From: Cladocopium goreaui
Taxonomy: Eukaryota > Sar > Dinophyceae > Suessiales > Symbiodiniaceae
Length of the DNA stretch: 64,000 bases
NCBI GenBank assembly: GCA_947184155.2
Contig: CAMXCT020003200.1
Location: 1-64,000, forward strand
Direction: 5' to 3'
Positions 1 through 64,000 of this stretch are shown in pieces (the stretch's first letter is position 1; each line of letters opens with the position of its first letter). The notes below the pieces were generated by a model, which was not told where the DNA came from, ran no database searches, and saw only the letters and a list, made by a program, of their open reading frames with translations. A program made the position numbers and the translations under genes.

Positions 1-1671
1 CTTGGCCTTACCCGACACGCACTCTTCACACCATGGTTGAAACGGTAGGTGTGTAAGGCGGTGGGACTCCACCTGCGCCTCAGTGGGGCTTATAGGTTGT
101 GACAACCCCTCTGGCTCCACAGGTGGCGGGGCTTCCGCTTCTTCCTCCAGGTCTGCCAAGAGACCGGGGTCTTGTTCCAGAAGCTCCTTGGCCTTTCTCA
201 CTTCTTCTTCACGCCTGGCATATTCTTGCACTGCCTCGGCTTCTTCATCCTCTTGCATGGCATAGGCTTGAACTGCCATTGCATCTTCATCGATTGCTGC
301 CACCTTGCCATGTCTGGTGGTAGGTTGCTCCAACTCTTCAAACGGAAGGAGAAACTGTTTGCCCTGCCTGGCAAACGTGGCTTTCCTGCCATCTGCCCAT
401 TGGATGTAGCAGTTGTCACTTTCAAAGTGGACACTGGCTCCCATGTCCAATGCCCTGTTGACTGACAGGATGTTTTCGTTCACACCTTCAACCACCTGAA
501 AGGTGACTTGAGCTTCTTCCTTGAGCTTGTCTCCAAGCCTGAGCTGAGGGCGGATCTCCCCGCACGCCTTCAGTGGAGTGTCATCCACCGTGTATAGTTC
601 CTCAACGGCGTTGGGGTCCAAGAGAGCACTTGGAAAAGCCTCAGGTCTACAGACTGAAGAGCAGGCTCCTGTGTCCACCAGCAGTGTGCCTCTGCTGGCA
701 ACCTTGGCCACTCGAGCAGTGTCACTTCTTTGGAAGACTTGAAGTGCCCATACCCTGGTGCCTTGAAACGTCTCGTGTGGCTCATGCAAGAGCTTCCATT
801 TCTTTCTGAACTCCTTGCAATCCCAGGCGTTGGACTCTTGATTCCACTGCCACGTTGACCTAAACGTGTAGCCAGGATACTGCGACCCTGGTGTTGCATA
901 CTTTCGTGTCGCACCATTCTTGCCTTTCACCACAAACACCTTGGTGTTGGGATCAGGGTCGTGCCATCCAGGTTGGTCTCGATAGGCAAAAATTGCTTCC
1001 AACTTGGATACAAGAGATTCCTTTGCCAAAATGGCATTGCCAGTAGATATTTCTCCACCTTCTGGTATGGCCAAAATGGCCTTCGGTGAAATATGGCGGT
1101 GTTGCCCGCTGCTGGTGGCCTTGACCATGAGAAGTCGGTGTTCCCCGATCATTCCAACGTTCTTCCCTTTGTTGGATGTGGTCGTGGATGGAAGGGTGAT
1201 TACACTTTGACCACCAACTTGAGATGCAGATGGCCCTGCAGAGATCACTGATGCATTGTCTTCAGTGATACCCGCAACTCCTTTCTTGCCCTTCCCCTTT
1301 GGTTGGCCTTTTGAGTTGAACCAACACTTCTCAATGGTATGGCCGGTTTTCCAGCATATGGCGCAACGATCCTTCTCCTGTTGACCTTTGCCACCTTTGT
1401 TGTTGTGGCTGTCTTTTCCTTTTCCTTTGGCCTCTTTTCCTTTGCCCTTCTTATTATCCTTTCCCTTGCCATCTTTTCCTTTCCCCTTTCCTTTGCCATC
1501 ACCAACAAGGCTGATGTCCATGGTATCTGGGTCTCTTGTGCGTGCGGCGGCTCCCGCATACGCGGCTGATGGCCTCCAAACCTGCTTTGCTTGCAGATAG
1601 GACACCACCACCTCACGCACAGACTGATACGTGGAAAGGGTTCCAATGTGCATGGAAAGGTGTTGTTTCAG
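1..1671 (-). CDS. Copia Gag C-terminus, aspartic protease and pre-integrase region (partial)
   Basis: This frame has no start of its own and continues the Gag at 1668-2378 after a one-base shift. From the 5' side it encodes a K/G-rich basic linker (about 1500-1385), a zinc knuckle CAICWKTGHTIEKC (C-x2-C-x4-H-x4-C, about 1365-1324), and further down LLVDTGACSSVC with the retropepsin DTGA active site (about 690-650). A glutamate-rich region follows, then HLPFQPWCEECVSGK at the window edge, which is the zinc-binding Cys pair of the Copia pre-integrase domain. I checked the frame codon by codon from 1380 to 1 and saw no stop. The reverse transcriptase would follow off the left edge. Confidence 0.85.
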   Translation of the reverse strand, partial: MKQHLSMHIGTLSTYQSVREVVVSYLQAKQVWRPSAAYAGAAARTRDPDTMDISLVGDGKGKGKGKDGKGKDNKKGKGKEAKGKGKDSHNNKGGKGQQEKDRCAICWKTGHTIEKCWFNSKGQPKGKGKKGVAGITEDNASVISAGPSASQVGGQSVITLPSTTTSNKGKNVGMIGEHRLLMVKATSSGQHRHISPKAILAIPEGGEISTGNAILAKESLVSKLEAIFAYRDQPGWHDPDPNTKVFVVKGKNGATRKYATPGSQYPGYTFRSTWQWNQESNAWDCKEFRKKWKLLHEPHETFQGTRVWALQVFQRSDTARVAKVASRGTLLVDTGACSSVCRPEAFPSALLDPNAVEELYTVDDTPLKACGEIRPQLRLGDKLKEEAQVTFQVVEGVNENILSVNRALDMGASVHFESDNCYIQWADGRKATFARQGKQFLLPFEELEQPTTRHGKVAAIDEDAMAVQAYAMQEDEEAEAVQEYARREEEVRKAKELLEQDPGLLADLEEEAEAPPPVEPEGLSQPISPTEAQVESHRLTHLPFQPWCEECVSGKAK

Positions 1672-2378
1672 GCGGTTGGCGCCTCAGTAAGGACCACAGC
1701 TCTTTTGTCTTCGTCGCTGATGGCCTTACTGGGACCATATTCGGCCTCATATTTGTCAAGGTCAGCTTCCCACTCTTGGAGTGCCGCTGAAAACTCTGCT
1801 TCCTTTGCAGGAAACTTGGGACTGAGCAACGAGCGCCGCCAGATCAAACTCTTGGAGTGATTGTCTGGGGCCATTTCACGCCATAACAGTCTCCAAAACT
1901 CAAACCCATTTTGGTCTCGAATGCCACGGGCAATCTTACTTGCCACTGCCAATTCTTGGGTCCACGAGTTCAGCATTGCAAACAATTGCCTCCCTCGGGA
2001 TTTGGCTTCGTCAGTCATATCGACTGGATCCACAAAACTGGTGAGCTTGCGTGCATTGTCCAAGTCTGCTGGAAAGTTTTCGTCCAGCAAAGCCAAGTAT
2101 GTTTCTACTTGGAAACTGAACCGTTCCCATTGGTCTCGATCCTTTAAGGATTGAGGCTGTTTCATGTGATTGACGGGCTTACTGCTTCCGGCGGGTGTTC
2201 CCGCGCTCTGGAGCGGGGGAACTTGCCCTTGGGCGACGCCTACGTTCGCGGTCTGCTGCAAGGATTGCTGCAATAGTGCCATCACGCCTGTCAGGCGCTG
2301 GTCCAGCTCTTGCTTTTCCTGCTGCAGCTGGGCGTTCTGTTGCGCCTGGCTCTGATGGGCGATATTCAGTGCTTGCAT
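1668..2378 (-). CDS. Copia Gag N-terminal region
   Basis: The frame starts at the first ATG (2378) and ends in TGA at 1668-1670. The open frame itself extends upstream to 2429 without an ATG. The protein opens with a glutamine-rich coiled-coil-like stretch (about residues 1-45), then a low-complexity linker. A helical region follows with conserved-looking features: WERFSFQVETYLALLDENFP, a later FEFWRLLWREMAP and a D-K-Y-E-A segment. This matches the capsid-like region of Copia Gag proteins (UBN2/retrotran_gag type), which assemble the particle in which reverse transcription occurs. It ends abruptly because one base is missing; the following codons continue the same protein in the next frame (1-1671). 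Confidence 0.75.
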   Translation of the reverse strand: MQALNIAHQSQAQQNAQLQQEKQELDQRLTGVMALLQQSLQQTANVGVAQGQVPPLQSAGTPAGSSKPVNHMKQPQSLKDRDQWERFSFQVETYLALLDENFPADLDNARKLTSFVDPVDMTDEAKSRGRQLFAMLNSWTQELAVASKIARGIRDQNGFEFWRLLWREMAPDNHSKSLIWRRSLLSPKFPAKEAEFSAALQEWEADLDKYEAEYGPSKAISDEDKRAVVLTEAPTA

Positions 2379-2432
2379 CTGACTCGCTAGAGCACAAGGC
2401 CACAAAACCGTGACGTGACAGGTTCCAGTTTA

Positions 2433-3045
2433 TGGGTGAAACAGATCTGTTGAGGCGAGAGGTGATAGCTTGTTATCATCTCAGCGCATGCAGATGACAA
2501 CTTGTGTGTCATGTTGGCAGACCCATAAAACTTGAAGGGTGCGGAAGCAACAAGGCTCAATGCGGAAACCAGGGATCCCCCCAGCCAGGATCTGCGAGAT
2601 CACAACGAGCAGCCTTCACGGCATGACATTACACCTTTGAAGCAAACACCGACAACGCCGGGTCACAACAAAGTGGTGAGAAAACTACCGCAGTGAAACA
2701 GGAGAGTGAAATGTGATCTAAGGTGAAAAAGACGGCGCGGTAACAGCACTCAGGTACCCTCAGAGTCCGCTCAGTACTGCTTTTCCCATCATCATATTGC
2801 AACGAAATTGTGAGTAGCACCACTATGCTAGTGCTCTTGCAATGCATCTTTGTGATATGGGAGATTGTACCCACATACGGGAGATGCAGTGCACTCTGGA
2901 AATCCAATGCGATCGAGTTCGCGAAGGGCGAGCTTGACAGCATGGATGCAGGCTTGCAAGCGTTGCGCAGCTCGAGCGGTCCACTTAGCAGGTGTTGAAA
3001 TCAACTGCATTAGATGCGGTCAGGTGATCATGGTAGCTGGCTCAG
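2433..3045. other. Non-coding stretch between Copia fragment and multi-ORF element
   Basis: No supported coding sequence is visible. At 2554-2588 it holds a motif, TGCGGAAACCAGGGATCCCC plus CCAGCCAG, that recurs in the same orientation at 51260-51289, next to the related element fragment there. I take this as a terminal or near-terminal segment of the multi-ORF element. The Copia 5' boundary must lie within or close to the left part of this stretch. Confidence 0.5.
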
Positions 3046-3501
3046 TTACCTTGGTGTAGGAATACGAGCGTTTTTCTCTGCCCAGGAACCAGGCCTATCC
3101 TCAAAGTGTTCAAACAAGGTTCTGGACAGGCAACTTGTGTCAGCTGTGTTAAGGTCCTCAGTCCGGTAATGTTGTATGCTCGCATGCATGAGCTGTAGCT
3201 GTCGACTTATCACGTCATGTTCTGTAACATTGGCACGGGCTTCTACTCGAATGCGCAGACTTCTTATGCAACAGCAGGCTGTGCGAATGTCTCTGCAGTC
3301 TTGCTCGTTGATAACACCTGCAAGAAGTTCTGTTTGCTGCAATACGGCGTGGGTGTCTTCCAAAGTTCTGAGAGTATTCGTCAGTCTGTGCACATAGTCC
3401 TGCAAAAGGAGGAGATCCTGTGCCTCATTGTGAGTCTGGGGTTCTTGAGGCAGGAATACTACTTCACTTGGTTGTACTGAACTCATATGGTCAGGTGGCA
3501 T
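3046..3501 (-). CDS. Small coiled-coil protein of the multi-ORF element (ORF5)
   Basis: 151 residues from an ATG at 3501. I recognise no family. The middle (about residues 25-115) is rich in Leu, Gln, Glu and Arg with heptad-like spacing (DLLLLQDYVHRLTNTLRTLE and later VISRQLQLMHASIQHYR), suggesting a helical bundle or coiled coil. It is the last frame of the minus-strand series. The upstream spacer (about 3537-3580) contains CCATGGCTTGATGTACTTTG, which is repeated at 52185-52204 upstream of the small frame 51733-52014. Position, size and helical character make that frame its probable counterpart, although the two sequences are not clearly alignable by eye. Confidence 0.45.
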   Translation of the reverse strand: MPPDHMSSVQPSEVVFLPQEPQTHNEAQDLLLLQDYVHRLTNTLRTLEDTHAVLQQTELLAGVINEQDCRDIRTACCCIRSLRIRVEARANVTEHDVISRQLQLMHASIQHYRTEDLNTADTSCLSRTLFEHFEDRPGSWAEKNARIPTPR

Positions 3502-3521
3502 TCAAGCAATGCAGGTACTGG

Positions 3522-3600
3522 ATTGCACTGAGCAAAACAGCAACGGGCGCCATGGCTTGATGTACTTTGACATCGCACTAAACTACCATGCAACAATTAA
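3522..3600 (-). promoter_or_regulatory. Spacer motif shared with the second copy
   Basis: The segment CAACGGGCGCCATGGCTTGA and the bases after it (TGTACTTTGACATC) match 52176-52210 almost exactly, while surrounding sequence differs. In both places it lies immediately upstream (minus-strand sense) of the terminal small frame. A conserved non-coding block between diverged genes suggests an expression signal (promoter, trans-splice acceptor or processing site), but the sequence alone does not show which. Confidence 0.4.
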
Positions 3601-3906
3601 GGTAGCAGAACATGAACAAATACAAATTAAAAACCCAGAACAGGATTATGATACCCTTTAGACGTCATGGAACGGACAACTCTCGGATGGGATATTATGA
3701 AACAGATGGCTGGTTGGATTCACCCTGCCAAGTGGTCCTATATGCAGACAGCTCGTCAGTAATCCAATCGCCACTGAGTTGCTTTGAGGCTGACTTGTGC
3801 ACGTTTGCACTTCCAGGTGCTAAGAGACCTCTGCTAGCCAGCAGCTCAAGTGACTGGAATTGTGGTTGGTCAGTCGCTGGTAGCACCTCTTCTTTGATGA
3901 TTAACT

Positions 3907-4470
3907 TCAGCCCATGCAGTGGCTGGGGTTGCTCTTTTTGAGGTCTTGAGGTTGCTGGGATGTAGTGTCCCTGGGTGTTGTGTCTTCAAACCAGGTGGGA
4001 CGGACTGACTGGACTCCTATGGGACTTGCAGAACTCGTAGTTTTAATGCTTTCTCTGCGCAGGCTATGGTAGACGGGCGGGATCATCCATGCCGGCACAA
4101 AGACTGTGATGAACTGCACATTCCAGATAACCTGCAAATTCTGCGGCTTGACTTTAGGCGTGATACATCTTACTTGACCATCGATCACTCTGGTATATGA
4201 TTCAGAGCGGTCGAAGGACGCTGTGACTTTCAGGCCTAGATACAGTTCTCTAAACCAGTATTCCTTAAGCATCATAAAGGAAAGGTGAGGTGCCCTCACT
4301 TCCAATACGTGCGAGGCTGGCATTAGAAGAGTTACCATCATCCATTCAGCTAAGAACTCAATCATTTTTGACTTCGAGTTTAGGGAGGATGGCTTGAACT
4401 GCTCGTAGTGCACCCGCGATGTCCGGAACATGCCTACGCAAGGGCAATCCAACTGTTCGCTTGGCATATT
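3907..4470 (-). CDS. Unknown protein of the multi-ORF element (ORF4)
   Basis: About 187 residues from the ATG at 4470 (the frame opens slightly upstream without ATG). No family recognised. The N-terminal two thirds look like a mixed alpha/beta globular domain with hydrophobic strands (IEFLAEWMMVTLLMPASHVL, LKVTASFDRSESYTRVIDG, VIWNVQFITVFVPAWMIPP). The last 45 residues are Ser/Thr/Pro-rich and probably disordered. It begins about 70 bases after the stop of the large helicase frame, so it may share a transcript with it. Confidence 0.4.
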   Translation of the reverse strand, partial: NMPSEQLDCPCVGMFRTSRVHYEQFKPSSLNSKSKMIEFLAEWMMVTLLMPASHVLEVRAPHLSFMMLKEYWFRELYLGLKVTASFDRSESYTRVIDGQVRCITPKVKPQNLQVIWNVQFITVFVPAWMIPPVYHSLRRESIKTTSSASPIGVQSVRPTWFEDTTPRDTTSQQPQDLKKSNPSHCMG

Positions 4471-4538
4471 CGTCAGCAAAGTAAAGTCTGCACAACTTTG
4501 AGACCCATTGGCTTGGTTTCTCCATGTCTATGGTGATC

Positions 4539-7500
4539 TTACTTAGCTAGAGGCCATGGGTCTGGGAGCGTGGATAAACAATGCAACAATTCGGAGGTTA
4601 GGTCCGCCGAGATGACTGGGAGGGCTTCTCCTTGTGGGCGATAGTCAACTGCAGGTCCCACCGTGCCTTTGCTTCTTTGCGTGTGGGTGCGGGCGGCACT
4701 GTGCACGGCTTGGATGGTGGTTTCGTATTGGCTGACCATGGCCCGTAAGTACTTGCATGCGCGAACAGCTGCTCTTCTTGTGCTTGGCCCATCTTCGGGC
4801 TGGTTCTTGGCAGCTACTGCGAGGATATCTCGTGCCTCTTCTTCTGGCGACCGTTTAGGTTCCGTATCTGGTGCAGGTGCATTGAGAGCGGTACCTTGGA
4901 CTGGCGCCTCTTTTGCGCGTGGCAAGTGGTCTGGGATTGGCAACTTCGGGTGTAATCGCCATCCATCAAAGAAGTATATGCCTGGCAGGGACAGGATCTC
5001 CTGGTCTGGGCCCGTCTGTGCTACTATGTGCCCGGTGCGTGCTTTATACAGTCCTGAGGGTGGGCACACGTAGGTGGGAAAGTGTGTGCGATCAGCAGCG
5101 TAGGCATATAGGACAACTTCAGAGAAAGGGAGATTTTGCTCGGGGAGCCACTTGTGTTGAGTTCGTAAACCTGCTTGAACTTCTTGGAAGCGCTCCCTGT
5201 TCAGCCATCTAAGGTCTGACCCTCGCACCAATATCAGACGATATCTTGCTCGCTTCACTTCGTCGGCTTGCTGATCGTAGTATTGATTGGCAATTGCAAG
5301 GGGAGGGTACTCCCAGGTTGGTGCCGAATTTAGTGACCACCGGCTTAGCTGTGCTAGATTCTCTTGGACTGGGTCAGGGTCAAATTTTGGCATGCTCCAT
5401 GTCGTTTCTCCTCTCCGTAGGCCCCGGATGCCATATGCAATTGCAGCAATCACCTGTGCCATGCCCATGAGTCCCATCATGTCAAGCGGGGAGACCAGCA
5501 GGGTTAACGATTTGGACCGGGTGAGTCCGACAGTGATTCTGCCAAGGCAGTCTTCAGTATCTTCTGTAGGAGAGCCATTGGAGTAATACTTAGTGTTGAG
5601 AAATCCAATACTGGGCTGAGCTACGATTGATACCTGCGCTGTTCCTCCTGCCGAATTGGCTATTGTTTCTACACGCAGGGTGCGAACATAATCCCTTTTG
5701 AGCACGGAGCGGTTCAAATTGTTCTTATGATCAGTTGCTGTGGTCATTGTGAAAAGTCCATCGGCAAATCCAGCATTGTGAGGAAAGGGGCTGAGTACTT
5801 CTGACACAAGAGTTTCTAAATCCGTCGCTACCAAACCGTTGATCCTAGCATTAGTATCCCAGAGCACTAGTTGGAACCCGGGTGGCTTGTCGGGAAGGCC
5901 TCCCGAAGCAAAACTTCCTAGTTCCCATAGGCCATTGATCTTCCTGCAAAGATTAGGATATCTAACTGCAACCACTGCATGGCATGTCACAGGACTAACC
6001 CTGGAGCTGAACGGAAGCATTAACCCCCAGGCATGGATGTCACTTACACCGGCGGTCTGGGAGTTTAAGACTGCTTGTATGTCACCAGCCATGGGCAGGA
6101 GGGTAGCAGCATGCTGCAAAATCCAGGCAAGGCGCACGAGAGACCGTGGAAAATTGAGAGCGGTACCCGCCAGCAGTTCCGAGTCTACGAATCGGGAGTA
6201 TCGTTGCATATTTGGTTGAGCTGCTTCAAATACGGCTTTGAGGCCTGGGAGCACAGTGCTGGCTGCCCTGAGGTCTTCCTCATCCTGCGGCGAGAGGTGA
6301 CTTGTCCATAGCTGACCTAATGTGGACTGGCCTCGTTTGAGGATTTGACTAAGAGCCGTTAAGCCTTCATTCGCCGAACCATCTAGCAGTCGGATCATTG
6401 CATCGGCAAGGTTGGCGGGCATGTAGTAGTTGCGGTCGCTTCGCAGGCCATGCTTTTTAGCTAACAGTAGTTGTCGTGACCGTTTGGCGTTGCGAGCTGC
6501 CCGATCAATACCGCCCGGTGTCTGCTCAGAGTCTCCTGTCCACAGGACCAGGGGTTGCTGTTTCAGCAGGCTGAGAACTGCAATTTCGCGGTCAGTGCCA
6601 TACTGCTGGCCTTCATCAATGACCAGGAGGGAGAGCTCTTGCATGAATCCACTCATTGTGGACCATTGCATGGTAAGATCCTGGGCTACCGTTCCCCCGG
6701 TGGCTAATATTAATTGACACTTGTTCAGCATTTGCCTTCTTTCTCTCGGGTGGATATCAAATTTCGTGTGCGAGTAACTGCTTTTGTTGCGCTCTTGGTC
6801 TCCCACCAGCCTACCTATGCGCCCAAACCCCCCCGACGGGGGGTCGAGCCATAGGAGGAGGTCCGCAAAGGATCGAGTGCCGGAGTTCTCTTTGCAAATG
6901 AACAATATTTTGAGGCTGTCGGTAGTGTCGATTTCAATCAAGGCCAGGATGAGGATTGCCATCGATTTCGACTTGCCTGCTCCGAAAAGCCCTTGGATGC
7001 ACAGATCTAGCCTGTTGGTGAGCAACGCCATTGTCACTGCGCAGAGTGTGCCTAAAACGTGTCCGTCAAGCTCAGCGGCAAAGGAAAGTGCAGTGGAGCG
7101 AGTCCAAGGGTGAAGCTCGCCCTCCACGTGACATGGAATTAGCACTAGGCGGAGCAACTGGCCGCACAAATGCAAGAAATGTGATCTTTTGTTGCCCTCC
7201 ATTCCTTCCACTGCCGTTTGGACATTGTAGATGCCTAATCCCAGGTGGTACCTGCACGGGGGGGTTTGCGCGACAGCGGTAAGCTCTCGGGTAGGCTTAG
7301 TACATCCGAACATCCACATTGTATTTAGAAAGAAGGTCTGGGGGACCGGGCTTTTCTGTCCCTGGACGGTCGCATCAATGGGGTCCAGGTGCTGGCCGGA
7401 GGCACTATACAGGTCTTGGAGGGCTTCAAGTTGTTCCTTTGCAAAAAACTCAATGGCCGGTCCTGAGAGGAAAGCAACTTCGATGAATTTAGGGTTGCAC

Positions 7501-9173
7501 TGTCTGTATATGCGTGAGGCAGCCAGCTCATCCTTTTTTTTGGCTGCGCGTGGCGTGATGGCTAGGACCAAGCCAAACAGGATTTGAAGGTCATCTCCAT
7601 CATAAGCTAGTGCGTCTGCTGTACCCACCATGGCAATAAGCCTACCCGTGCCAATGGGGCTGACTTTGTGATGGTGCGCATCACTGGCTAGCAGTCTGAA
7701 CACTTCAGTTTTACCCAGGCTTGGGTGTCGGAACGCGAATGCATCCTGTCCGCCTTTGACTTTCCAGTGTCCAAACTCGCTGCCTTTGAAGAGGAATTCA
7801 AGGGCGATGGGTTGCGATGGTTGCCGGACAGGTCCTGCACTTTGCATTGTTAACCCTGTTTCATTATAGCCTTCATTTGGGCTGAGCATGGGCAAGTAGT
7901 AGTCTAACATGTAGACAGCCAGGGGCAATTGCAAGGTGCCAAGGAAATGTTGTACCATGGTGGTATAGTTGAGCAACTTGGTCCTTGAGGAGATGGTGAC
8001 TGTTGCCAACGTGGCTAAGTATTGGGTTGCCTCTTGCTCAGTTTTGACCTCTGAATTATGGGTAGCAATATGGGTAACAAGTGCCTGTGTCGTGGTTTCA
8101 GGTAGCTCGCACATTTCCGCTAATTCACGCAGGAGTTTTCTGGCAGTTCTTGGGAGCTCAAAGCTGCACCATGAGATCAGACGGAGGGGAGCCTGTGAGT
8201 ACACTTCGAAGGGGAGCACTCCAGGGGTACCTTCTAACTGCTCCATATCTGGTCGTCCTTCTGGGAGGGCAACTCTTGTCCAATGCGAGTAGTTATGTTG
8301 TGCAGTACCGAGGTACGCTCTCCATCCTGTGATATGCGTAATTTTAAAGCCCCGTTGCCTAAGCAGCTTGATGTCATGGTTCGACGGGTTCCATACGCAG
8401 AGCCTGTCATCTGCATGGTGAATGAGGTGGATCTCTCTCAGCTGAGATAAATTGCATGTCGTGAGCAGCGATGGTGGTAGCGCAATGGCTGCTAGCACGG
8501 TTTTGCCACCAACGTCTGGGAATTCTGAGAGGATGGTTTCCCATACCATTCCTGCATACGAGCCAGCGCTGTGCCCTCGAATGTAGATGGAGCCTACCAT
8601 GTATCCTGTTAATCTCAGAAGATCTACTGGGCGGATTTCAGGGGGCAGACATACTCCGACTAGCGGATGTGCAACTAGTAACTTAGTGAAAAGTCGCAGG
8701 CCATGTATGTACCCGGGCCACGGCGGTTTCCTGTGTGCTGGGATGATGGGACAGAAGCGCAACAGTTTCATGGCCCGACTGATGATCTGCGCTTGCAATT
8801 GGTTCGCACTGGGCATTCCTAAGACGCGGCACCAGAAGTGTGCACCTATGGGAAACATGGCGATGTGCAGGAGCAAGTATTCTTGTGTGTGAGCAGTGCC
8901 TGCTACTGTGCCAGCTCTTGCATTCCAATCGTCCTGTTTGCTAAGGGATGGCCCGTAAACATGTGCTTCCTTTTTGCAGGCTAGCAGTACGTCCCAGTCT
9001 TCATCAAGTTCTCCTCCACCCAACCCAGTGCACTGAACTTCCAGGGACCCTGGGTCAGCGTCATTGAGTTGCCAGGAGGTGTTATCCATGACAGTGATTT
9101 TCCAATCAGTGTATTGGGGGTCAGTATGGCTAGCAAGCACTTCGTTGATGGCTAGTTCTGCGTTGCTGGGTCA
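4539..9173 (-). CDS. Alpha/beta-hydrolase-like plus superfamily-1 helicase protein (ORF3)
   Basis: The frame is open for more than 1530 codons. Numbering from GTG at 9140, the N-terminal part has a serine-hydrolase nucleophile elbow GHSAGS (189-194), then HADDRLCVW (about 242-250) and a HNYSHW histidine region (about 282-287). These have the order and spacing of an alpha/beta-hydrolase Ser-Asp-His triad. The second half is an SF1 (Upf1/ZNFX1-type) helicase: Walker A GLFGAGKSKS (717-726), Walker B LLVIDEGQQ (838-846), motif III LWTGDSEQTPGG (866-877), motif VI VGLTRSKSLTLLVSP (1204-1218). A charged helical tail follows. No ATG occurs before about residue 18 (9089), and the frame overlaps the end of ORF2, so it may be made by frameshifting from ORF2. 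The helicase could unwind RNA or DNA; the hydrolase substrate is unknown. Confidence 0.8.
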
Positions 9174-11137
9174 ATTTCCAGTCGCCGTTGCAGCGCTTCC
9201 AGCAGAGGGAGGATTGGGGCACTGGGGAGCTGGAGGCTCGCATGCTGACCGCAGAAAACAATGGCAGGATCGCAAGTCTTGGGCCAAGGTGTATGGTCAT
9301 TGCTGTTGTTGGGGGCTTCCACCGGTGTCCAAAGGCTCTGGAGAAGCAACACCTGCAGCTTGGTAAGGCTTCTGTTTTGCGGGACATGCGGCTTGGCGAT
9401 TATTTTACTCCCTCTAACAAAATCGCAGCCTGTGGGGTGTGTCCATAACGGTGGTGCCTCGTCGACTCCTATGAGCGACACAGCAAGCGGTTGCAGCCCT
9501 TTGCTTAGCCACTGTTGGAGTTGGTGTCCTAGGCCTACTTTACTCCCATGGAAGGCGTGCACTATTGGCGGCAGGCTATACCCTATGGTTAACTCCTTGC
9601 TTTGGAACAATTTGTCTCCTGGAAGACAGAGTATGGGGAAGTCGGCTGGGAAAACTGACAGAGGGGAGAGTGCACCTTGTTCGAAAATGGGGCGTGCCCA
9701 GGTAAGGAATGGCGGGGTCCGCTCGACAAAGTCCGGTCTAAGGTATCGGCCATCCCCGTGACGTGGCCATTCTCCTCGCTCCGGGATGGGGAATGCAATG
9801 GCTCCCGCCCATTCGCCCAACATTGCCCATGCATGTGTCCAGTCAAGTGGGGTTCTAGCCCTACAGCCAAGTAGGGGGGTGAGAAGCAGTCCTCCCCTCA
9901 TTGCTTCCGCAGGGTCTTCTGGCACAGCGGTTGTAGCTAGGAAACTGGCTCTGCTATCCTGGAGTGCGGTAACCCAGTCATCTGCTGTGCGATTGGCAGG
10001 GTGGGCTATTCGTCGTGCCTTTGGGGCGGGTGCAGCACTCGGAGAGGAGCTTTGGGCAGGGGCTGATGGCATGCATGCTTCCGAGGTTGCTTGGGCCATT
10101 TCTACATCAGTTGCCTCGGTCGGGATGTGCCCTGTCACAATGATCAAGCCGGCATTAAGTTCAGCTTTGGCTTCTGTGGCAAGGAGTACTGCTGGAGGGC
10201 ACTGGTTAGAGCTGGCCATTGTGTTATGTTGCATTGCTGCGGCTCTGCTTGCCTTATCCGTCATGAGATTGACTAGCTCGGCTATTTCGAACAATGAGGT
10301 CGGCACGCAGTCAGAGTCGATGAGAGCAAAATTCACAGTGGGGAACATTAAACACAGCGCCTCCAGAGCTGCAGCACCAGCCCAGGTATAATGGACCTGA
10401 TGCAAACCTGTGTCAGCATGAATGGGAAAATGGATCGCAGTAGTTTTCTCCCGGTAAGGGCCAGTCACTGTACATCGGCCTTTGATCCAGGGTGCGAAAT
10501 GCGGCCAGTAGGCTGGAGGATCAGTGCCTGACAGTTTGCGGTTGTCCACATAAACATAGACGGTGGCATACTGAGGTAACCATGAGAGATTATCTGTTAT
10601 CCACTGGAAGAGCGTTCTATGATGGACCTGGCTGGCTGCGGGGCGTTGGATGCCGTTCCCTTCGTCCACCATGAGTGCAGGGTATGTCAGGGGTGACCGG
10701 GGCATTCGACAGGAGCCGACATCGTCCCATTTCCACCTCTGTTTTATGTCGTCCATGCCGAGCGGGGTCTCAACTTCTTTTTGCGAGAGGAACAGTTGGT
10801 CAAGCTGGTGGCTTAACTGTGTGACCTCTTGGACATTCAAGAAATCGATAGGTGCGGCAATTTCCCACTTCTCCTTCGGGGGAGGCTCAGTCCCTTGTTG
10901 GAAATACGGAACGTCATCATCTGTCTCGAGGGCGTCAAAGTATTCTGTATCACTGTGCATTGACACATCCTCGACTGTGTTATCTGGGGCGGTTGGCTCT
11001 GCTGGTTCGATGTCTGTCTCCGAGTCATCAGGGTCAGGCGACGTCAAGGAAATGAACCTATTTGGTGTCATAAGCTGTTGCAGCATGTTGACGCCAGCTT
11101 GACCCTGAACAACCGGTGCCCGGGTGTCAGGTGCCAA
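9152..11137 (-). CDS. Unknown protein with DSD glycosyltransferase-like motif (ORF2)
   Basis: 661 codons open from 11137; the first ATGs are at about 11086 and 11071 (MLQQLMTPNRF). The N-terminus is acidic and Ser/Thr-rich (about 30-75), followed by a globular region containing VNFALIDSDCVPTSLFEIAE (about 269-288). A hydrophobic strand ending in D-S-D plus downstream Pro resembles the DxD metal/nucleotide-sugar site of GT-A glycosyltransferases; this is motif-level evidence only. A linker rich in Ala, Ser and Pro follows, then a second globular part (about 400-640) with many Trp and Pro. The stop (TAG, 9152-9154) lies inside the start of the open part of ORF3, in a different frame, so the two may be one polyprotein joined by a -1 shift or separated by an indel. 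Confidence 0.55.
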   Translation of the reverse strand: MAPDTRAPVVQGQAGVNMLQQLMTPNRFISLTSPDPDDSETDIEPAEPTAPDNTVEDVSMHSDTEYFDALETDDDVPYFQQGTEPPPKEKWEIAAPIDFLNVQEVTQLSHQLDQLFLSQKEVETPLGMDDIKQRWKWDDVGSCRMPRSPLTYPALMVDEGNGIQRPAASQVHHRTLFQWITDNLSWLPQYATVYVYVDNRKLSGTDPPAYWPHFAPWIKGRCTVTGPYREKTTAIHFPIHADTGLHQVHYTWAGAAALEALCLMFPTVNFALIDSDCVPTSLFEIAELVNLMTDKASRAAAMQHNTMASSNQCPPAVLLATEAKAELNAGLIIVTGHIPTEATDVEMAQATSEACMPSAPAQSSSPSAAPAPKARRIAHPANRTADDWVTALQDSRASFLATTAVPEDPAEAMRGGLLLTPLLGCRARTPLDWTHAWAMLGEWAGAIAFPIPERGEWPRHGDGRYLRPDFVERTPPFLTWARPIFEQGALSPLSVFPADFPILCLPGDKLFQSKELTIGYSLPPIVHAFHGSKVGLGHQLQQWLSKGLQPLAVSLIGVDEAPPLWTHPTGCDFVRGSKIIAKPHVPQNRSLTKLQVLLLQSLWTPVEAPNNSNDHTPWPKTCDPAIVFCGQHASLQLPSAPILPLLEALQRRLEIDPATQN

Positions 11138-11730
11138 GTGACTAGCCGAAGATAGTGAATGCTATACGGGCAGCGAGTGCAAAAGTATATCAACAGGATT
11201 GGCTAGGCTAAGGAAGCCCTGAACACCCGGCACCCGGGGTCAGGGTTCCCCCTTGCAGGGCCAATGCGTTGGTGGTGAACCAGGTAGGAAACAAAACAAT
11301 CAGGGTTTGTCTTACACCTTAGTGTGCGAATTGATATCAGATGGCTGACCTAGCTATGAAAACTAGTGGAGCCACAAAAGCTGCAGTGCGAACAATTGAG
11401 CCACTAACAGTTTATGCAACCTACTTACCCAAAGTACATGTTAGTTCGACAGACGTTGAGGTGACCAACGGTGACAGGACCTGGGACACACACCTAGCAT
11501 AGAAACTTAGCAGACAGTCCAAACGAATTGAAAAACCCATAAATCCCTTGCCCCAGTTTATGGGGGTCATACTTAAGTGGGTACTCTCCCTTACGGTAGG
11601 TTTGGGGGGTATTAGCCTGGCACGCAGCTGCTTTTCTCTTGGCGCATCTACGGAGTAGGCGGCATTAGAAATGGCACTGAGCAGGTGATTTCACACAGTC
11701 AGGTGCACACAGTGCTAGCTGTCTGTACGG
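11138..11730 (-). other. Non-coding spacer between ORF1 and ORF2 of the multi-ORF element
   Basis: About 590 bases without a credible coding frame. It contains short repeated words (CCCGGCACCCGGGG at about 11227-11240 is near-palindromic) and a purine/pyrimidine-mixed segment with GTTTATGGGGG. It presumably carries expression signals for the downstream ORF2/ORF3, but no promoter consensus is identifiable; dinoflagellate promoters lack a reliable consensus. Confidence 0.4.
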
Positions 11731-13302
11731 TCAGTCAATGATTTCCATTTCCATGTCTGCAACAGGAGAGGGTTGCGGAGTGCCTGGTGAGTGGTCATCT
11801 TGCATTCTTTTAAGGCGCTTTCTAATGCGAGTAAGGTGCTCGCGGGCATTGAGGAGTCGCGTTTCATAGGAGGCCACTCTTTCACAGGCTGTCTTTTCCA
11901 TGTTCTGCAACGTTGGGATGTCCGCTGCGGCGAGGTCGACGTCCTGCATGGAGTCACTGGCGGGCTCAGGGCTGCTAGCACCAGCAGTGTCAGTTGCTTG
12001 AGTCTCTGGCGATGCTTTGGGTGTATTTGCACGCGACGATTCTTCTGTTGATGTGTCGTCGTGGGCTGCGAGCTGTTCCGGAGGTTGTTGTTGCTCATCA
12101 TCTTTGCTGTGAGTTGCAGAGTGAGAGTCAGAGGATAACACGCCGGTACCCGGGGTATCCGTTTGCGCTTTGTTCGCAGGAAGGGCCGACGGTGGGCCTG
12201 GTCTTCTGTGAAATAATGATTGTGCACTGATTTTGTCAGGTGGCTTGCTTTGCTGCGGGGTTAGAGCTTCTGCCACCACGCCTGTACTGGGATTGGACGA
12301 TGCGGCGGTTGCTGTATTGTCTGTACTTTGTTGACTTGCGGCCAGCAAATTGGCTGGTTTGTGGGTCTGTCTGGTCGCCGCTGGTCGGCTATCTGCCAAC
12401 GTTTGTTGGTTTGCTTGATGAATAATAGACTGCAATTCCATGTATTGCCGCTCTCGGTCAGCCACTTGCTGTGGCGTGCTCTGAATACATTTAGGGTCCT
12501 GTGGAGCATCTGCTTGCATTTTTTGTACTGGCTGTTTTGCTGCGGATCGCTCCGTCCACCTGGTCGGTAGCGGCGGAGGCGGAGGCAGTGCCCGTTTCGC
12601 ATGTTGTGAAGACTTATGTTGGTCAATGCGTGGCTGAAGTTCAGCTCGCAGTTCCTGCGGGTACGGCTCTCCGGTCTCAGCTAACCACTGTATGGTTTCG
12701 TCATGCATCCACAGGGTGGTTCTCCACAATGGGATGGTATTGTCTTCATTGACCCAGAACAATGGCTTAGGCGGCAGCAACTCATGGGCTTCTACTATCA
12801 AAGGCAGCAGGAAGGCTAATCTTTTTTGATCATGGAAAATCATTGCTCCGTTCGGGTGAACTTTCAGGTGAGTATGGTTCCACACAAACGGTTGCACAAC
12901 ACGCATGGTGTGAGCGTCGCGATTAAAGATGGATAGTCGGACTTGGGCATACGGTGGTGCAGCACCGTAGACTTTTCCATCCCAGGGTGGTTCAAGAAAG
13001 CCCCACCGCTCTTTTCGGCCGTAATTAACGGTATCCCAGAAGGCAGGGTCAAACTCTTTCTCAAGGGCGTCGGCAAGGGTCGAAAAGATAATCCATGGCA
13101 CCTCGTCGATATGCAAGTGGTATTCTACCAACGTGAAATTATATGTTGTCTGGCAATCTCCTACCCATATTGTGCCCCTCACTGCAAGAAAGCGAACGCT
13201 GCTGGCTGCTGGCATGTCCCAATTCATTTCAGCCGATATGTCCAGTAGGTGTTGATCAGAAACACTGATTTGGCCAGACGGGAAAGGGTTTTGCCTCGGC
13301 AT
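11731..13302 (-). CDS. Unknown protein with globular head and proline/serine-rich tail (ORF1)
   Basis: 523 residues from ATG 13302. Residues 1-220 look globular, with aromatic-rich strands (FLAVRGTIWVGDCQTTYNFT, PWIIFSTLADALEKEFDPAFW, KPLFWVNEDNTIPLWRT). Residues about 235-460 are low complexity with poly-Pro, Gln, Ser, Thr and Ala. The last 60 residues form a charged helical segment (CERVASYETRLLNAREHLTR) compatible with a coiled coil. This head-linker-coil layout is common in structural or Gag-like proteins, but no family match is claimed. It is the first frame in the minus-strand series. Confidence 0.5.
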   Translation of the reverse strand: MPRQNPFPSGQISVSDQHLLDISAEMNWDMPAASSVRFLAVRGTIWVGDCQTTYNFTLVEYHLHIDEVPWIIFSTLADALEKEFDPAFWDTVNYGRKERWGFLEPPWDGKVYGAAPPYAQVRLSIFNRDAHTMRVVQPFVWNHTHLKVHPNGAMIFHDQKRLAFLLPLIVEAHELLPPKPLFWVNEDNTIPLWRTTLWMHDETIQWLAETGEPYPQELRAELQPRIDQHKSSQHAKRALPPPPPLPTRWTERSAAKQPVQKMQADAPQDPKCIQSTPQQVADRERQYMELQSIIHQANQQTLADSRPAATRQTHKPANLLAASQQSTDNTATAASSNPSTGVVAEALTPQQSKPPDKISAQSLFHRRPGPPSALPANKAQTDTPGTGVLSSDSHSATHSKDDEQQQPPEQLAAHDDTSTEESSRANTPKASPETQATDTAGASSPEPASDSMQDVDLAAADIPTLQNMEKTACERVASYETRLLNAREHLTRIRKRLKRMQDDHSPGTPQPSPVADMEMEIID

Positions 13303-15050
13303 ACCAACAACAGGTACCCTGCAGTGGCAGCACTCTCCGAAGTGGAGGCAATTGCACGGCGTCTAGTAAGACCAAACGACAGGAACCACTCGCAATTGCG
13401 TGGCAGCGGCCAAACAACGAAAGGCGGGCAGCGGCCAAACAACGAGGACCCCATGTCGGCTTGAAAGTATGAACGGGCGAGCAAATTAGAAGTTGGATAA
13501 AAATGAGGATCCAGTCAACCCTGGCTTATGCAGGTGTGGTGTCCTCACAGTTCGAACCAATGGCTGCTGACGGAGACAGTGAGTCATGTTCGGTCCAGGC
13601 AGAGTGAACAAAATGCCAGACACTGCAACAGTAGGAAATATGTGCAACATATGACCGGTGACAGGATTGGAGGGACGGTTCATTGTGGTTCAGGAGTAGA
13701 TTCATGACATAGGAGGGAGTAGCGAGGGGCAGGGCAAGTGGTGGGGCCGTAGCACATGACAGACGGGGGTGGCTATCTGTGTAAGATATGCTAGAAGAGA
13801 TGGACACTGAGGAGCATCATCAGCAAGGAGTACACATTATTGAGAGTATAGATAGCAGTCGGGAGATTGGGAAGAGGGTGGCAGTCATGAGGGCATGAAC
13901 CATGTGAGATGAGGACCTGGTAGGGTGAAAACGGAGCTGAGCCCTCACCATTACCCAAGGTGCCCTTGGGAACAGTAGAGGAATAACAGACACATGTGTC
14001 ATGTTCCTACCGATGTGAGGGGCACAGCAGGGGGTGAGGGCATGCGGGACGACTCAGATAGATGATGGAGTGCTGGAAAACCCTATGTCATCAAACCCTG
14101 TGTCGTCCAGGGCATTCATAGTTCCATCCAACTGGTACTGCAATCTCATGGTCAAAAGTTTGACAGGATGGACAAAGAAAGATCTGCTGGAGTAAGGCAC
14201 GAACGTGGTCAGCAGTTGCGCTAGTGGGCTTGCTGACCAAGGAGAGCTTCACAGCTACATGCCGCCATCTAGATGGGGCGAGGCAAAGGCTATTTCAGCG
14301 CTACTTCAGTACAGGACACTAAGATAGCACCGGCTTGGACCAGTATACCGCATTGTAGTGTAGTAGTTAGACTCGCCATTACCCAAGGTACCCATGGGAA
14401 CAGCAGCTGTCCTTAACTGCGAGCATTCAAGGCTCTGTCAAGCTCTGAGCATGAGGTGCAATGGGCGGCGAGAGTTCTATCTACCGAAACTCGGCGGCCC
14501 TGGATGTCCCACCGGCTCAACTACCCTGCACGAGGGAGGCGTCATCGTGGTATTTCTCTGTCCTCTAAGGGCAAAATGTTGCACACGTTGCTTCACGATG
14601 TCTGTTGCACACGCTGCCTTGTCATTGTCCAGTAGCAGAGGTCCTGCATGGTATCGCCAGGTTACCAAGAGGCAAATTAGTCGGCAATCGATTTGTTGAG
14701 CTTTGTAACTAGACAAGGAAACAGGCCATGATAGCTACTGGCAAGACGCTTGCTGGAGCTGTGTTACCAGAGATTAGGAAGCACCAGTCTTTCCTGCAGC
14801 TGTTGGCAGCATGTCTGAAGGGTTCATTGACTTCTGCAAGTTATTGCATAATTATTAAACAATTAACTGGTCACTCATTACTACCACGAGGCCCGCAATC
14901 AATACTCTCCAAATGGATATGTTCGAAACCAAAAATAATAACATTGAGGTCATGCAGTAAAGGATAATCATCGGGCACTAAAGGGGGCTAGGAAAAACTG
15001 CATGTTCAACGTCTTCCCTTTGGACAGATAGTGATTTCGATTCTACTCTA
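13303..15050 (-). other. Non-coding upstream region of the multi-ORF element
   Basis: About 1.7 kb with no convincing coding frame on either strand. It contains a dispersed pair of ~32-bp repeats (13946-13978 and 14374-14405) with internal dyad symmetry, and a short direct duplication GGCAGCGGCCAAACAACGA at about 13402 and 13427. It lies upstream of ORF1 in minus-strand sense and may be a leader or terminal region. The boundary to the satellite region at about 15050 is uncertain. Confidence 0.35.
13946..14405. repeat. Pair of ~32-bp repeats with dyad symmetry
   Basis: Copy 1 (13946-13978) reads CCATTACCCAAGGTGCCCTT followed by GGGAACAGTAG. Copy 2 (14374-14405) reads CCATTACCCAAGGTACCCAT followed by GGGAACAGCAG. 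Each has an internal near-palindrome, CCCAAGG...CCTTGGG in copy 1. The sequence between them is not repeated. Confidence 0.6.
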
Positions 15051-15244
15051 AGGCTGCTTGGCCTGGGGGCGGGGCTGACCGCGCTCTCCTCTCGCCAGTG
15101 GACACCCGTGGGGGTCTACTTGGCTCGGGAGGAGCGGTGTCTTCCTTGTGGCGGCTCTGTCTGAGTCGCTGCTTGCGCCTGTTGAGCTGCTTGTACACTG
15201 TACATCCTCTCACCAAACTTTCATACCCCCGCCCTCCCCCTCCG

Positions 15245-15350
15245 TTCCCTCCTTCGGCAAAGGCTTGAGGTACCTTCGAAGTCTTCGACGAAGACCCCTT
15301 AAGGTACCTTCGAAGGCTTCGAAGCCGCGTTAAGGCACGTTCGTCGAAGG
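15245..15350. repeat. Palindrome-rich array, short copy
   Basis: A short run of stacked dyad words GGTACC, TTCGAA and CTTAAG (for example TTAAGGTACCTTCGAAGGCT). It matches 37417-37515 nearly base for base, including the flanking CTTCGGCAAAGGCTTGAGG, so it is a dispersed copy of the unit that forms the arrays at 37 and 39 kb. Confidence 0.75.
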
Positions 15351-15715
15351 CATGATCTAAAATCTAATTCGCTTGCCATGATCTAAAAACTCTTTATTTG
15401 AAACTTCCACCCTCTTCTTGCCTTCCACAGTGCCATGATCTAAATTCTACCTCTTTATTTTTTTTGTGGTCGGCGCCCGTTGCCTTTCGGCGTCGCACTT
15501 GAGACTTCCGAGTGGACTAGCAGGGATTCGAACAACCACCGGCAGTCTGTCAGTGCTGGCAAGACCAACGCCATACCAACTGAGCTATCGGGTCGCCTTC
15601 TAAATTCTAACTCTTTATTAAAATTTCCTCCCTTGCCTTCCACAATGCAATGATCTAAAATCGAACTCTTTATTTAAACTTCTCCCCTTGCCTTCCACAA
15701 TGCCATGATCTAAAT
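15350..15715. repeat. ~55-bp minisatellite (GATCTAAA family), short array
   Basis: Several degenerate copies of a unit containing TTGCCTTCCACAATGCCATG, then ATCTAAA, AACTCTTTATTTAAA and a C-rich tract. The same unit builds the long arrays at 35.9-37.0 and 37.5-39.1 kb. The copy at about 15440-15620 is interrupted by a SINE. Confidence 0.85.
15460..15599 (-). mobile_element. tRNA-derived SINE with target-site duplications
   Basis: On the minus strand a tRNA-like head (15594-15515) carries an A-box region TAGCTCAGTTGGTA and a B-box-like TGTTCGAATCCC. A ~55-base body follows, ending in a short A-run (poly-T 15460-15465 on the plus strand). It is flanked by a 20-bp duplication, CTAAATTCTAMCTCTTTATT, at 15440-15459 and 15600-15619 (one mismatch). 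The paralogous minisatellite unit at about 37620 has the same 20 bases once, giving an empty site. Acceptor-stem pairing is poor, so this is a SINE head and not a functional tRNA gene. Mobilisation would need a LINE-type machinery in trans. Confidence 0.88.
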
Positions 15716-15945
15716 AAGCTAAACCTGCAAACGCTCAGATTTGTGCGCCAACATAAAACAGGGACCCTAACGCAGACATTTCGTCGTAAACGTTACCGTC
15801 TCCGGAAAACGTCAAAAACACAAAACCGAAAAAGGTTCAAACATCAAACTGCAAATGCAACGACTGGAAAAAGCATGTCCCAGCAGCGCATCCTTTTTCC
15901 TAACACGAATGGAGGATTCAGATGGCCTCGTTAAGGCGCCAAAAA
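15714..15945 (+). repeat. Dispersed segment paralogous to 35438-35705
   Basis: The segment starting AACCTGCAAACGCTCAGATT and ending around GGAGGATTCAGAT is nearly identical at 35438-35705, where it carries an extra ~60 bases. In both places it abuts the minisatellite/palindrome landscape, on opposite sides of the LTR element. No coding capacity is evident. Confidence 0.8.
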
Positions 15946-16210
15946 CACATAGGTCTTGAAACATAGTGTTCTGAGACAAAGTAGGGGGGGCGGGGGGCAC
16001 AAAAAACGATTCGCGCAAGAAAAAATGTTCCCAGCCACCCTCCCGTTAGAGGTATTGAACTTAAAATGGCCACCATTGGCATTTAAATTCAAAGACACCG
16101 TAAATTGTTCTGAAGATATTTCTTAAACCTAAACAGAACAGCAAAAAGAGTAGGGGAAAAATATAAAGGTGAACATAGTCACAACATGTACAAAAAGAAC
16201 ATGTACAACT
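15946..16210. other. Non-coding sequence left of the LTR element
   Basis: About 265 bases, AT-rich, with a G-run and no recognisable gene. It ends at the target-site duplication TGCCG (16211-16215). Confidence 0.5.
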
Positions 16211-16215
16211 TGCCG

Positions 16216-17799
16216 TATGGAAATTTGACACCCTGTGTGAGCACCCTTTGGGTAAGGGTGAAGCGACATGCCATCATCATTGGTTGTATAGTTATGCACA
16301 GAGGATATGTGGAAGGTTACTGCAAGAAGTCATGGAGGATTGGTAGACAACACTCCGCTTATTGCGGAAGGAATCTTGTATGTGACCATCCTGTGTCACA
16401 ATATTCTATTGGCCTTCGGACTTGTCATTTCTGACATCAGGATGATGTCATTGATCAGTGTTGACCAGTGATTGTGGTATATGAATCAGTTCCACATCTT
16501 ATTCTGGATTCGACTTGAGTCTGGTACGGCTTATTGCCTGGACTGAAAATACCTACATTGGTTTGACATTGGAATTGTTTATTATGTCTTCGACGCTGAG
16601 AAGCTCATTCTCTCCAAGTGATGAGAACACAGCAAGAGTTTAAGCTAGCTGGAAATATCTGATGGAGAGAACCTATTATGCTTTGAACTTTGACCTTGAG
16701 ATGCATTGGCATTGTGAGGACAATGGCCATATTTGGGCATCTTATTTGTCTGAGAGTTTTGTGATGAGATGTTTTGGTATTGTGAGGACAATACCTACAT
16801 CATCGTCATCGTGGCCTATGGATCATGCACTTGATCTTATGGTGTGCTCTTTATCGTTCCTGAGATGACTTTGATTATCTCTATGAGGACGACATTGTTT
16901 TGACACAACTTTGATCTACACTGTGGATTAGCTATTACAGTGGTCGAAAGACTTCAGCGATACAACTGTATTTGGCTGACCTACATTGACAATGTCGAAC
17001 AGAACATTCTATTCTACATTGAGGTTGGAAGCTGTGAGATGCTATCTCTATGTGGAAGACTGATTTGGAGAAGAAACTTTGTGTCCTGACTGTGTTTTGT
17101 ATCCAGAAGAAGGTTGTACAGACACCTTGTGTGAATCACTTCGTTCTTGAGAAGTTAGTCAGCTTATGACTATTGAGCTGGTTATTCACGTTTGGATGAG
17201 AACCAGTTTGTTTTGAGAACTTTTGGAAGTGTTTCGATGGTTTTGAATTCATCTGGTGAAATTGAGTTTTGTAGACTTCTAGCAGCTGTAATAGTTTCAA
17301 CAAACCTTTATTTGAAGAACTTGAGGTTTGTTAACTGGAAATCTGAAATCGAGTTTACCAGTTGAGACATCGGCTCGAAGGACTGGTGTCAGAAGTTCAT
17401 TTAATGAACAGAAGCTGCTGTGTCACATAACTTGACATAAGACAGACCAACAGAGGGAACTCGATCGTCTTTCTTCCCTTGTTGTGTTTTGTTTGTTTGC
17501 TTGTTGTGTTTTGTTTGTTTGCTTGTTGTGTTTTGTTTGTTTGCTTGTTGTGTTTTCCTTTGACCGATCGTGTTGCGTCTGGAGCGAAAAGAAGGAGCTT
17601 GACGTCAGCATGTGGGAGTCGAGGGAGAAACATTCCTTTTGACACGGTATTGCTTTAGTTTAATTAGTTTAGGGACTTACGCGCTGCGCTTGTGTTTGGT
17701 GTGCGTGGTTGACGTACGCGTTTGCCCGCGTAGTTCTGTAGGAATTTTGGAAGAAGCGTTGGATCTGACCGTGGATCTGTGCACGGCGCTTTTTCTACA
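16216..17799 (+). repeat. 5' LTR
   Basis: Direct repeat of 33558-35154, with identity very high by eye apart from a few substitutions and small indels. It contains a 22-bp tandem array (17484-17555) also present in the other LTR. No protein-coding frame within it is convincing. Promoter and polyadenylation signals are expected here from LTR biology but cannot be pinpointed. Confidence 0.93.
17484..17555 (+). repeat. 22-bp tandem repeat inside the 5' LTR
   Basis: The unit TTGTTGTGTTTTGTTTGTTTGC is reiterated a little over three times. The same array occurs at about 34834-34908 in the 3' LTR, so it predates the insertion. Confidence 0.85.
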
Positions 17800-17811
17800 T
17801 GGTAGCGGAGC
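17800..17811 (+). promoter_or_regulatory. Primer-binding site
   Basis: TGGTAGCGGAGC begins at the first base after the 5' LTR and is absent after the 3' LTR. It starts with TGG, complementary to a tRNA CCA end, as expected for minus-strand priming by a tRNA whose 3' end reads GCTCCGCTACCA. The tRNA identity was not established. Confidence 0.75.
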
Positions 17812-18141
17812 TCTACGGAGCTACCCACACCATTCTCCGCTGACCCTTGTTGCAGTGTGCTAAGGACGCCATCTAAGGTGAAGCTGAGATCGTTTATACT
17901 GAGCTCCTGGATTTTCGCGAGATCTGTGTTGAGCTTGTACTGAGGTTCTGAGGTGATCACTAGGTTGGTACATTGCGGATGTAAAGTCAAGGGCATCGAA
18001 GAGCTTGAGTATTCTTGATTCAGATGAGACGTGTGTTTTTTGTTTCACTTGTGTGGCATGTTGACTGTGAGGTCATTGGTTGAAGGTGACTTGTCAAGTG
18101 ATTGCCAGAGATGACATGTTTTGGAATGCTTAGAGCATCTC

Positions 18142-18440
18142 GACAGGCTGAGGTTGGGAGTAAGTCCTGGAGACACAAGTGAGGTGTTTGGACAGTGAAG
18201 GCTCCGACAACCTGCCTGGAGATGAGCATTGAGAATGTCCGGATAGGCTGAGGTTGGGAGTAGGTCCTGGAGACACAAGTGAGGTGTTTGGACAGTGAAG
18301 ACTCCGACAACCTGCCTTGAGGTGAGTTAAATAGAGAGAAGTCTGTATGTTGACTTGGATGACAGGCTGAGGTTTGGAGTAGATCCTTGAGACACGTTAG
18401 ATGTTTGGACAAGCGAGAACCCCGACCATTTGTCTGGTTT
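18142..18440 (+). repeat. Three degenerate ~100-120-bp tandem units in LTR-element leader
   Basis: Units start near 18142, 18242 and 18361. Each begins GACAGGCTGAGGTT or close to it, continues with TCCTGGAGACACAAGTGAGG and TGTTTGGACA, and ends with CGACAACCTGCC or similar. They lie in the 5' untranslated part of the LTR element. Confidence 0.75.
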
Positions 18441-18554
18441 CCAGGCAAGTTGTCGGAGTTCTTGAGTGTGTAAGGTTTGAGAAATTACTGGAGTGTGGTT
18501 GGAACTGTAGCGTTTGAGCTCAAGGAAAGTATTGCCACGTAGTCTATACCAGGA

Positions 18555-18845
18555 ATGGACAATCGCGACAACCGACCATTTCGTGAAGCAATGGAGGAAC
18601 GGTACATTGAGTGGATTGTTGGATTGGAGAAGGTGTCGAATATCTTTCGGATAGTACAGACTATGCTTGTTCTTATGGAATGGCTTCTACCTTTGCTTGA
18701 GGATATTGGTTTGAGTGCGAACCAACGAGACATCATGACAATGTTCCGCGATCATCTCTCGGAATTGGAGATCGAGATGCAAAGGCAGATTCTTCAGCTG
18801 CGTGAGCATATCTTAGGCAGATATCAGAGGTCATTGCAAGGTTGA
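18555..18845 (+). CDS. Small helical protein of the LTR element
   Basis: 96 residues from ATG 18555, no family recognised. It is almost entirely predicted helix: a hydrophobic central stretch (VSNIFRIVQTMLVLMEWLLP, about 27-46) followed by an amphipathic, charged segment (LELEMQ-like, about 68-90). A membrane-interacting or small bundle protein is possible. It lies between the tandem leader repeats and the nested retrotransposon. The smooth amino-acid composition supports a real gene, but size alone keeps confidence moderate. Confidence 0.4.
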   Translation: MDNRDNRPFREAMEERYIEWIVGLEKVSNIFRIVQTMLVLMEWLLPLLEDIGLSANQRDIMTMFRDHLSELEIEMQRQILQLREHILGRYQRSLQG

Positions 18846-19188
18846 AAGACCTGTGACCCATTGCTGTGTGATAGATTTGACAGATATGTGGTCGATAGGG
18901 TTCCTGGCAGTAGTGGTAAGCGTGGAAAATAGGGGACAACGCCGGAGCTGCAGGTGAGAGTATGTTGCAGTTGCGTTGCATGTGAGATTTGTGATTTGGT
19001 TGTGTAAGAGGTTTTGTGACTTTGGCAAGAAAGAGAGAGAGAGAGCCTGGAGAGTCACTAGGAAACTAGGAAGCTGGGTGATTTTGGCAGAGAGTGAGAG
19101 AGAGTGCCTGGAGAATCACTAGAGAGCATTGAAAAGAGTTAGAAGGAAAGTGGGCTGTACGGCAGGGTGCTGCATAGGTCCATACTGA

Positions 19189-19471
19189 AAAATAAGCAAC
19201 ACCTCTTTGAGAATCAAAGATGAATGCCTTATTTTCACGACAACAAAAATTTGTCCCAGTGGGACAAATTAACAAGACCAAAAAAAAAAATCTCTGAAAC
19301 CACCAAACAACAAACAAACACAAACAGTAAACAGTTTGTTGGTTGTCTCCCTGTTTAACTGGAAACATCGATGATACTTCATGTTCACATGTGTGATTTT
19401 TCATTCGTTTGATGTTTTCCGTTTCAAGGGAGGGTGGGTGGGAATTCCACCCTTTTTAAGAGGGCAGCGTT
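19189..19471 (+). repeat. A1 repeat of YR retrotransposon 1
   Basis: 283 bp, matching A2 (27242-27524). It contains hairpin-forming segments such as TTTGTCCCAGTGGGACAAA and CTTTGAGAATCAAAG and ends in GGGCAGCGTT. It represents the element's 5' terminus. Confidence 0.92.
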
Positions 19472-19921
19472 GGCAAGGGGCAAAGCAGTGGCGCGTGGCC
19501 AAGCGTTGCTTCGGTCTCCTGTGGTTTTTCAACCAGTGGTACCTGTTCCATTTCCGTATCGGCTGTGCATTTTGTCAGTGATTTCAGGTTTTGGCACTGC
19601 ATTTGTGATTTTCTTCGCCTGGATTTGGACTCTTTAGGAGATCGTCTTTTATGCAACACAGGTCACAACCTCGGCTTCCTGTGTTTAGGCCGCTGGTGCC
19701 ACATCGACCATTGCAATCTGATTCTACATCTTGCAGTTACATTCTTGCAGGTGGTGGTTCTGCAGTTTTGTTGCAACACAGCATCCTGTCGTATTTGTAC
19801 ACGCCTGGTGCTAGGAATCCAGATATTTTTCATTTGGGTAACACTGCGCCTGCCATTCGTATCATTACAGGTTCCTGGACACAGGTGGACACTCCCAGCG
19901 TGTCTTCTCAACGGGCAGAAA
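19472..19921 (+). other. Leader between A1 and the recombinase start
   Basis: Open in the recombinase frame but without an ATG and with protein-unlike composition, so probably 5' untranslated. It contains TGGACACTCCCAGCGT (19886-19901), which is conserved in the second element (43535-43550) just upstream of its recombinase. Confidence 0.55.
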
Positions 19922-21727
19922 ATGACTGAGGCCACAGATACGAATCCTGACCTTTTTCCTATGGGAGATTTTGCGGGGTCAGGTTTTGATGTTGGATACC
20001 CATATGGTGGTGAACAGTCTGAACCCTTTTTTGATGACGCCAGGGTTGATCCATCTGAAACAGTGGGGGACCAATTGGACGACTGGGATGTTACGGCAGT
20101 AAACTTTGCTGGTTCAGTGTTGGACGGTTTGCATGTTTTCACTTCCGGTGATTTTCAAAATGCATTGGACAGAGCATGGCAATCTTTGGAGCCGGCGCCA
20201 CAGTGGACGATGCCTTGGGAAACGGGCGTGTGGAAACATATTTTTGATGTGTCAGAGCGTTCAAGTAGCTTGACAATGCCTGTTTTGAGTAGACCTGCAG
20301 TGACTCCTCTGCCAGATGTCTTGCCAGTGCAACACCCGGCTTTGAAAAGCAGGCGCATTGCAGCTGAACCTCAGGCCTGGCAACAAGTGGTCATGGCCTC
20401 GGATGTGGCGTCATGGCAGGAGCTTCATGAAGCCAAGCTGGACGTGGCTTTGAAACGCTGGTATGACGTGGTGATCATGTTTCCAACGTCATTTATCTTG
20501 GTGGCTCAACTGGCTGAATTACCCACCTTGGGTGAGCAAATGTCCATGATGAGAGATGTTTTGAGTGGCAGATCACCTTTGACCTTGTTGAAACGAGTGA
20601 ACTCCATTACACGGTACATGACATTTCTGCGCAATCACGGGATGACAGCGCCTGGGGTTGAGTCAGACTTGTATGCTTTTCTCAAGGAGCAAAGGTCTGA
20701 AGGCGCACCTCAGTCGAGACTTGCAGCTGTGATTGAGTCCATCAGGTTCATGGAGCATGTGTTAGGCCTCAATGGTTTGACAGACCTGCTGTCCAAGCGC
20801 TGCTTAGGTGCGGCAAAGCAGACAACAGCTGGGCCAAACCGTCAGGCAGCACCGCTGACAGTTGCAGAGCTGCGGGTACTTCATGACATCCTTGCTTCAC
20901 CTGATGCAGATGTTTGGGATCGTAACATGGCTGGCGCTTTCCTGGGATGTGTTTATACAAGGTCGAGGTGGTCAGATTTTCAGCACTCGAATGAAATGAC
21001 AGCAGATCCACACCCTCATTGTCCTGAGTTTGTGGAGTTATCCATTTCAGAGTACAAGACAAAGTATGCAAATGCTTGGAGGGGTGGTTTGCTTACAGCA
21101 GTGGCCCCAGCCATTGGTGTGTCGGCAGAGAACTGGGCGCAGAACTGGCTGGTAGTTAGAAACATGTTGCAGGCACCTTTGCATGAGGATTTTCCCATCA
21201 TGCCAGCACCGAACGCTGCAGGGGAGGCCACCAAAAGGCCCCTTACCACTAAGGAAGTTGCGGAGTGGATCCGTTTGCTTTTGAGGAGAGGTGGCATAGC
21301 AATGGGTGAACGCAGAATTTCATCCCATAGTGCCAAAGCCACCATCCTTTCATACTTAGCGAAGTATGGAGCAGAGATATCAGTGCGTGAGATTTTGGGG
21401 GCCCATGTTTCCCACTTGCAGTCGGTCATCAGATATTCAAGAGACGCCCTGGCTGAGCCCTTGCGGGTTATGGCACGCATGCTGGCTGATATACGCAGTG
21501 GCATTTTTATGCCGGACACCACAAGGTCTGGATACTTTTCAATGAACTTGGACCCAGCCACAGAGGAGATTGACAGTACAGTTATTCTGGTCAGTGATGA
21601 TGAGACGTTAAGCATGAGATGGCACAGGTGGAACAAATTGCTGAGTCTGACAGTGAGGACGAAGCTGACACCTGTTCAAGCTCAGATGAAAGTGCAGTGG
21701 CATCTGCAAGGTGCAGTCGACCCGTAA
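19922..21727 (+). CDS. Tyrosine recombinase (integrase) of YR retrotransposon 1
   Basis: About 600 residues from the ATG at 19922 (MTEATDTNPDL); the frame is open upstream but lacks an ATG. The N-terminal third is acidic and linker-like. The core-binding region is helical (about 20400-20850). Catalytic features follow: YTRSRWSDF with the first Arg (20960-20968), HSAKATILSYL giving H-x-x-K (His at 21326) in place of the usual H-x-x-R, and GAHVSHLQSVIRYSRD with the second His and the nucleophilic Tyr (21434-21436). It would integrate the circular DNA intermediate by site-specific strand exchange. The acidic and Cys-rich C-terminal extension appears to continue in the -1 frame (21619-21945). YR preceding Gag is not the usual DIRS order. 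Confidence 0.88.
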   Translation: MTEATDTNPDLFPMGDFAGSGFDVGYPYGGEQSEPFFDDARVDPSETVGDQLDDWDVTAVNFAGSVLDGLHVFTSGDFQNALDRAWQSLEPAPQWTMPWETGVWKHIFDVSERSSSLTMPVLSRPAVTPLPDVLPVQHPALKSRRIAAEPQAWQQVVMASDVASWQELHEAKLDVALKRWYDVVIMFPTSFILVAQLAELPTLGEQMSMMRDVLSGRSPLTLLKRVNSITRYMTFLRNHGMTAPGVESDLYAFLKEQRSEGAPQSRLAAVIESIRFMEHVLGLNGLTDLLSKRCLGAAKQTTAGPNRQAAPLTVAELRVLHDILASPDADVWDRNMAGAFLGCVYTRSRWSDFQHSNEMTADPHPHCPEFVELSISEYKTKYANAWRGGLLTAVAPAIGVSAENWAQNWLVVRNMLQAPLHEDFPIMPAPNAAGEATKRPLTTKEVAEWIRLLLRRGGIAMGERRISSHSAKATILSYLAKYGAEISVREILGAHVSHLQSVIRYSRDALAEPLRVMARMLADIRSGIFMPDTTRSGYFSMNLDPATEEIDSTVILVSDDETLSMRWHRWNKLLSLTVRTKLTPVQAQMKVQWHLQGAVDP

Positions 21728-21945
21728 CCGTGCCAAAGGCGCCGGTGGGCTTCAAGATGTACCAGCACACCAAGAGCCGCATGCTTCACCTCATGGAGTT
21801 GGAGCACCATAGGGTGTTCCAGTGTGGAAGGATGGCTGGGGAAAAGCATGAGATTTCCCAGGCCAGCAAACTCCGTTGGGACACCCCTTGCTGTGGCCGA
21901 TGTTGGCGCACAGCTGGGCACCCGCTCGTGTCTAGGGTCGGATGA
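21619..21945 (+). CDS. C-terminal extension of the recombinase in the -1 frame
   Basis: The frame starts within the end of the recombinase. It shows an acidic serine-rich stretch (AESDSEDEADTCSSSDES) followed by a basic/Cys-rich region (FKMYQHTKSRMLHLM, CGRCWRTAGHP). The second element has an acidic-serine stretch plus a Cys/His-rich tail in the same -1 relation (45181-45525). This suggests a translated extension reached by frameshift, or an indel in both lineages. No classical slippery heptamer was found. Confidence 0.5.
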   Translation: MAQVEQIAESDSEDEADTCSSSDESAVASARCSRPVTVPKAPVGFKMYQHTKSRMLHLMELEHHRVFQCGRMAGEKHEISQASKLRWDTPCCGRCWRTAGHPLVSRVG

Positions 21946-22415
21946 ATGAGCCAGACAACATGAGCGCTGGACCTTTGCAGCCAAACACTTGGCAACGCAG
22001 AGCTATGAGCCTTCTTGTGGAAAAAATTTGACAGGCAGCATCTCCTTGTGCAAATCATTCACCAGTTAGTGTCAACATGAGACACGGTGAGAACGCACAC
22101 ATTGAAAACCACCTGTCAAACATTTCATTCCACTTGTCATACATGTCGGCTCCAGGTGTGCAACATGAAGTGCATGATACGTTTGTTTGGCTCATTTCAT
22201 CATGCATGTCAGGAACGTCCAGACCTTAACCCAGGCACTCTCAACTTGTTGCAAATTGCATAAGTGAGCATGTCATATAGATACAGAAGTTGATAAACCA
22301 CACTCCATTCTAAATACACCCTCTTTTGGATCTGACCCAGTTTTTCTTTCACTTTGACAGCTGGTTCATTGTTTCTTTTGTTGTAGGGACCTCAAACGCT
22401 ACCCGTTGCTGAAAC
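21946..22415 (+). other. Non-coding spacer between recombinase and Gag
   Basis: About 470 bases without coding signal. It ends in a pyrimidine-rich stretch (TTTTTCTTTCACTTTGACAG at about 22342-22361, then TGTTTCTTTTGTTGTAG at 22371-22387) that looks like a splice acceptor 5' of the Gag ATG. Gag/Pol could be expressed from a cis- or trans-spliced RNA. Confidence 0.45.
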
Positions 22416-23600
22416 ATGGCACTGGTGGAATCAGAGGCCGCTTTTCAAAAGCGTTGTGATGAACTGGAGGACCAGCTCTACACGAAGTGTAAGGCCCAGG
22501 ACATCACGTCTTTTTCAACTCTGGCATTTTCGTTGGGGTCACCTCAGAACCAAGTCAGTGAAACAGAGCTGTCAGATTTGGCGGGAAAAATTCATGGAGG
22601 AGTGGCCACAGTGGGGAACACAGCCAACATAAGGAGACTCCATTTTGAGGCTTGTACATTTCTTATGGCAGATATGAAGTCGCAGGTAACAGCAACTGAC
22701 CCGTCAGAGCCTGTGCGTAAACTTCCATTTGTTGAAAAGCAGAATCGCCTTGAAATGCAGAAGCGCCGAATCAGTGGGTTGTCGCACCGACCTGAGCAGC
22801 AGCCAGCCCACCAGTTGATTGACCAGGTGTACAACTTGATAGAGTCAGGTGCCATCATTTACATTCATCCCTCAAAGTGCCATTCAAGGGAACACGAGAT
22901 TCAGAATGAGGCAAAACAGAAGACCAAGCAAATCGTTACCCTTGAACAGGGGGCCTTGAAAACAACCACAGCCAATGCCATGACAGACATTGACACTTCC
23001 ACTGAGTTGAAGGTTTACTTTGCTTTGATGCGACGGCACTTGGCTTTCGAGATGCTTCATTTGCTTTCCTGGGAGTTGTGTCAACTTTGGTTGGACAAGC
23101 TCATGACCGTGCTGATCTCAGATGCTCCAGCAAATTTTTCAGCAGTTGGAGTGAGTCAGATTCTCAAAGCTGATCGGGAGATGTTTACATTGCTTGCCAT
23201 GGAACATACAGATGGTTTGAAAGCATTGCCTGGCAGAGAGCCGCCGTTGGACAAAACGTTCAAGCGCCTGATGCACGACCCACGCATCAATGTTCATTTG
23301 ATTGCATACCCAAAGCAGCAGCCAGTTGCACCGAAAACCCCAAAGCGTCCTGGTGATGAGCCTGGAGATAAACCAAGTCCTAAAAAGCCAAAAAACCAGC
23401 CGCCGAAGCCCGTGCCTCAGATGCCAGCTGAGTTGAAAGGGTTGACAAGTAGGACTGCAGACGGCAAACCCATTTGCTGGCATAGGAACCTTAAGAAAGG
23501 GTGCAATAACACAGTCAAGAATGGCCGGTGCAGATTTGGGATGCACGTATGCATGAAGTGTCACAAAACGGGACACGGAGCAGCAGATTGCCCTGGTTGA
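22416..23600 (+). CDS. Gag of YR retrotransposon 1 with zinc fingers
   Basis: 394 residues from ATG 22416. A helical N-terminal and central capsid-like region is followed by a Lys/Pro-rich linker (about 300-345). The C-terminal cysteine cluster comprises CWHRNLKKGC...CRFGMH, resembling a CCCH finger, and a CCHC zinc knuckle CMKCHKTGHGAADC. It presumably packages element RNA. Its stop is TGA (23598-23600) followed by CTAG, and the same frame stays open into the polymerase frame. UGA-CUA is the best-known leaky stop context, so a Gag-Pol readthrough product is likely. Confidence 0.85.
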   Translation: MALVESEAAFQKRCDELEDQLYTKCKAQDITSFSTLAFSLGSPQNQVSETELSDLAGKIHGGVATVGNTANIRRLHFEACTFLMADMKSQVTATDPSEPVRKLPFVEKQNRLEMQKRRISGLSHRPEQQPAHQLIDQVYNLIESGAIIYIHPSKCHSREHEIQNEAKQKTKQIVTLEQGALKTTTANAMTDIDTSTELKVYFALMRRHLAFEMLHLLSWELCQLWLDKLMTVLISDAPANFSAVGVSQILKADREMFTLLAMEHTDGLKALPGREPPLDKTFKRLMHDPRINVHLIAYPKQQPVAPKTPKRPGDEPGDKPSPKKPKNQPPKPVPQMPAELKGLTSRTADGKPICWHRNLKKGCNNTVKNGRCRFGMHVCMKCHKTGHGAADCPG

Positions 23601-23604
23601 CTAG
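23598..23604 (+). promoter_or_regulatory. Probable stop-codon readthrough signal (TGA CTAG)
   Basis: Gag and Pol are in the same frame, separated only by this TGA. The next codon CTA makes UGA-CUA, a context established as promoting readthrough in several viruses and cellular genes. The second element also has an in-frame TGA followed by C between Gag and Pol (47102-47104), which supports function. Confidence 0.65.
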
Positions 23605-26600
23605 AAACATCAGATCAACAGGGTGCATGTGAGCCAAGGCCTTGTACAGTGGGCCATCCAATTTTTGCTCAAGATTTTCCAATGTGTCCTATAAAGGATG
23701 TCGATCAGCCTGGTCCCATTAGTCAGACGCAGCCTGCCAGCCATCAGTTGCCTGGCGATTCAATGTGCAATAAGGGTACAGGACTGGTCCTTGAGATTTT
23801 TGCCGGATCGTGTCGGCTCAGCAAAGCTTGTCGTGGAATTGGCCTACAAGCATTGTCGGTGGATAAAGACTTGAGTAGAGCAGAAAACGCAGCAGTTGCA
23901 AAATATGACTTGTGTGATAAGAATCATTTTTCAATACTGGAGGGCTTGGTCAAAGCCGAGAGGCATCGGCTCTTGCATGCGCACTTCGCGCCCAGTTGTG
24001 GGACCGCTTCCAAAGCCCGGGAGCGTTTGGTCCCTGGATTGCCTAAAGAGCGCCAACCACGGCCCCTTAGGTCCGAGGAGAAGCCTGATGGCCTTGACAA
24101 TTTGACTTCAAGTGAAGCTGCAAGGGTGATATCAGCCAACGATTCATATGAAGCCGCAGTGAGGCTCATCTTGCTCTTGGTGGATCTGGGAATTTCGGTC
24201 TCAGTAGAGAACCCTAAGAACTCACTTTTCTGGTTGACATCAATGATGCAAAGGCTCTACAAGGCAGTCAAAGGAGGTCATGAGACCATTTTTCACAGTT
24301 GCATGCACGGTGGCACCCGAGACAAAGCAACAAAGTTTTGGTCTTTTAACCCTCGCGCCCCAGAAATAAACCTGTTTGCATCATTGGCTCTGGAGTGTGA
24401 CAGGAGCCATCCACACCAGTCATGGCGGCCTCGGTTTGTTGATGGCCGATGGATTTTTCCAACCAAGGACGAAGCTGCATACCCAGTTCTTCTGTGTGAA
24501 CGCATGGCAAGCATCCTTTTGCAAGAAGCAACCTGCCGAGGCTTAGCACCAGATGACAGTTTGACACAGCAGCTGCAACACGACAGCGCAGTCGGAAAAA
24601 GGCAGTTGTTCACTACACAACCTCGTCAGCAGAAGTTGCGGCCGATTTTGTCTGAGTTTGGTCATTTTCTAGTCATGGCAGTAAGCCTGGAGGATGCTTC
24701 AAAATTGCAGTTGGAAAAACTTTGTCCTAAGGGTTCAAAAATAGTGTCACGTCAAATTCAATGGGGGTTTAGGCGGGACGTTTTCATGACCCAAAAGGGT
24801 GCCACCATGGTCTCCCATTTGGATGATGGAGAAACCTTCGAACTGGTGAAAGTAGGCGTTCCAAGAGATCCAACCGAGTTCATTGCAGCTGCAGTGGCAT
24901 TAGGGCATCCACGTTTCTTGCTTGCAAGGGTGAGTAGTGAGGCTGAAGTTGCTGTGGATCATCTTTTGGGGAATGCGGCGAAACTTTCTTTGCTTAGAGC
25001 CCGGTTTTTGAAAAAATGGTTGCAAAGGGCAAAAGAGTTGCATGAACATGAGGAGGATTTGCACTCCAAGTTGCCTGCACACTTGCGCAGGGTCCTGGCA
25101 GGCAAACGCCTCTTATTGTGGCGTGAAATTTTGCTTGAACTAGGATACCAAGATGCCAAGGTGGTGGACGAAATCATCCGAGGTTTCCCTATGACAGGTT
25201 GGACCGAAGAATCAGGAGTTTTTGTGCCTGATGTGCGGCCTCCAGACATGACCGTGGATCAATTGCGGGGCATTGCACTTGGACTGAACCATGCAGTGGT
25301 GGAATCGTTGGCACAGGCCGGAGATTCAGAGTTGGATGTCCCGGCTTGGGAAGAAACCCAGGCAGAGATTCAGAATGGGTGGCTAGAACCTTGTGAAGTT
25401 TCAGATTTGCGTGTGGTGCATGTAGCCAAACGCTTTCCTTTGCAGCAGGGCGGTAAATTGCGGTTGATCGACGATTTTTCAGCAGCTGGAGTTAACCAAA
25501 CGGTGGGCATGGCCGAAAAACTCAGGGTGGAGTCGGTGGACGAGCTGACGGCCACCATCCTTGTGATGTTGAAAAAATGCGGTGAAAGTGCTCTGCCGAA
25601 TCTTGTGGGTAGGACGTTTGACTTGAAAAGCGCTTATAAGCAATTTGGGGTCGACGTCGAGCACCAAAAAACTCTCAGGATTGCCCAGCGTCACCCGGGC
25701 GGCGGAGTCAAGTTCTTTGCGGTCCAATCGCTACCGTTCGGGGCCACAGCCTCTGTCTCTTCATTCTTGCGCATAGCAGCTTCCATTAAGTTCATTGGCA
25801 CGGTGGGGCTGCGGCTCATTTGGACCAATTTCTTTGATGATTATACTGCTTTGTGTACCAGGCAGACGGCTCAAGAGGTGACCTTCTGTGTAGAGTCCTT
25901 GTTGCGTTTGCTTGGAGTGAAATATGCTGAGACGGGCCCCAAGGCCCCAGACTTTGCGGAGAAGTTCAAAACCCTGGGGTTGGAATTCGACTTGTCTGAA
26001 ACCGACCATGGGTCTTTTGTCTTAGGTCACACTGACAAAAGACGAGAAGAGCTCCTAGCCACATTGCATGAATTTTTGCAGGTCGAGACGGTAGAGGTGA
26101 AAGCGCTGGAGAAACTGCATGGTCGGTTGGTGTGGTTCAGTTCCTATGTTTTTGGCCGAGAGTTGAATACTGCAGTGAGGGTGATTTCGAGATACGCAAG
26201 GTTCAAAACCAAAACCATCAACAAGCCCGATGACCTGAACCATGCGTTGAAATTTCTGGCGGAGGAACTGGTCAGAGCCAGACCAGTCCAAGTCTCCCTA
26301 TCTCATTCCAGCACCTTCTTTGTCTTCACGGATGGAGCGTTTGAACCCACTTCCAATACACCTGCCACTGTTGGTGGCCTACTAGTTGATGAATGGGGGA
26401 GGTCATTAGAGTTCTTTGGGTTGCCTGTTCCACAGACCTTGCTGGACCAATTCCTGGAACATTCAGAACATCCAATATATGAGCTTGAGATCCTCCCAGT
26501 CCTGGTAGCCATCAGGATATGGGCCAAGTTGTTGGAGAAGAGCCACGTTGTGTTTTACTTAGACAATACTGCAGCACATAGTGCCTTTGTCCGTGCGGAG

Positions 26601-26843
26601 GGAGCCACCCCAGCGGCAGCAGGCATGGTGCGAGACTTTGTCAAGTATGAGAAGTTGTTAGGTTTGTTACCATGGTTCGGACGAGTCCCGTCCGCTAGCA
26701 ACCCAGCAGACGACGCATCTAGGCTGAACTTTAACGTGGCCTGGCTTACCCAAGCCAAACTTCTCTCAGTGGTTCTTCCTGCACACTTAAGTCAGTGGGG
26801 TATATCAACGGGTGTTCCGGAAGCATGCAACCGGAAAGCTTGA
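23601..26843 (+). CDS. Pol of YR retrotransposon 1: C5-MTase-like, reverse transcriptase, RNase H
   Basis: Open directly after the Gag TGA. Residues are counted from GTG 23649; the first ATG is 23682. Residues 47-235 resemble a cytosine-C5 methyltransferase: motif I EIFAGSCRLS, motif IV-like FAPSCGTASKARE with a cysteine, motif VI-like VENPKNSLFW, motif VIII-like GGTRDKATKFW. The reverse transcriptase follows: RLIDDF (605), motif A FDLKSAYKQ (657), LPFGATAS (695), motif C FFDDY (728), LGLEFDL. RNase H comes last: TDG (895), YELE (944), YLDN (970), NPADDASR (1018). Motif C has FFDD, not YVDD. DIRS elements usually carry an adenine-MTase-like domain after RNase H; here a different MTase fold precedes RT. 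The methyl-transfer activity is unproven. The last codons lie in B1. Confidence 0.9.
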   Translation, partial: LETSDQQGACEPRPCTVGHPIFAQDFPMCPIKDVDQPGPISQTQPASHQLPGDSMCNKGTGLVLEIFAGSCRLSKACRGIGLQALSVDKDLSRAENAAVAKYDLCDKNHFSILEGLVKAERHRLLHAHFAPSCGTASKARERLVPGLPKERQPRPLRSEEKPDGLDNLTSSEAARVISANDSYEAAVRLILLLVDLGISVSVENPKNSLFWLTSMMQRLYKAVKGGHETIFHSCMHGGTRDKATKFWSFNPRAPEINLFASLALECDRSHPHQSWRPRFVDGRWIFPTKDEAAYPVLLCERMASILLQEATCRGLAPDDSLTQQLQHDSAVGKRQLFTTQPRQQKLRPILSEFGHFLVMAVSLEDASKLQLEKLCPKGSKIVSRQIQWGFRRDVFMTQKGATMVSHLDDGETFELVKVGVPRDPTEFIAAAVALGHPRFLLARVSSEAEVAVDHLLGNAAKLSLLRARFLKKWLQRAKELHEHEEDLHSKLPAHLRRVLAGKRLLLWREILLELGYQDAKVVDEIIRGFPMTGWTEESGVFVPDVRPPDMTVDQLRGIALGLNHAVVESLAQAGDSELDVPAWEETQAEIQNGWLEPCEVSDLRVVHVAKRFPLQQGGKLRLIDDFSAAGVNQTVGMAEKLRVESVDELTATILVMLKKCGESALPNLVGRTFDLKSAYKQFGVDVEHQKTLRIAQRHPGGGVKFFAVQSLPFGATASVSSFLRIAASIKFIGTVGLRLIWTNFFDDYTALCTRQTAQEVTFCVESLLRLLGVKYAETGPKAPDFAEKFKTLGLEFDLSETDHGSFVLGHTDKRREELLATLHEFLQVETVEVKALEKLHGRLVWFSSYVFGRELNTAVRVISRYARFKTKTINKPDDLNHALKFLAEELVRARPVQVSLSHSSTFFVFTDGAFEPTSNTPATVGGLLVDEWGRSLEFFGLPVPQTLLDQFLEHSEHPIYELEILPVLVAIRIWAKLLEKSHVVFYLDNTAAHSAFVRAEGATPAAAGMVRDFVKYEKLLGLLPWFGRVPSASNPADDASRLNFNVAWLTQAKLLSVVLPAHLSQWGISTGVPEACNRKA

Positions 26844-27241
26844 CCCTACGCAGATAGCATCATCTGCCACCTTCCTGTGACAAAAACATGATTTGTTCGC
26901 TACAGGTTGAAACTGCAACCTTTCCTGTCTTTACCCCGACTGTGCATTCGAAGTGAATCCGCGACAAAAAGAGAGGCAGCATTCCACCGCCACGTTTTCA
27001 TTTCAGTGATGTCCATTGTTTGTTTGTTTCGATTTGCTTTTGTGATTTATCCGCATGTCCTTGTGCAGTTTGATGATCACGATTTGGAAACACACTTTCG
27101 ATGGCGCGCGTATCCTCGAGATATTTGTTGTTATATATTATTCTTCTTGATGTTTTATTGTTAGTTTAAATAAATAAACCACATATATGAATATGGATCT
27201 ATACGTTTGATCCTTCCCCATCGTCTTGTGGTTTGTTAGCG
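26797..27241 (+). repeat. B1 repeat of YR retrotransposon 1
   Basis: 445 bp, matching B2 (27568-28012) with very few differences (GATATTTGTT versus GATATTGGTT). It includes the last ~15 codons and stop of Pol and the 3' untranslated sequence with AATAAA-type words (TAAATAAATAAACC). Confidence 0.92.
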
Positions 27242-27524
27242 AAAATAAGCAACACCTCTTTGAGAATCAAAGATGAATGCCTTATTTTCACGACAACAAA
27301 AATTTGTCCCAGTGGGACAAATTAACAAGACCAAAAAAAAAAATCTCTGAAACCACCAAACAACAAACAAACACAAACAGTAAACAGTTTGTTGGTTGTC
27401 TCCCTGTTTAACTGGAAACATCGATGATACTTCATGTTCACATGTGTGATTTTTCATTCGTTTGATGTTTTCCGTTTCAAGGGAGGGTGGGTGGGAATTC
27501 CACCCTTTTTAAGAGGGCAGCGTT
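27242..27524 (+). repeat. A2 repeat of YR retrotransposon 1
   Basis: Copy of A1, directly abutting B1 and forming the B1/A2 junction with the AAAATAAG word. A 43-bp spacer of C- and G-runs (27525-27567) separates it from B2. Confidence 0.92.
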
Positions 27525-27567
27525 ACCCACCCTACTTTCACTACATTCACCCACCCACGCTGCGGGG

Positions 27568-28020
27568 GGGGTATATCAACGGGTGTTCCGGAAGCATGCA
27601 ACCGGAAAGCTTGACCCTACGCAGATAGCATCATCTGCCACCTTCCTGTGACAAAAACATGATTTGTTCGCTACAGGTTGAAACTGCAACCTTTCCTGTC
27701 TTTACCCCGACTGTGCATTCGAAGTGAATCCGCGACAAAAAGAGAGGCAGCATTCCACCGCCACGTTTTCATTTCAGTGATGTCCATTGTTTGTTTGTTT
27801 CGATTTGCTTTTGTGATTTATCCGCATGTCCTTGTGCAGTTTGATGATCACGATTTGGAAACACACTTTCGATGGCGCGCGTATCCTCGAGATATTGGTT
27901 GTTATATATTATTCTTCTTGATGTTTTATTGTTAGTTTAAATAAATAAACCACATATATGAATATGGATCTATACGTTTGATCCTTCCCCATCGTCTTGT
28001 GGTTTGTTAGCGAAAATAAG
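27568..28020 (+). repeat. B2 repeat and right crossover of YR retrotransposon 1
   Basis: Copy of B1 followed by AAAATAAG (28013-28020), after which LTR-element sequence resumes with AAAGAGTAAC. Confidence 0.92.
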
Positions 28021-28140
28021 AAAGAGTAACATCTCGACAGGTTGGTCAGGTTGTAGATGATTCTGGACGCACGGAGTGCACAGTGCGTGGTGCTACTGAG
28101 CCTGGCGTCATGCCTGGAGATGACAGTTGAAGAGAGAAAG

Positions 28141-28384
28141 GTCGGCATGAGAACCACGGAGGGTTGTTGGCCTTGGTTTAGTTGCCACAGAGTTGAGAAA
28201 GTTCGGCATGAGAACCACGGAGGGTCAGTAGCCTTGGTTTAGTTGCCACAGAGTTAAGAAAAATTGGCATGAGAACCCGGAAAGGTCGGTGACCTGGTTT
28301 AGTTGCCATAGATTAGAGAAACGTTGGCATGAGAACCACGGAGGGTCGAGTTTGCTTTGTCAGTGACCTTGGTTTAGTTGCCAC
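28141..28384 (+). repeat. Four ~60-bp tandem units in LTR-element internal region
   Basis: Each unit contains GGCATGAGAACCACGGAGGG or close and TTGGTTTAGTTGCCACAGA. Units begin near 28144, 28205, 28265 and 28325, immediately right of the nested element. Not coding. Confidence 0.8.
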
Positions 28385-29959
28385 ATGTGTAATGTAATGC
28401 GTGAGTAATTGAACACCTGAGGTTCAGTAGTGTGCAGGAGCAGTGGAGCTTGACGGATGTTTGCACTGACTGGTGACCTTGAGATTGGAGCCTGAAGCAT
28501 TGTTGTTTGCCTGGCAGTGTAGGTACTAGAGCGCAGAGAGAGAGATAGGAACCGTCATGGCACTGAAGGCACAGTGGAACTTGGTGTTGAGACTGTGAGT
28601 TGACAACGGAGTGAGCTGTGTTTGCCTGTTTGGGAAAGTTGGTTTGATTTGTCAGATGCATCAGGTAACCAACATCCTAGGTTTGAACTGCAGTTGTGAG
28701 TGCGTTTGATTGGAACATGTAGTGAGTCATTGGAAACGACCTGAACTGTGTAGGAAGTGGAAACTGTTTTGAACTGTATTTGAAACGAAACAGGAAACTT
28801 TGTTGTGAGTTTGTTTTCATGTTTTTGACCGGAGTTTGAACAGTTGTGCAGTGTCGCAGGCAGGTCAGGTATGACTTATGTTCTTTGGATAGGTGCAGTT
28901 GTTTGTGAAACCTGGTACAGATGCAGAGAAAGTATGTTAGACCCTGAGACAGGTAGGTACTCTTGAGTTGTTGTCAGACTGACTGGACTTTGTGTGAAGA
29001 CAACTTGAATGCAAGTATTCCCTTTTGGCTTAGAGCAATCATACCGTACCTCTCTAGATGGATGGACGAGCATGGAGGTTTCTGCAAGCCAAGTTTGGCT
29101 GTAAGACGAGCTTTATGGTCTTTATAGCAATGATTGCCAGTGTAGTTTGCCTACGATGGTTGTGGCATTTCCTTTGGTAGAGATGTAGTTTGAGAACAAG
29201 ATGCTTGTGATGTTGGTCGACTCCGGAGGGTTTCCTTTGCGAACCTGGGTCATGTTGAGTGGACATCTTGTACTACCAGAAGGCTGGCATGGAGTTTTGC
29301 GAGATCTACAGCACTGGAGCTTTGCGGAGGATCCTGAGAGGAAGTAGAGCGGTAGTGTAGTTTGTGCTTTTGCGTGTTGCTCAGAGTGAAAAGTAAGAGA
29401 GGGAATCTGGGATTTGAGATTTGCAATTTTTTGAGTTGAAGAGTTTTGACTTACAACAGAAAAGAAAAGAAATGGGCTGGATGGCAGAGGCGCTGCATAG
29501 CTCCATAGGGAACTGGACGGCAGGGGCGATTACGACTTGCATAGGTTCCGAAAAGGAAAAGAAAAGTTGTAGAAAGTCAAAACGTGGACCAGACTGCAAG
29601 ACGTTGCAAGGTTCACACATGAGCTAGATTGCAGACGTGCATAGGCTCAGAGAACAGATTTAAGTAGAAAAGAAAGAAACAAAGGGAACTGGACGGCAGG
29701 GGCGATTACGACTTGCATAGGTTCCGAAACGTGAGACTGACTGAAATGAATGTAAATGTGCTGTCAGTTTGTAGCTCGACATACTGTCTAAGTGAGAGAC
29801 GAAGTATGGAGCTGTCTATTATGCTGGACTTGACGTGACATTTTGTCTGGACTTCTCATGTTTGTATAGGTTTCATTCCACCGTTGCTGTTTTACTATAA
29901 GACAACTTTGGCTCAGTGTTTTTGCATTTCAGCTGCCCTCGCAATCGATTTGAGATCCC
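28385..29959 (+). other. Long non-coding stretch of the LTR element
   Basis: About 1.57 kb, rich in TTG/GAG words, without a credible gene. A ~47-bp segment, GGGAACTGGACGGCAGGGGC plus GATTACGACTTGCATAGGTT, is duplicated at 29508-29554 and 29685-29731. A related GGCTGTACGGCAGGGTGCTG sits at about 19153-19172, left of the nested insertion. Confidence 0.5.
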
Positions 29960-30349
29960 ATGGCATCAACGGCAATGGAATCCATTCGTCTTTGGTTGGC
30001 GTTGACTCCTAAGCAGTTTGAGGACTTGAACAATGGGAAAGAGATTCAGCCTGACGAATATTCCAAACGATTTGGGCTACGAAAAGACCCGGTTGCTGCC
30101 GTCGAACGTGCTCAGTACTTCAACGACTGGACACCGGAAGGTCCAAAGGGTGAGTTTTGTGCCAAAGACTATGTTCTGGTCGAGGTCGAGGTGACCGCCA
30201 TTGGCTATCTCCAGAAAGCCGAGGCGGGAGTTCTCTTGAAATATAAGCCCAACGAATACCGTTGGCAGGGAACAATGAAATCCGTAGAGTTTGACCAGTA
30301 CGGAAACTTGTTATACAAGTTTTCCACGGAGGCTCACCAGATCATCTGA
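29960..30349 (+). CDS. Unknown 129-residue protein of the LTR element
   Basis: ATG 29960 (CCCATGGC context). A compact globular protein is suggested: RLWLALTPKQFEDLNNGKEI at the N-terminus, then strands such as YVLVEVEVTAIGYLQKAEAG and GVLLKYKPNEYRWQG. No zinc knuckle, protease or polymerase motif is present and no family was recognised. Codon-level smoothness and a single clean start make a real gene likely. It lies between long untranslated stretches, upstream of the 395-residue frame, and may be a nucleoprotein or accessory factor of this non-autonomous element. Confidence 0.55.
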   Translation: MASTAMESIRLWLALTPKQFEDLNNGKEIQPDEYSKRFGLRKDPVAAVERAQYFNDWTPEGPKGEFCAKDYVLVEVEVTAIGYLQKAEAGVLLKYKPNEYRWQGTMKSVEFDQYGNLLYKFSTEAHQII

Positions 30350-30995
30350 GCACAGAGGAAATATCCTCTCAATGTATAGGTTTTTTTTTAATGGTTCCAG
30401 GTCGGGTGGTAGTGCTAGGCTTGGAAGCCGACGATAGCTGCGAGGAGAAATGCAAAAGCTGTGGTGAAAGAGCTGTCAAGCTGAGATTGGAGTGAAATGA
30501 CAATTTTGGGATGTCTTGGAATTTCAGAGTTTTGGACGATTTCGGACTGGACGGAACTTGGACTTGTGGAACTCAGTTTGAGCGGTTTTCTGTCAGCTGT
30601 CACGAGTTTTGCATGAGTTTTCATTTTTGCTGCATGACATGTCTATGGGTTTTGTGCGCAGAAACCACTGTGATCTGTTTTGCAGTTTTGTGAAGGGTTG
30701 TGCATGCATTGGCAGTTGGATCTGGATTGAGTTTGCGGTTTGCCACAAGTTTGCATTATTTTTCTTGGTCTGAGACATTGGAGTTTGGTCGATCACATAT
30801 TACCTGTCAAGATGTGCGGCACGCATCTTGAGGTAGTATTGAGTGTGATCTTTATCGGAAGTGTAATTCATCTGTTAAGGTGTGAGTCACGCACCTTAGG
30901 ATGAACAAGAGAGAGTTTGTGCTTGGCATGGCATGAGATGGCTGAGATGTGGTCTGCATGGTCATTAGAGGGATTGTCAAGTTGAATTGCAGATT
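30350..30995 (+). other. Non-coding spacer in the LTR element
   Basis: About 650 bases. It has a T-run after the previous stop and a pair of similar segments around 30808-30835 and 30873-30900 (each with AAG/ATG...GCACGCA(C/T)CTT), but no coding frame of note. Confidence 0.45.
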
Positions 30996-32174
30996 ATGCC
31001 CAAGCTGTATTTGGGCCCCGGCTTATCCCAGCGGGTTCATCAGGCCTTGTCTAGGAGACTCGAACAATTCATGGCAGCGAACGTGGCAGCTTCCGCAACT
31101 CCAGCAGCCCCAGCAGCTCCATCGACAGAGGGTGTAGAATTTCCTGTGTCTGAGAATCCAGCGCTACCGGCGCCAGCGCTACCGGCGCAGACAGGAGTGA
31201 CTGAGACGGATTCTGAGAAAGAGAAAGATCAGGATACTATCCATGTGGATGGAGAAGACAAGGAAGATAAGGAAGAAGGAGATGCTGGAAGAGATGATGA
31301 CAGAGCGAGATCTCCAAGGTTGAGAAGGCATCATGAGTCCTTTGACCCCAATGAGGCGGCCGACTTGTTGAGTTCTACCACAGGCTTGGCTGTGGGAATC
31401 ACGTCCATGGTCGCTGCGCTGAAAGGGTCAACGGACAAGCTTGAGATCTTGATTAAGAGTACCCACACTCTGCAGTCTGACCTTTGCAGATCCCTGGAAG
31501 CCGTTGGAGAAGCCGTCACCAACATGGCACGTGCATCCGAGTCCCTTGCTGCGGGGGTGAATCACAACACCAGCAGGGTTGGAGCAATGGTAGGTGAACT
31601 TACCAAGCTCAAGAAGCATGTTGAGTGGTCGCTTGACGTCTCGATGAAGGACACGCTCAGAGACAACAAGAAAGGTCGCTTGGAGAGGGACCAGTCGTTA
31701 CAAGACATCATGACTCAACTCCAGGAGTCCATGGATAAGCTCCAGGAAAACCTGAAGCTGGTTGCGGAGAGAATCGAAAGGGGAACGCCACCGGCAGAAG
31801 TACCCCCGGCGTATGACCCGCCATTGGCACCTATGACGCCAGCTATGACACCAGCTGGACCTGGCCCAAGTATCCCACCGCCGCCGGCGGTGCCGCCAAG
31901 GCCTGCAATCCCAGCACCACCGACGCTACAGACGGTGCGATTTGCAGGGTATAGCCCGGCAAGGATGGGCGAAGTGCCAATGAGTTATCCCCTGGCTTTG
32001 GAGGTGAAAGACATGAAGTCGCCACCTACTCAGGTGATCGAGGAAGTCACGGGACGTGTCAGAGCTGTTTCACCTACACCACGTCACGATCCTCTGACGG
32101 GGACCGCAGCGTTCTCCCCTCTGGGGTATATGCAGATTCAGGGGACGCGGGAATACCGCAGGGTATACCCCTGA
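30996..32174 (+). CDS. Gag-like coiled-coil and proline-rich protein of the LTR element
   Basis: About 392 residues from ATG 30996 (the frame opens at 30987). Layout: an Ala/Pro-rich N-terminus, an acidic D/E/K-rich segment (about 75-105), a long helical region (about 115-265), and a proline-rich tail with PP motifs (about 270-320). The helical region has heptad character (STDKLEILIKSTHTLQSDLC, LQDIMTQLQESMDKLQENLK). It closes with a short globular end. This resembles a structural Gag without a zinc knuckle, but there is no family match. It is the largest frame of the LTR element and could provide the particle or RNA-binding function, with enzymes supplied in trans. Confidence 0.6.
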   Translation: MPKLYLGPGLSQRVHQALSRRLEQFMAANVAASATPAAPAAPSTEGVEFPVSENPALPAPALPAQTGVTETDSEKEKDQDTIHVDGEDKEDKEEGDAGRDDDRARSPRLRRHHESFDPNEAADLLSSTTGLAVGITSMVAALKGSTDKLEILIKSTHTLQSDLCRSLEAVGEAVTNMARASESLAAGVNHNTSRVGAMVGELTKLKKHVEWSLDVSMKDTLRDNKKGRLERDQSLQDIMTQLQESMDKLQENLKLVAERIERGTPPAEVPPAYDPPLAPMTPAMTPAGPGPSIPPPPAVPPRPAIPAPPTLQTVRFAGYSPARMGEVPMSYPLALEVKDMKSPPTQVIEEVTGRVRAVSPTPRHDPLTGTAAFSPLGYMQIQGTREYRRVYP

Positions 32175-33548
32175 TATCTATCCCTGAGCAGAGTGCCAAA
32201 GGCACTGGAATTTGCCTGGTCTAACGACAAGAGAATAGTTGATCTTGTCAGCTCGAGGTTCACTTGTTGTTTTCAGAAATGACGGCATGGCTGAGCGCAG
32301 GCATCGGATTTGAGTTTAAAAGGGGGCGAGACACGCCGACTGAGTGACGCAGTAGATACGGTTTTGTCTGCATATTTTGGTTGTTTGAGGTTCGTTTTGT
32401 TGTCATATGTCTCTCAATGACGATAGCGAGAGCAACGTTCTTGAAGGCATTCAGAACTCGGAGTTGCTAGCAGATCTGAGGGAGACATCATGAAGAAAAG
32501 TTGAAGTTGTTCTTGATTGGCTTGATTGCGATATTTCTCATGTTTGAGTTGTTGTGTACATGACTTGAGTTTTGCTGCTTGAGACATGGAACTTGATGTT
32601 GTGAGTGTTTTCACAAACATTTTTGGTATAATTGTGTTGTCATGGCATATGATGAGAACCTGGGAAGAAACTCGGACGGAATCTGAGTTTAAGTAATCGG
32701 AAAATCTTCCGGGGAATCTGATGCCATGATTGCAGACACATTGCACTGTCATGTCATGATATAGACTCGAATAAGACATACCACACCTCCGAGATCTTTA
32801 GGATGGATCAGACGTTGAAAGGGGGACGGCGATCTATGCGATGATGAAGCTGTGAGAGATGTTTTGCTAAAATGTCCCTCACCGCTTCCTCATTCCGTGC
32901 CAATCTTAGCTAGTCCTGACCCTGACGGAGAGAGAGATTATTCAGAACATTTTGAATTTGTTGTGCAGTGACTGTGAACTGTACTTCACTTGCTCTGAAT
33001 TTGAGATGAGTTGCATGAGTGATATTATTTCACTTGCGTTTTCTTTTCATACGCCTACCTTCTTCACGAAGGTGCGGATTAGCTGAAACAGTTGGCCTTT
33101 GTTTTTGTGTTGACTCCGATTGTGCGACGTTAGGTTTCGTCTTGGGTCTCGTGTGTGTGTGTGTTTGTTTTGTTTTGTTCTGTTGTTGTTTTGTGTGTTG
33201 TAGGAAGACAACAGCACTGTAGATATATCGTTATCGACGCCATGGTTTATCCGAGGAACTGGATCTTGGAAGACGAGCTTAGTACTGGAAAGACTTTAGG
33301 AGTCTTTGGACTGAGTCTGGTATTCCAACATCTGGCTTTCGCGACAGAGAAGATTTTGAATTTGGAAGTTACGACATTATGCATGAGTCGAACGAGATGA
33401 GTTTTTGGATGATGCTTTATCATCTACCGTGAGTTTTGGAAGTCCACGTACTTCCTTGGATATCTTTTGATCATGGATATGATCTGGAACGTGAACATTT
33501 TTCAGGTACGGGTATCTGGAAGTGAGTGAGTGGATGAGATGTCATGTC
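32175..33548 (+). other. 3' untranslated region of the LTR element
   Basis: About 1.37 kb between the last ORF and the polypurine tract. AT-rich with GT runs near 33150-33185; no polymerase, integrase or other gene fragment seen on either strand. Confidence 0.55.
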
Positions 33549-33557
33549 GAAAGGGGG
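33549..33557 (+). promoter_or_regulatory. Polypurine tract
   Basis: GAAAGGGGG directly precedes the 3' LTR (TATGGAAATT) and is the expected plus-strand primer. The corresponding position left of the 5' LTR has unrelated sequence. Confidence 0.8.
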
Positions 33558-35154
33558 TATGGAAATTTGACACCCTGTGTGAGCACCCTTTGGGTAAGGG
33601 TGAAGCGACATGCCATTCATCATTGGTTGTATAGTTTATGCACAGAGGATATGTGGAAGGTTACTGCAAGAAGTCATGGAGGATTGGTAGAGAACACTCT
33701 ACTTATTGCGGAAGGAATCTTGTATGTGACCATCCTGTGTCACAATATTCTATTGGTCTTCGGACTTGTCATTTCTGACATCAGGATGATGTCATTGATC
33801 AGTGTTGACCAGTGATTGTGGTATATGGATCAGTTCTACATCTTATTCTGGATTCGACTTGAGTCTGGTACGGCTTATTGCCTGACTGAAAATACCTACA
33901 TTGGTTTGACATTGGAATTGTTTATTACGTCTTCGACGTGGGAAGCTCATTCTCTCCAAGTGATGAGAACACAGCTAGAAACTCTTGGAGAAGAGTTTAA
34001 GCTAGCTGGGAAATATCTGATGGAGAGAACCTATTATGCTTTGAACTTGGACCTTGAGATGCATTGGCATTGTGAGGACAATGATCATATTTGGGCATCT
34101 TATTTGTCTGAGAGTTTTGTGATGAGATGTTTCGGTATTGTGAGGACAATACCTACATCATCGTCATCGTGGCCTATGGATCATGCACTTGATCTTATGG
34201 TGTGCCTTTTATCGTTCCTGAGATGACTTTGATTATCTCTATGAGGACGACATTGTTTTGACACGACTTTGATCTACACTGTGGATTGGCTATTACAGTG
34301 GTCGAAAGACTTCAGCGATACAACTGTATTTGGCTGACCTACATTGACAATGTCGAACAGAACATTCTATTCTACATTGAGTTGGAAACTGTGAGATGCT
34401 ATCTCTATGTGGAAGACTGATTTGGAGAAAGAACTTTGTGTTCTGACTATGTTTGTATCCAGAAGAAGGTTGTACAGATACCTTGTGTGAATCACTTCGT
34501 TCTTGAGAAGTTAGTCAGCTTTGACTAATGAGCTGGTTATTCACGTTTGGATGAGAACCAGTTTGTTTTGAGAACTTTTGGAAGTGTTTCGATGGTTTTG
34601 AATTCATCTGGTGAAATTGAGTTTTGTAGACTTCTAGCAGCTGTAATAGTTTCAACAAACCTTTATTTGAAGAACTTGAGGTTTGTTAACTGGAAACCTG
34701 AAATCGAGTTTACCAGTTGAGACATCGGCTCGAAGGACTGGTGTCAGAAGTTCATTTAATGAACAGAAGCTGCTGTGTCACATAACTTGACATAAGACAG
34801 ACCAACAGAGGGAACTCGATCGTCTTTCTTCCCTTGTTGTGTTTTGTTTGTTTGCTTGTTGTGTTTTGTTTGTTTGCTTGTTGTGTTTTGTTTGTTTGCT
34901 TGTTGTGTTTTCCTTTGACCGATCGTGTTGCGTCTGGAGCGAAAAGAAGGAGCTTGACGTCAGCATGTGGGAGTCGAGGGAGAAACATTCCTTTTGACAC
35001 GGTATTGCTTTAGTTTAATTAGTTTAGGGACTTACGCGCTGCGCTTGTGTTTGGTGTGCGTGGTTGACGTACGCGTTTGCCCGCGTAGTTCTGTAGGAAT
35101 TTTGGAAGAAGCGTTGGATCTGACCGTGGATCTGTGCACGGCGCTTTTTCTACA
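33558..35154 (+). repeat. 3' LTR
   Basis: Direct repeat of 16216-17799, ending TTTTTCTACA and followed by the target duplication TGCCG (35155-35159). It contains the same 22-bp tandem array at about 34834-34908. Confidence 0.93.
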
Positions 35155-35159
35155 TGCCG

Positions 35160-35437
35160 TGGAGAGTTTGCATTCAAACAACCCGCAAAACGACCACACT
35201 TCAAAACCCCAACTCAGAAGTTTCCTCACCCCTGGAAGTTTCCAGTACGCGACGCTACGCAAGAGAAGAGAGGAAACAACAGGGCACAGACAGAGCGCAA
35301 AGAGAAGAAAGCAGGAAGAAGCGGATCGACTAGAAGCTGCGTTCAGCTTCTTTTTAATTACGCTTGGAATAAATTGACATCAGCGCGCTGAGTCGCAACT
35401 TATTCCATACTTCAATAAAACCGTCGATCCCAAAAAA
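35160..35437. other. Non-coding sequence right of the LTR element
   Basis: The host-side flank of the insertion. It contains an inverted pair around AAGCTGCGTTCAGCTT (35332-35349) but no recognisable gene. Confidence 0.4.
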
Positions 35438-35705
35438 GCTGAACCTGCAAACGCTCAGATTTGTGCGCCAACATAAAACAGGGGCCCTAACGCAGACATT
35501 TCGTCGTAAACGTTGCCGTCTCAAAAACACAAAACCGAAAAATGTAACGACCTGGCGGAAGCCATGAAGGCGTTGGACGGAAAAAAACACAAAACCGAAA
35601 AAGGTTCAAACACCAAACTGCAAATGCAACGACTGGAAAAAGCACGTCCCAGCAGCGCATCCTTTTTCCTAACACGAATGGAGGATTCAGATAGCCTCGT
35701 TAAGC
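35438..35705 (+). repeat. Dispersed segment paralogous to 15714-15945, with internal insert
   Basis: Nearly identical to 15714-15945 except for an extra ~60 bases: an insert (35543-35582) containing GACCTGGCGGAAGCCATGAA flanked by two 20-bp copies of AAAAACACAAAACCGAAAAA (35523-35542 and 35583-35602). The paralogue has this 20-mer once. Confidence 0.85.
35543..35582 (+). mobile_element. ~40-bp insert with 20-bp target duplication
   Basis: The insert ends in an A-run and is flanked by a perfect 20-bp duplication. The same core, AACGACCTGGCGGAAGCCAT plus GAAGGCGTTGGACGG, occurs at 55759-55801, also followed by an A-run. It looks like a very short retroposed RNA fragment inserted by a LINE-type mechanism. 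Confidence 0.6.
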
Positions 35706-35924
35706 TACAGCCCCATCCATGTTTGTGTCGCTTTCCACATGTTCTAAACTGTCATTGAATGCCTTTGCAACTGCAGTTGATGTCTTCAAGTTCGGTATCG
35801 GATCTTTCGAGAAGGAAGATTTGAAGCGGATGGAACACGGCTGTACCAAGGTGGGACGCAATGGTCGTCCAGCTGCCGGCCACCAAGTGGCGAATCCAAG
35901 AAATTGCAATCGGAGCACTTCCTC

Positions 35925-37010
35925 CCCTGCCTTCCACAATGCCATGATCCAAAGTCAAACACTTTATTTAAACTTCCCTCCGCTTGCCTTCCACAATGAC
36001 ATGGTCTAAAATACAACTCTTGTTTTTAAAACTTTGATCTAAAATCTGTTTTTTATGAACTTCCTCTCCCTTGCCTTCCACAATGCCATGATCTAAAAAT
36101 CTACTGTTTATTTATAGTTGCACTCTTGTCTTCCCTGCCTTCCACTATGCCATGGTCTAAAATCTAACTTAAACTTCCCCCCGCTTGCCTTCCACAATGC
36201 CATGATCTAAATTCCAACTCTTTGTTTCAATTTCATCTCCCTGCCTTCCACAATGCCATGGTCTAAAATCTAACTCTTTATTTAAACTTCTCTCCTTGCC
36301 TTCCACAACGCCATGATCTAAATTCTAACTCTTTATTTCAACTTCCCTCCGTGCCTTCCACAATGCCATGATCTAAATTCCAACTCTTTATTTGAACTTC
36401 CCCCCCTGCCTTCCACAATGCCATGATGTAAAATCTAACTCTTTATTTAAACTTCCTCCCGCTTGCCTTCCACAATGCCATGATCTAAATTCCAACTCTT
36501 TATTTACACTTCGCCTTCTTATGCCATGGTCTAAAATCCAACTCTTGTTTTTAAAACTTGATCTAAAATCCGACTTTTTATGAACTTCCCCTCCCTTGCC
36601 TTCCACAATGCCATGATCTAAAATCTAACTCTTTATTTATAGTTCCACTCTTGCGTTCCACAATGGCATGATCTAAAATCGAACTCTTCAGTTCCCCCCT
36701 TGCCTTTCACAATGCCTGATCTAAATTCCAACTCTTTATTTAAATTTCTCCCTTGCCTTCCACCATGCCATGGTCTAAAATCTAACTTAAACTTCCCCCC
36801 GCTTGCCTTCCACAATGTCATGATCTAAATTCCAACTCTTTGTTTCAATTTCATCCCCCTGCCTTCCTTTAAAATCTAACTCTTTATTTAAACTTCCCCC
36901 TCCTTGCCTTCGACAATGCCATGATCTAAATTCTAACTTTTATTTAAACTTCCCCCCTTGCCTTCCACAATATCATGATCTGAAATCTAATTCTCTTGCC
37001 CTCCACACGA
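35925..37010. repeat. ~55-bp minisatellite array 1
   Basis: Roughly twenty degenerate copies of a unit with TTGCCTTCCACAATGCCATG, ATCTAAA, TCTAACTCTTTATTTAAA and a C-rich tract. On the minus strand many units read ...FRSWHCGRQ..., but stops and length variation argue against real coding. Confidence 0.92.
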
Positions 37011-37024
37011 CTGCCCCCAGGCAG

Positions 37025-37515
37025 TCGGTGAGAGGCCCTTCAGGAAGGTACCTTAAGGGGGGAGCTTGAGAAATTGAATTTGAAGGTCCGTTGAGGAAGG
37101 CTTCGAAGCCCCCTTAAGGTACCTTCGAAGGCTTCGAAGCCCCCTTAAGATACCTTCGAAGCCTTCGAAGCCCCCTTAAGGTACCTTAAGGGGGCTTCGG
37201 TTCCTCGTTCACCCTTCCCCCCTTCACCCCCGTCCCCCCTTCGGCAAAGGCTCAAGGTTCCCTTCGTCGAAGCACCCTTAAGGTACCTTCGAAGGCTTCG
37301 AAGCCCCCTTAAGATACCTTCGAAGCCTTCGAAGCCCGCTTAAGGTACCTTAAGGCCCGCTTAAGGTACCTCAACGGCTTCGGTTTCTCGTTCACCCCTC
37401 CCCCTCCCCGTCCCCCCTTCGGCAAAGGCTTGAGGTACCTTCGAAGTCTTCGGCGAAGACCCCTTAAGGTACCTTCGAAGGCTTCGAAGCCGCCTTAAGG
37501 TACGTTCGTCGAAGG
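37025..37515. repeat. Palindrome-stack array (TTCGAA/GGTACC/CTTAAG) 1
   Basis: Dense concatenation of the dyad words TTCGAA, GGTACC and CTTAAG (for example CTTAAGGTACCTTCGAAGGC), with interspersed T/C-rich unique stretches. Its start (GCAGTCGGTGAGAGGCCCTT) recurs at about 39137, giving a higher-order period of about 2116 bp together with the minisatellite. Confidence 0.9.
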
Positions 37516-39110
37516 CATGATCTAAAATCTAATTCCCTTGCCTTCCACAATGCCATGATCTAAAATCTAACTCTTTATTTAAACTTCCACCCCCTTCTTG
37601 CCTTCCACAGTGCCATGATCTAAATTCTAACTCTTTATTAAAATTTCCCCCCCTTGCCTTCCACAATGCTATGATCTAAAATCGAACTCTTTATTTAAAC
37701 TTCTCCCCTTGCCGTCCACAATGCCATGATCTAAATTCCAACTCTTTATTTACACTTCCTCCCCTGCCTTCCATAATGCCATGATCCAAAGTCAAACACT
37801 TTATTTAAACTTCCCTCCGCTTGCCTTCCACAATGCCATGGTCTAAAATCCAACTCTTGTTTTTTAAAATTTGAATCTAAAATCTGACTTTTTATGAACT
37901 TCCCCCTCCCTTGCCTTCCACAATGCCATGATCTAAAAATCTACTGTTTATTTATAGTTCCACTCTTGCCTTCCACAATGGCATGATCTAAAATCGAACT
38001 CTTCAAAATTTCCCCCCTGCCTTCCACCATGCCATGGTCTAAATCTAACTTAAACTTCCACCCGCTTGCCTTCCACAATGCCATGATCTAAATTCCAACT
38101 CTTTGTTTAAATTTCATCCCCCTGCCTTCCACAATGCCATGATCTAAAATCTAACTCTTTATTTAAACTTCCCTCCTTGCCTTCCACAATGCCATGATCT
38201 AAATTCTAACTCTTTATTTCAACTTCCCCCCGCTTGCCTTCCACAATGCCATGATCTAAATTCCAACTCTTTATTTGAACTTCCCCCCCTGCCTTCCACA
38301 ATGCCATGAAGTAAAATCTAACTCTTTATTTGCACTTCCTCCCCTGCCTTCCACAATGCCATGATCTAAATTCCAACTCTTTATTTAAACTTCCCTCCGC
38401 TTGCCTTCCAATGCCATGATCTAAAATCCAACTCTTGTTTTTAAAACTTGAATCTAAAATCTGACTTTTTATGAACTTCCCCCTCCCTTGCCTTCCACAA
38501 TGCCATGATCTAAAATCTACTGTTTATTTATAGTTCCACTCTTGCCTTCCACAATGGTATGATCTAAAATCGAACTCTTCAAAATTTTCCCCCTGCCTTC
38601 CACCATGCCATTGTCTAAAATCTAACTTAAACTTCCCCCCGCTTGCCTTCCACAATGCCATGATCTAAATTCCAACTCTTTGTTTAAATTTCATCCCCGT
38701 GCCTTCCACAATGCCATGATCTAAAATCTAACTCTTTGTTTATAGTTCCACTCTTGCCTTCCACAATGGCATGATCTAAAATCGAACTCTTCAGTTCCCC
38801 CCTTGCCTTCCACAATGCCTGATCTAAATTCCAACTCTTTATTTAAATTTTCCCCTTGCCTTCCACCATGCCATGGTCTAAAATCTGACTTAAAACTTCC
38901 CCCCGCTTGCCTTCCACAATGCCATGATCTAAATTCCAACTCTTTGTTTCAATTTCATCCCCCTGCCTTCCACAATGCCATGATCTAAAATCTAACTCTT
39001 TATTTAAACTTCCCCCTCCTTGCCTTCGACAATGCCATGATCTAAATTCAAACTTTTATTTAAACTTCCCCCCTTGCCTTCCACAATACCATGATCTGAA
39101 ATCTAATTCT
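37515..39110. repeat. ~55-bp minisatellite array 2
   Basis: Same unit as array 1, roughly thirty copies, ending with a variant ATACCATGATCTGAAATCTA that matches the end of array 1 (ATATCATGATCTGAAATCTA). Confidence 0.92.
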
Positions 39111-39665
39111 CTTGCCTTCCACACGACTGCCCCCAGGCAGTCGGTGAGAGGCCCTTCCGGAAGGTACCTTAAGGGGGGAGCTTGAGAAATTGAATTTGAA
39201 GGTCCGTTGAGGAAGGCTTCGAAGCCCCCTTAAGGTGCCTTCGAAGCCTTCGAAGCCTTCGAAGCTCCCTTAAGGTACCTTCAAAGGCTTCAGCCAAGGC
39301 TTCAACGCTCGAAGCCACCTGAAGGTACCTTAAGGGAGCTTCGAAGGCTTCGAAGGCACCTTAAGGGGGCTTCGAAGAATTCGTCCAAGCCCGCTTAAGA
39401 TACCTTCGAAGTCTTCGGCGGCCCAAGACCCAACACTATACACACAAATGAAGCCTCGTCGCACACACCCCACCCCCTAAGGTACCCTAACTCGAAGGCT
39501 GTCGAAAAGCCCCTTTAAGAACCTCGAGCCTTCGAAGCCCCCTTAAGGTCCCTTAAGGGGGCTTCGGTTCCTCGTTCCCCCCCCCCCTCCCCCCCCGTCC
39601 CCCTCTTCGGCAAAGGCTTAAGGTACCTTCGAAGGGGGCTTAAGGTACCTTCGCCGAAGGGTGCT
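39110..39665. repeat. Palindrome-stack array 2
   Basis: Second, partly rearranged copy of the 37-kb palindrome array, starting with the same CACGACTGCCCCCAGGCAGT segment. Confidence 0.88.
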
Positions 39666-40391
39666 CCACGACTGCCCCAGCCGATTTCAGCTTCTTAGGT
39701 CTCAAAAGGAAATGAAAAAGTTCATCCTTACATGAGCATAAGCAGTAAAACATCATTGTACAAGAGGCTGCAGCTTTTTTCCGCTGCAAACGTGTATTTT
39801 TTCTGCCTCACAGCTTTTTCTGTCTTAAACACGCGTTTTTTTCACCTCATGTATTTTTCCGCATCGTGGCTAATTTTTTTTCACCTCAAGTTTTTTTCAT
39901 GTTTCCAAAATGTGCGTGTGTCTTTCAAATCTGACAGAATGCGAAGGACCACGATAATCCTGCTTTCAAAATTATGCCTGTGAAATTTAAATTTAACTTC
40001 TTCTTCTTTCTGTTTAGATTTGTTGGGTTTTGCATGTTAGACTAGAATCTTGGCCCCGGCTGTGAAAAGTTGTGATTTCGAGCAATTTCGAGAACTCGAA
40101 GCACTTCGAAAAATTGCAATTTGACGTGCAGACTTATAGACATTTCCGAAGCAAGGAGACTTCGAGCAATTTGAGTTTTTTTGGAGACTTAAGGAGAGTA
40201 GAGCACCCGAAACGACTTCGGAGACTGGAAACTTGAAGGAACTTATGAAATTAATTTGCAGAGACTTCGCGAGACTCGAGGAAACTTGAAGCTTCAGGCG
40301 GCTTAAGACGCTTAATGCGATTTAAGCTCATTGGGGACCCAAAGAAACTCAAGAAACTTGAGACAACTCAATTATTTTTTTGGCTGTCCTG
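39666..40391. other. AT-rich sequence without recognised genes
   Basis: T-rich and then CTT/GAGACTT-rich sequence. Short words such as CTTCGAGA and GGAAACTTGAAG recur loosely. No coding frame is convincing. Confidence 0.4.
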
Positions 40392-40401
40392 GTTGTTGTT
40401 G

Positions 40402-40445
<44 letters not shown>

Positions 40446-40507
40446 GTTGTTGTTGTTGTTGTTGTTTGTTGTTGTTTGTTGTTGTTTGTTGTTGTTTGTT
40501 GTTGTGG
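40392..40507 (+). repeat. (TTG)n microsatellite
   Basis: Nearly uninterrupted TTG/TTTG repeats for about 115 bases. Confidence 0.97.
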
Positions 40508-40660
40508 TGTTAACTTCGAGAACATTGTTACAGAGCACAGTTATTATGTTTTTCTACTTTTTCCTCTGTTTTTGCTGTTTTTTAATTTGTAATGAGAAAA
40601 AATAAAAGGATTTTTTGGAGGTGATATTATGGGTGGGGGTTTGTTTGGTTTGGGGGTCTC

Positions 40661-40766
40661 TTTGGGGACCGGGGGGGGGGGGGGGGGGGCGGCGGGGGGG
40701 GGGGGTGGTGGTAGGGGGGGCGGGGGGGGGGGTGTTAGGGGTGGGGGTGGGGTGGGGGGGGGGGGA
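40661..40766 (+). repeat. Poly-G-rich tract
   Basis: Runs of up to about 19 G with rare interruptions over about 105 bases. Many G-runs of four or more give strong G-quadruplex potential, and it may be a sequencing-error hot spot. Confidence 0.95.
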
Positions 40767-41004
40767 AAAATAAGAGCGTTCGTGGTGTGTGATGTCTTTC
40801 GCTTGCGCCTTCCCCTTTTTTTTTAACGGTTGTAAGCGTTTTTTTTTTTGTGTCTCTGCGCCAAGACGTTAATTTTTTTGTCTGGCGCGTCGGCGCGTCT
40901 GGTTTTGTTATTGTCCGTGCTGCTTGGACCGTGTCCGTGCTGCTTGGACCGTGTCCGTGACCTTTGTTTTTTTTTGGGGGGTTTTGAGGGTTTTGGGTTT
41001 ATGT

Positions 41005-41236
41005 GTGTTATATATGATATATTTGGTATCTATGATATCTTTGGTATACATGATATCTTTGTTTATGATATATTAGATATATATATATACATGTATGTAT
41101 GTGTTAAATATGATATATATCTATATATATATATGGTATCTATGATATCTATGGTATATATGATCTCTATGTTGTTTTTAATATATATGATATCTCTGAT
41201 ACATATGATATATATACATATATATATATGATATAC
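41005..41236. repeat. (GATATCTATG/TATA)n AT-rich simple repeat
   Basis: Degenerate repeats of TATGATATCT, GGTATATATGATATC and pure TA runs. Confidence 0.9.
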
Positions 41237-41396
41237 AGGACCGAGCAGGCCAATTGGGCCAGGAACCACGCCACGTGTTTGATTTGGACAAAGATCAAGC
41301 GTGGCTGTGGACCTAGTTGCGAAACAATGGCAGGCGTGTGGAAAAAGGCACTGAACGCCACCGTGCCATGGGGATTTTGTCCCTTGCCGGCGCGCG

Positions 41397-41888
41397 NNNN
41401 NNNNNNNNNNNNNNNNNNNNNNNNNNNNNNNNNNNNNNNNNNNNNNNNNNNNNNNNNNNNNNNNNNNNNNNNNNNNNNNNNNNNNNNNNNNNNNNNNNNN
41501 NNNNNNNNNNNNNNNNNNNNNNNNNNNNNNNNNNNNNNNNNNNNNNNNNNNNNNNNNNNNNNNNNNNNNNNNNNNNNNNNNNNNNNNNNNNNNNNNNNNN
41601 NNNNNNNNNNNNNNNNNNNNNNNNNNNNNNNNNNNNNNNNNNNNNNNNNNNNNNNNNNNNNNNNNNNNNNNNNNNNNNNNNNNNNNNNNNNNNNNNNNNN
41701 NNNNNNNNNNNNNNNNNNNNNNNNNNNNNNNNNNNNNNNNNNNNNNNNNNNNNNNNNNNNNNNNNNNNNNNNNNNNNNNNNNNNNNNNNNNNNNNNNNNN
41801 NNNNNNNNNNNNNNNNNNNNNNNNNNNNNNNNNNNNNNNNNNNNNNNNNNNNNNNNNNNNNNNNNNNNNNNNNNNNNNNNNNNNNNNN
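41397..41888. other. Assembly gap (492 N)
   Basis: A run of N. It lies between a TA-rich simple repeat and a TCGTCC repeat, so the joining across it should be treated as uncertain. Confidence 1.
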
Positions 41889-42185
41889 TCGTCCTCGTCC
41901 TCGTCCTCGTCCTTGTCGTCGTCATGGTTGTCATCGTTGTCCGGTGAAAGGGGCAGCCCGGAGGAAAGTCATTGTATGCGTTCCATGGCACGTGCTGCTC
42001 CCCATGCTCCTCATGCTGCACATATTGTCCATGCTGCCCATGCTGCTGCGGGTGATGGTGGTGGTGGTAATGATTTAATGGTGGTGATGTTGGAGGTTGT
42101 AGTGGTGGAGGTGGCGGTGGTGGTGGTTGTTCTTGTTCTTGTTCTTGTTCTTGTTGTTGTTGTTCTTGTGGTTGTTATCGTTCTT
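41889..42185. repeat. (TCGTCC)n followed by GGT/GTT-rich simple repeats
   Basis: 41889-41940 is TCGTCC/TCGTCA repeat. 41990-42060 has CATGCTG-type repeats. 42050-42185 is GGTGGT then TTGTTC/TTG-rich. No genuine coding frame. Confidence 0.85.
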
Positions 42186-42404
42186 CTGCTTTTTCTTCTT
42201 CTTTTTGCCGTTCTCGCTTGTATCCACTATACCGTTGAAACATGTCGCTGCGTCCACCGCTGTATGTTTCAACTTTTCATTCGCGGACGGTTGTTTCAAT
42301 GTTTGTTCGCCTTCTTCACCTACTTGTCCATGCGCTATCCAGCTTACAAGTGGCGAATGCCCAGTGTATGACTCTACGTTCTCTAGCTCCTTGTCTTCGC
42401 GCAG

Positions 42405-42800
42405 CGCGCGAAAAATACAGGTTCGCAGCAGGAAAAAAACATCGGAACGGAAAAAAACACGTTTGGCAGCAGGAAAAAAACGCCTTGCAGCGGGAAAAAG
42501 CTGTTTCCGCAGCGGGAAGGAAAAAACGCCAGCAAAAAATGCCGCTTCGCAGCGGTAAAAATTCAAAGCAGCAGAAAAAACACCTTGCAGCAGCACAAAA
42601 GCACCTTTGCAGCAGAAAAAATGCATTTTGGAGGCAGCGGGAAAAAACCGTCCGAGGCGGGAAAAAACCCGTCCGAGGCAAGAAAAAAACCGGCCGAGGC
42701 GGGAAAAAAACCAGCAGCAGAGAAAGTCCAGCTTTGCAACCCAAAAAGTTGCCGCAACAGAAAAAATACATTTCCGCAACGGGAAAAAGCAGCAGCCCTT
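42405..42800. repeat. Purine-rich minisatellite (GCAGCRGGAAAAAA)
   Basis: About 25 degenerate 14-20-bp units of the form GCAGC(A/G)GGAAAAAAC, with a sub-block of GTCCGAGGCGGGAAAAAACC units (42647-42710). Confidence 0.9.
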
Positions 42801-42831
42801 GTACAAGGACCCAAAAGGTCCGACACGCGAG

Positions 42832-42899
42832 GCCGTCTGCTGATTGGCCGCAAAAGAGAACTGGTGAAGGACCTGTACATACAGTCCAAAAAGCCGTCA
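42832..42899 (-). repeat. Dispersed repeat, inverted relative to 55630-55700
   Basis: Its reverse complement aligns at roughly 80% by eye with 55630-55700 (shared GTACAGGTCCTT, ACCAGTTC, GCAGA(C/T)GGCC). Both copies are preceded, in that sense, by a TTTG-rich stretch, so this is a dispersed element of unknown type. Confidence 0.6.
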
Positions 42900-43042
42900 T
42901 CATCCACAAACAAAACAGACAAAAGCAAACAGCCCACAAAAACAAGAAAAAACCAAAACAACACAAAAACCAAACAAAAAACCAACACCCACAGGAATGA
43001 CTGGCTACCAGTTCATTGGAGGATTCATGCAAGAGGTGACAA

Positions 43043-43151
43043 GTGTTGTGTACTTGTTCACTAATGTTTTGGGGTAGTAGGACTTCATCTTATAATGATG
43101 TAACATTTTGGCTCAAGTTGGCTTCCACGTTTTATGCTTTGTTTTGTTTTA
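43043..43151 (+). repeat. A1 repeat of YR retrotransposon 2
   Basis: 109 bp, matching A2 (50600-50708). It contains CATTTTGGCTCAAG (43104-43117), identical to the last 14 bases of the dinoflagellate spliced leader. Confidence 0.9.
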
Positions 43152-43603
43152 TTTTATCCCGGGTTCATGGTATGACAGCCATGTTGCTTGTTCAGATTTT
43201 TTTGGGTTTTGTTTTTACAACTGTTTGCAGTACTTCAGTTTCTCATGACACGTCATCAACAGACATCACTTCTCCATCTCATTTCGCTCCGGCCGCTCCG
43301 GGGCGTTGATGTTACAGCCAGCGTTGGTGGGCCCCAGGTATTTTCACCTGATTTTCATCGACCAAGCATTGCCTTCAGCAGAACTCCGAACAATTATTTT
43401 CAGCTTTTTGTACATCCCACCATTGGATTGCTGGCCATTTGAACGTCCGTTGCATGGACCTTGGAACTCAGATTTGTATCATTTCAGTGTGATTTGCACT
43501 GCAGTGTATCATCCTTGCGTGAATTTCCTTTCAGTGGACACTCCAAGCGTTGCCTTGTCCCCTGCATCAAGCTTATTTTCGTGACTTGCTGGACATCATG
43601 GAC
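43152..43603 (+). other. Leader between A1 and the recombinase start
   Basis: No credible coding. It carries TGGACACTCCAAGCGT (43535-43550), 15 of 16 bases identical to the leader motif of the first element, preceded by a pyrimidine-rich TTTCCTTTCAG that resembles a splice acceptor. Confidence 0.5.
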
Positions 43604-45310
43604 ATGACTGAGAAGGACGATGATTGGATACTGATTTCACCTGCCAATCCCAAGAAACGTTGTGCCCCAAAACCAGTACCAGTTGCACCTGTTCGATATG
43701 CTTCTAGTCTGGACCAACCCCTGAAAAAAGGTGGTAAACCCGCACCAGCATTTGTGAGACCTGGCTCAGTGACCACACCTGCTGATCTACCTCTACGTCA
43801 GCCTGGACCTGAATTGCCAGTTGACGGGACATCCAGACGCCAGTCAAGTCGACAAAAAATATCAACAGGACATGTGATTTCTGCTCCACGTGGAGTCAAA
43901 ACCGCTCAGCAGTCACACACCACTGCGTCCATACCTGCAGATTTAGTGACCAGATGGATGATCATCATCCACAGCGTGGGGAGCCTGTCTCAGATTTGGC
44001 AAGACTATCACTTGTCAGATCAGTTTGCAGTTCATTGTCAACGTTTACTCGAGAAGTTTGCACCCTCAACTCTTTTCAAATATATTAATACCCTTCAATG
44101 CATTTACACAATTTTACTGGATTTTTCATGGAATTGGATCGACATTGGACGCCACCATTTGTCAGACCTGCTGCAGATCGCACATGAAGGAAAAAGCTCA
44201 GAATGGGGATTTGGAGCAACGACAGCAATCAAAGCGTTGCGCTGGGCTCAGAAACTCTTGGTGATACCTGAATGGCAAATGCTATATGACCCAATTGTCA
44301 ATTCCTTCTTCAGCCCCGGGAATCATGAAAGACGTGAATCCATACCCCTGAGCTTATTTTTGGTTTCTCAATGGGAACGACGTGTCCTGATGAAGGAATG
44401 CACTTTACAGGAACAAGTGCTGCTCGGCGGATTTCTTTGCCTCCTTTGGGGCGGATTACGTTTTGCAGACGGTCAAAGGATTTCATTACAGTCCTTGTCA
44501 TGGTGCATTACAGCATTGAGAGGGTCATGCTATAGAACCAAGACATCTCGCTCTGGTCAGCCCTGGGCAATTCAGGCGAGGGGCTTCTTGTCGCATGGCG
44601 AATGGTCATGGGTGGCGCAATGGCTACAGGCGTTAGACACTGTTTGGTCAGGAGCTCACAATGCAGTTTCAGATGGTGATTTTCTGCTACCCATGACCAA
44701 TGGTCAAAATTTTACATACCCACTTGTGCCCATGCCGTATTCACAAGCGTTGCATTGGCTTAGATATTTCAGCACACTACCCTGGAAACATTCGACAGTT
44801 CCAGCGTCAGCCAATCCAAATGATTACACACTGCATTCTTTGAAGACGACCACTTTGAGCTGGTCCAACCAACTCGCACAACAGGGGTTGGTTACAGACG
44901 AACAGAGACATCTCCAAGGACACCATCGCAAAGGCAGTATGCGCCTTTACAGTCGAGATGACACAGCAGGTCAACTGGCCCTGCAAAATACACTTATTTT
45001 GCAGGTCCAAAAAGGTCACCGGTTTGTGACACCTTTGCATCGAGGCTCCCAGCGTCCAATCCAAGAGCCAGCGGTGACTTTGGAAAAATTTCGAAAATCG
45101 TATCAGAAGTACAAATGGCTCTTTTTTCCATTCAATGAGGCCACCACAGACCCAATCCTGGAAGGCATTTCCTCCTCGCATTGGCCGCCTCCTGTGTTAT
45201 TCAGGAGGACACTAAGGATGATGATTCATCAGATTCGAGTAGCAGTTCATCCTCAACAGCTTCCAGCTCAGCTGCAGAAGAGCTCGACTTTGGGGATGCA
45301 GAAGAGTTGA
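43604..45310 (+). CDS. Tyrosine recombinase of YR retrotransposon 2
   Basis: About 568 residues from ATG 43604 (MTEKDDDWIL), chosen because it parallels the MTE start of the first element's recombinase; ATG 43598 is an alternative. Catalytic features: GGLRFADGQ with the first Arg (about 44459), LHSLKTTTLSW giving H-x-x-K (His 44834-44836, Lys 44843-44845), and GHHRKGSMRLYSRD with His and the nucleophilic Tyr (44948-44950). The first element shows the same K substitution and the same YSRD ending. It would insert the circular DNA form. An acidic, Cys-rich tail follows in the -1 frame (45181-45525). Confidence 0.87.
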   Translation: MTEKDDDWILISPANPKKRCAPKPVPVAPVRYASSLDQPLKKGGKPAPAFVRPGSVTTPADLPLRQPGPELPVDGTSRRQSSRQKISTGHVISAPRGVKTAQQSHTTASIPADLVTRWMIIIHSVGSLSQIWQDYHLSDQFAVHCQRLLEKFAPSTLFKYINTLQCIYTILLDFSWNWIDIGRHHLSDLLQIAHEGKSSEWGFGATTAIKALRWAQKLLVIPEWQMLYDPIVNSFFSPGNHERRESIPLSLFLVSQWERRVLMKECTLQEQVLLGGFLCLLWGGLRFADGQRISLQSLSWCITALRGSCYRTKTSRSGQPWAIQARGFLSHGEWSWVAQWLQALDTVWSGAHNAVSDGDFLLPMTNGQNFTYPLVPMPYSQALHWLRYFSTLPWKHSTVPASANPNDYTLHSLKTTTLSWSNQLAQQGLVTDEQRHLQGHHRKGSMRLYSRDDTAGQLALQNTLILQVQKGHRFVTPLHRGSQRPIQEPAVTLEKFRKSYQKYKWLFFPFNEATTDPILEGISSSHWPPPVLFRRTLRMMIHQIRVAVHPQQLPAQLQKSSTLGMQKS

Positions 45311-45525
45311 TCGTAGCGAGGATCACTAAGATCCAACACATGATGCTTGTCACGACAGATTGCCACCAACCACGGTGGAATGATCAACACTTCAAAGCGG
45401 CTTGTGGAGCCAGGTTACCCAGAGACAATTGCGTTTTTGATACTCAGCTGAATCCAAATTTTGGTATGTGTCGTCATGCTGCATGCTTCAAACGCTGGAA
45501 GCAGGCATCTTGCGTAGACGACTGA
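45181..45525 (+). CDS. C-terminal extension of recombinase 2 in the -1 frame
   Basis: An acidic-serine run (KDDDSSDSSSSSSSTASSS) is followed by a Cys/His-containing region (CGARLPRDNC...GMCRHAACFKRW). It has no ATG of its own (the frame opens upstream) and overlaps the recombinase end. It occupies the same place, in the same relative frame, as 21619-21945 of the first element. Confidence 0.5.
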   Translation: MAASCVIQEDTKDDDSSDSSSSSSSTASSSAAEELDFGDAEELIVARITKIQHMMLVTTDCHQPRWNDQHFKAACGARLPRDNCVFDTQLNPNFGMCRHAACFKRWKQASCVDD

Positions 45526-45889
45526 TAGCTCTCTTGTCGGAGTCCAAAAAACAGGGTCAGCTGATTCACCATGGCGTGCAAACACAACAACTTGAGATGT
45601 CATTTTTTTTTGGGTTGGTTGATGTTCCTTGTGCAGGTTTGACTCATTTCGATGTCGGGCACAACATTTCAGGAATACAAATTCCGATTGCGTTCCGTGG
45701 ATCAAGATCACACGACATTTTGTTAGTGATCACTTTATTTTCCAGGTACTATCATTCAAATTTTTCATGGGTTTTATTCCTCATTTCCATACTCATTCAA
45801 CACGTATTAATTGAATCAGATGAAAATTTTCACATCAACCATCAATTCTGTTCGCTTGAGCTTGCGTCGCGTTCTCCAATTGGAGACAC
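45526..45889 (+). other. Non-coding spacer between recombinase and Gag
   Basis: About 360 bases, T-rich, with pyrimidine tracts before TTCCAG and TTGTGCAG words. No gene seen. Confidence 0.45.
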
Positions 45890-47104
45890 ATGGCTCTGCC
45901 AGATCTGGAAGATCACTTGGCTTCACATGGCGTGGACCCAGCCATATCCTCGCACATGATTCAAAATGGTTGGACATCCCAAAATTTTGCAATGATTGTA
46001 GATTCAAAAGAAGGTTTCACTGATGAACTATGGTCAGAACTTTCAGATACCCCTATTCCATTGGTACAGCGTGCAAACCTGAAAGTGGCGTGGCAGTTTT
46101 TACAAACGGAGGCTGTGCCTTCAACGCGTGATTCTCCAGGGAGTGCGGCTGCATCTCCATCGGGCATTCAGCCTGACGGATCATGGGCAGAATCTTTTGC
46201 CCCTAAGATCCAACCCAGTACAGTGGCAAAACTCAAGAAGCAGTTTCTGGAGGACTACCCCAGTGAAGTTCTGACCACGGAAACAATGCCATCAACGAGA
46301 CTGTTATCATTAGCACACCACCAACATTCCAAACAGGAATATAGGTGGATCCCCTGGAAGTTTAGAATGACTCAGTCTCGCATGGAGGACATGGTCATCT
46401 ATCAACGCCCAAAGATACCCAAGGTTGAAGGCCTTCAATTACACCAGCTTCTTTGGGACGAGCCTCCTTCGCTGGATGTCAACAATCAAGGGATGGGAGT
46501 TAACGCCATTCGGAACATGTTAGAGGTGCACAACACAGCCATGTCAATAGTGGGAGCTTGCCATTTGCAGCGCCTTCGATCCTACACTTTGAAATTTATG
46601 GGATTCTTAACCCAAAGGTTAGATGCTGACTCTGGCCTCCGACCGCCCAACGTATTGGAAGCGCAAGCAGCTGACAAGGCATTGTGGCAGATGATTCATG
46701 ACCTGGTCCTGGATCAACAATTCACCCTGGACAATGCCATTCACGAGGTGACGCATTTGAGATCCGATATGGCATCATTCCTCCAACCCAGGCCGAAGCT
46801 GTCGACCAAACCACAACATCCTTCTCCAGCGGCACCATCCTCAGGATCTGCAAAAGGACGTGGCAAATCAAAAAGCAAAGGCAAACAAGGAGGCAAAAAG
46901 GGCGAAACACCTTCTCGCCCAACCTGGGTCACAGAAGCGACAGTGCAAGGCAAACGGCAACAGCTATGTATGCAGTTCCAATCGGGCAAGTGTCAAAAAG
47001 GGGATACCTGCCGTTTCAGCCATTTGTGCGCCCATCCATTGGCGTCGGGACAAGCATGCGGCCAACCTCATAGTGCGTTTGACCATCAGCAGCAACCACA
47101 CTGA
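45890..47104 (+). CDS. Gag of YR retrotransposon 2 with CCCH zinc finger
   Basis: 404 residues from ATG 45890. The N-terminal 70 residues (MALPDLEDHLASHGVDPAIS...) look like a small helical domain; a central helical capsid-like region follows. A K/G/S-rich basic linker (about 315-340) precedes a CCCH finger, CMQFQSGKCQKGDTCRFSH, and a further Cys/His cluster (CAHPLASGQACGQPH). The stop is TGA followed by CTC, and the same frame continues open into Pol, as in the first element (readthrough candidate). Confidence 0.83.
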   Translation: MALPDLEDHLASHGVDPAISSHMIQNGWTSQNFAMIVDSKEGFTDELWSELSDTPIPLVQRANLKVAWQFLQTEAVPSTRDSPGSAAASPSGIQPDGSWAESFAPKIQPSTVAKLKKQFLEDYPSEVLTTETMPSTRLLSLAHHQHSKQEYRWIPWKFRMTQSRMEDMVIYQRPKIPKVEGLQLHQLLWDEPPSLDVNNQGMGVNAIRNMLEVHNTAMSIVGACHLQRLRSYTLKFMGFLTQRLDADSGLRPPNVLEAQAADKALWQMIHDLVLDQQFTLDNAIHEVTHLRSDMASFLQPRPKLSTKPQHPSPAAPSSGSAKGRGKSKSKGKQGGKKGETPSRPTWVTEATVQGKRQQLCMQFQSGKCQKGDTCRFSHLCAHPLASGQACGQPHSAFDHQQQPH

Positions 47105-50053
47105 CTCTTACAGGACGATCAGTTGCGGGTCCCTGCGTTTTCTGAGACCCCAATAGCAAGTGTGGCGCCAGAACCAATTCAAACAGGTGATGAACCAGAA
47201 AAAGATTCAACAATGGTTGATCTTCCATCAACATCCGGGACATCACCTTCAGTTTCTACCATTCCACACTCGGTTCAAACCTCTGTGGATGTTTCTTCTC
47301 TCGAAGGTTCCAGAATTTTTCTGGACATTTGCGCTGGCTCTGGATATCCTTTGACATCAGCGATGCTTGGACATGGATGTAAATGCTTTCCGGTGGATAA
47401 ACTGATCGATGCAAAAATGGATCTTCTGGACAATACATTTTTTGAACCTTTACTGAGAATATGCGCTTCGGGCATTGTGGGATATGGAGCAGCTGCTCCT
47501 AACTGTGGGGAGTATAGCCGCCTCAAGCTACAACCTGGTGGACCTCCAGCATTGAGAACACCAGAATTCCTCAATGGGCTACCCAACTTGAGCCCATCTG
47601 AGTTGGAAAAAATTCAATCCAGCCATACCTTGATGGCCCGATGTGTATTGTGTTTGGAATTGATATTCGCTTCTGGAGGACACGGTCACCTGGAACAACC
47701 CACCAATTCAATGGCATGGCTTGAACCTTTGGTACGTCGATTTATCAAATTTTGTGCCCTTTATTTGGTGAATTTTCCCGCCTGCGCTTACAACAGGAAT
47801 TGGTACAAAGGTTGGCTCCTAGCTTGCACATACCCTGCAATGAAATCATTGGGTGCAATCTGCTCGCACCCACCTGGGACCCATGAAAAGATCGCTGGAG
47901 TTAAACATGCAGATGGGTCATACAAGAGCCGAGATACAGCAGAGTACCCGGCTGAAATGTGCCAAGCAATTGCAGCTTTGATATTTCCTTTATGCTCGCC
48001 CTCCCAGGGACAATTGTTGGATGCCGTATCAGCCCAAGCATGCATTCCAACCAAACCACTTGATGCTCTACCTGTTAGTTATGAAGATGGTGGAGGGCTT
48101 CATTCAGAACCAGACTGGAGCAGACCTTACAGATCAGCCCCTGATGCATTGCACCATCTCCGCAGGCAGTGGGTCCAAATTTTGTTAAAAAACGGGTTGA
48201 TCGAAAAAATGAAAGCTTTCTTTAAATCAGGGGATAACCAACCACCTTTTAATGACCATGATCTTCAACCATTTCGAGAGTCCATGACGACGTTTATACA
48301 ATCACATGGACTTACCCCTGATTGGTCCGTACGTGCCGACCAACCAATGCATTTATCCATCATGGCATCTTTGTCACACATTTTGGCTGACAAAGATACA
48401 TCATTATTTCCCATGTTGCTGGAGGGCGCCCCAACTGGATTCGATGGGAATATACCTAGCTCGGGTTGTTTTCCGAGAGCTGATGACAAAACAGACGAAT
48501 CCATTCCGTTATCCGTCCACATGACCAACTGGCAGTCTGCAGAATCAGACCTCCCAACCACCCGCGACCTGGTGGCACAAGAATTAGAAAAAGGATGGAT
48601 TTACAAATACCCGGGATCTCTGGAAGACGCACAACTGGAATTTGGCGACAAATTAGCCATCGGCCGCCTGGGATTAGCATTGAGCGAGACTCGACCACCA
48701 CGGTTAGTTGTAGACTCCTCCATTTGCGGCGTCAACAACCGCTGCAGCATACCGGAGCGAAGTACGCTCCCGAGCGCTCAGGACATCATGCGGGTCTACC
48801 CTTTGAGAAACACTGCTGATTCCCTAATGGGATTCTCGCTTGACATCAAATCTGCTCACAAATTAGTGGTTATTCGAGAATCTGATCGTGGCCTTCTTGG
48901 ATTCAGTTTAGATAGTTCCATATATTTTTATAAAGTAGCTCCCTTCGGAGCCACCTTCAGCGCATACCATTGGACAAGATTGGGGAGCTTCATATTACGA
49001 TGCATCCACTTCCTGCTGTGGTGGTCGCACGCTGGATTTTTATACGTCGATGACTTCTTCTTCATTTTCCCAGAGAAGGTTGCTTGGGTAATGGCCAGTC
49101 TATGCTGCATACTGGCCCAGGTCCTCAACATTCCCGTTTCATGGCGCAAAACTGAGTTTGGCCCTCGAATTCAATGGATTGGATGGCAATTTCATGTTAC
49201 AGCAGGATATGTTAGCCTTCCTCAAAACAAAATTGATAAACTTGCAACGTATATCTCGACCATGCAGAAATCATCAAAAACATCCAAAAAAGCATTGGAG
49301 AAACTGGTGGGACTACTGAATTGGATCACTCAAATTTTCTTATTGATGCGATGCTGGCTTCCGATCCTCTACCGCGACCTTTACCATGTTCCTGCCAGCC
49401 ACTACAGCATTGATCCTGGTCATTGGAAACATGTCATTGATTGCTTGGATGATAATTTACAATTTATTCACAAGCCCACTGGAACCGGTATCCCTGTTGG
49501 AAGTACTCTTTTAGCAGTACGACATCAAGAAGTCAAATGTAAAGCTGACCTTCACCAAATTTACCTTTCTGAACGCAGAACCTGGTTACGACTCCGTGAT
49601 CCAGCTTCGATTCGGCGAACTTTGAGTGCTGACTCCCATCGCATATTGGCAATGTATGCAAACTGGCTTCAATCAGTTGCTCTGGTAAAGTGTTTAAGGC
49701 CAAAACAACTCTGGTCAGGAGAATGTGCAGCAGATGCTATGGCCTCAGGAAGCATCTGTCAGATTGGCGGATGCATCCGATTCCCCTCTGGCACGACCAT
49801 CTGGTTTAGTGAAAGATTCACTTTCGATGATTTCAAACAACTGAACATCCCCGTCACACCTGAGATGCAAAAGTGCATTGCCTCCTTTGAGACATTAGCC
49901 CAAATAGCGATCCTGTACATCTTCAGTCGCAGCTCCCCAGGTTTTAGATTTCCCTTGCGTATCCAGTCATTGACCGACAACTCTGGTACTGAAGCTGGTG
50001 GAAATAAACTATTTTCGACCACTTCTCCGTTGAATTATTTTTGGAACGTTTAA
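47105..50053 (+). CDS. Pol of YR retrotransposon 2: C5-MTase-like, reverse transcriptase, RNase H (3' part shifted)
   Basis: Open straight after the Gag TGA. Residues counted from TTG 47123. MTase-like domain: motif I FLDICAGSGYPL (66-77), VDKL, motif IV-like AAPNCGEYS (123-131), motif VI-like HLEQPTNSMAW (189-199). RT: LVVDSSICGVNNR, motif A LDIKSAHK (573-580), VAPFGATFS, motif C YVDD (641-644). The RNase H region begins around CAADAMASG and FETLAQIAILYIF, and continues to LTDNSG. The frame ends early in an aberrant tail; the true end (HIAGDRNDEADALSRW) lies in the next frame at 50041-50277. YVDD here versus FFDD in the first element shows deep divergence. Confidence 0.88.
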   Translation, partial: LLQDDQLRVPAFSETPIASVAPEPIQTGDEPEKDSTMVDLPSTSGTSPSVSTIPHSVQTSVDVSSLEGSRIFLDICAGSGYPLTSAMLGHGCKCFPVDKLIDAKMDLLDNTFFEPLLRICASGIVGYGAAAPNCGEYSRLKLQPGGPPALRTPEFLNGLPNLSPSELEKIQSSHTLMARCVLCLELIFASGGHGHLEQPTNSMAWLEPLVRRFIKFCALYLVNFPACAYNRNWYKGWLLACTYPAMKSLGAICSHPPGTHEKIAGVKHADGSYKSRDTAEYPAEMCQAIAALIFPLCSPSQGQLLDAVSAQACIPTKPLDALPVSYEDGGGLHSEPDWSRPYRSAPDALHHLRRQWVQILLKNGLIEKMKAFFKSGDNQPPFNDHDLQPFRESMTTFIQSHGLTPDWSVRADQPMHLSIMASLSHILADKDTSLFPMLLEGAPTGFDGNIPSSGCFPRADDKTDESIPLSVHMTNWQSAESDLPTTRDLVAQELEKGWIYKYPGSLEDAQLEFGDKLAIGRLGLALSETRPPRLVVDSSICGVNNRCSIPERSTLPSAQDIMRVYPLRNTADSLMGFSLDIKSAHKLVVIRESDRGLLGFSLDSSIYFYKVAPFGATFSAYHWTRLGSFILRCIHFLLWWSHAGFLYVDDFFFIFPEKVAWVMASLCCILAQVLNIPVSWRKTEFGPRIQWIGWQFHVTAGYVSLPQNKIDKLATYISTMQKSSKTSKKALEKLVGLLNWITQIFLLMRCWLPILYRDLYHVPASHYSIDPGHWKHVIDCLDDNLQFIHKPTGTGIPVGSTLLAVRHQEVKCKADLHQIYLSERRTWLRLRDPASIRRTLSADSHRILAMYANWLQSVALVKCLRPKQLWSGECAADAMASGSICQIGGCIRFPSGTTIWFSERFTFDDFKQLNIPVTPEMQKCIASFETLAQIAILYIFSRSSPGFRFPLRIQSLTDNSGTEAGGNKLFSTTSPLNYFWNV

Positions 50054-50277
50054 CGTTACTTTGTACAATTTCTGGAATGGAACTTGATTTGTCACACATT
50101 GCCGGTGACAGAAATGATGAAGCTGACGCATTAAGTCGCTGGGATTTTAATTCGGATCCGCCGTTTGGCCATGAACTGCACAATCGTTTTGCACTTTCAT
50201 TAGCTCAGCTTTGGCACCCAGAAGCATCCGTTTCCTTGCATCCGCCTGAAACATACCTGGCATGGCAAATTCCATAG
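50041..50277 (+). pseudogene. Displaced RNase H C-terminus of Pol 2
   Basis: This frame contains LSHIAGDRNDEADALSRW, the final His/Asp motif of a retroelement RNase H, plus the Pol tail. It is one frame off the main Pol frame. Reading it upstream gives sensible sequence (FDHFSVELFLERL) back to about 50010, next to a T-run, so a one-base loss there is the simplest cause. Confidence 0.75.
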
Positions 50278-50372
50278 TGTAGCCACGTTTTTCTTTTTCG
50301 ACTGCTGGAATCCAACACTTATTATTGGGGTTAGGTTTGGCGTTTGAATCCCAACAGTCTGATAGAGTAAAA

Positions 50373-50599
50373 GGGGAGAACATGACCATCAGACCAGGGA
50401 GTTCAAATAAGGACATGACCAATGTCCGATCCAAACTGCTTCACAATAGATTCAAAGCAGGCAGTCGAAAAAGATGCGAGTGAGAACCGCTTTTCTTCGA
50501 GAGAGTTTCATGCGATCGATGTTTGTGCGTTTTATTATTTATTTATTGTATATAAATAAATAAATATATATATAGATGGAAGCCGACTTGAGCCAGAAC
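50373..50599 (+). repeat. B1 repeat of YR retrotransposon 2
   Basis: Matches B2 (50946-51151) apart from an AT-rich length polymorphism (TTATTATTTATTTATTGTAT). It ends GAAGCCGACTTGAGCCAGAA. Confidence 0.9.
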
Positions 50600-50708
50600 G
50601 TGTTGTGTACTTGTTCACTAATGTTTTGGGGTAGTAGGACTTCATCTTATAATGATGTAACATTTTGGCTCAAGTTGGCTTCCACGTTTTATGCTTTGTT
50701 TTGTTTTA
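50600..50708 (+). repeat. A2 repeat of YR retrotransposon 2
   Basis: Copy of A1. Together with the end of B1 it forms an inverted pair: GAAGCCGACTTGAGCCA in B1 against TGGCTCAAGTTGGCTTC in A2, about 65 bases apart. Confidence 0.9.
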
Positions 50709-50945
50709 CCCTCCCCCCCACACCTTATACATTAGAGGAATTCAACTGTTGTTTCAATTCATACGAACGATCGCTTCGCATCAATTTCATGGCATTATTT
50801 GCCCTGGGTTCACCTCTTGGTTTCATAACCGTGGGTCATCCAACTTGACCACAGCCTTGGCTTCCAACTGCAGTTGGCAACGTCCAATCAAATTTCACCG
50901 CTGCCAGATCGATAATCGATCCCAAATTTTCAATCTCTCTCTGAT

Positions 50946-51151
50946 GGGGAAAACATGACCATCAGACCAGGGAGTTCAAATAAGGACATGACCAATGTCC
51001 GATCCAAACTGCTTCACAATAGATTCAAAGCAGGCAGTCGAAAAAGATGCGAGTGAGAACCGCTTTTCTTCGAGAGAGTTTCATGCGATCGATGTTTGTG
51101 CGTTTTATAATAAATAAATATATTTAGATGGAAGCCGACTTGAGCCAGAAC
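50946..51151 (+). repeat. B2 repeat of YR retrotransposon 2
   Basis: Copy of B1. The unique A2-B2 spacer is 50709-50945. Flanking sequence resumes with CATTGTGTCATC. Confidence 0.88.
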
Positions 51152-51732
51152 CATTGTGTCATCTCATCTTGGTATGGCCACAAACAAAAACACAAAAAGG
51201 GGAGAACACCGACACACACAAGGCCATACCCGCAGGTGAGAGAAGCAACACAGCACCATGCGGAAACCAGGGATCCCCCCAGCCAGCATCCCCGAAGCTG
51301 CCATCCGCCAAATCCGCCAATTGAGCTGTATCTTAGATAGTTGCACAATCCTCTAGCTACGAAGTTAGCCAAGCGCAAAAAGCCTTACTGCTTCTGCCAC
51401 ATACAGCCAAAGGTGCCAGCACGTCATCGGAAGAGCTAAATGCGCAGACATCACCACGCACAGATATGAATATAAATCTGCCAACTCATGAAAACCAACT
51501 CCAAGAGCATTAGCGTATCGAAGTCTACCCTGGAAACCTTCCCAGCGCACCGGATTTGGCACCCTGCCCAACAAACAAGTACCTTCATGGTCGGGCACAA
51601 GAAATTACCCAAGAGCAGGATGATCGGAAAAGCACTACTGAGCGGACTGAGCGCACCCGGTGGGCTGTTTCACTGTCCGTTTCACTTAGATCTTTCTCAC
51701 GATAGCTCTTGTTTCACTGTCCGCCTCACTTT
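51152..51732. other. Flank and terminal segment of multi-ORF element copy 2
   Basis: It contains ATGCGGAAACCAGGGATCCC plus CCCCAGCCAG (51259-51289), identical to the terminal motif at 2557-2588. The rest is unrecognised, with short CA-rich words. No gene. Confidence 0.5.
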
Positions 51733-52014
51733 TTAGTTTTCACCACTCTCGTTGCGACGCGGCGTTGCCGTTGTTTGCTTCGAAGTGACCATAGGTGAGT
51801 CGTTATACCTTTGCTGCTTGCGCCTTGTGATCTCAAGGTCAGTGACCCGCTGAGATGGGACGGATTGGATACCCTGAAGCTTCTGGCATGCTTTGTCCAG
51901 CAGTTTGGTGGCGGCATCGATTTCACTGGTAGTGATCTGACACAGGGTCAACTGAGTGATTGATGTTGCTAAGCGATTGACTGCGGCATCTTTCATTGGA
52001 GTAGGGCGGGCCAT
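51733..52014 (-). CDS. Small coiled-coil protein (probable ORF5 counterpart)
   Basis: 93 residues from ATG 52014. Residues 10-50 have heptad-like hydrophobics (VNRLATSITQLTLCQITTSE...LLDKACQKL); the rest is basic and polar. It occupies the same place relative to the terminal motif and spacer motif as ORF5 in copy 1, although direct sequence similarity is weak. Confidence 0.4.
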   Translation of the reverse strand: MARPTPMKDAAVNRLATSITQLTLCQITTSEIDAATKLLDKACQKLQGIQSVPSQRVTDLEITRRKQQRYNDSPMVTSKQTTATPRRNESGEN

Positions 52015-52311
52015 CTGTAGGGTGCAACTGCACGCAGGGTGTCCTGCAGGTAGAGCGGCTGCACAGTCAAGCCATCAAGAGCGGTATTGTCTGCTAATTG
52101 GAGCCAGAGTTGAGAGCGACGTCCATTAGGAATTCGTATACAACCGGTCAGGGTTGGTTTGAAGTCCGGCAAACGGCAACGGGTTCCATGGCTTGATGTA
52201 CTTTGACATCATCCTAAGCTAACGGCTACTAGTGTCAACTAGTGGTAGTTAAGTAACCCGTGTCCCCCCCCCCATCCCAATTTGCTTCTCACTCCTACCT
52301 TTATCTGCAGT

Positions 52312-53350
52312 TTAACAGTAGAGTGATCTCGATTGACTCACCACCTTAGCTGAGTCACAGGTGTACAGGCCAACCATGAGTACCTCATGTTGACCGGTAG
52401 CACCTATGATGTGGGGCACTGTAGTTGCCGGTGTTTGATGCGTGACAACCGTGAGGACCTCACGTTGTCTCCTGGCATTTATTGGAATTGTGAATTTGGT
52501 TGCGCAGGGGCGTGTTACTGCGCTTCGGCGGCTGTGGCCTCCGGAGGAGCTAGCTGCTCTCTCCGAGGGTGCTGGGTCATCGTTTACCTCTGGGTTGATC
52601 ATTTGCGCAATAACTGGGTGGTTCTGTTTGTCTTGCATGATCCTAATAATGGCCTGGATGAAGGCATTGGGGGCTCCCACCAAAGCTTTTGCCTCCGCTA
52701 GTGGCCGATCTAACACAATGGCAATGAGCATTTCTCCCGCATCTTTCTTGATCAGGGCTGGTCTTCCAGCCTGCATCCGCTCCAGGATTGCGACCGCTTT
52801 GTTTTCACACAGGTTTCGTTCCCACTCTTCTATAGCTCGTTGCGCCAGTGATCCAGTTTGTGGTGGGACCATTCGGGCCGCTGGGGTTCCCAGTGCCGAA
52901 AGGAATGTATTATCGGGCAATGTGGCAGCGGGCACTGCTGCAAGGGCCGTGACGGCCCGGCGTGTGTCACTGTCCTTCACCTCATAGGAGGGGGATGTGA
53001 TGTTTTCTGTGCGATGGCTGACTCTGAGTTTGCCGACAGTCGTTGTAAGGTGAAGCCTGGCCTGGGTTCCATGTATTTCTTGTTCCACACTGCATTATGA
53101 GACCATTGGGGTGCCTTGCGATTGATCTCGACCAGGTCTCTCTTCAGGTCGTATTCTCCAAGCAAGTTGTCAAGCTCTTGTAAGGTTGTGCCTCGATGGG
53201 CGCAATTCTGCCGGACCAGACAGCACAGGGTGGAAAGCCAAGATCATGAAATCGGTAGTTGGTGAGTGGCTGACTGCCGACTGCACTAGGAGGGTGCCAG
53301 AAACCATTGTTGGTTCGCATACTTCGCATCCAGTCGTGATTGCGGCTCAT
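52312..53350 (-). pseudogene. Frameshifted unknown protein gene of multi-ORF element copy 2
   Basis: Three consecutive minus-strand frames give protein-like sequence that appears to belong together: about 53350-53160 (SQPLTNYRFHDLGFPPCAVW), about 53180-52980 (LLGEYDLKRDLVEINRKAPQ; YMEPRPGFTLQRL) and about 52990-52312 (VPAATLPDNTFLSALGTPAA; AGEMLIAIVLDRPLAEAKAL). At least two frameshifts separate them. The C-terminal part has an Ala/Leu-rich helical region and a Ser/Arg-rich tail. No family recognised. This gene is not evident in copy 1. Confidence 0.5.
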
Positions 53351-53515
53351 GTACAGCGCACAAGTAGGGGCGTCCAGAGGCTGTCATGGCCAGCAGCGGC
53401 AACTCTCGCAAAGATGCTGTGCAGGCTGTTGTGAAGGGTGCTGTGAAAGGTGGAGTGCAGGGGGGTGTGCAGGGGTGCTGTGCAAGGCTGTGCAGCGTGC
53501 TGTGCTTTTGTTCCC

Positions 53516-54010
53516 AACAACCGCGAGTTTCAACCTTTAGGAACCGGCTTTTTTGCAATGTTAATCTGTGGTTCCCACGTTCAAAACAAAACAACATCAA
53601 GAACCAGGAGTTCTAACTTTTGCAATCAAAAGATCTTTCCGCTGTAACGTTACTTTTTTTCAGGCTTGGAACCGTGAGTTTCAAGCTTTGGGAACCCGCA
53701 GTTCCTTGCAATGAAAAGCCGCTTAGCTTCGAAAACAGAAATTCTAACTTCTGGGAATTGGCAATTCCAATGGTTCCTCAGGTTGGGAACCGTGAGTGTC
53801 AAGGTCTGGGAACCGCAGTTCCTTGCCAACCTTTGCTTTGGTTCCCACGTTGGGAACCATCAGTTCCACCTTAGGAACTGGCAGTTTTTGCAATGCTACC
53901 TATGATTCCCAGCTTGGGAACCATGACTTCCAAGCTTGTCGGAAGCGGCAGTTCCTTACAATGGTAACCCGTAGTTGCCACGTTGGCAACTGTGACTTCC
54001 AACCTTTGGG
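53516..54010. repeat. Hairpin minisatellite (GGTTCCCA...TGGGAACC), small array
   Basis: Degenerate copies of the 68-bp unit found at 57.3-61.8 kb, with GGGAACCG, TTGCAATG and GTTCCCACGTTGGGAACC words. Confidence 0.88.
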
Positions 54011-54478
54011 AACCGGCATTGCCATGAACCAAACGCAAACATTCCGGTGCCGGTCCATTAAGCAAAACAAAGCGTTCTTCAGTCCATTAAGCAAAACTAT
54101 AAAGTTGTAAAGAAAATGTTTTCCTATCATTTTAACATGCACCTTTTTCGTGCAAAAACATTTTTATGCCATAGCAACAGCCAAACGCAAACATTCCGCT
54201 ACCGGGCCGGTCCATTAAGCAAAACAAAAGGTTCTGTTACCGGCTCAGTAAACAAAACAACACAACACAAAGAACCATCAGGTTTAACTTTTTGCAACCA
54301 ACGCCACCAGAGCAACGCTTGATGTCATTATCCCGTCTTCCACAGGCCTGACTCCGGGAAAAGTGAAAGCAGACCGCGACGCTGTGCCCGTTGGACTCGC
54401 CTTCCAACTGCAGTCTACTACGGCTCTGGCACATGACAAAGGACCTACACCAATTTGCGGACCTATTAAGAAAGCAAA
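54011..54478. repeat. CAAACGCAAACATTCCG / TTAAGCAAAAC repeat block
   Basis: It contains ATTCCGCTACCGG, CCATTAAGCAAAACAAA and GCTCAGTAAACAAAACAA segments that recur between the minisatellite blocks of the 57-62 kb array, so it is part of the same higher-order repeat. The last ~180 bases are unique. Confidence 0.75.
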
Positions 54479-54709
54479 ATGAACCACCGCCATATGTTCT
54501 CTCATTGGAAGATCAACCATGAAAAGTTTGCGAGCAGAGTGCTATACCAGCTACCGGCCCATTATGTTCCAGAAGCCACGCTGCAGCAGAACGTGCAGGA
54601 TCGTGACTTCCCTAGCAGGAGAGTGCGCAAGAAGCCACCTCAGGCTGACATTGATGAGTTTAAGCAAAATGTAGTGAGCTTCGACGGCTCGCCACTGCTC
54701 AAGAGCTAA
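54479..54709 (+). CDS. Hypothetical 76-residue protein
   Basis: From ATG 54479. Basic and soluble (KINHEKFASRVLYQLPAHYV; DFPSRRVRKKPPQADIDEFK). It has non-repetitive composition and differs from the surrounding repeats, so it may be a genuine small gene or exon. No family was recognised and no neighbouring exon found. Confidence 0.3.
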   Translation: MNHRHMFSHWKINHEKFASRVLYQLPAHYVPEATLQQNVQDRDFPSRRVRKKPPQADIDEFKQNVVSFDGSPLLKS

Positions 54710-57310
54710 GTAACCCTGTCTCTTTCGCCCTAGAAAATAGTTGGACTACTACCCTCAAATCTGACAAGCTACACTTTCTTGAGCACACTACACTCCGTAT
54801 GACGTAGATACTCTCCCCCCTTTTTTATTAGGGCTATTCTCCTTGACGCCTGTTTCACCCCTCCCTTTTTCGTTTGACTTTTGCCACCTTTCTTCGCGGT
54901 TGTCTGGTTGGCTTTCTGTCCTTTGAGTGTACTCCGTTTTCGTTTTCCGCTTGTTTCCGGGTAGTGTGTTGGGGCCCTTGTCAATCGGCCTGCTCTGTTA
55001 ATCGGCCTGCTCTGCCTGTCCTGGTGCGTCGGTTGTGGTTTGGTTTGTGCGTTTTCCCGTTGTTGTCCTGTGGTGTTGCGTGAGTGTCTTGGCCTTTGGA
55101 GGGTGTTGTTTGTGTCTCCCTCTGTTGTTCTGTGCGTTTTTCTTGTGTTGTTTGGGGTTGCTTCGGATTGGCTCGTTTTCTTCCTGGCAGCGTCCCCTCC
55201 CTCGTCCTGCCCGCCCCCTTGGTTGGTCCCTTGGGGCCTTCTGGTCCAGTCAGTTTTCTGCTGGTCCCTCCCTCCGGGTATCTGGTTGTATCTTGCGACG
55301 GCCCGGTTGTCATGCCTGTGGTGGCTCCTGTCTTCACTTTTCCTCATCAACAAAGGCTTTGGCCCTGTGTGGGGCTCTGCCCTCTACACCATGTTGCGGG
55401 TGTTGTTCAGGTGCTTTTCTTTCCTGCACTGAGGTATTCGCCCTCGTGATCCGGAACCCCCCTCTGGACACCGTTAGAGCTGCATGCGCCCACCTCCTTG
55501 GCCCGTGCTGCTTTCTTCCCTCCTGTCCTTTGCTGCCTTTGGCTTGTTTGTTGTGTGTTGTTGCTGGTTGTGTTTTGTTTGTTTGGTTTTTGCTTTTGGT
55601 TTTGATTTTGGTTTGTTTGCGGTGACTTCGTGACGGCCTACTGGACTGTGTACAGGTCCTTACCAGTTCACTCTTGAGGCCCCTCAATCTGCAGATGGCC
55701 ATGTATATGCGTTAATTAATAAATTAACCCTATTTTGCAACATGCAATTGAACGTGTTGAACGACCTGGCGGAAGCCATGAAGGCGTTGGACGGAAAAAA
55801 ATCTCCTGTCCTTTGCTGCCTGCGCCTTCTCCCTCTTGCTGCTGCTGGCCTCCGCTTGCTTTCTCCCTTCTCGTCCCTGTTCACACTAAGGCTATCATGG
55901 CCCGCTACTCAGTCTTTTAGTGAAGTGGTCTTTTTTGATTTGCTTTTCTGGCCTCTTGTTGTTGTTTGTCTGGTGCTTTCTGGCCTTTCTTCTTGTTTTG
56001 TTGGTGTGTTTTGTTGCTGTGCCTGTTGTCAGCCAACTGAGGTGACTAAGGATTGCAGAGTGCTGCCGGCCCCATCAGTACACACACACACACCCGCCAC
56101 CGTGACTTCCTCCCTCCCCTCGCGTATCTTTTGGAGGTTGGCTTGTTCTTGAATTCGTTTGTTTTTTTTGTTTGTCTTGGCTGTCCTGTGACCTTGTCCC
56201 TCTGGCACGTCTGTCTAGTTCTGTAAGGGAAGTAGGAAATAGCCGGCCGGAGCCATGGACCAGGCTGCACTGTAGCGAGTAACACTGGCGCGATCCAGTG
56301 GCACTCTCTGTTGGACAGCCCGGGGCGCCCGTGAGCAGCAAAGTCTGCGCACATGGATCGTGAGTTTCTTTTTCGGATTGGATGGTATCCAGCTGGCCCA
56401 CTGGTGGGTGAGTGGAATTTGTTCTGGATTCCAAGGCTGAACCCTTTGGCTGCTACGTTGCAATGCACTGCAGGTATTGTACTGAGACGAAGACACTCGG
56501 GGACTCGGGAAGCACCTGAACAGTTCTGCAGGTATTTTTTCAGCTTGGCGCCCTCTGACAGTGCACGTTTGAGAAATTGCTGGCTGTTAGCTACACAATG
56601 TTTTACTGACTTTGCATGTTGTGCCAGGATTGTTCTCCCTTTCGACCTGGCACGGTATTCATGTCTACCCAGTGACGAACTTGGTTAGTGGCGGACCACG
56701 ACTGGTCACCTACCTTGCCTTATGTGACCGTCCTTGCCACAGCCACGGAGCTGCTCCCCGCAAGGGGGGCGGCACAATAGCAATCTGGCCGCCAACAATA
56801 CACTCTCCCTGCTCATGAATACACCGTTCGGTACACGGCAAGTTCTTTTAGTCTTGGACTGAACACCTGAACAAGAACCTGTGAGAGGACTCTGAGAGGC
56901 TAAGACGCAATTGTGTACAGCTAATGCGTTCCTTTGTTGTCTGTCAGCAGCAACAATTAAGAACGCGTGTTTCACCTTACTGGGTAGCAACCAATTCGTT
57001 TGGTGCATTTTCTTGAGTTGCGACACAGTGGCTTTATACCACTGTGGCCATGGCAAATCTTTGTTCGTGGTTGTTTTTGTTGGGCCCTGCCCCTTTTGCT
57101 GTTTGCTTTGCTTCTCTGCTGGATGGCGAAACGCATATCTGGCTGGGGGATCTGCGTGTCGCCTTTTGTGTGGTTGTCTCTGTGTTTGTTATTTGTTGTT
57201 GATTTGCCATGCTACATGACCACAGGTGTCAATGTAGATTTTATTTCAAACTGCTTCTTCACATGTAAGGACCGAGCCTTAGAGCGTGATCGGCCATACC
57301 TGAGGAAAAA
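54710..57310. other. Low-complexity and unique sequence without recognised genes
   Basis: 54780-55630 is T/G- and C-rich low complexity that opens long artefactual frames on both strands. 55630-55700 is a dispersed repeat (inverted copy at 42832-42899). 55759-55801 is the conserved ~40-bp core also found as an insert at 35543-35582. 55900-57230 is unique with many short T-rich tracts. No homologous gene was recognised. Confidence 0.5.
55759..55801 (+). repeat. ~40-bp conserved core (second copy)
   Basis: AACGACCTGGCGGAAGCCAT followed by GAAGGCGTTGGACGG and an A-run, identical to the insert at 35543-35582. Translated it reads NDLAEAMKALDGKK in both places, but there is no evidence that it is expressed. 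Confidence 0.6.
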
Positions 57311-60300
57311 AAATAACTTTTTGCAACCAACAGATCCTTTTACTGGTAACGTTACTTTTTCAGGTTTGGAACCATGAGTTTCAAGCTTTCGCAACCGGCC
57401 ATTCCTTACAATGATAGTTGCTCAGCTTCGAAAACATATAGTTCTAACCTCTGGGAACCGGCAATTCCTTGCAATGGTAACGTCTGGTTCCCAGGTTGGG
57501 AACCGTAAGTTTCAAGGTCTGGGAACCGGCAGTTCTCTTGCCATGGCAACCTTTGGTTCCCACGTTGGGAACCATCAGTTCCAACCTTTAGGAAACGGAA
57601 GTTCTTGGCAATGGTAACCTATGGTTCCCAGGTTGGGAAGCATGAGTTCCAACCTCTGGTAACCGGCAGTTGCTTGCAATGGTAACCCATTGTTCCCGAG
57701 TTGGGAACCAGGAGTTCCAACCTCTGGGAAGCGGCAGTTCCTTGCAATGGTAACCTGTGGTTCCCACGTTGGCAACCGTGAGTTCCAACCATTAAGCAAA
57801 ACAAAGCGTTCTGTACCGGTCCATTAAGCAAAACCATATAATTGTAAAGAAACATATAATTTTGACATGCACCTTTTTCGTTCAAAAACATTTTTATGCC
57901 GGCCCAACAGCCAAACGCAAACATTCCGCTACCGGTCCATCAAGCAAAACAAAAGGTTCTGTTACCGGCTCAGTAAACAAAACAAAACAACATTAAGAAC
58001 CATGAGGTTTAACTTTTTGCAACCAACAGATCCTTCCACTGGTAACGTTACTTTTTCAGGCTTGGAACCATGAGTTTCAAGCTTTCGCAACCGGCAATTC
58101 CTTACAATGATAGTTGCTTAGCTTCGAAAACATAAATTCCAACTTCTGGGAACCGGCAATTCCTTGCAATGGTAACCTCTGGTTCTTGGCAGTTCCTTGC
58201 CATGGTAACCTTTGGTTCCCACGTTGGGAACCAGGAGTTCCAACTTCTGGGAACCGGCAGTTCCTTGCAATGGTAACCTGTGGTTCCCAGGTTGGGAACC
58301 GAAAGTTTCAAGGTCTGGGAACCGGCAGTTCCTTGCCATGGTAACCTTTGGTTCCCACGTTGGGAACCATCAGTTCCAATCTTTAGGAACTGGAAGTTCG
58401 TTGCAATGGTAACCTGTGGTTCCCAGGTGGGAGCCGGCAGTTGCTTGCAATGGTAACTTTTCCCAGGTTGGGAACCATGCGTTCCAACCTCTGGGAACCG
58501 GCAGTTCCTTGCAATGGTAACCTGTGGTTCCCACGTTGGCAACAGTGAGTTCCAACCTTTGGGAACCGGCAGTTCCTTGCCATGAACCAAACGCAAACAT
58601 TCTGGTACCGGTCCATTAAGCAAAACAAAGCGTTCTTTACCGGTCCAGTAAGCAAAACCATAAAGTTGTAAAGAAACTGTTTTCATATCATTTTAACATG
58701 CACCTTTTTCGTGCAAAAACATTTTTTATGCCGGCCCAGCAGCCGAACGCAAACATTCCGCTACCGGTCCATTAAGCAAAACAAAAGGTTCTGTTACCGG
58801 CTCAGTAAACAAAACAAAACAACATTAAGAACCATGAGGTTTAACTTTTTGCAACCAACAGATCCTTCCACTGGTAACGTTACTTTTTCAGGCTTGGAAC
58901 CATGAGTTTCAAGCTTTCGCAACCGGCAATTCCTTACAATGATAGTTGCTTAGCTTCGAAAACATAAATTCCAACTTCTGGGAACCGGCAATTCCTTGCA
59001 ATGGTAACCTCTGGTTCTTGGCAGTTCCTTGCCATGGTAACCTTTGGTTCCCACGTTGGGAACCAGGAGTTCCAACCTCTGGGAACCGGCAGTTCCTTGC
59101 AATGGTAACCTGTGGTTCCCACGTTCCAACCTTTAGGAACCGGAAGTTCTTTGCAATGGTAACCTATGGTTCCCAGGTTGGGAAGCATGATTTCCAACCT
59201 CTGGTAACCGGCAGTTGCTTGCAATGGTAACCTATGGTTCCCAGGTTGGGAACCATGACTTCCAACCTCTGGGAAGCGGCAGTTCCTTGCAATGGTATCC
59301 CGTGGTTCCCACGTTGGCAACAGTGAGTTCCAACCTTTGGGAACCGGCAGTTCCTTGCCATGAACCAAACGCAAACATTCCGGTACCGGTCCATTAAGCA
59401 AAACAAAAGGCCCCGTTGCCGGCTCAGTAAACAAAACAAAACAACATTAAGAACCATGAGTTCTAACTTTTTGCAATCAACAGATCCTTTCACTTGTAAC
59501 GTTACTTTTTCAGGCTTGGAACCGTGAGTTTCAAGCTTTGGGAACCTGCAGTTCCTTACAATGATAGCCGCTTAGCTTCGAAAACATAAATTCTAACTTC
59601 TGGGAACCGGCAATTCCTTGTAATGGTAACCTCTGGTTCCCAGGTTGGGAACCGTAAGTTTCAAGGTCTGGGAACCGGCAGTTCCTTGCCATGGTAGCCT
59701 TTGGTTCCCACGTTGGGAACCATCAGTTCCAACCTTTAGGAATTGGAAGTTCTTTGCGATGGTAACCTATGGTTCCCAGGTTGGGAAGCATGAGTTCCAA
59801 CCTCTGGGCACCGGCAGTTGCTTGCAATGGTAACCCATGGTTCCCAGGTTGGGAACCAGGAGTTCCAACCTCTGGGAACCGGCAGTTCCTTGCAATGGTA
59901 ACCTGTGGTTCCCACGTTGGCAACCGTGAGTTCCAACCTTTGGGAACCGGCAGTTCCTTGCCATGAACCAAACGCAAACATTCCGGTACTGGTCCATTAA
60001 GCAAAACAAAAGGTTCTGTTGCCGGCTCAGTAAACAAAACAAAACAACATTAAGAACCATGAGTTCTAACTTTTTGCAATCAACAGATCCTTTCACTTGT
60101 AACGTTACTTTTTCAGGCTTGGAACCGTGAGTTTCAAGCTTTGGGAACCCGCAGTTCCTTACAATGATAGCCGCTTAGCTTCGAAAACATAAATTCTAAC
60201 TTCTGGGAACCGGCAATTCCTTGCAATGGTAACCTCTGGTTCCCAGGTTGGGAACCGCAAGTTTCAAGGTCTGGGAACCGGCAGTTCCTTGCCATGGTAA

Positions 60301-61835
60301 CCTTTGGTTCCCACATTGGGAACCATCAGTTCCAACCTTTTGGAACTGGAAGTTCTTTGCAATGGTAATGTGTGGTTCCCAGGTGGGAACCGGCAGTTGC
60401 TTGCAATGGTAACCTTTGGTTCCCAGGTTGGGAACCAGGAGTTCCAACCTCTGGGAACCGGCAGTTCCTTGCAATGGTAACCTTTGGTTCCCACGTTGGC
60501 AACAGTGAGTTCCAACCTTTGGGAACTGGCAGTTCCTTGCCATGAACCAAACGCAAACTTTCCGGTACCGGTCCATTAAGCAAAACAAAGCGTTCTGTAC
60601 CGGTCCATTAAGCAAAACCATAAAATTGTAAAGAAACTGTTTTCATATCATTTTGACATGCACCTTTTTCGTGCAAAAACATTTTTTTGCCGGCCCAACA
60701 GCCAAACACAAACATTCCGCTACCGGTCCATTAAGCAAAACAAAAGGTTCTGTTACCGGCTCAACAAACAAAACAAAACAACATTAAGAACCATGAGGTC
60801 TCACTGTTTGCAATCAACAGATCCTTCCACTGGTAGCGTTACTTTTTCAGGCTTGGAGCCATGAGTTTCAAGCTTTGGGAACCCGCAGTTCCTTACAATG
60901 ATAGTCGCTTAGCTTCGAAAACATAAATTCTAACTTCTGGGAACCGGCAATTCCTTGCAATAGTAACCTCTGGTTCCCAGGTTGGGAACCGTAAGTTTCA
61001 AGGTCTGGGAACCGGCAGTTCCTTGCCATGGTAACCTTTGGTTCCCACGTTGGGAACCATCAGTTCCAACCTTTAGGAACTGGAAAATCTTTGCAATGGT
61101 AACCTCTGGTTCCCAGGTTGGAAACCGTAAGTTTCAAGGTGTGGGAAGCGGCAGTTCCTTGCAATGGTAGCCTTTGGTTCCCACGTTGAAAACATCAGTC
61201 CCAACCTGTAGGAACCGGAAGTTCTTTGCAATGGTAACCTGTGGTTCCCACGTTGGCAACCGTGAGTTCCAACCTTTGGGAACCGGCAGTTCCTTGCCAT
61301 GAACCAAACGCAAACATTCCGGTACCGGTCCATTAAGCAAAACAAAGCGTTCTTTACCGGTACATTAAGCAAAACCATAAAGTTGTAAAGAAACTGTTTT
61401 CATATCATTTTGACATGCACTTTTTTCGCGCAAAAACATTTTTAAGCCGGCCCAGCAGCCGAACGCAAACATTCCGTTCTTGGTCCATTAAGCAAAACAA
61501 AGGGTTCTGTTACCGGCTCAGTAAACAAAACAAAACAACATTAAGAACCATGATTTTTACCTTTTTTTGGAATCAACAGATCCTTCCACTGGTAACGTAT
61601 GCTTTTTCAGGTTTGGAACCATGAGTGTCAAACTTTGGGAATCCGCAGTTCCTTGCAATGATAGTTGCTTAGCTTCGAAAACATAAATTCTAACTTCTGG
61701 GAACCGGCAATTCCTTGCAATGGTAACCTCTGGGTCCCAGGTTGGGAACCGTAAGTTTCAAGGTCTGGGAACCGGCAGTTCCTTGCCATGGTAACCTTTG
61801 GTTCCCACGTTGGGAACCATCAGTTCCAACCTTTT
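57311..61835. repeat. Higher-order array of a 68-bp hairpin-forming minisatellite
   Basis: The basic unit is about 68 bp and holds two dyads, GGTTCCCA-CGT-TGGGAACC and GGAAC-CGGCA-GTTCC, plus CTTGCAATGGTAACC. Blocks of three to seven units are separated by a conserved spacer (CCATTAAGCAAAACAAA, GCTCAGTAAACAAAACAA, CAACAGATCCTT, GGTAACGTTACTTTTTCAGG). The CAACAGATCC anchor recurs near 57328, 58024, 58856, 59480, 60082, 60820 and 61575, so the higher-order period varies from about 600 to 830 bp. Many short frames in both strands are by-products of the repeat. Confidence 0.95.
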
Positions 61836-62376
61836 CTATCTGGGGTTTATGCCGGTGTAATTTTTTGTTTTTGTTTGCACGTTTCCTGGCATTGTTTTTT
61901 CGACCACCGCAATGAAGGCAATTTTCTGGTTCAATCATTTCATTGCTCAAATCATGGCGCTCAACAAACTCAGGCATGATTCCGGGATATGGGTTTGTTT
62001 GAAAACGATCGTCCAACATGATGCAGTTGGCTAAAATACTGATGTTGTTCATTATGATAGCCAACATGAATGGATTTTCTAGGGCTATGTTAGGATAAAA
62101 TCGAGTTGCAAGCTGTTTTTTCATTGCTAACGTGTATGGTAAGGGTACCCTCCTAGGTCTATGTTTGTTTAGTGGTATTGCTTTTCTAGGGCTGAGTTTG
62201 TTTAAAGTAGAGTAATGTTTCAAAATTTTTGAAACATATTTCTGGTTCGACTGAATCAACCGTTCCCTACTTGTGAACCACACGTGTACGTTCCATTTTT
62301 CAGGTAGCACGTGATTTCTCCGTATCGTCGACTGAGTCCATTGATGGCATTTCCTGTTCACGGTTGTGTCCCCCAA
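61836..62376 (-). pseudogene. Protein-like fragment, possibly a cation-channel S1 region
   Basis: A minus-strand frame with non-repetitive composition: a basic N-terminal stretch (KAIPLNKHRPRRVPLPYTLA), then ENPFMLAIIMNNISILANCI, a hydrophobic helix followed by MLDDRFQTNPYPGIMPEFVE. A Phe-rich approach, a membrane helix with an Asn-Cys pair and an acidic loop recall the S1 segment of four-domain voltage-gated Ca/Na channels. This is pattern resemblance only, and the voltage-sensor S4 is not present. The frame runs directly into the minisatellite. It could equally be an exon of an unknown gene or a transposon remnant. Confidence 0.3.
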
Positions 62377-62571
62377 TTGGGCATTACCCCCGTAAACTAA
62401 CGGAACTATGGAAAATCACCATTTTCAATGGGTAAATCCACTATAAATGGCAATTTTCAATAGCAAACAGTTAAATTACCAGAGGGTAATAGTAATAGTG
62501 TTAGACCACATGGGCATGTCCAAAATTCCATGTTGGGACAGCTGCAAATTCTTGCCGTTACTCCACTGCAG

Positions 62572-62644
62572 GATTGATTCAGTGGATGTGTCCGGGAAAC
62601 GAGTTTTCATCCGCGTGGACTTCAATGTGCCTCAAGACAAGAAG
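62572..62644 (+). CDS. PGK: Phosphoglycerate kinase, N-terminal exon
   Basis: The exon encodes IDSVDVSGKRVFIRVDFNVP followed by QDKK. This is the beta-A region of phosphoglycerate kinase (G-K-R-V-x-x-R-V-D-F-N-V-P), with the Arg, Asp and Asn that bind 3-phosphoglycerate. PGK interconverts 1,3-bisphosphoglycerate plus ADP and 3-phosphoglycerate plus ATP in glycolysis or the Calvin cycle. The acceptor CTCCACTGCAG precedes it. The few residues before IDSV must come from an upstream exon that I could not identify. The exon ends at AAGAAG before GACC; the intron (62645-63116) starts with GA, a non-canonical donor known in dinoflagellates. The gene continues at 63117. Confidence 0.85.
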
Positions 62645-63116
62645 GACCATATTTGCTTTGAGGGTTTTGACTTGTGGATGGCAAACCAATCCTAAACTTG
62701 TTTTTGGCATTAAATTTTGGTTTGAACATTGCGCAACATGTTTGCTTTTGTTTTGTAAAAGAACCCGTAGGGTTTGAACGCTTGGAAACTAATATCGCAC
62801 TATAAAAATAGGGTGCACCCAAACCCGAGGGAATACAGGCATGAACCATTGGTTTCAGCAAATGATATTATAAACAAATATAGTACCCCGAAAGAAATCG
62901 AAATGTAATTTACCTCTATTTCAGTTCAATAGCATTTTGCCATCCAATGTTTCAGCGGTTTGTTTTTTGTGAGGCCTCCAAAAAGATAGAAAAATTGGAC
63001 ACTTGAAGATTATGGGGGACCCCCTATAGGCCCTCAAGATACGTGTTTTTTTTTTTTTAAATCTTCAACCGATTGTGGTTTCCCAATAGAACTACACCCT
63101 GGGCTGCTGTTCGCAG
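62645..63116 (+). other. PGK intron with direct repeats at its ends
   Basis: 472 bases. AAGGACC at the 5' splice junction (62642-62648) and CAGGACC at the 3' junction (63114-63120) share AGGACC, so the exact splice position is ambiguous within the repeat. The 3' end has a T-run and TGCTGTTCGCAG. Confidence 0.75.
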
Positions 63117-63192
63117 GACCCCAGCGTGATCACCAACACCCAACGTATCGATGCAGCACTGCCCACCATCAAGTATTGTTTGGATAAGGCAG
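63117..63192 (+). CDS. PGK: Phosphoglycerate kinase, second exon
   Basis: The exon encodes DPSVITNTQRIDAALPTIKY followed by CLDKA, the conserved PGK segment (I-T-x-x-x-R-I-x-A-A-L-P-T-I-x-Y) that follows the DFNVP motif. It is in phase with the previous exon and restores the expected family spacing. It ends near AAGGCAG (63192) before GAATTG. The next expected segment (a SHLGRP-type motif) is not found before 64000, so the gene continues beyond the window or is truncated. Confidence 0.87.
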
Positions 63193-64000
63193 GAATTGAA
63201 TTAATGAATTAGGCCGCTCCAAACTATTTGTGGTCAATGAATGGTTCCAAACTATTTTTGGTGAATGACATTAAATGAAATGATGGCCCCTTTGTTGAGC
63301 GAAATTGCTGATTTTGCTTCTATATTCAGCAATTTTTCTAGGACTTGGGGTGTTGGGGTCGTTTGATTCAAAGGTGAAAAAATGGTCATCATCAACCGTC
63401 TAATTTTGGCATTCAGGATGTTTTTTTTGGCCTAGCAAACAGGGTATATATCGTGATTGAACACCTTTTTGTTGGGAAGTGACCAGCTTGTGTGACACAG
63501 TTTGATCAGTTTCTTTTGTCAAGATGAGATGCACACCGTTGGATGGTCCTTTTAGTTGTAATATTCCAGCAATTCTTAACCCGTCCAAAAATCTTTTGGT
63601 CCATGAATATCTGGCCGGTTGTACATCAATATGACCAAAAAATCTTTGAATTATAGCTACCTGCTTGTGTAACTTGTGGATCAGCTCCTTGTGATCCCCA
63701 GACCCCAGATGAGTAGAACCCTGACACGGGCCCGGGGATGGGATGGCTGGATCAGGGCTGCAAATCTGTGGTGCTTTGTTCCCATCTTGGTAGACCTGAT
63801 GGCAGTGCAGTAGAGAAGTGCGACCCCTCCAATCCGGGGAGGGCTTGGAGGTTATGGGAACAATGTCGATCATTTTGACTAAACTCTGGCATTCCCAGAC
63901 TTGGGAGTAAAAAAACGTGAAGAATGAACATTAATGCCATACAGTTACGAGAAACACCAAAAGAAAATGGATTCATGGTCCATCAACTCTTAAAAAAGTA
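63193..64000. other. Probable PGK intron sequence; minus-strand frame of unknown nature
   Basis: No further PGK exon is visible. A minus-strand frame at 63400-63873 gives fairly protein-like sequence (HKELIHKLHKQVAIIQRFFG; SWTKRFLDGLRIAGILQLKG) but matches nothing I recognise. It may be a remnant of a mobile element within the intron. Confidence 0.3.

Follow-up and report, generated by a model that had tools for sequence, protein, structure and literature searches.

In this study, we analysed a 64,000-nt stretch of the Cladocopium goreaui genome (the window) and conclude, with a probability of roughly 0.84, that it holds a dead, 5'-truncated copy of a dinoflagellate LINE of about 30 kb, equipped with a leader, an AP endonuclease, a reverse transcriptase (RT), an RNase H and three further open reading frames, ORFs A to C. 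The structure from leader to tail was observed in one copy of the element (C3857) and integration with a target duplication in a second (C5839). A LINE-type RT, an AP-type endonuclease, 5' truncation, a fixed 3' end and a target duplication identify the element as a LINE.

A first-pass annotation of the window had described five long minus-strand frames as five genes of a mobile or virus-derived replicon. All five frames are present (3046–3501, 3907–4479, 4539–9140, 9152–11137 and 11731–13302), as are GHSAGS, HADDRLCVW, HNYSHW and SF1-type motifs in the 1,533-aa frame and DSD in the neighbouring frame. However, there are three genes, ORFs A to C, with the second to fourth frames representing ORF B in pieces (residues 1–667, 665–2207, 2205–2264, 2264–2415 and 2405–2455), the second of which lies in a different frame from the first because of a frameshift near position 9165. 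The interval 3046..13302 falls short of the true extent of the window copy, which is 15047 to 2393, corresponding to element positions 16037–29487 (in a numbering that begins 2 nt inside the 29,767-bp unit of C3857). About 16 kb are missing from the 5' end of this copy, as are ORF B residues 2456–2734 and about 280 bp at the 3' end of the element. The window copy is a pseudogene, 5'-truncated, internally deleted and with ORF B split by frameshifts. A recognised polymerase had been reported as lacking; AP endonuclease, RT and RNase H are found upstream in the unit, and are absent from the window because its copy is truncated. A search for the spliced leader within the window gave no match. The recurrence of element sequence at 51–53 kb was reproduced, with ORF B residues 2497–2569 at 70% and 2568–2716 at 60% amino acid identity. 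The features of the window are:

2393..15047, minus strand: copy of the element in the window (C3857 as blastn query: 97% over 10.8 kb, other pieces 90–96%)
13303..15047, minus strand: region devoid of long frames, after the RNase H frame and before ORF A, with internal repeats of about 300 bp
11731..13302, minus strand: ORF A, 523 codons from ATG, no assigned function (collinear frame in other copies)
9161..11161, minus strand: ORF B residues 1–667, the DSD frame of the first-pass annotation (tblastn 97.6%)
9509..10570, minus strand: GT-A glycosyltransferase-like domain with DSD motif, ORF B about 198–551
4542..9170, minus strand: ORF B residues 665–2207, the largest of the five frames (tblastn 99.2%)
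8262..9056, minus strand: alpha/beta-hydrolase domain, ORF B about 703–967 (limits from rows such as 6avv)
8559..8576, minus strand: GHSAGS nucleophile elbow, ORF B 863–868 (nearly invariant in a 14-row alignment)
8406..8408, minus strand: D919, downstream of GHSAGS, followed by H956 starting at 8297
5283..7292, minus strand: Upf1-like SF1 helicase domain, ORF B about 1291–1960, with GAGKS at 6969–6983
3791..4546, minus strand: ORF B residues 2205–2455 as three more pieces, 2456–2734 deleted
3046..3501, minus strand: ORF C, 151 codons (frame present in 10/10 other copies)
51235..53216, minus strand: second copy, diverged and represented by its 3' part (ORF B residues 2497–2716 and 3'-UTR pieces)
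55544..55801, plus strand: 3' end of a related element, exact GGCGTTGGACGGAAAA at 55783
35546..35587, plus strand: last 40 bp or so of a related element, exact GGCGTTGGACGGAAAA at 35569

The full-length unit and its insertions

Copy C3857 measures 29,767 bp from leader to tail and is the sole copy read to a 5' end with leader. Two overlapping N-terminal frames are followed by a methyltransferase-like frame, the AP-endonuclease/RT frame, the RNase H frame, a 3.7-kb interval devoid of long frames, ORFs A, B and C, and the 3' end. The 5' end is an exact 22-nt dinoflagellate spliced leader, which bears out, within the same genome, the dinoflagellate origin proposed earlier, and continues with two degenerate leaders (12/15 each). 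Both of these relicts were reached in none of 20,000 shuffles and one of them in 14, while 8 of 2,054 background stretches reach one. No GT stands directly after the leader, where it would follow in an SL RNA gene. Another copy has its tail about 220 bp further upstream.

In Pfam, the RT frame matches RVT_1 (6.7e-15) and, upstream of the RT, Exo_endo_phos (3.8e-10, residues 157–342). Four PDB sequences match the RT at E <= 0.01, one named L1 ORF2p and the others carrying general RT names, which we take to be R2-type and L1-type RTs. The RNase H-like match (RVT_3, 3e-4) falls slightly under the Pfam cutoff, a protease-like match in the N-terminal frames (Peptidase_C39, E 0.014) is below cutoff, and the methyltransferase-like frame matches weakly (Pfam E 0.24; DNMT3 in PDB, E 0.58), with a PCQDL motif recognised by eye. 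A palm-like reading of an HDGF stretch after the RNase H, also made by eye, found support in neither Pfam nor PDB and was dropped. The stop-free frame around the RT spans 2,097 codons in 7 of 48 RT matches, about as many as the RT and RNase H frames have together, and RT and RNase H therefore probably constitute one ORF in intact copies. C3857 itself is imperfect: its N-terminal frames are broken, its RT and RNase H frames are shifted, and its ORF B ends early (2,625 codons).

Searching the 1,533-aa frame against its own assembly (1.17 Gb, 6,202 contigs) returned at least 30 matches, that of the window included, all 97–100% identical, a lower bound given that scoring covers the best candidates only; 26 of the 30 scored helicase matches are free of internal stops. 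Ten of the 29 other copies were read with their flanks. All ten share the 3' terminus GGCGTTGGACGG followed by 6–10 A, and 5' edges vary among the helicase copies. C5839 begins inside the unit, lies antisense within a diverged helicase gene and has an exact repeat of 16–18 bp on its two sides; joining its flanks minus one repeat yields a single uninterrupted frame of 302 residues. A different diverged helicase gene is host to C2668, whose repeat is imperfect (12 bp, one mismatch); the sequences on either side of it match relatives in order but do not form a single aligned stretch. Edges were compared in seven copies, and no target duplication was detected in the remaining five (C3857, C1348, C5970, C685 and C2430), the longest word shared between leader start and 3' flank of C3857 being 5 nt. 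Of the shared ends and target duplications looked for after the first-pass annotation, the common 3' end is present in all ten copies read, whereas a duplication is exact in only one of the seven copies and imperfect in one. The edge of C6004, considered as a candidate true 5' end, was rejected as an internal deletion, and C6004 was left out of this count. C2430 and C685 adjoin LTR-like direct repeats and were left out of the count of truncated copies. The earlier view of a mobile repetitive element is upheld.

The downstream flanks of C6004, C2430 and C1348 are diverged relatives which, together with the C5839 and C2668 insertions, means that at least five of the ten copies abut or split their own kin. 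This self-nesting may result from targeting or from the mere abundance of kin.

ORFs A to C: constraint and predicted folds

ORF B forms a single frame of 2,625–2,739 codons in seven of the ten other copies read and is broken in three. Where intact, it encodes a GT-A-glycosyltransferase-like domain, an alpha/beta-hydrolase and an Upf1-like helicase in this order, with ORFs A and C on either side; the hydrolase–helicase fusion noted earlier is genuine, both domains being inside one ORF. By tblastn, 143–151 of the 151 residues of ORF C are kept in all ten other copies, and in all but one of 11 copies its ATG immediately follows a TGA. Its pooled pN/pS is 0.189 (11 rows) against 1.21 and 1.26 in the two other frames. 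Retained throughout and constrained in its own frame only, ORF C is a real gene. The ORFs were not seen in this genome as separate, spliced, single-copy host genes: they are uninterrupted, repeated and share a common 3' end.

Pooled pN/pS was calculated over pairs of copies for all but the N-terminal frames. For ORF B we obtained 0.103 over its whole length, 0.111 for the glycosyltransferase-like domain and 0.077 for the C-terminus (11 rows each), and, with 15 rows each, 0.099 for the hydrolase, 0.103 for the middle of ORF B and 0.071 for the helicase. In these 15-row tests 18 rows were offered and three not returned, presumably as only plus-strand matches were retained. The values are 0.279 for ORF A (10 rows), 0.117 for the RNase H part (3 rows), 0.105 for the RT (2 rows) and 0.163 for the 3' part of the methyltransferase-like frame (2 rows). 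Single pairs with few changes reach 0.95 in the hydrolase and 0.60 in the middle of ORF B. Every ORF tested is under purifying selection. From the selection on ORF B it follows that the glycosyltransferase-like, hydrolase and helicase domains matter, which does not by itself give a substrate.

Apart from its SF1 motifs, the helicase displays an Upf1-like fold, with cellular Upf1, Ighmbp2, Sen1 and Dna2 as the nearest matches of its model. The hydrolase has both the alpha/beta-hydrolase fold and the nucleophile–acid–histidine order, and the glycosyltransferase-like domain may combine a GT-A fold with a DxD motif (DSD). In Pfam the window frames match DEAD at 1.5e-4, below cutoff, and 4 of 14 alignment members match it weakly, while a PDB profile search with ORF B returned two matches, both irrelevant.

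Probable unity of the element, proposed mobility and alternatives

The most serious alternative, though an unlikely one, is that two elements have been read as one, namely a LINE with methyltransferase and RT, and a helicase element that is either independent or a passenger mobilised in trans by the RT of this LINE, which have a common 3' end or are often adjacent. The RT was seen in only two of the ten helicase copies read, and 900-bp spot tests at the predicted places in C1435 and C536 detected no RT, nor was a leader found at their predicted starts; with these RT tests empty, the two copies are truncated before the RT, rearranged, or a separate element. The 3.7-kb interval that separates the RNase H frame from ORF A, devoid of long frames, could moreover conceal a junction. 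However, C1348 and C3857, which have different flanks and are separate insertions, are collinear through this interval, the match being 97% across 21.7 kb and 93% across the final 1.7 kb, from the methyltransferase-like frame through the RT and ORFs A–C to the tail. Six contigs appear both among the at least 30 helicase matches and among the 48 RT matches, and in all six the two lie on one strand with the RT upstream. Their spacing is 11.2–13.0 kb in four (C3857 among them), although 28.8 kb in C685 and 19.7 kb in C3669 would suit separate elements. The 5' edges of helicase copies show no recurrent edge of the kind expected from an independent element, and the RT frame and ORF B are under similar constraint. 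We favour a single unit. Its weak points are that a leader-bearing 5' end was seen once and lacks a target duplication, that RT–helicase pairings number five, and that only one duplication is exact.

For this single LINE, we propose a mode of propagation in which the element is transcribed, perhaps within a host polycistron, and trans-splicing supplies a capped leader to its RNA, in which case no 5' promoter of its own would be needed. Every full-length new copy would inherit a leader and, within it, a fresh splice acceptor. By target-primed reverse transcription, the endonuclease would nick DNA and the RT would start copying from the fixed 3' end, as a rule halting early. Our best guess for the Upf1-like helicase is that it most likely remodels the 30-kb RNA or the RNA:cDNA duplex, and for the glycosyltransferase-like and hydrolase domains that they most likely modify a host or nuclear target. 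Dinoflagellate DNA is rich in 5-hydroxymethyluracil, and base J is a sugar-modified DNA base of kinetoplastids. The distribution of 5-hydroxymethyluracil in Breviolum minutum is, by its title, the subject of one paper (PMC11071213). A LINE which writes its own DNA marks by means of its methyltransferase-like and glycosyltransferase-like domains, with the latter sugar-modifying 5-hydroxymethyluracil in new cDNA or target in a base-J-like manner and the leader, renewed with each full-length insertion, replacing a promoter, would fit this background but is quite improbable.

We consider it very unlikely that the copies are host genes which multiplied through retroposition of their trans-spliced mRNAs ("recycled" genes), without any self-mobilising element. 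A spliced leader followed by relicts is indeed the mark of dinoflagellate retrogenes in the available text of PMC6050394, but the present unit has its own endonuclease, RT and RNase H, comprises several ORFs, is represented by at least 30 copies of near-identical sequence, and inserts into relatives of itself. An endogenised virus, as suggested by the virus-derived replicon of the first-pass annotation, is equally remote, for although RNA viruses have SF1 helicases, coronavirus nsp13 is among the weaker fold matches of the helicase model (E 1.8e-5 and above) and the best fold match of the glycosyltransferase-like domain is a chlorovirus protein, one alignment scan of viral contigs confirmed none of 87 pattern matches, the N-terminal model gave no BFVD match at E <= 0.001, the helicase is nearest to cellular proteins, and the C5839 duplication with its restored frame is a hallmark of retroposition.

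Relation to known elements and implications

A typical LINE measures a few kilobases and has one or two ORFs. Single traits of the present element recur among other LINEs, since CR1 LINEs carry an esterase in ORF1, like the hydrolase accessory domain here, and Zepp LINEs nest in each other, like the self-nesting here; both are much shorter and without the other domains. In the literature searched, to which most subscription journals do not belong, no paper on this architecture was found, and a giant-LINE phrase search gave nothing relevant among the best 12 of 238 results.

Closest by description is SymbioLINE-Dnmt (de Mendoza et al. 2018, PMC5890265), a group of dinoflagellate LINEs with a methyltransferase ORF1 and an endonuclease-RT ORF2. 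According to the available text of that paper, the likeness extends to the lack of introns, target duplications, conserved UTRs and purifying selection, and perhaps to a methyltransferase ORF upstream of the endonuclease-RT ORF (here a methyltransferase-like frame with weak matches); SymbioLINE-Dnmt is described as lacking poly-A tails, and the present element has only 6–10 A. In contrast, SymbioLINE-Dnmt is described with ORF1 and ORF2 only, to which the present element adds ORFs A–C (about 12 kb) and a 5' leader, and "helicase", "ORF3" and "spliced leader" do not occur in the main text of PMC5890265. The TRAS and Jockey LINEs of insects have likewise acquired SF1 helicases, which the accessible portions of PMC5563155 and PMC6338049 describe as of plus-strand RNA virus type and located in ORF1 or ORF2, whereas the helicase here is Upf1-like in fold and shares a separate ORF, about 2,734 codons long, with the glycosyltransferase-like and hydrolase domains. 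Terminons of bdelloid rotifers, as portrayed in the available text of PMC6431247, are also giant retroelements, of up to 40 kb; they too carry accessory ORFs (theirs including GDSL esterases/lipases), occur mostly as 5'-truncated copies and form head-to-tail arrays. They are, however, telomeric and defined by a Penelope-type, endonuclease-deficient RT, while the present element has an AP endonuclease and a LINE-type RT and does not belong among them.

A constrained LINE of about 30 kb, with a 12-kb back end of glycosyltransferase-like, hydrolase and Upf1-like helicase domains, broadens the known cargo of target-primed elements and raises the question of how 30 kb of RNA gets copied. The spliced leader at its 5' end links LINE mobility to dinoflagellate mRNA recycling, for which Ty1/copia elements are named as a suggested driver in the available text of a review (PMC6050394), and the present RT is a concrete alternative candidate for that role. 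For genome annotation, this implies that Upf1-like genes found in abundance in such genomes can belong to transposons.

DIRS-like elements and tandem repeats

Two DIRS-like elements were recognized by eye in the window:

19565-26843, + strand, first DIRS-like element
43550-50053, + strand, second DIRS-like element

In both, frames resembling tyrosine recombinase, gag/zinc-finger and RT were read by eye, as were methyltransferase-like motifs at the start of the RT frames. Pfam returned nothing for these frames beyond CCCH-finger matches at 45890-47104 and a below-cutoff RVT_1 match (4.4e-5) at 47123-50053, both in the second element. Dense repeats of 68-bp period occupy 57311-61843, and one 68-bp-period family has 39 listed copies, two of which lie at 53.6-54.0 kb. 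Arrays of a 55-bp-period repeat alternate with palindromic units rich in TTCGAAG/CTTAAG at 35916-39127.

The 3' end and the stretch after RNase H

1-2429, - strand, frames read by eye as copia-like gag/pol
L033 (a stretch outside the window) 13-3474, residues about 860-1090, C-terminal to RNase H, motifs EIDLKGSFYELV and VWLHDGFLV

The copia-like frames lie directly at the missing 3' end of the window LINE copy, which may have been lost through an insertion at this place; 1668-2405 within this region had no Pfam match. By eye only, the L033 residues with their two motifs look polymerase-palm-like, a reading with no Pfam or PDB support.

Arrayed tails and surroundings of LINE copies

Outside the window, L016 (7937-9086) and L019 (1575-2058) carry multiple LINE tail sequences in succession, spaced 460-675 bp apart: very short 3' ends, one behind another. 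Diverged relatives with helicase or RNase H frames enclose or adjoin LINE copies C1348, C2430, C2668, C5839 and C6004 (flanks L009-L014 and L025-L028), and this placement suggests nested clusters or self-targeting.
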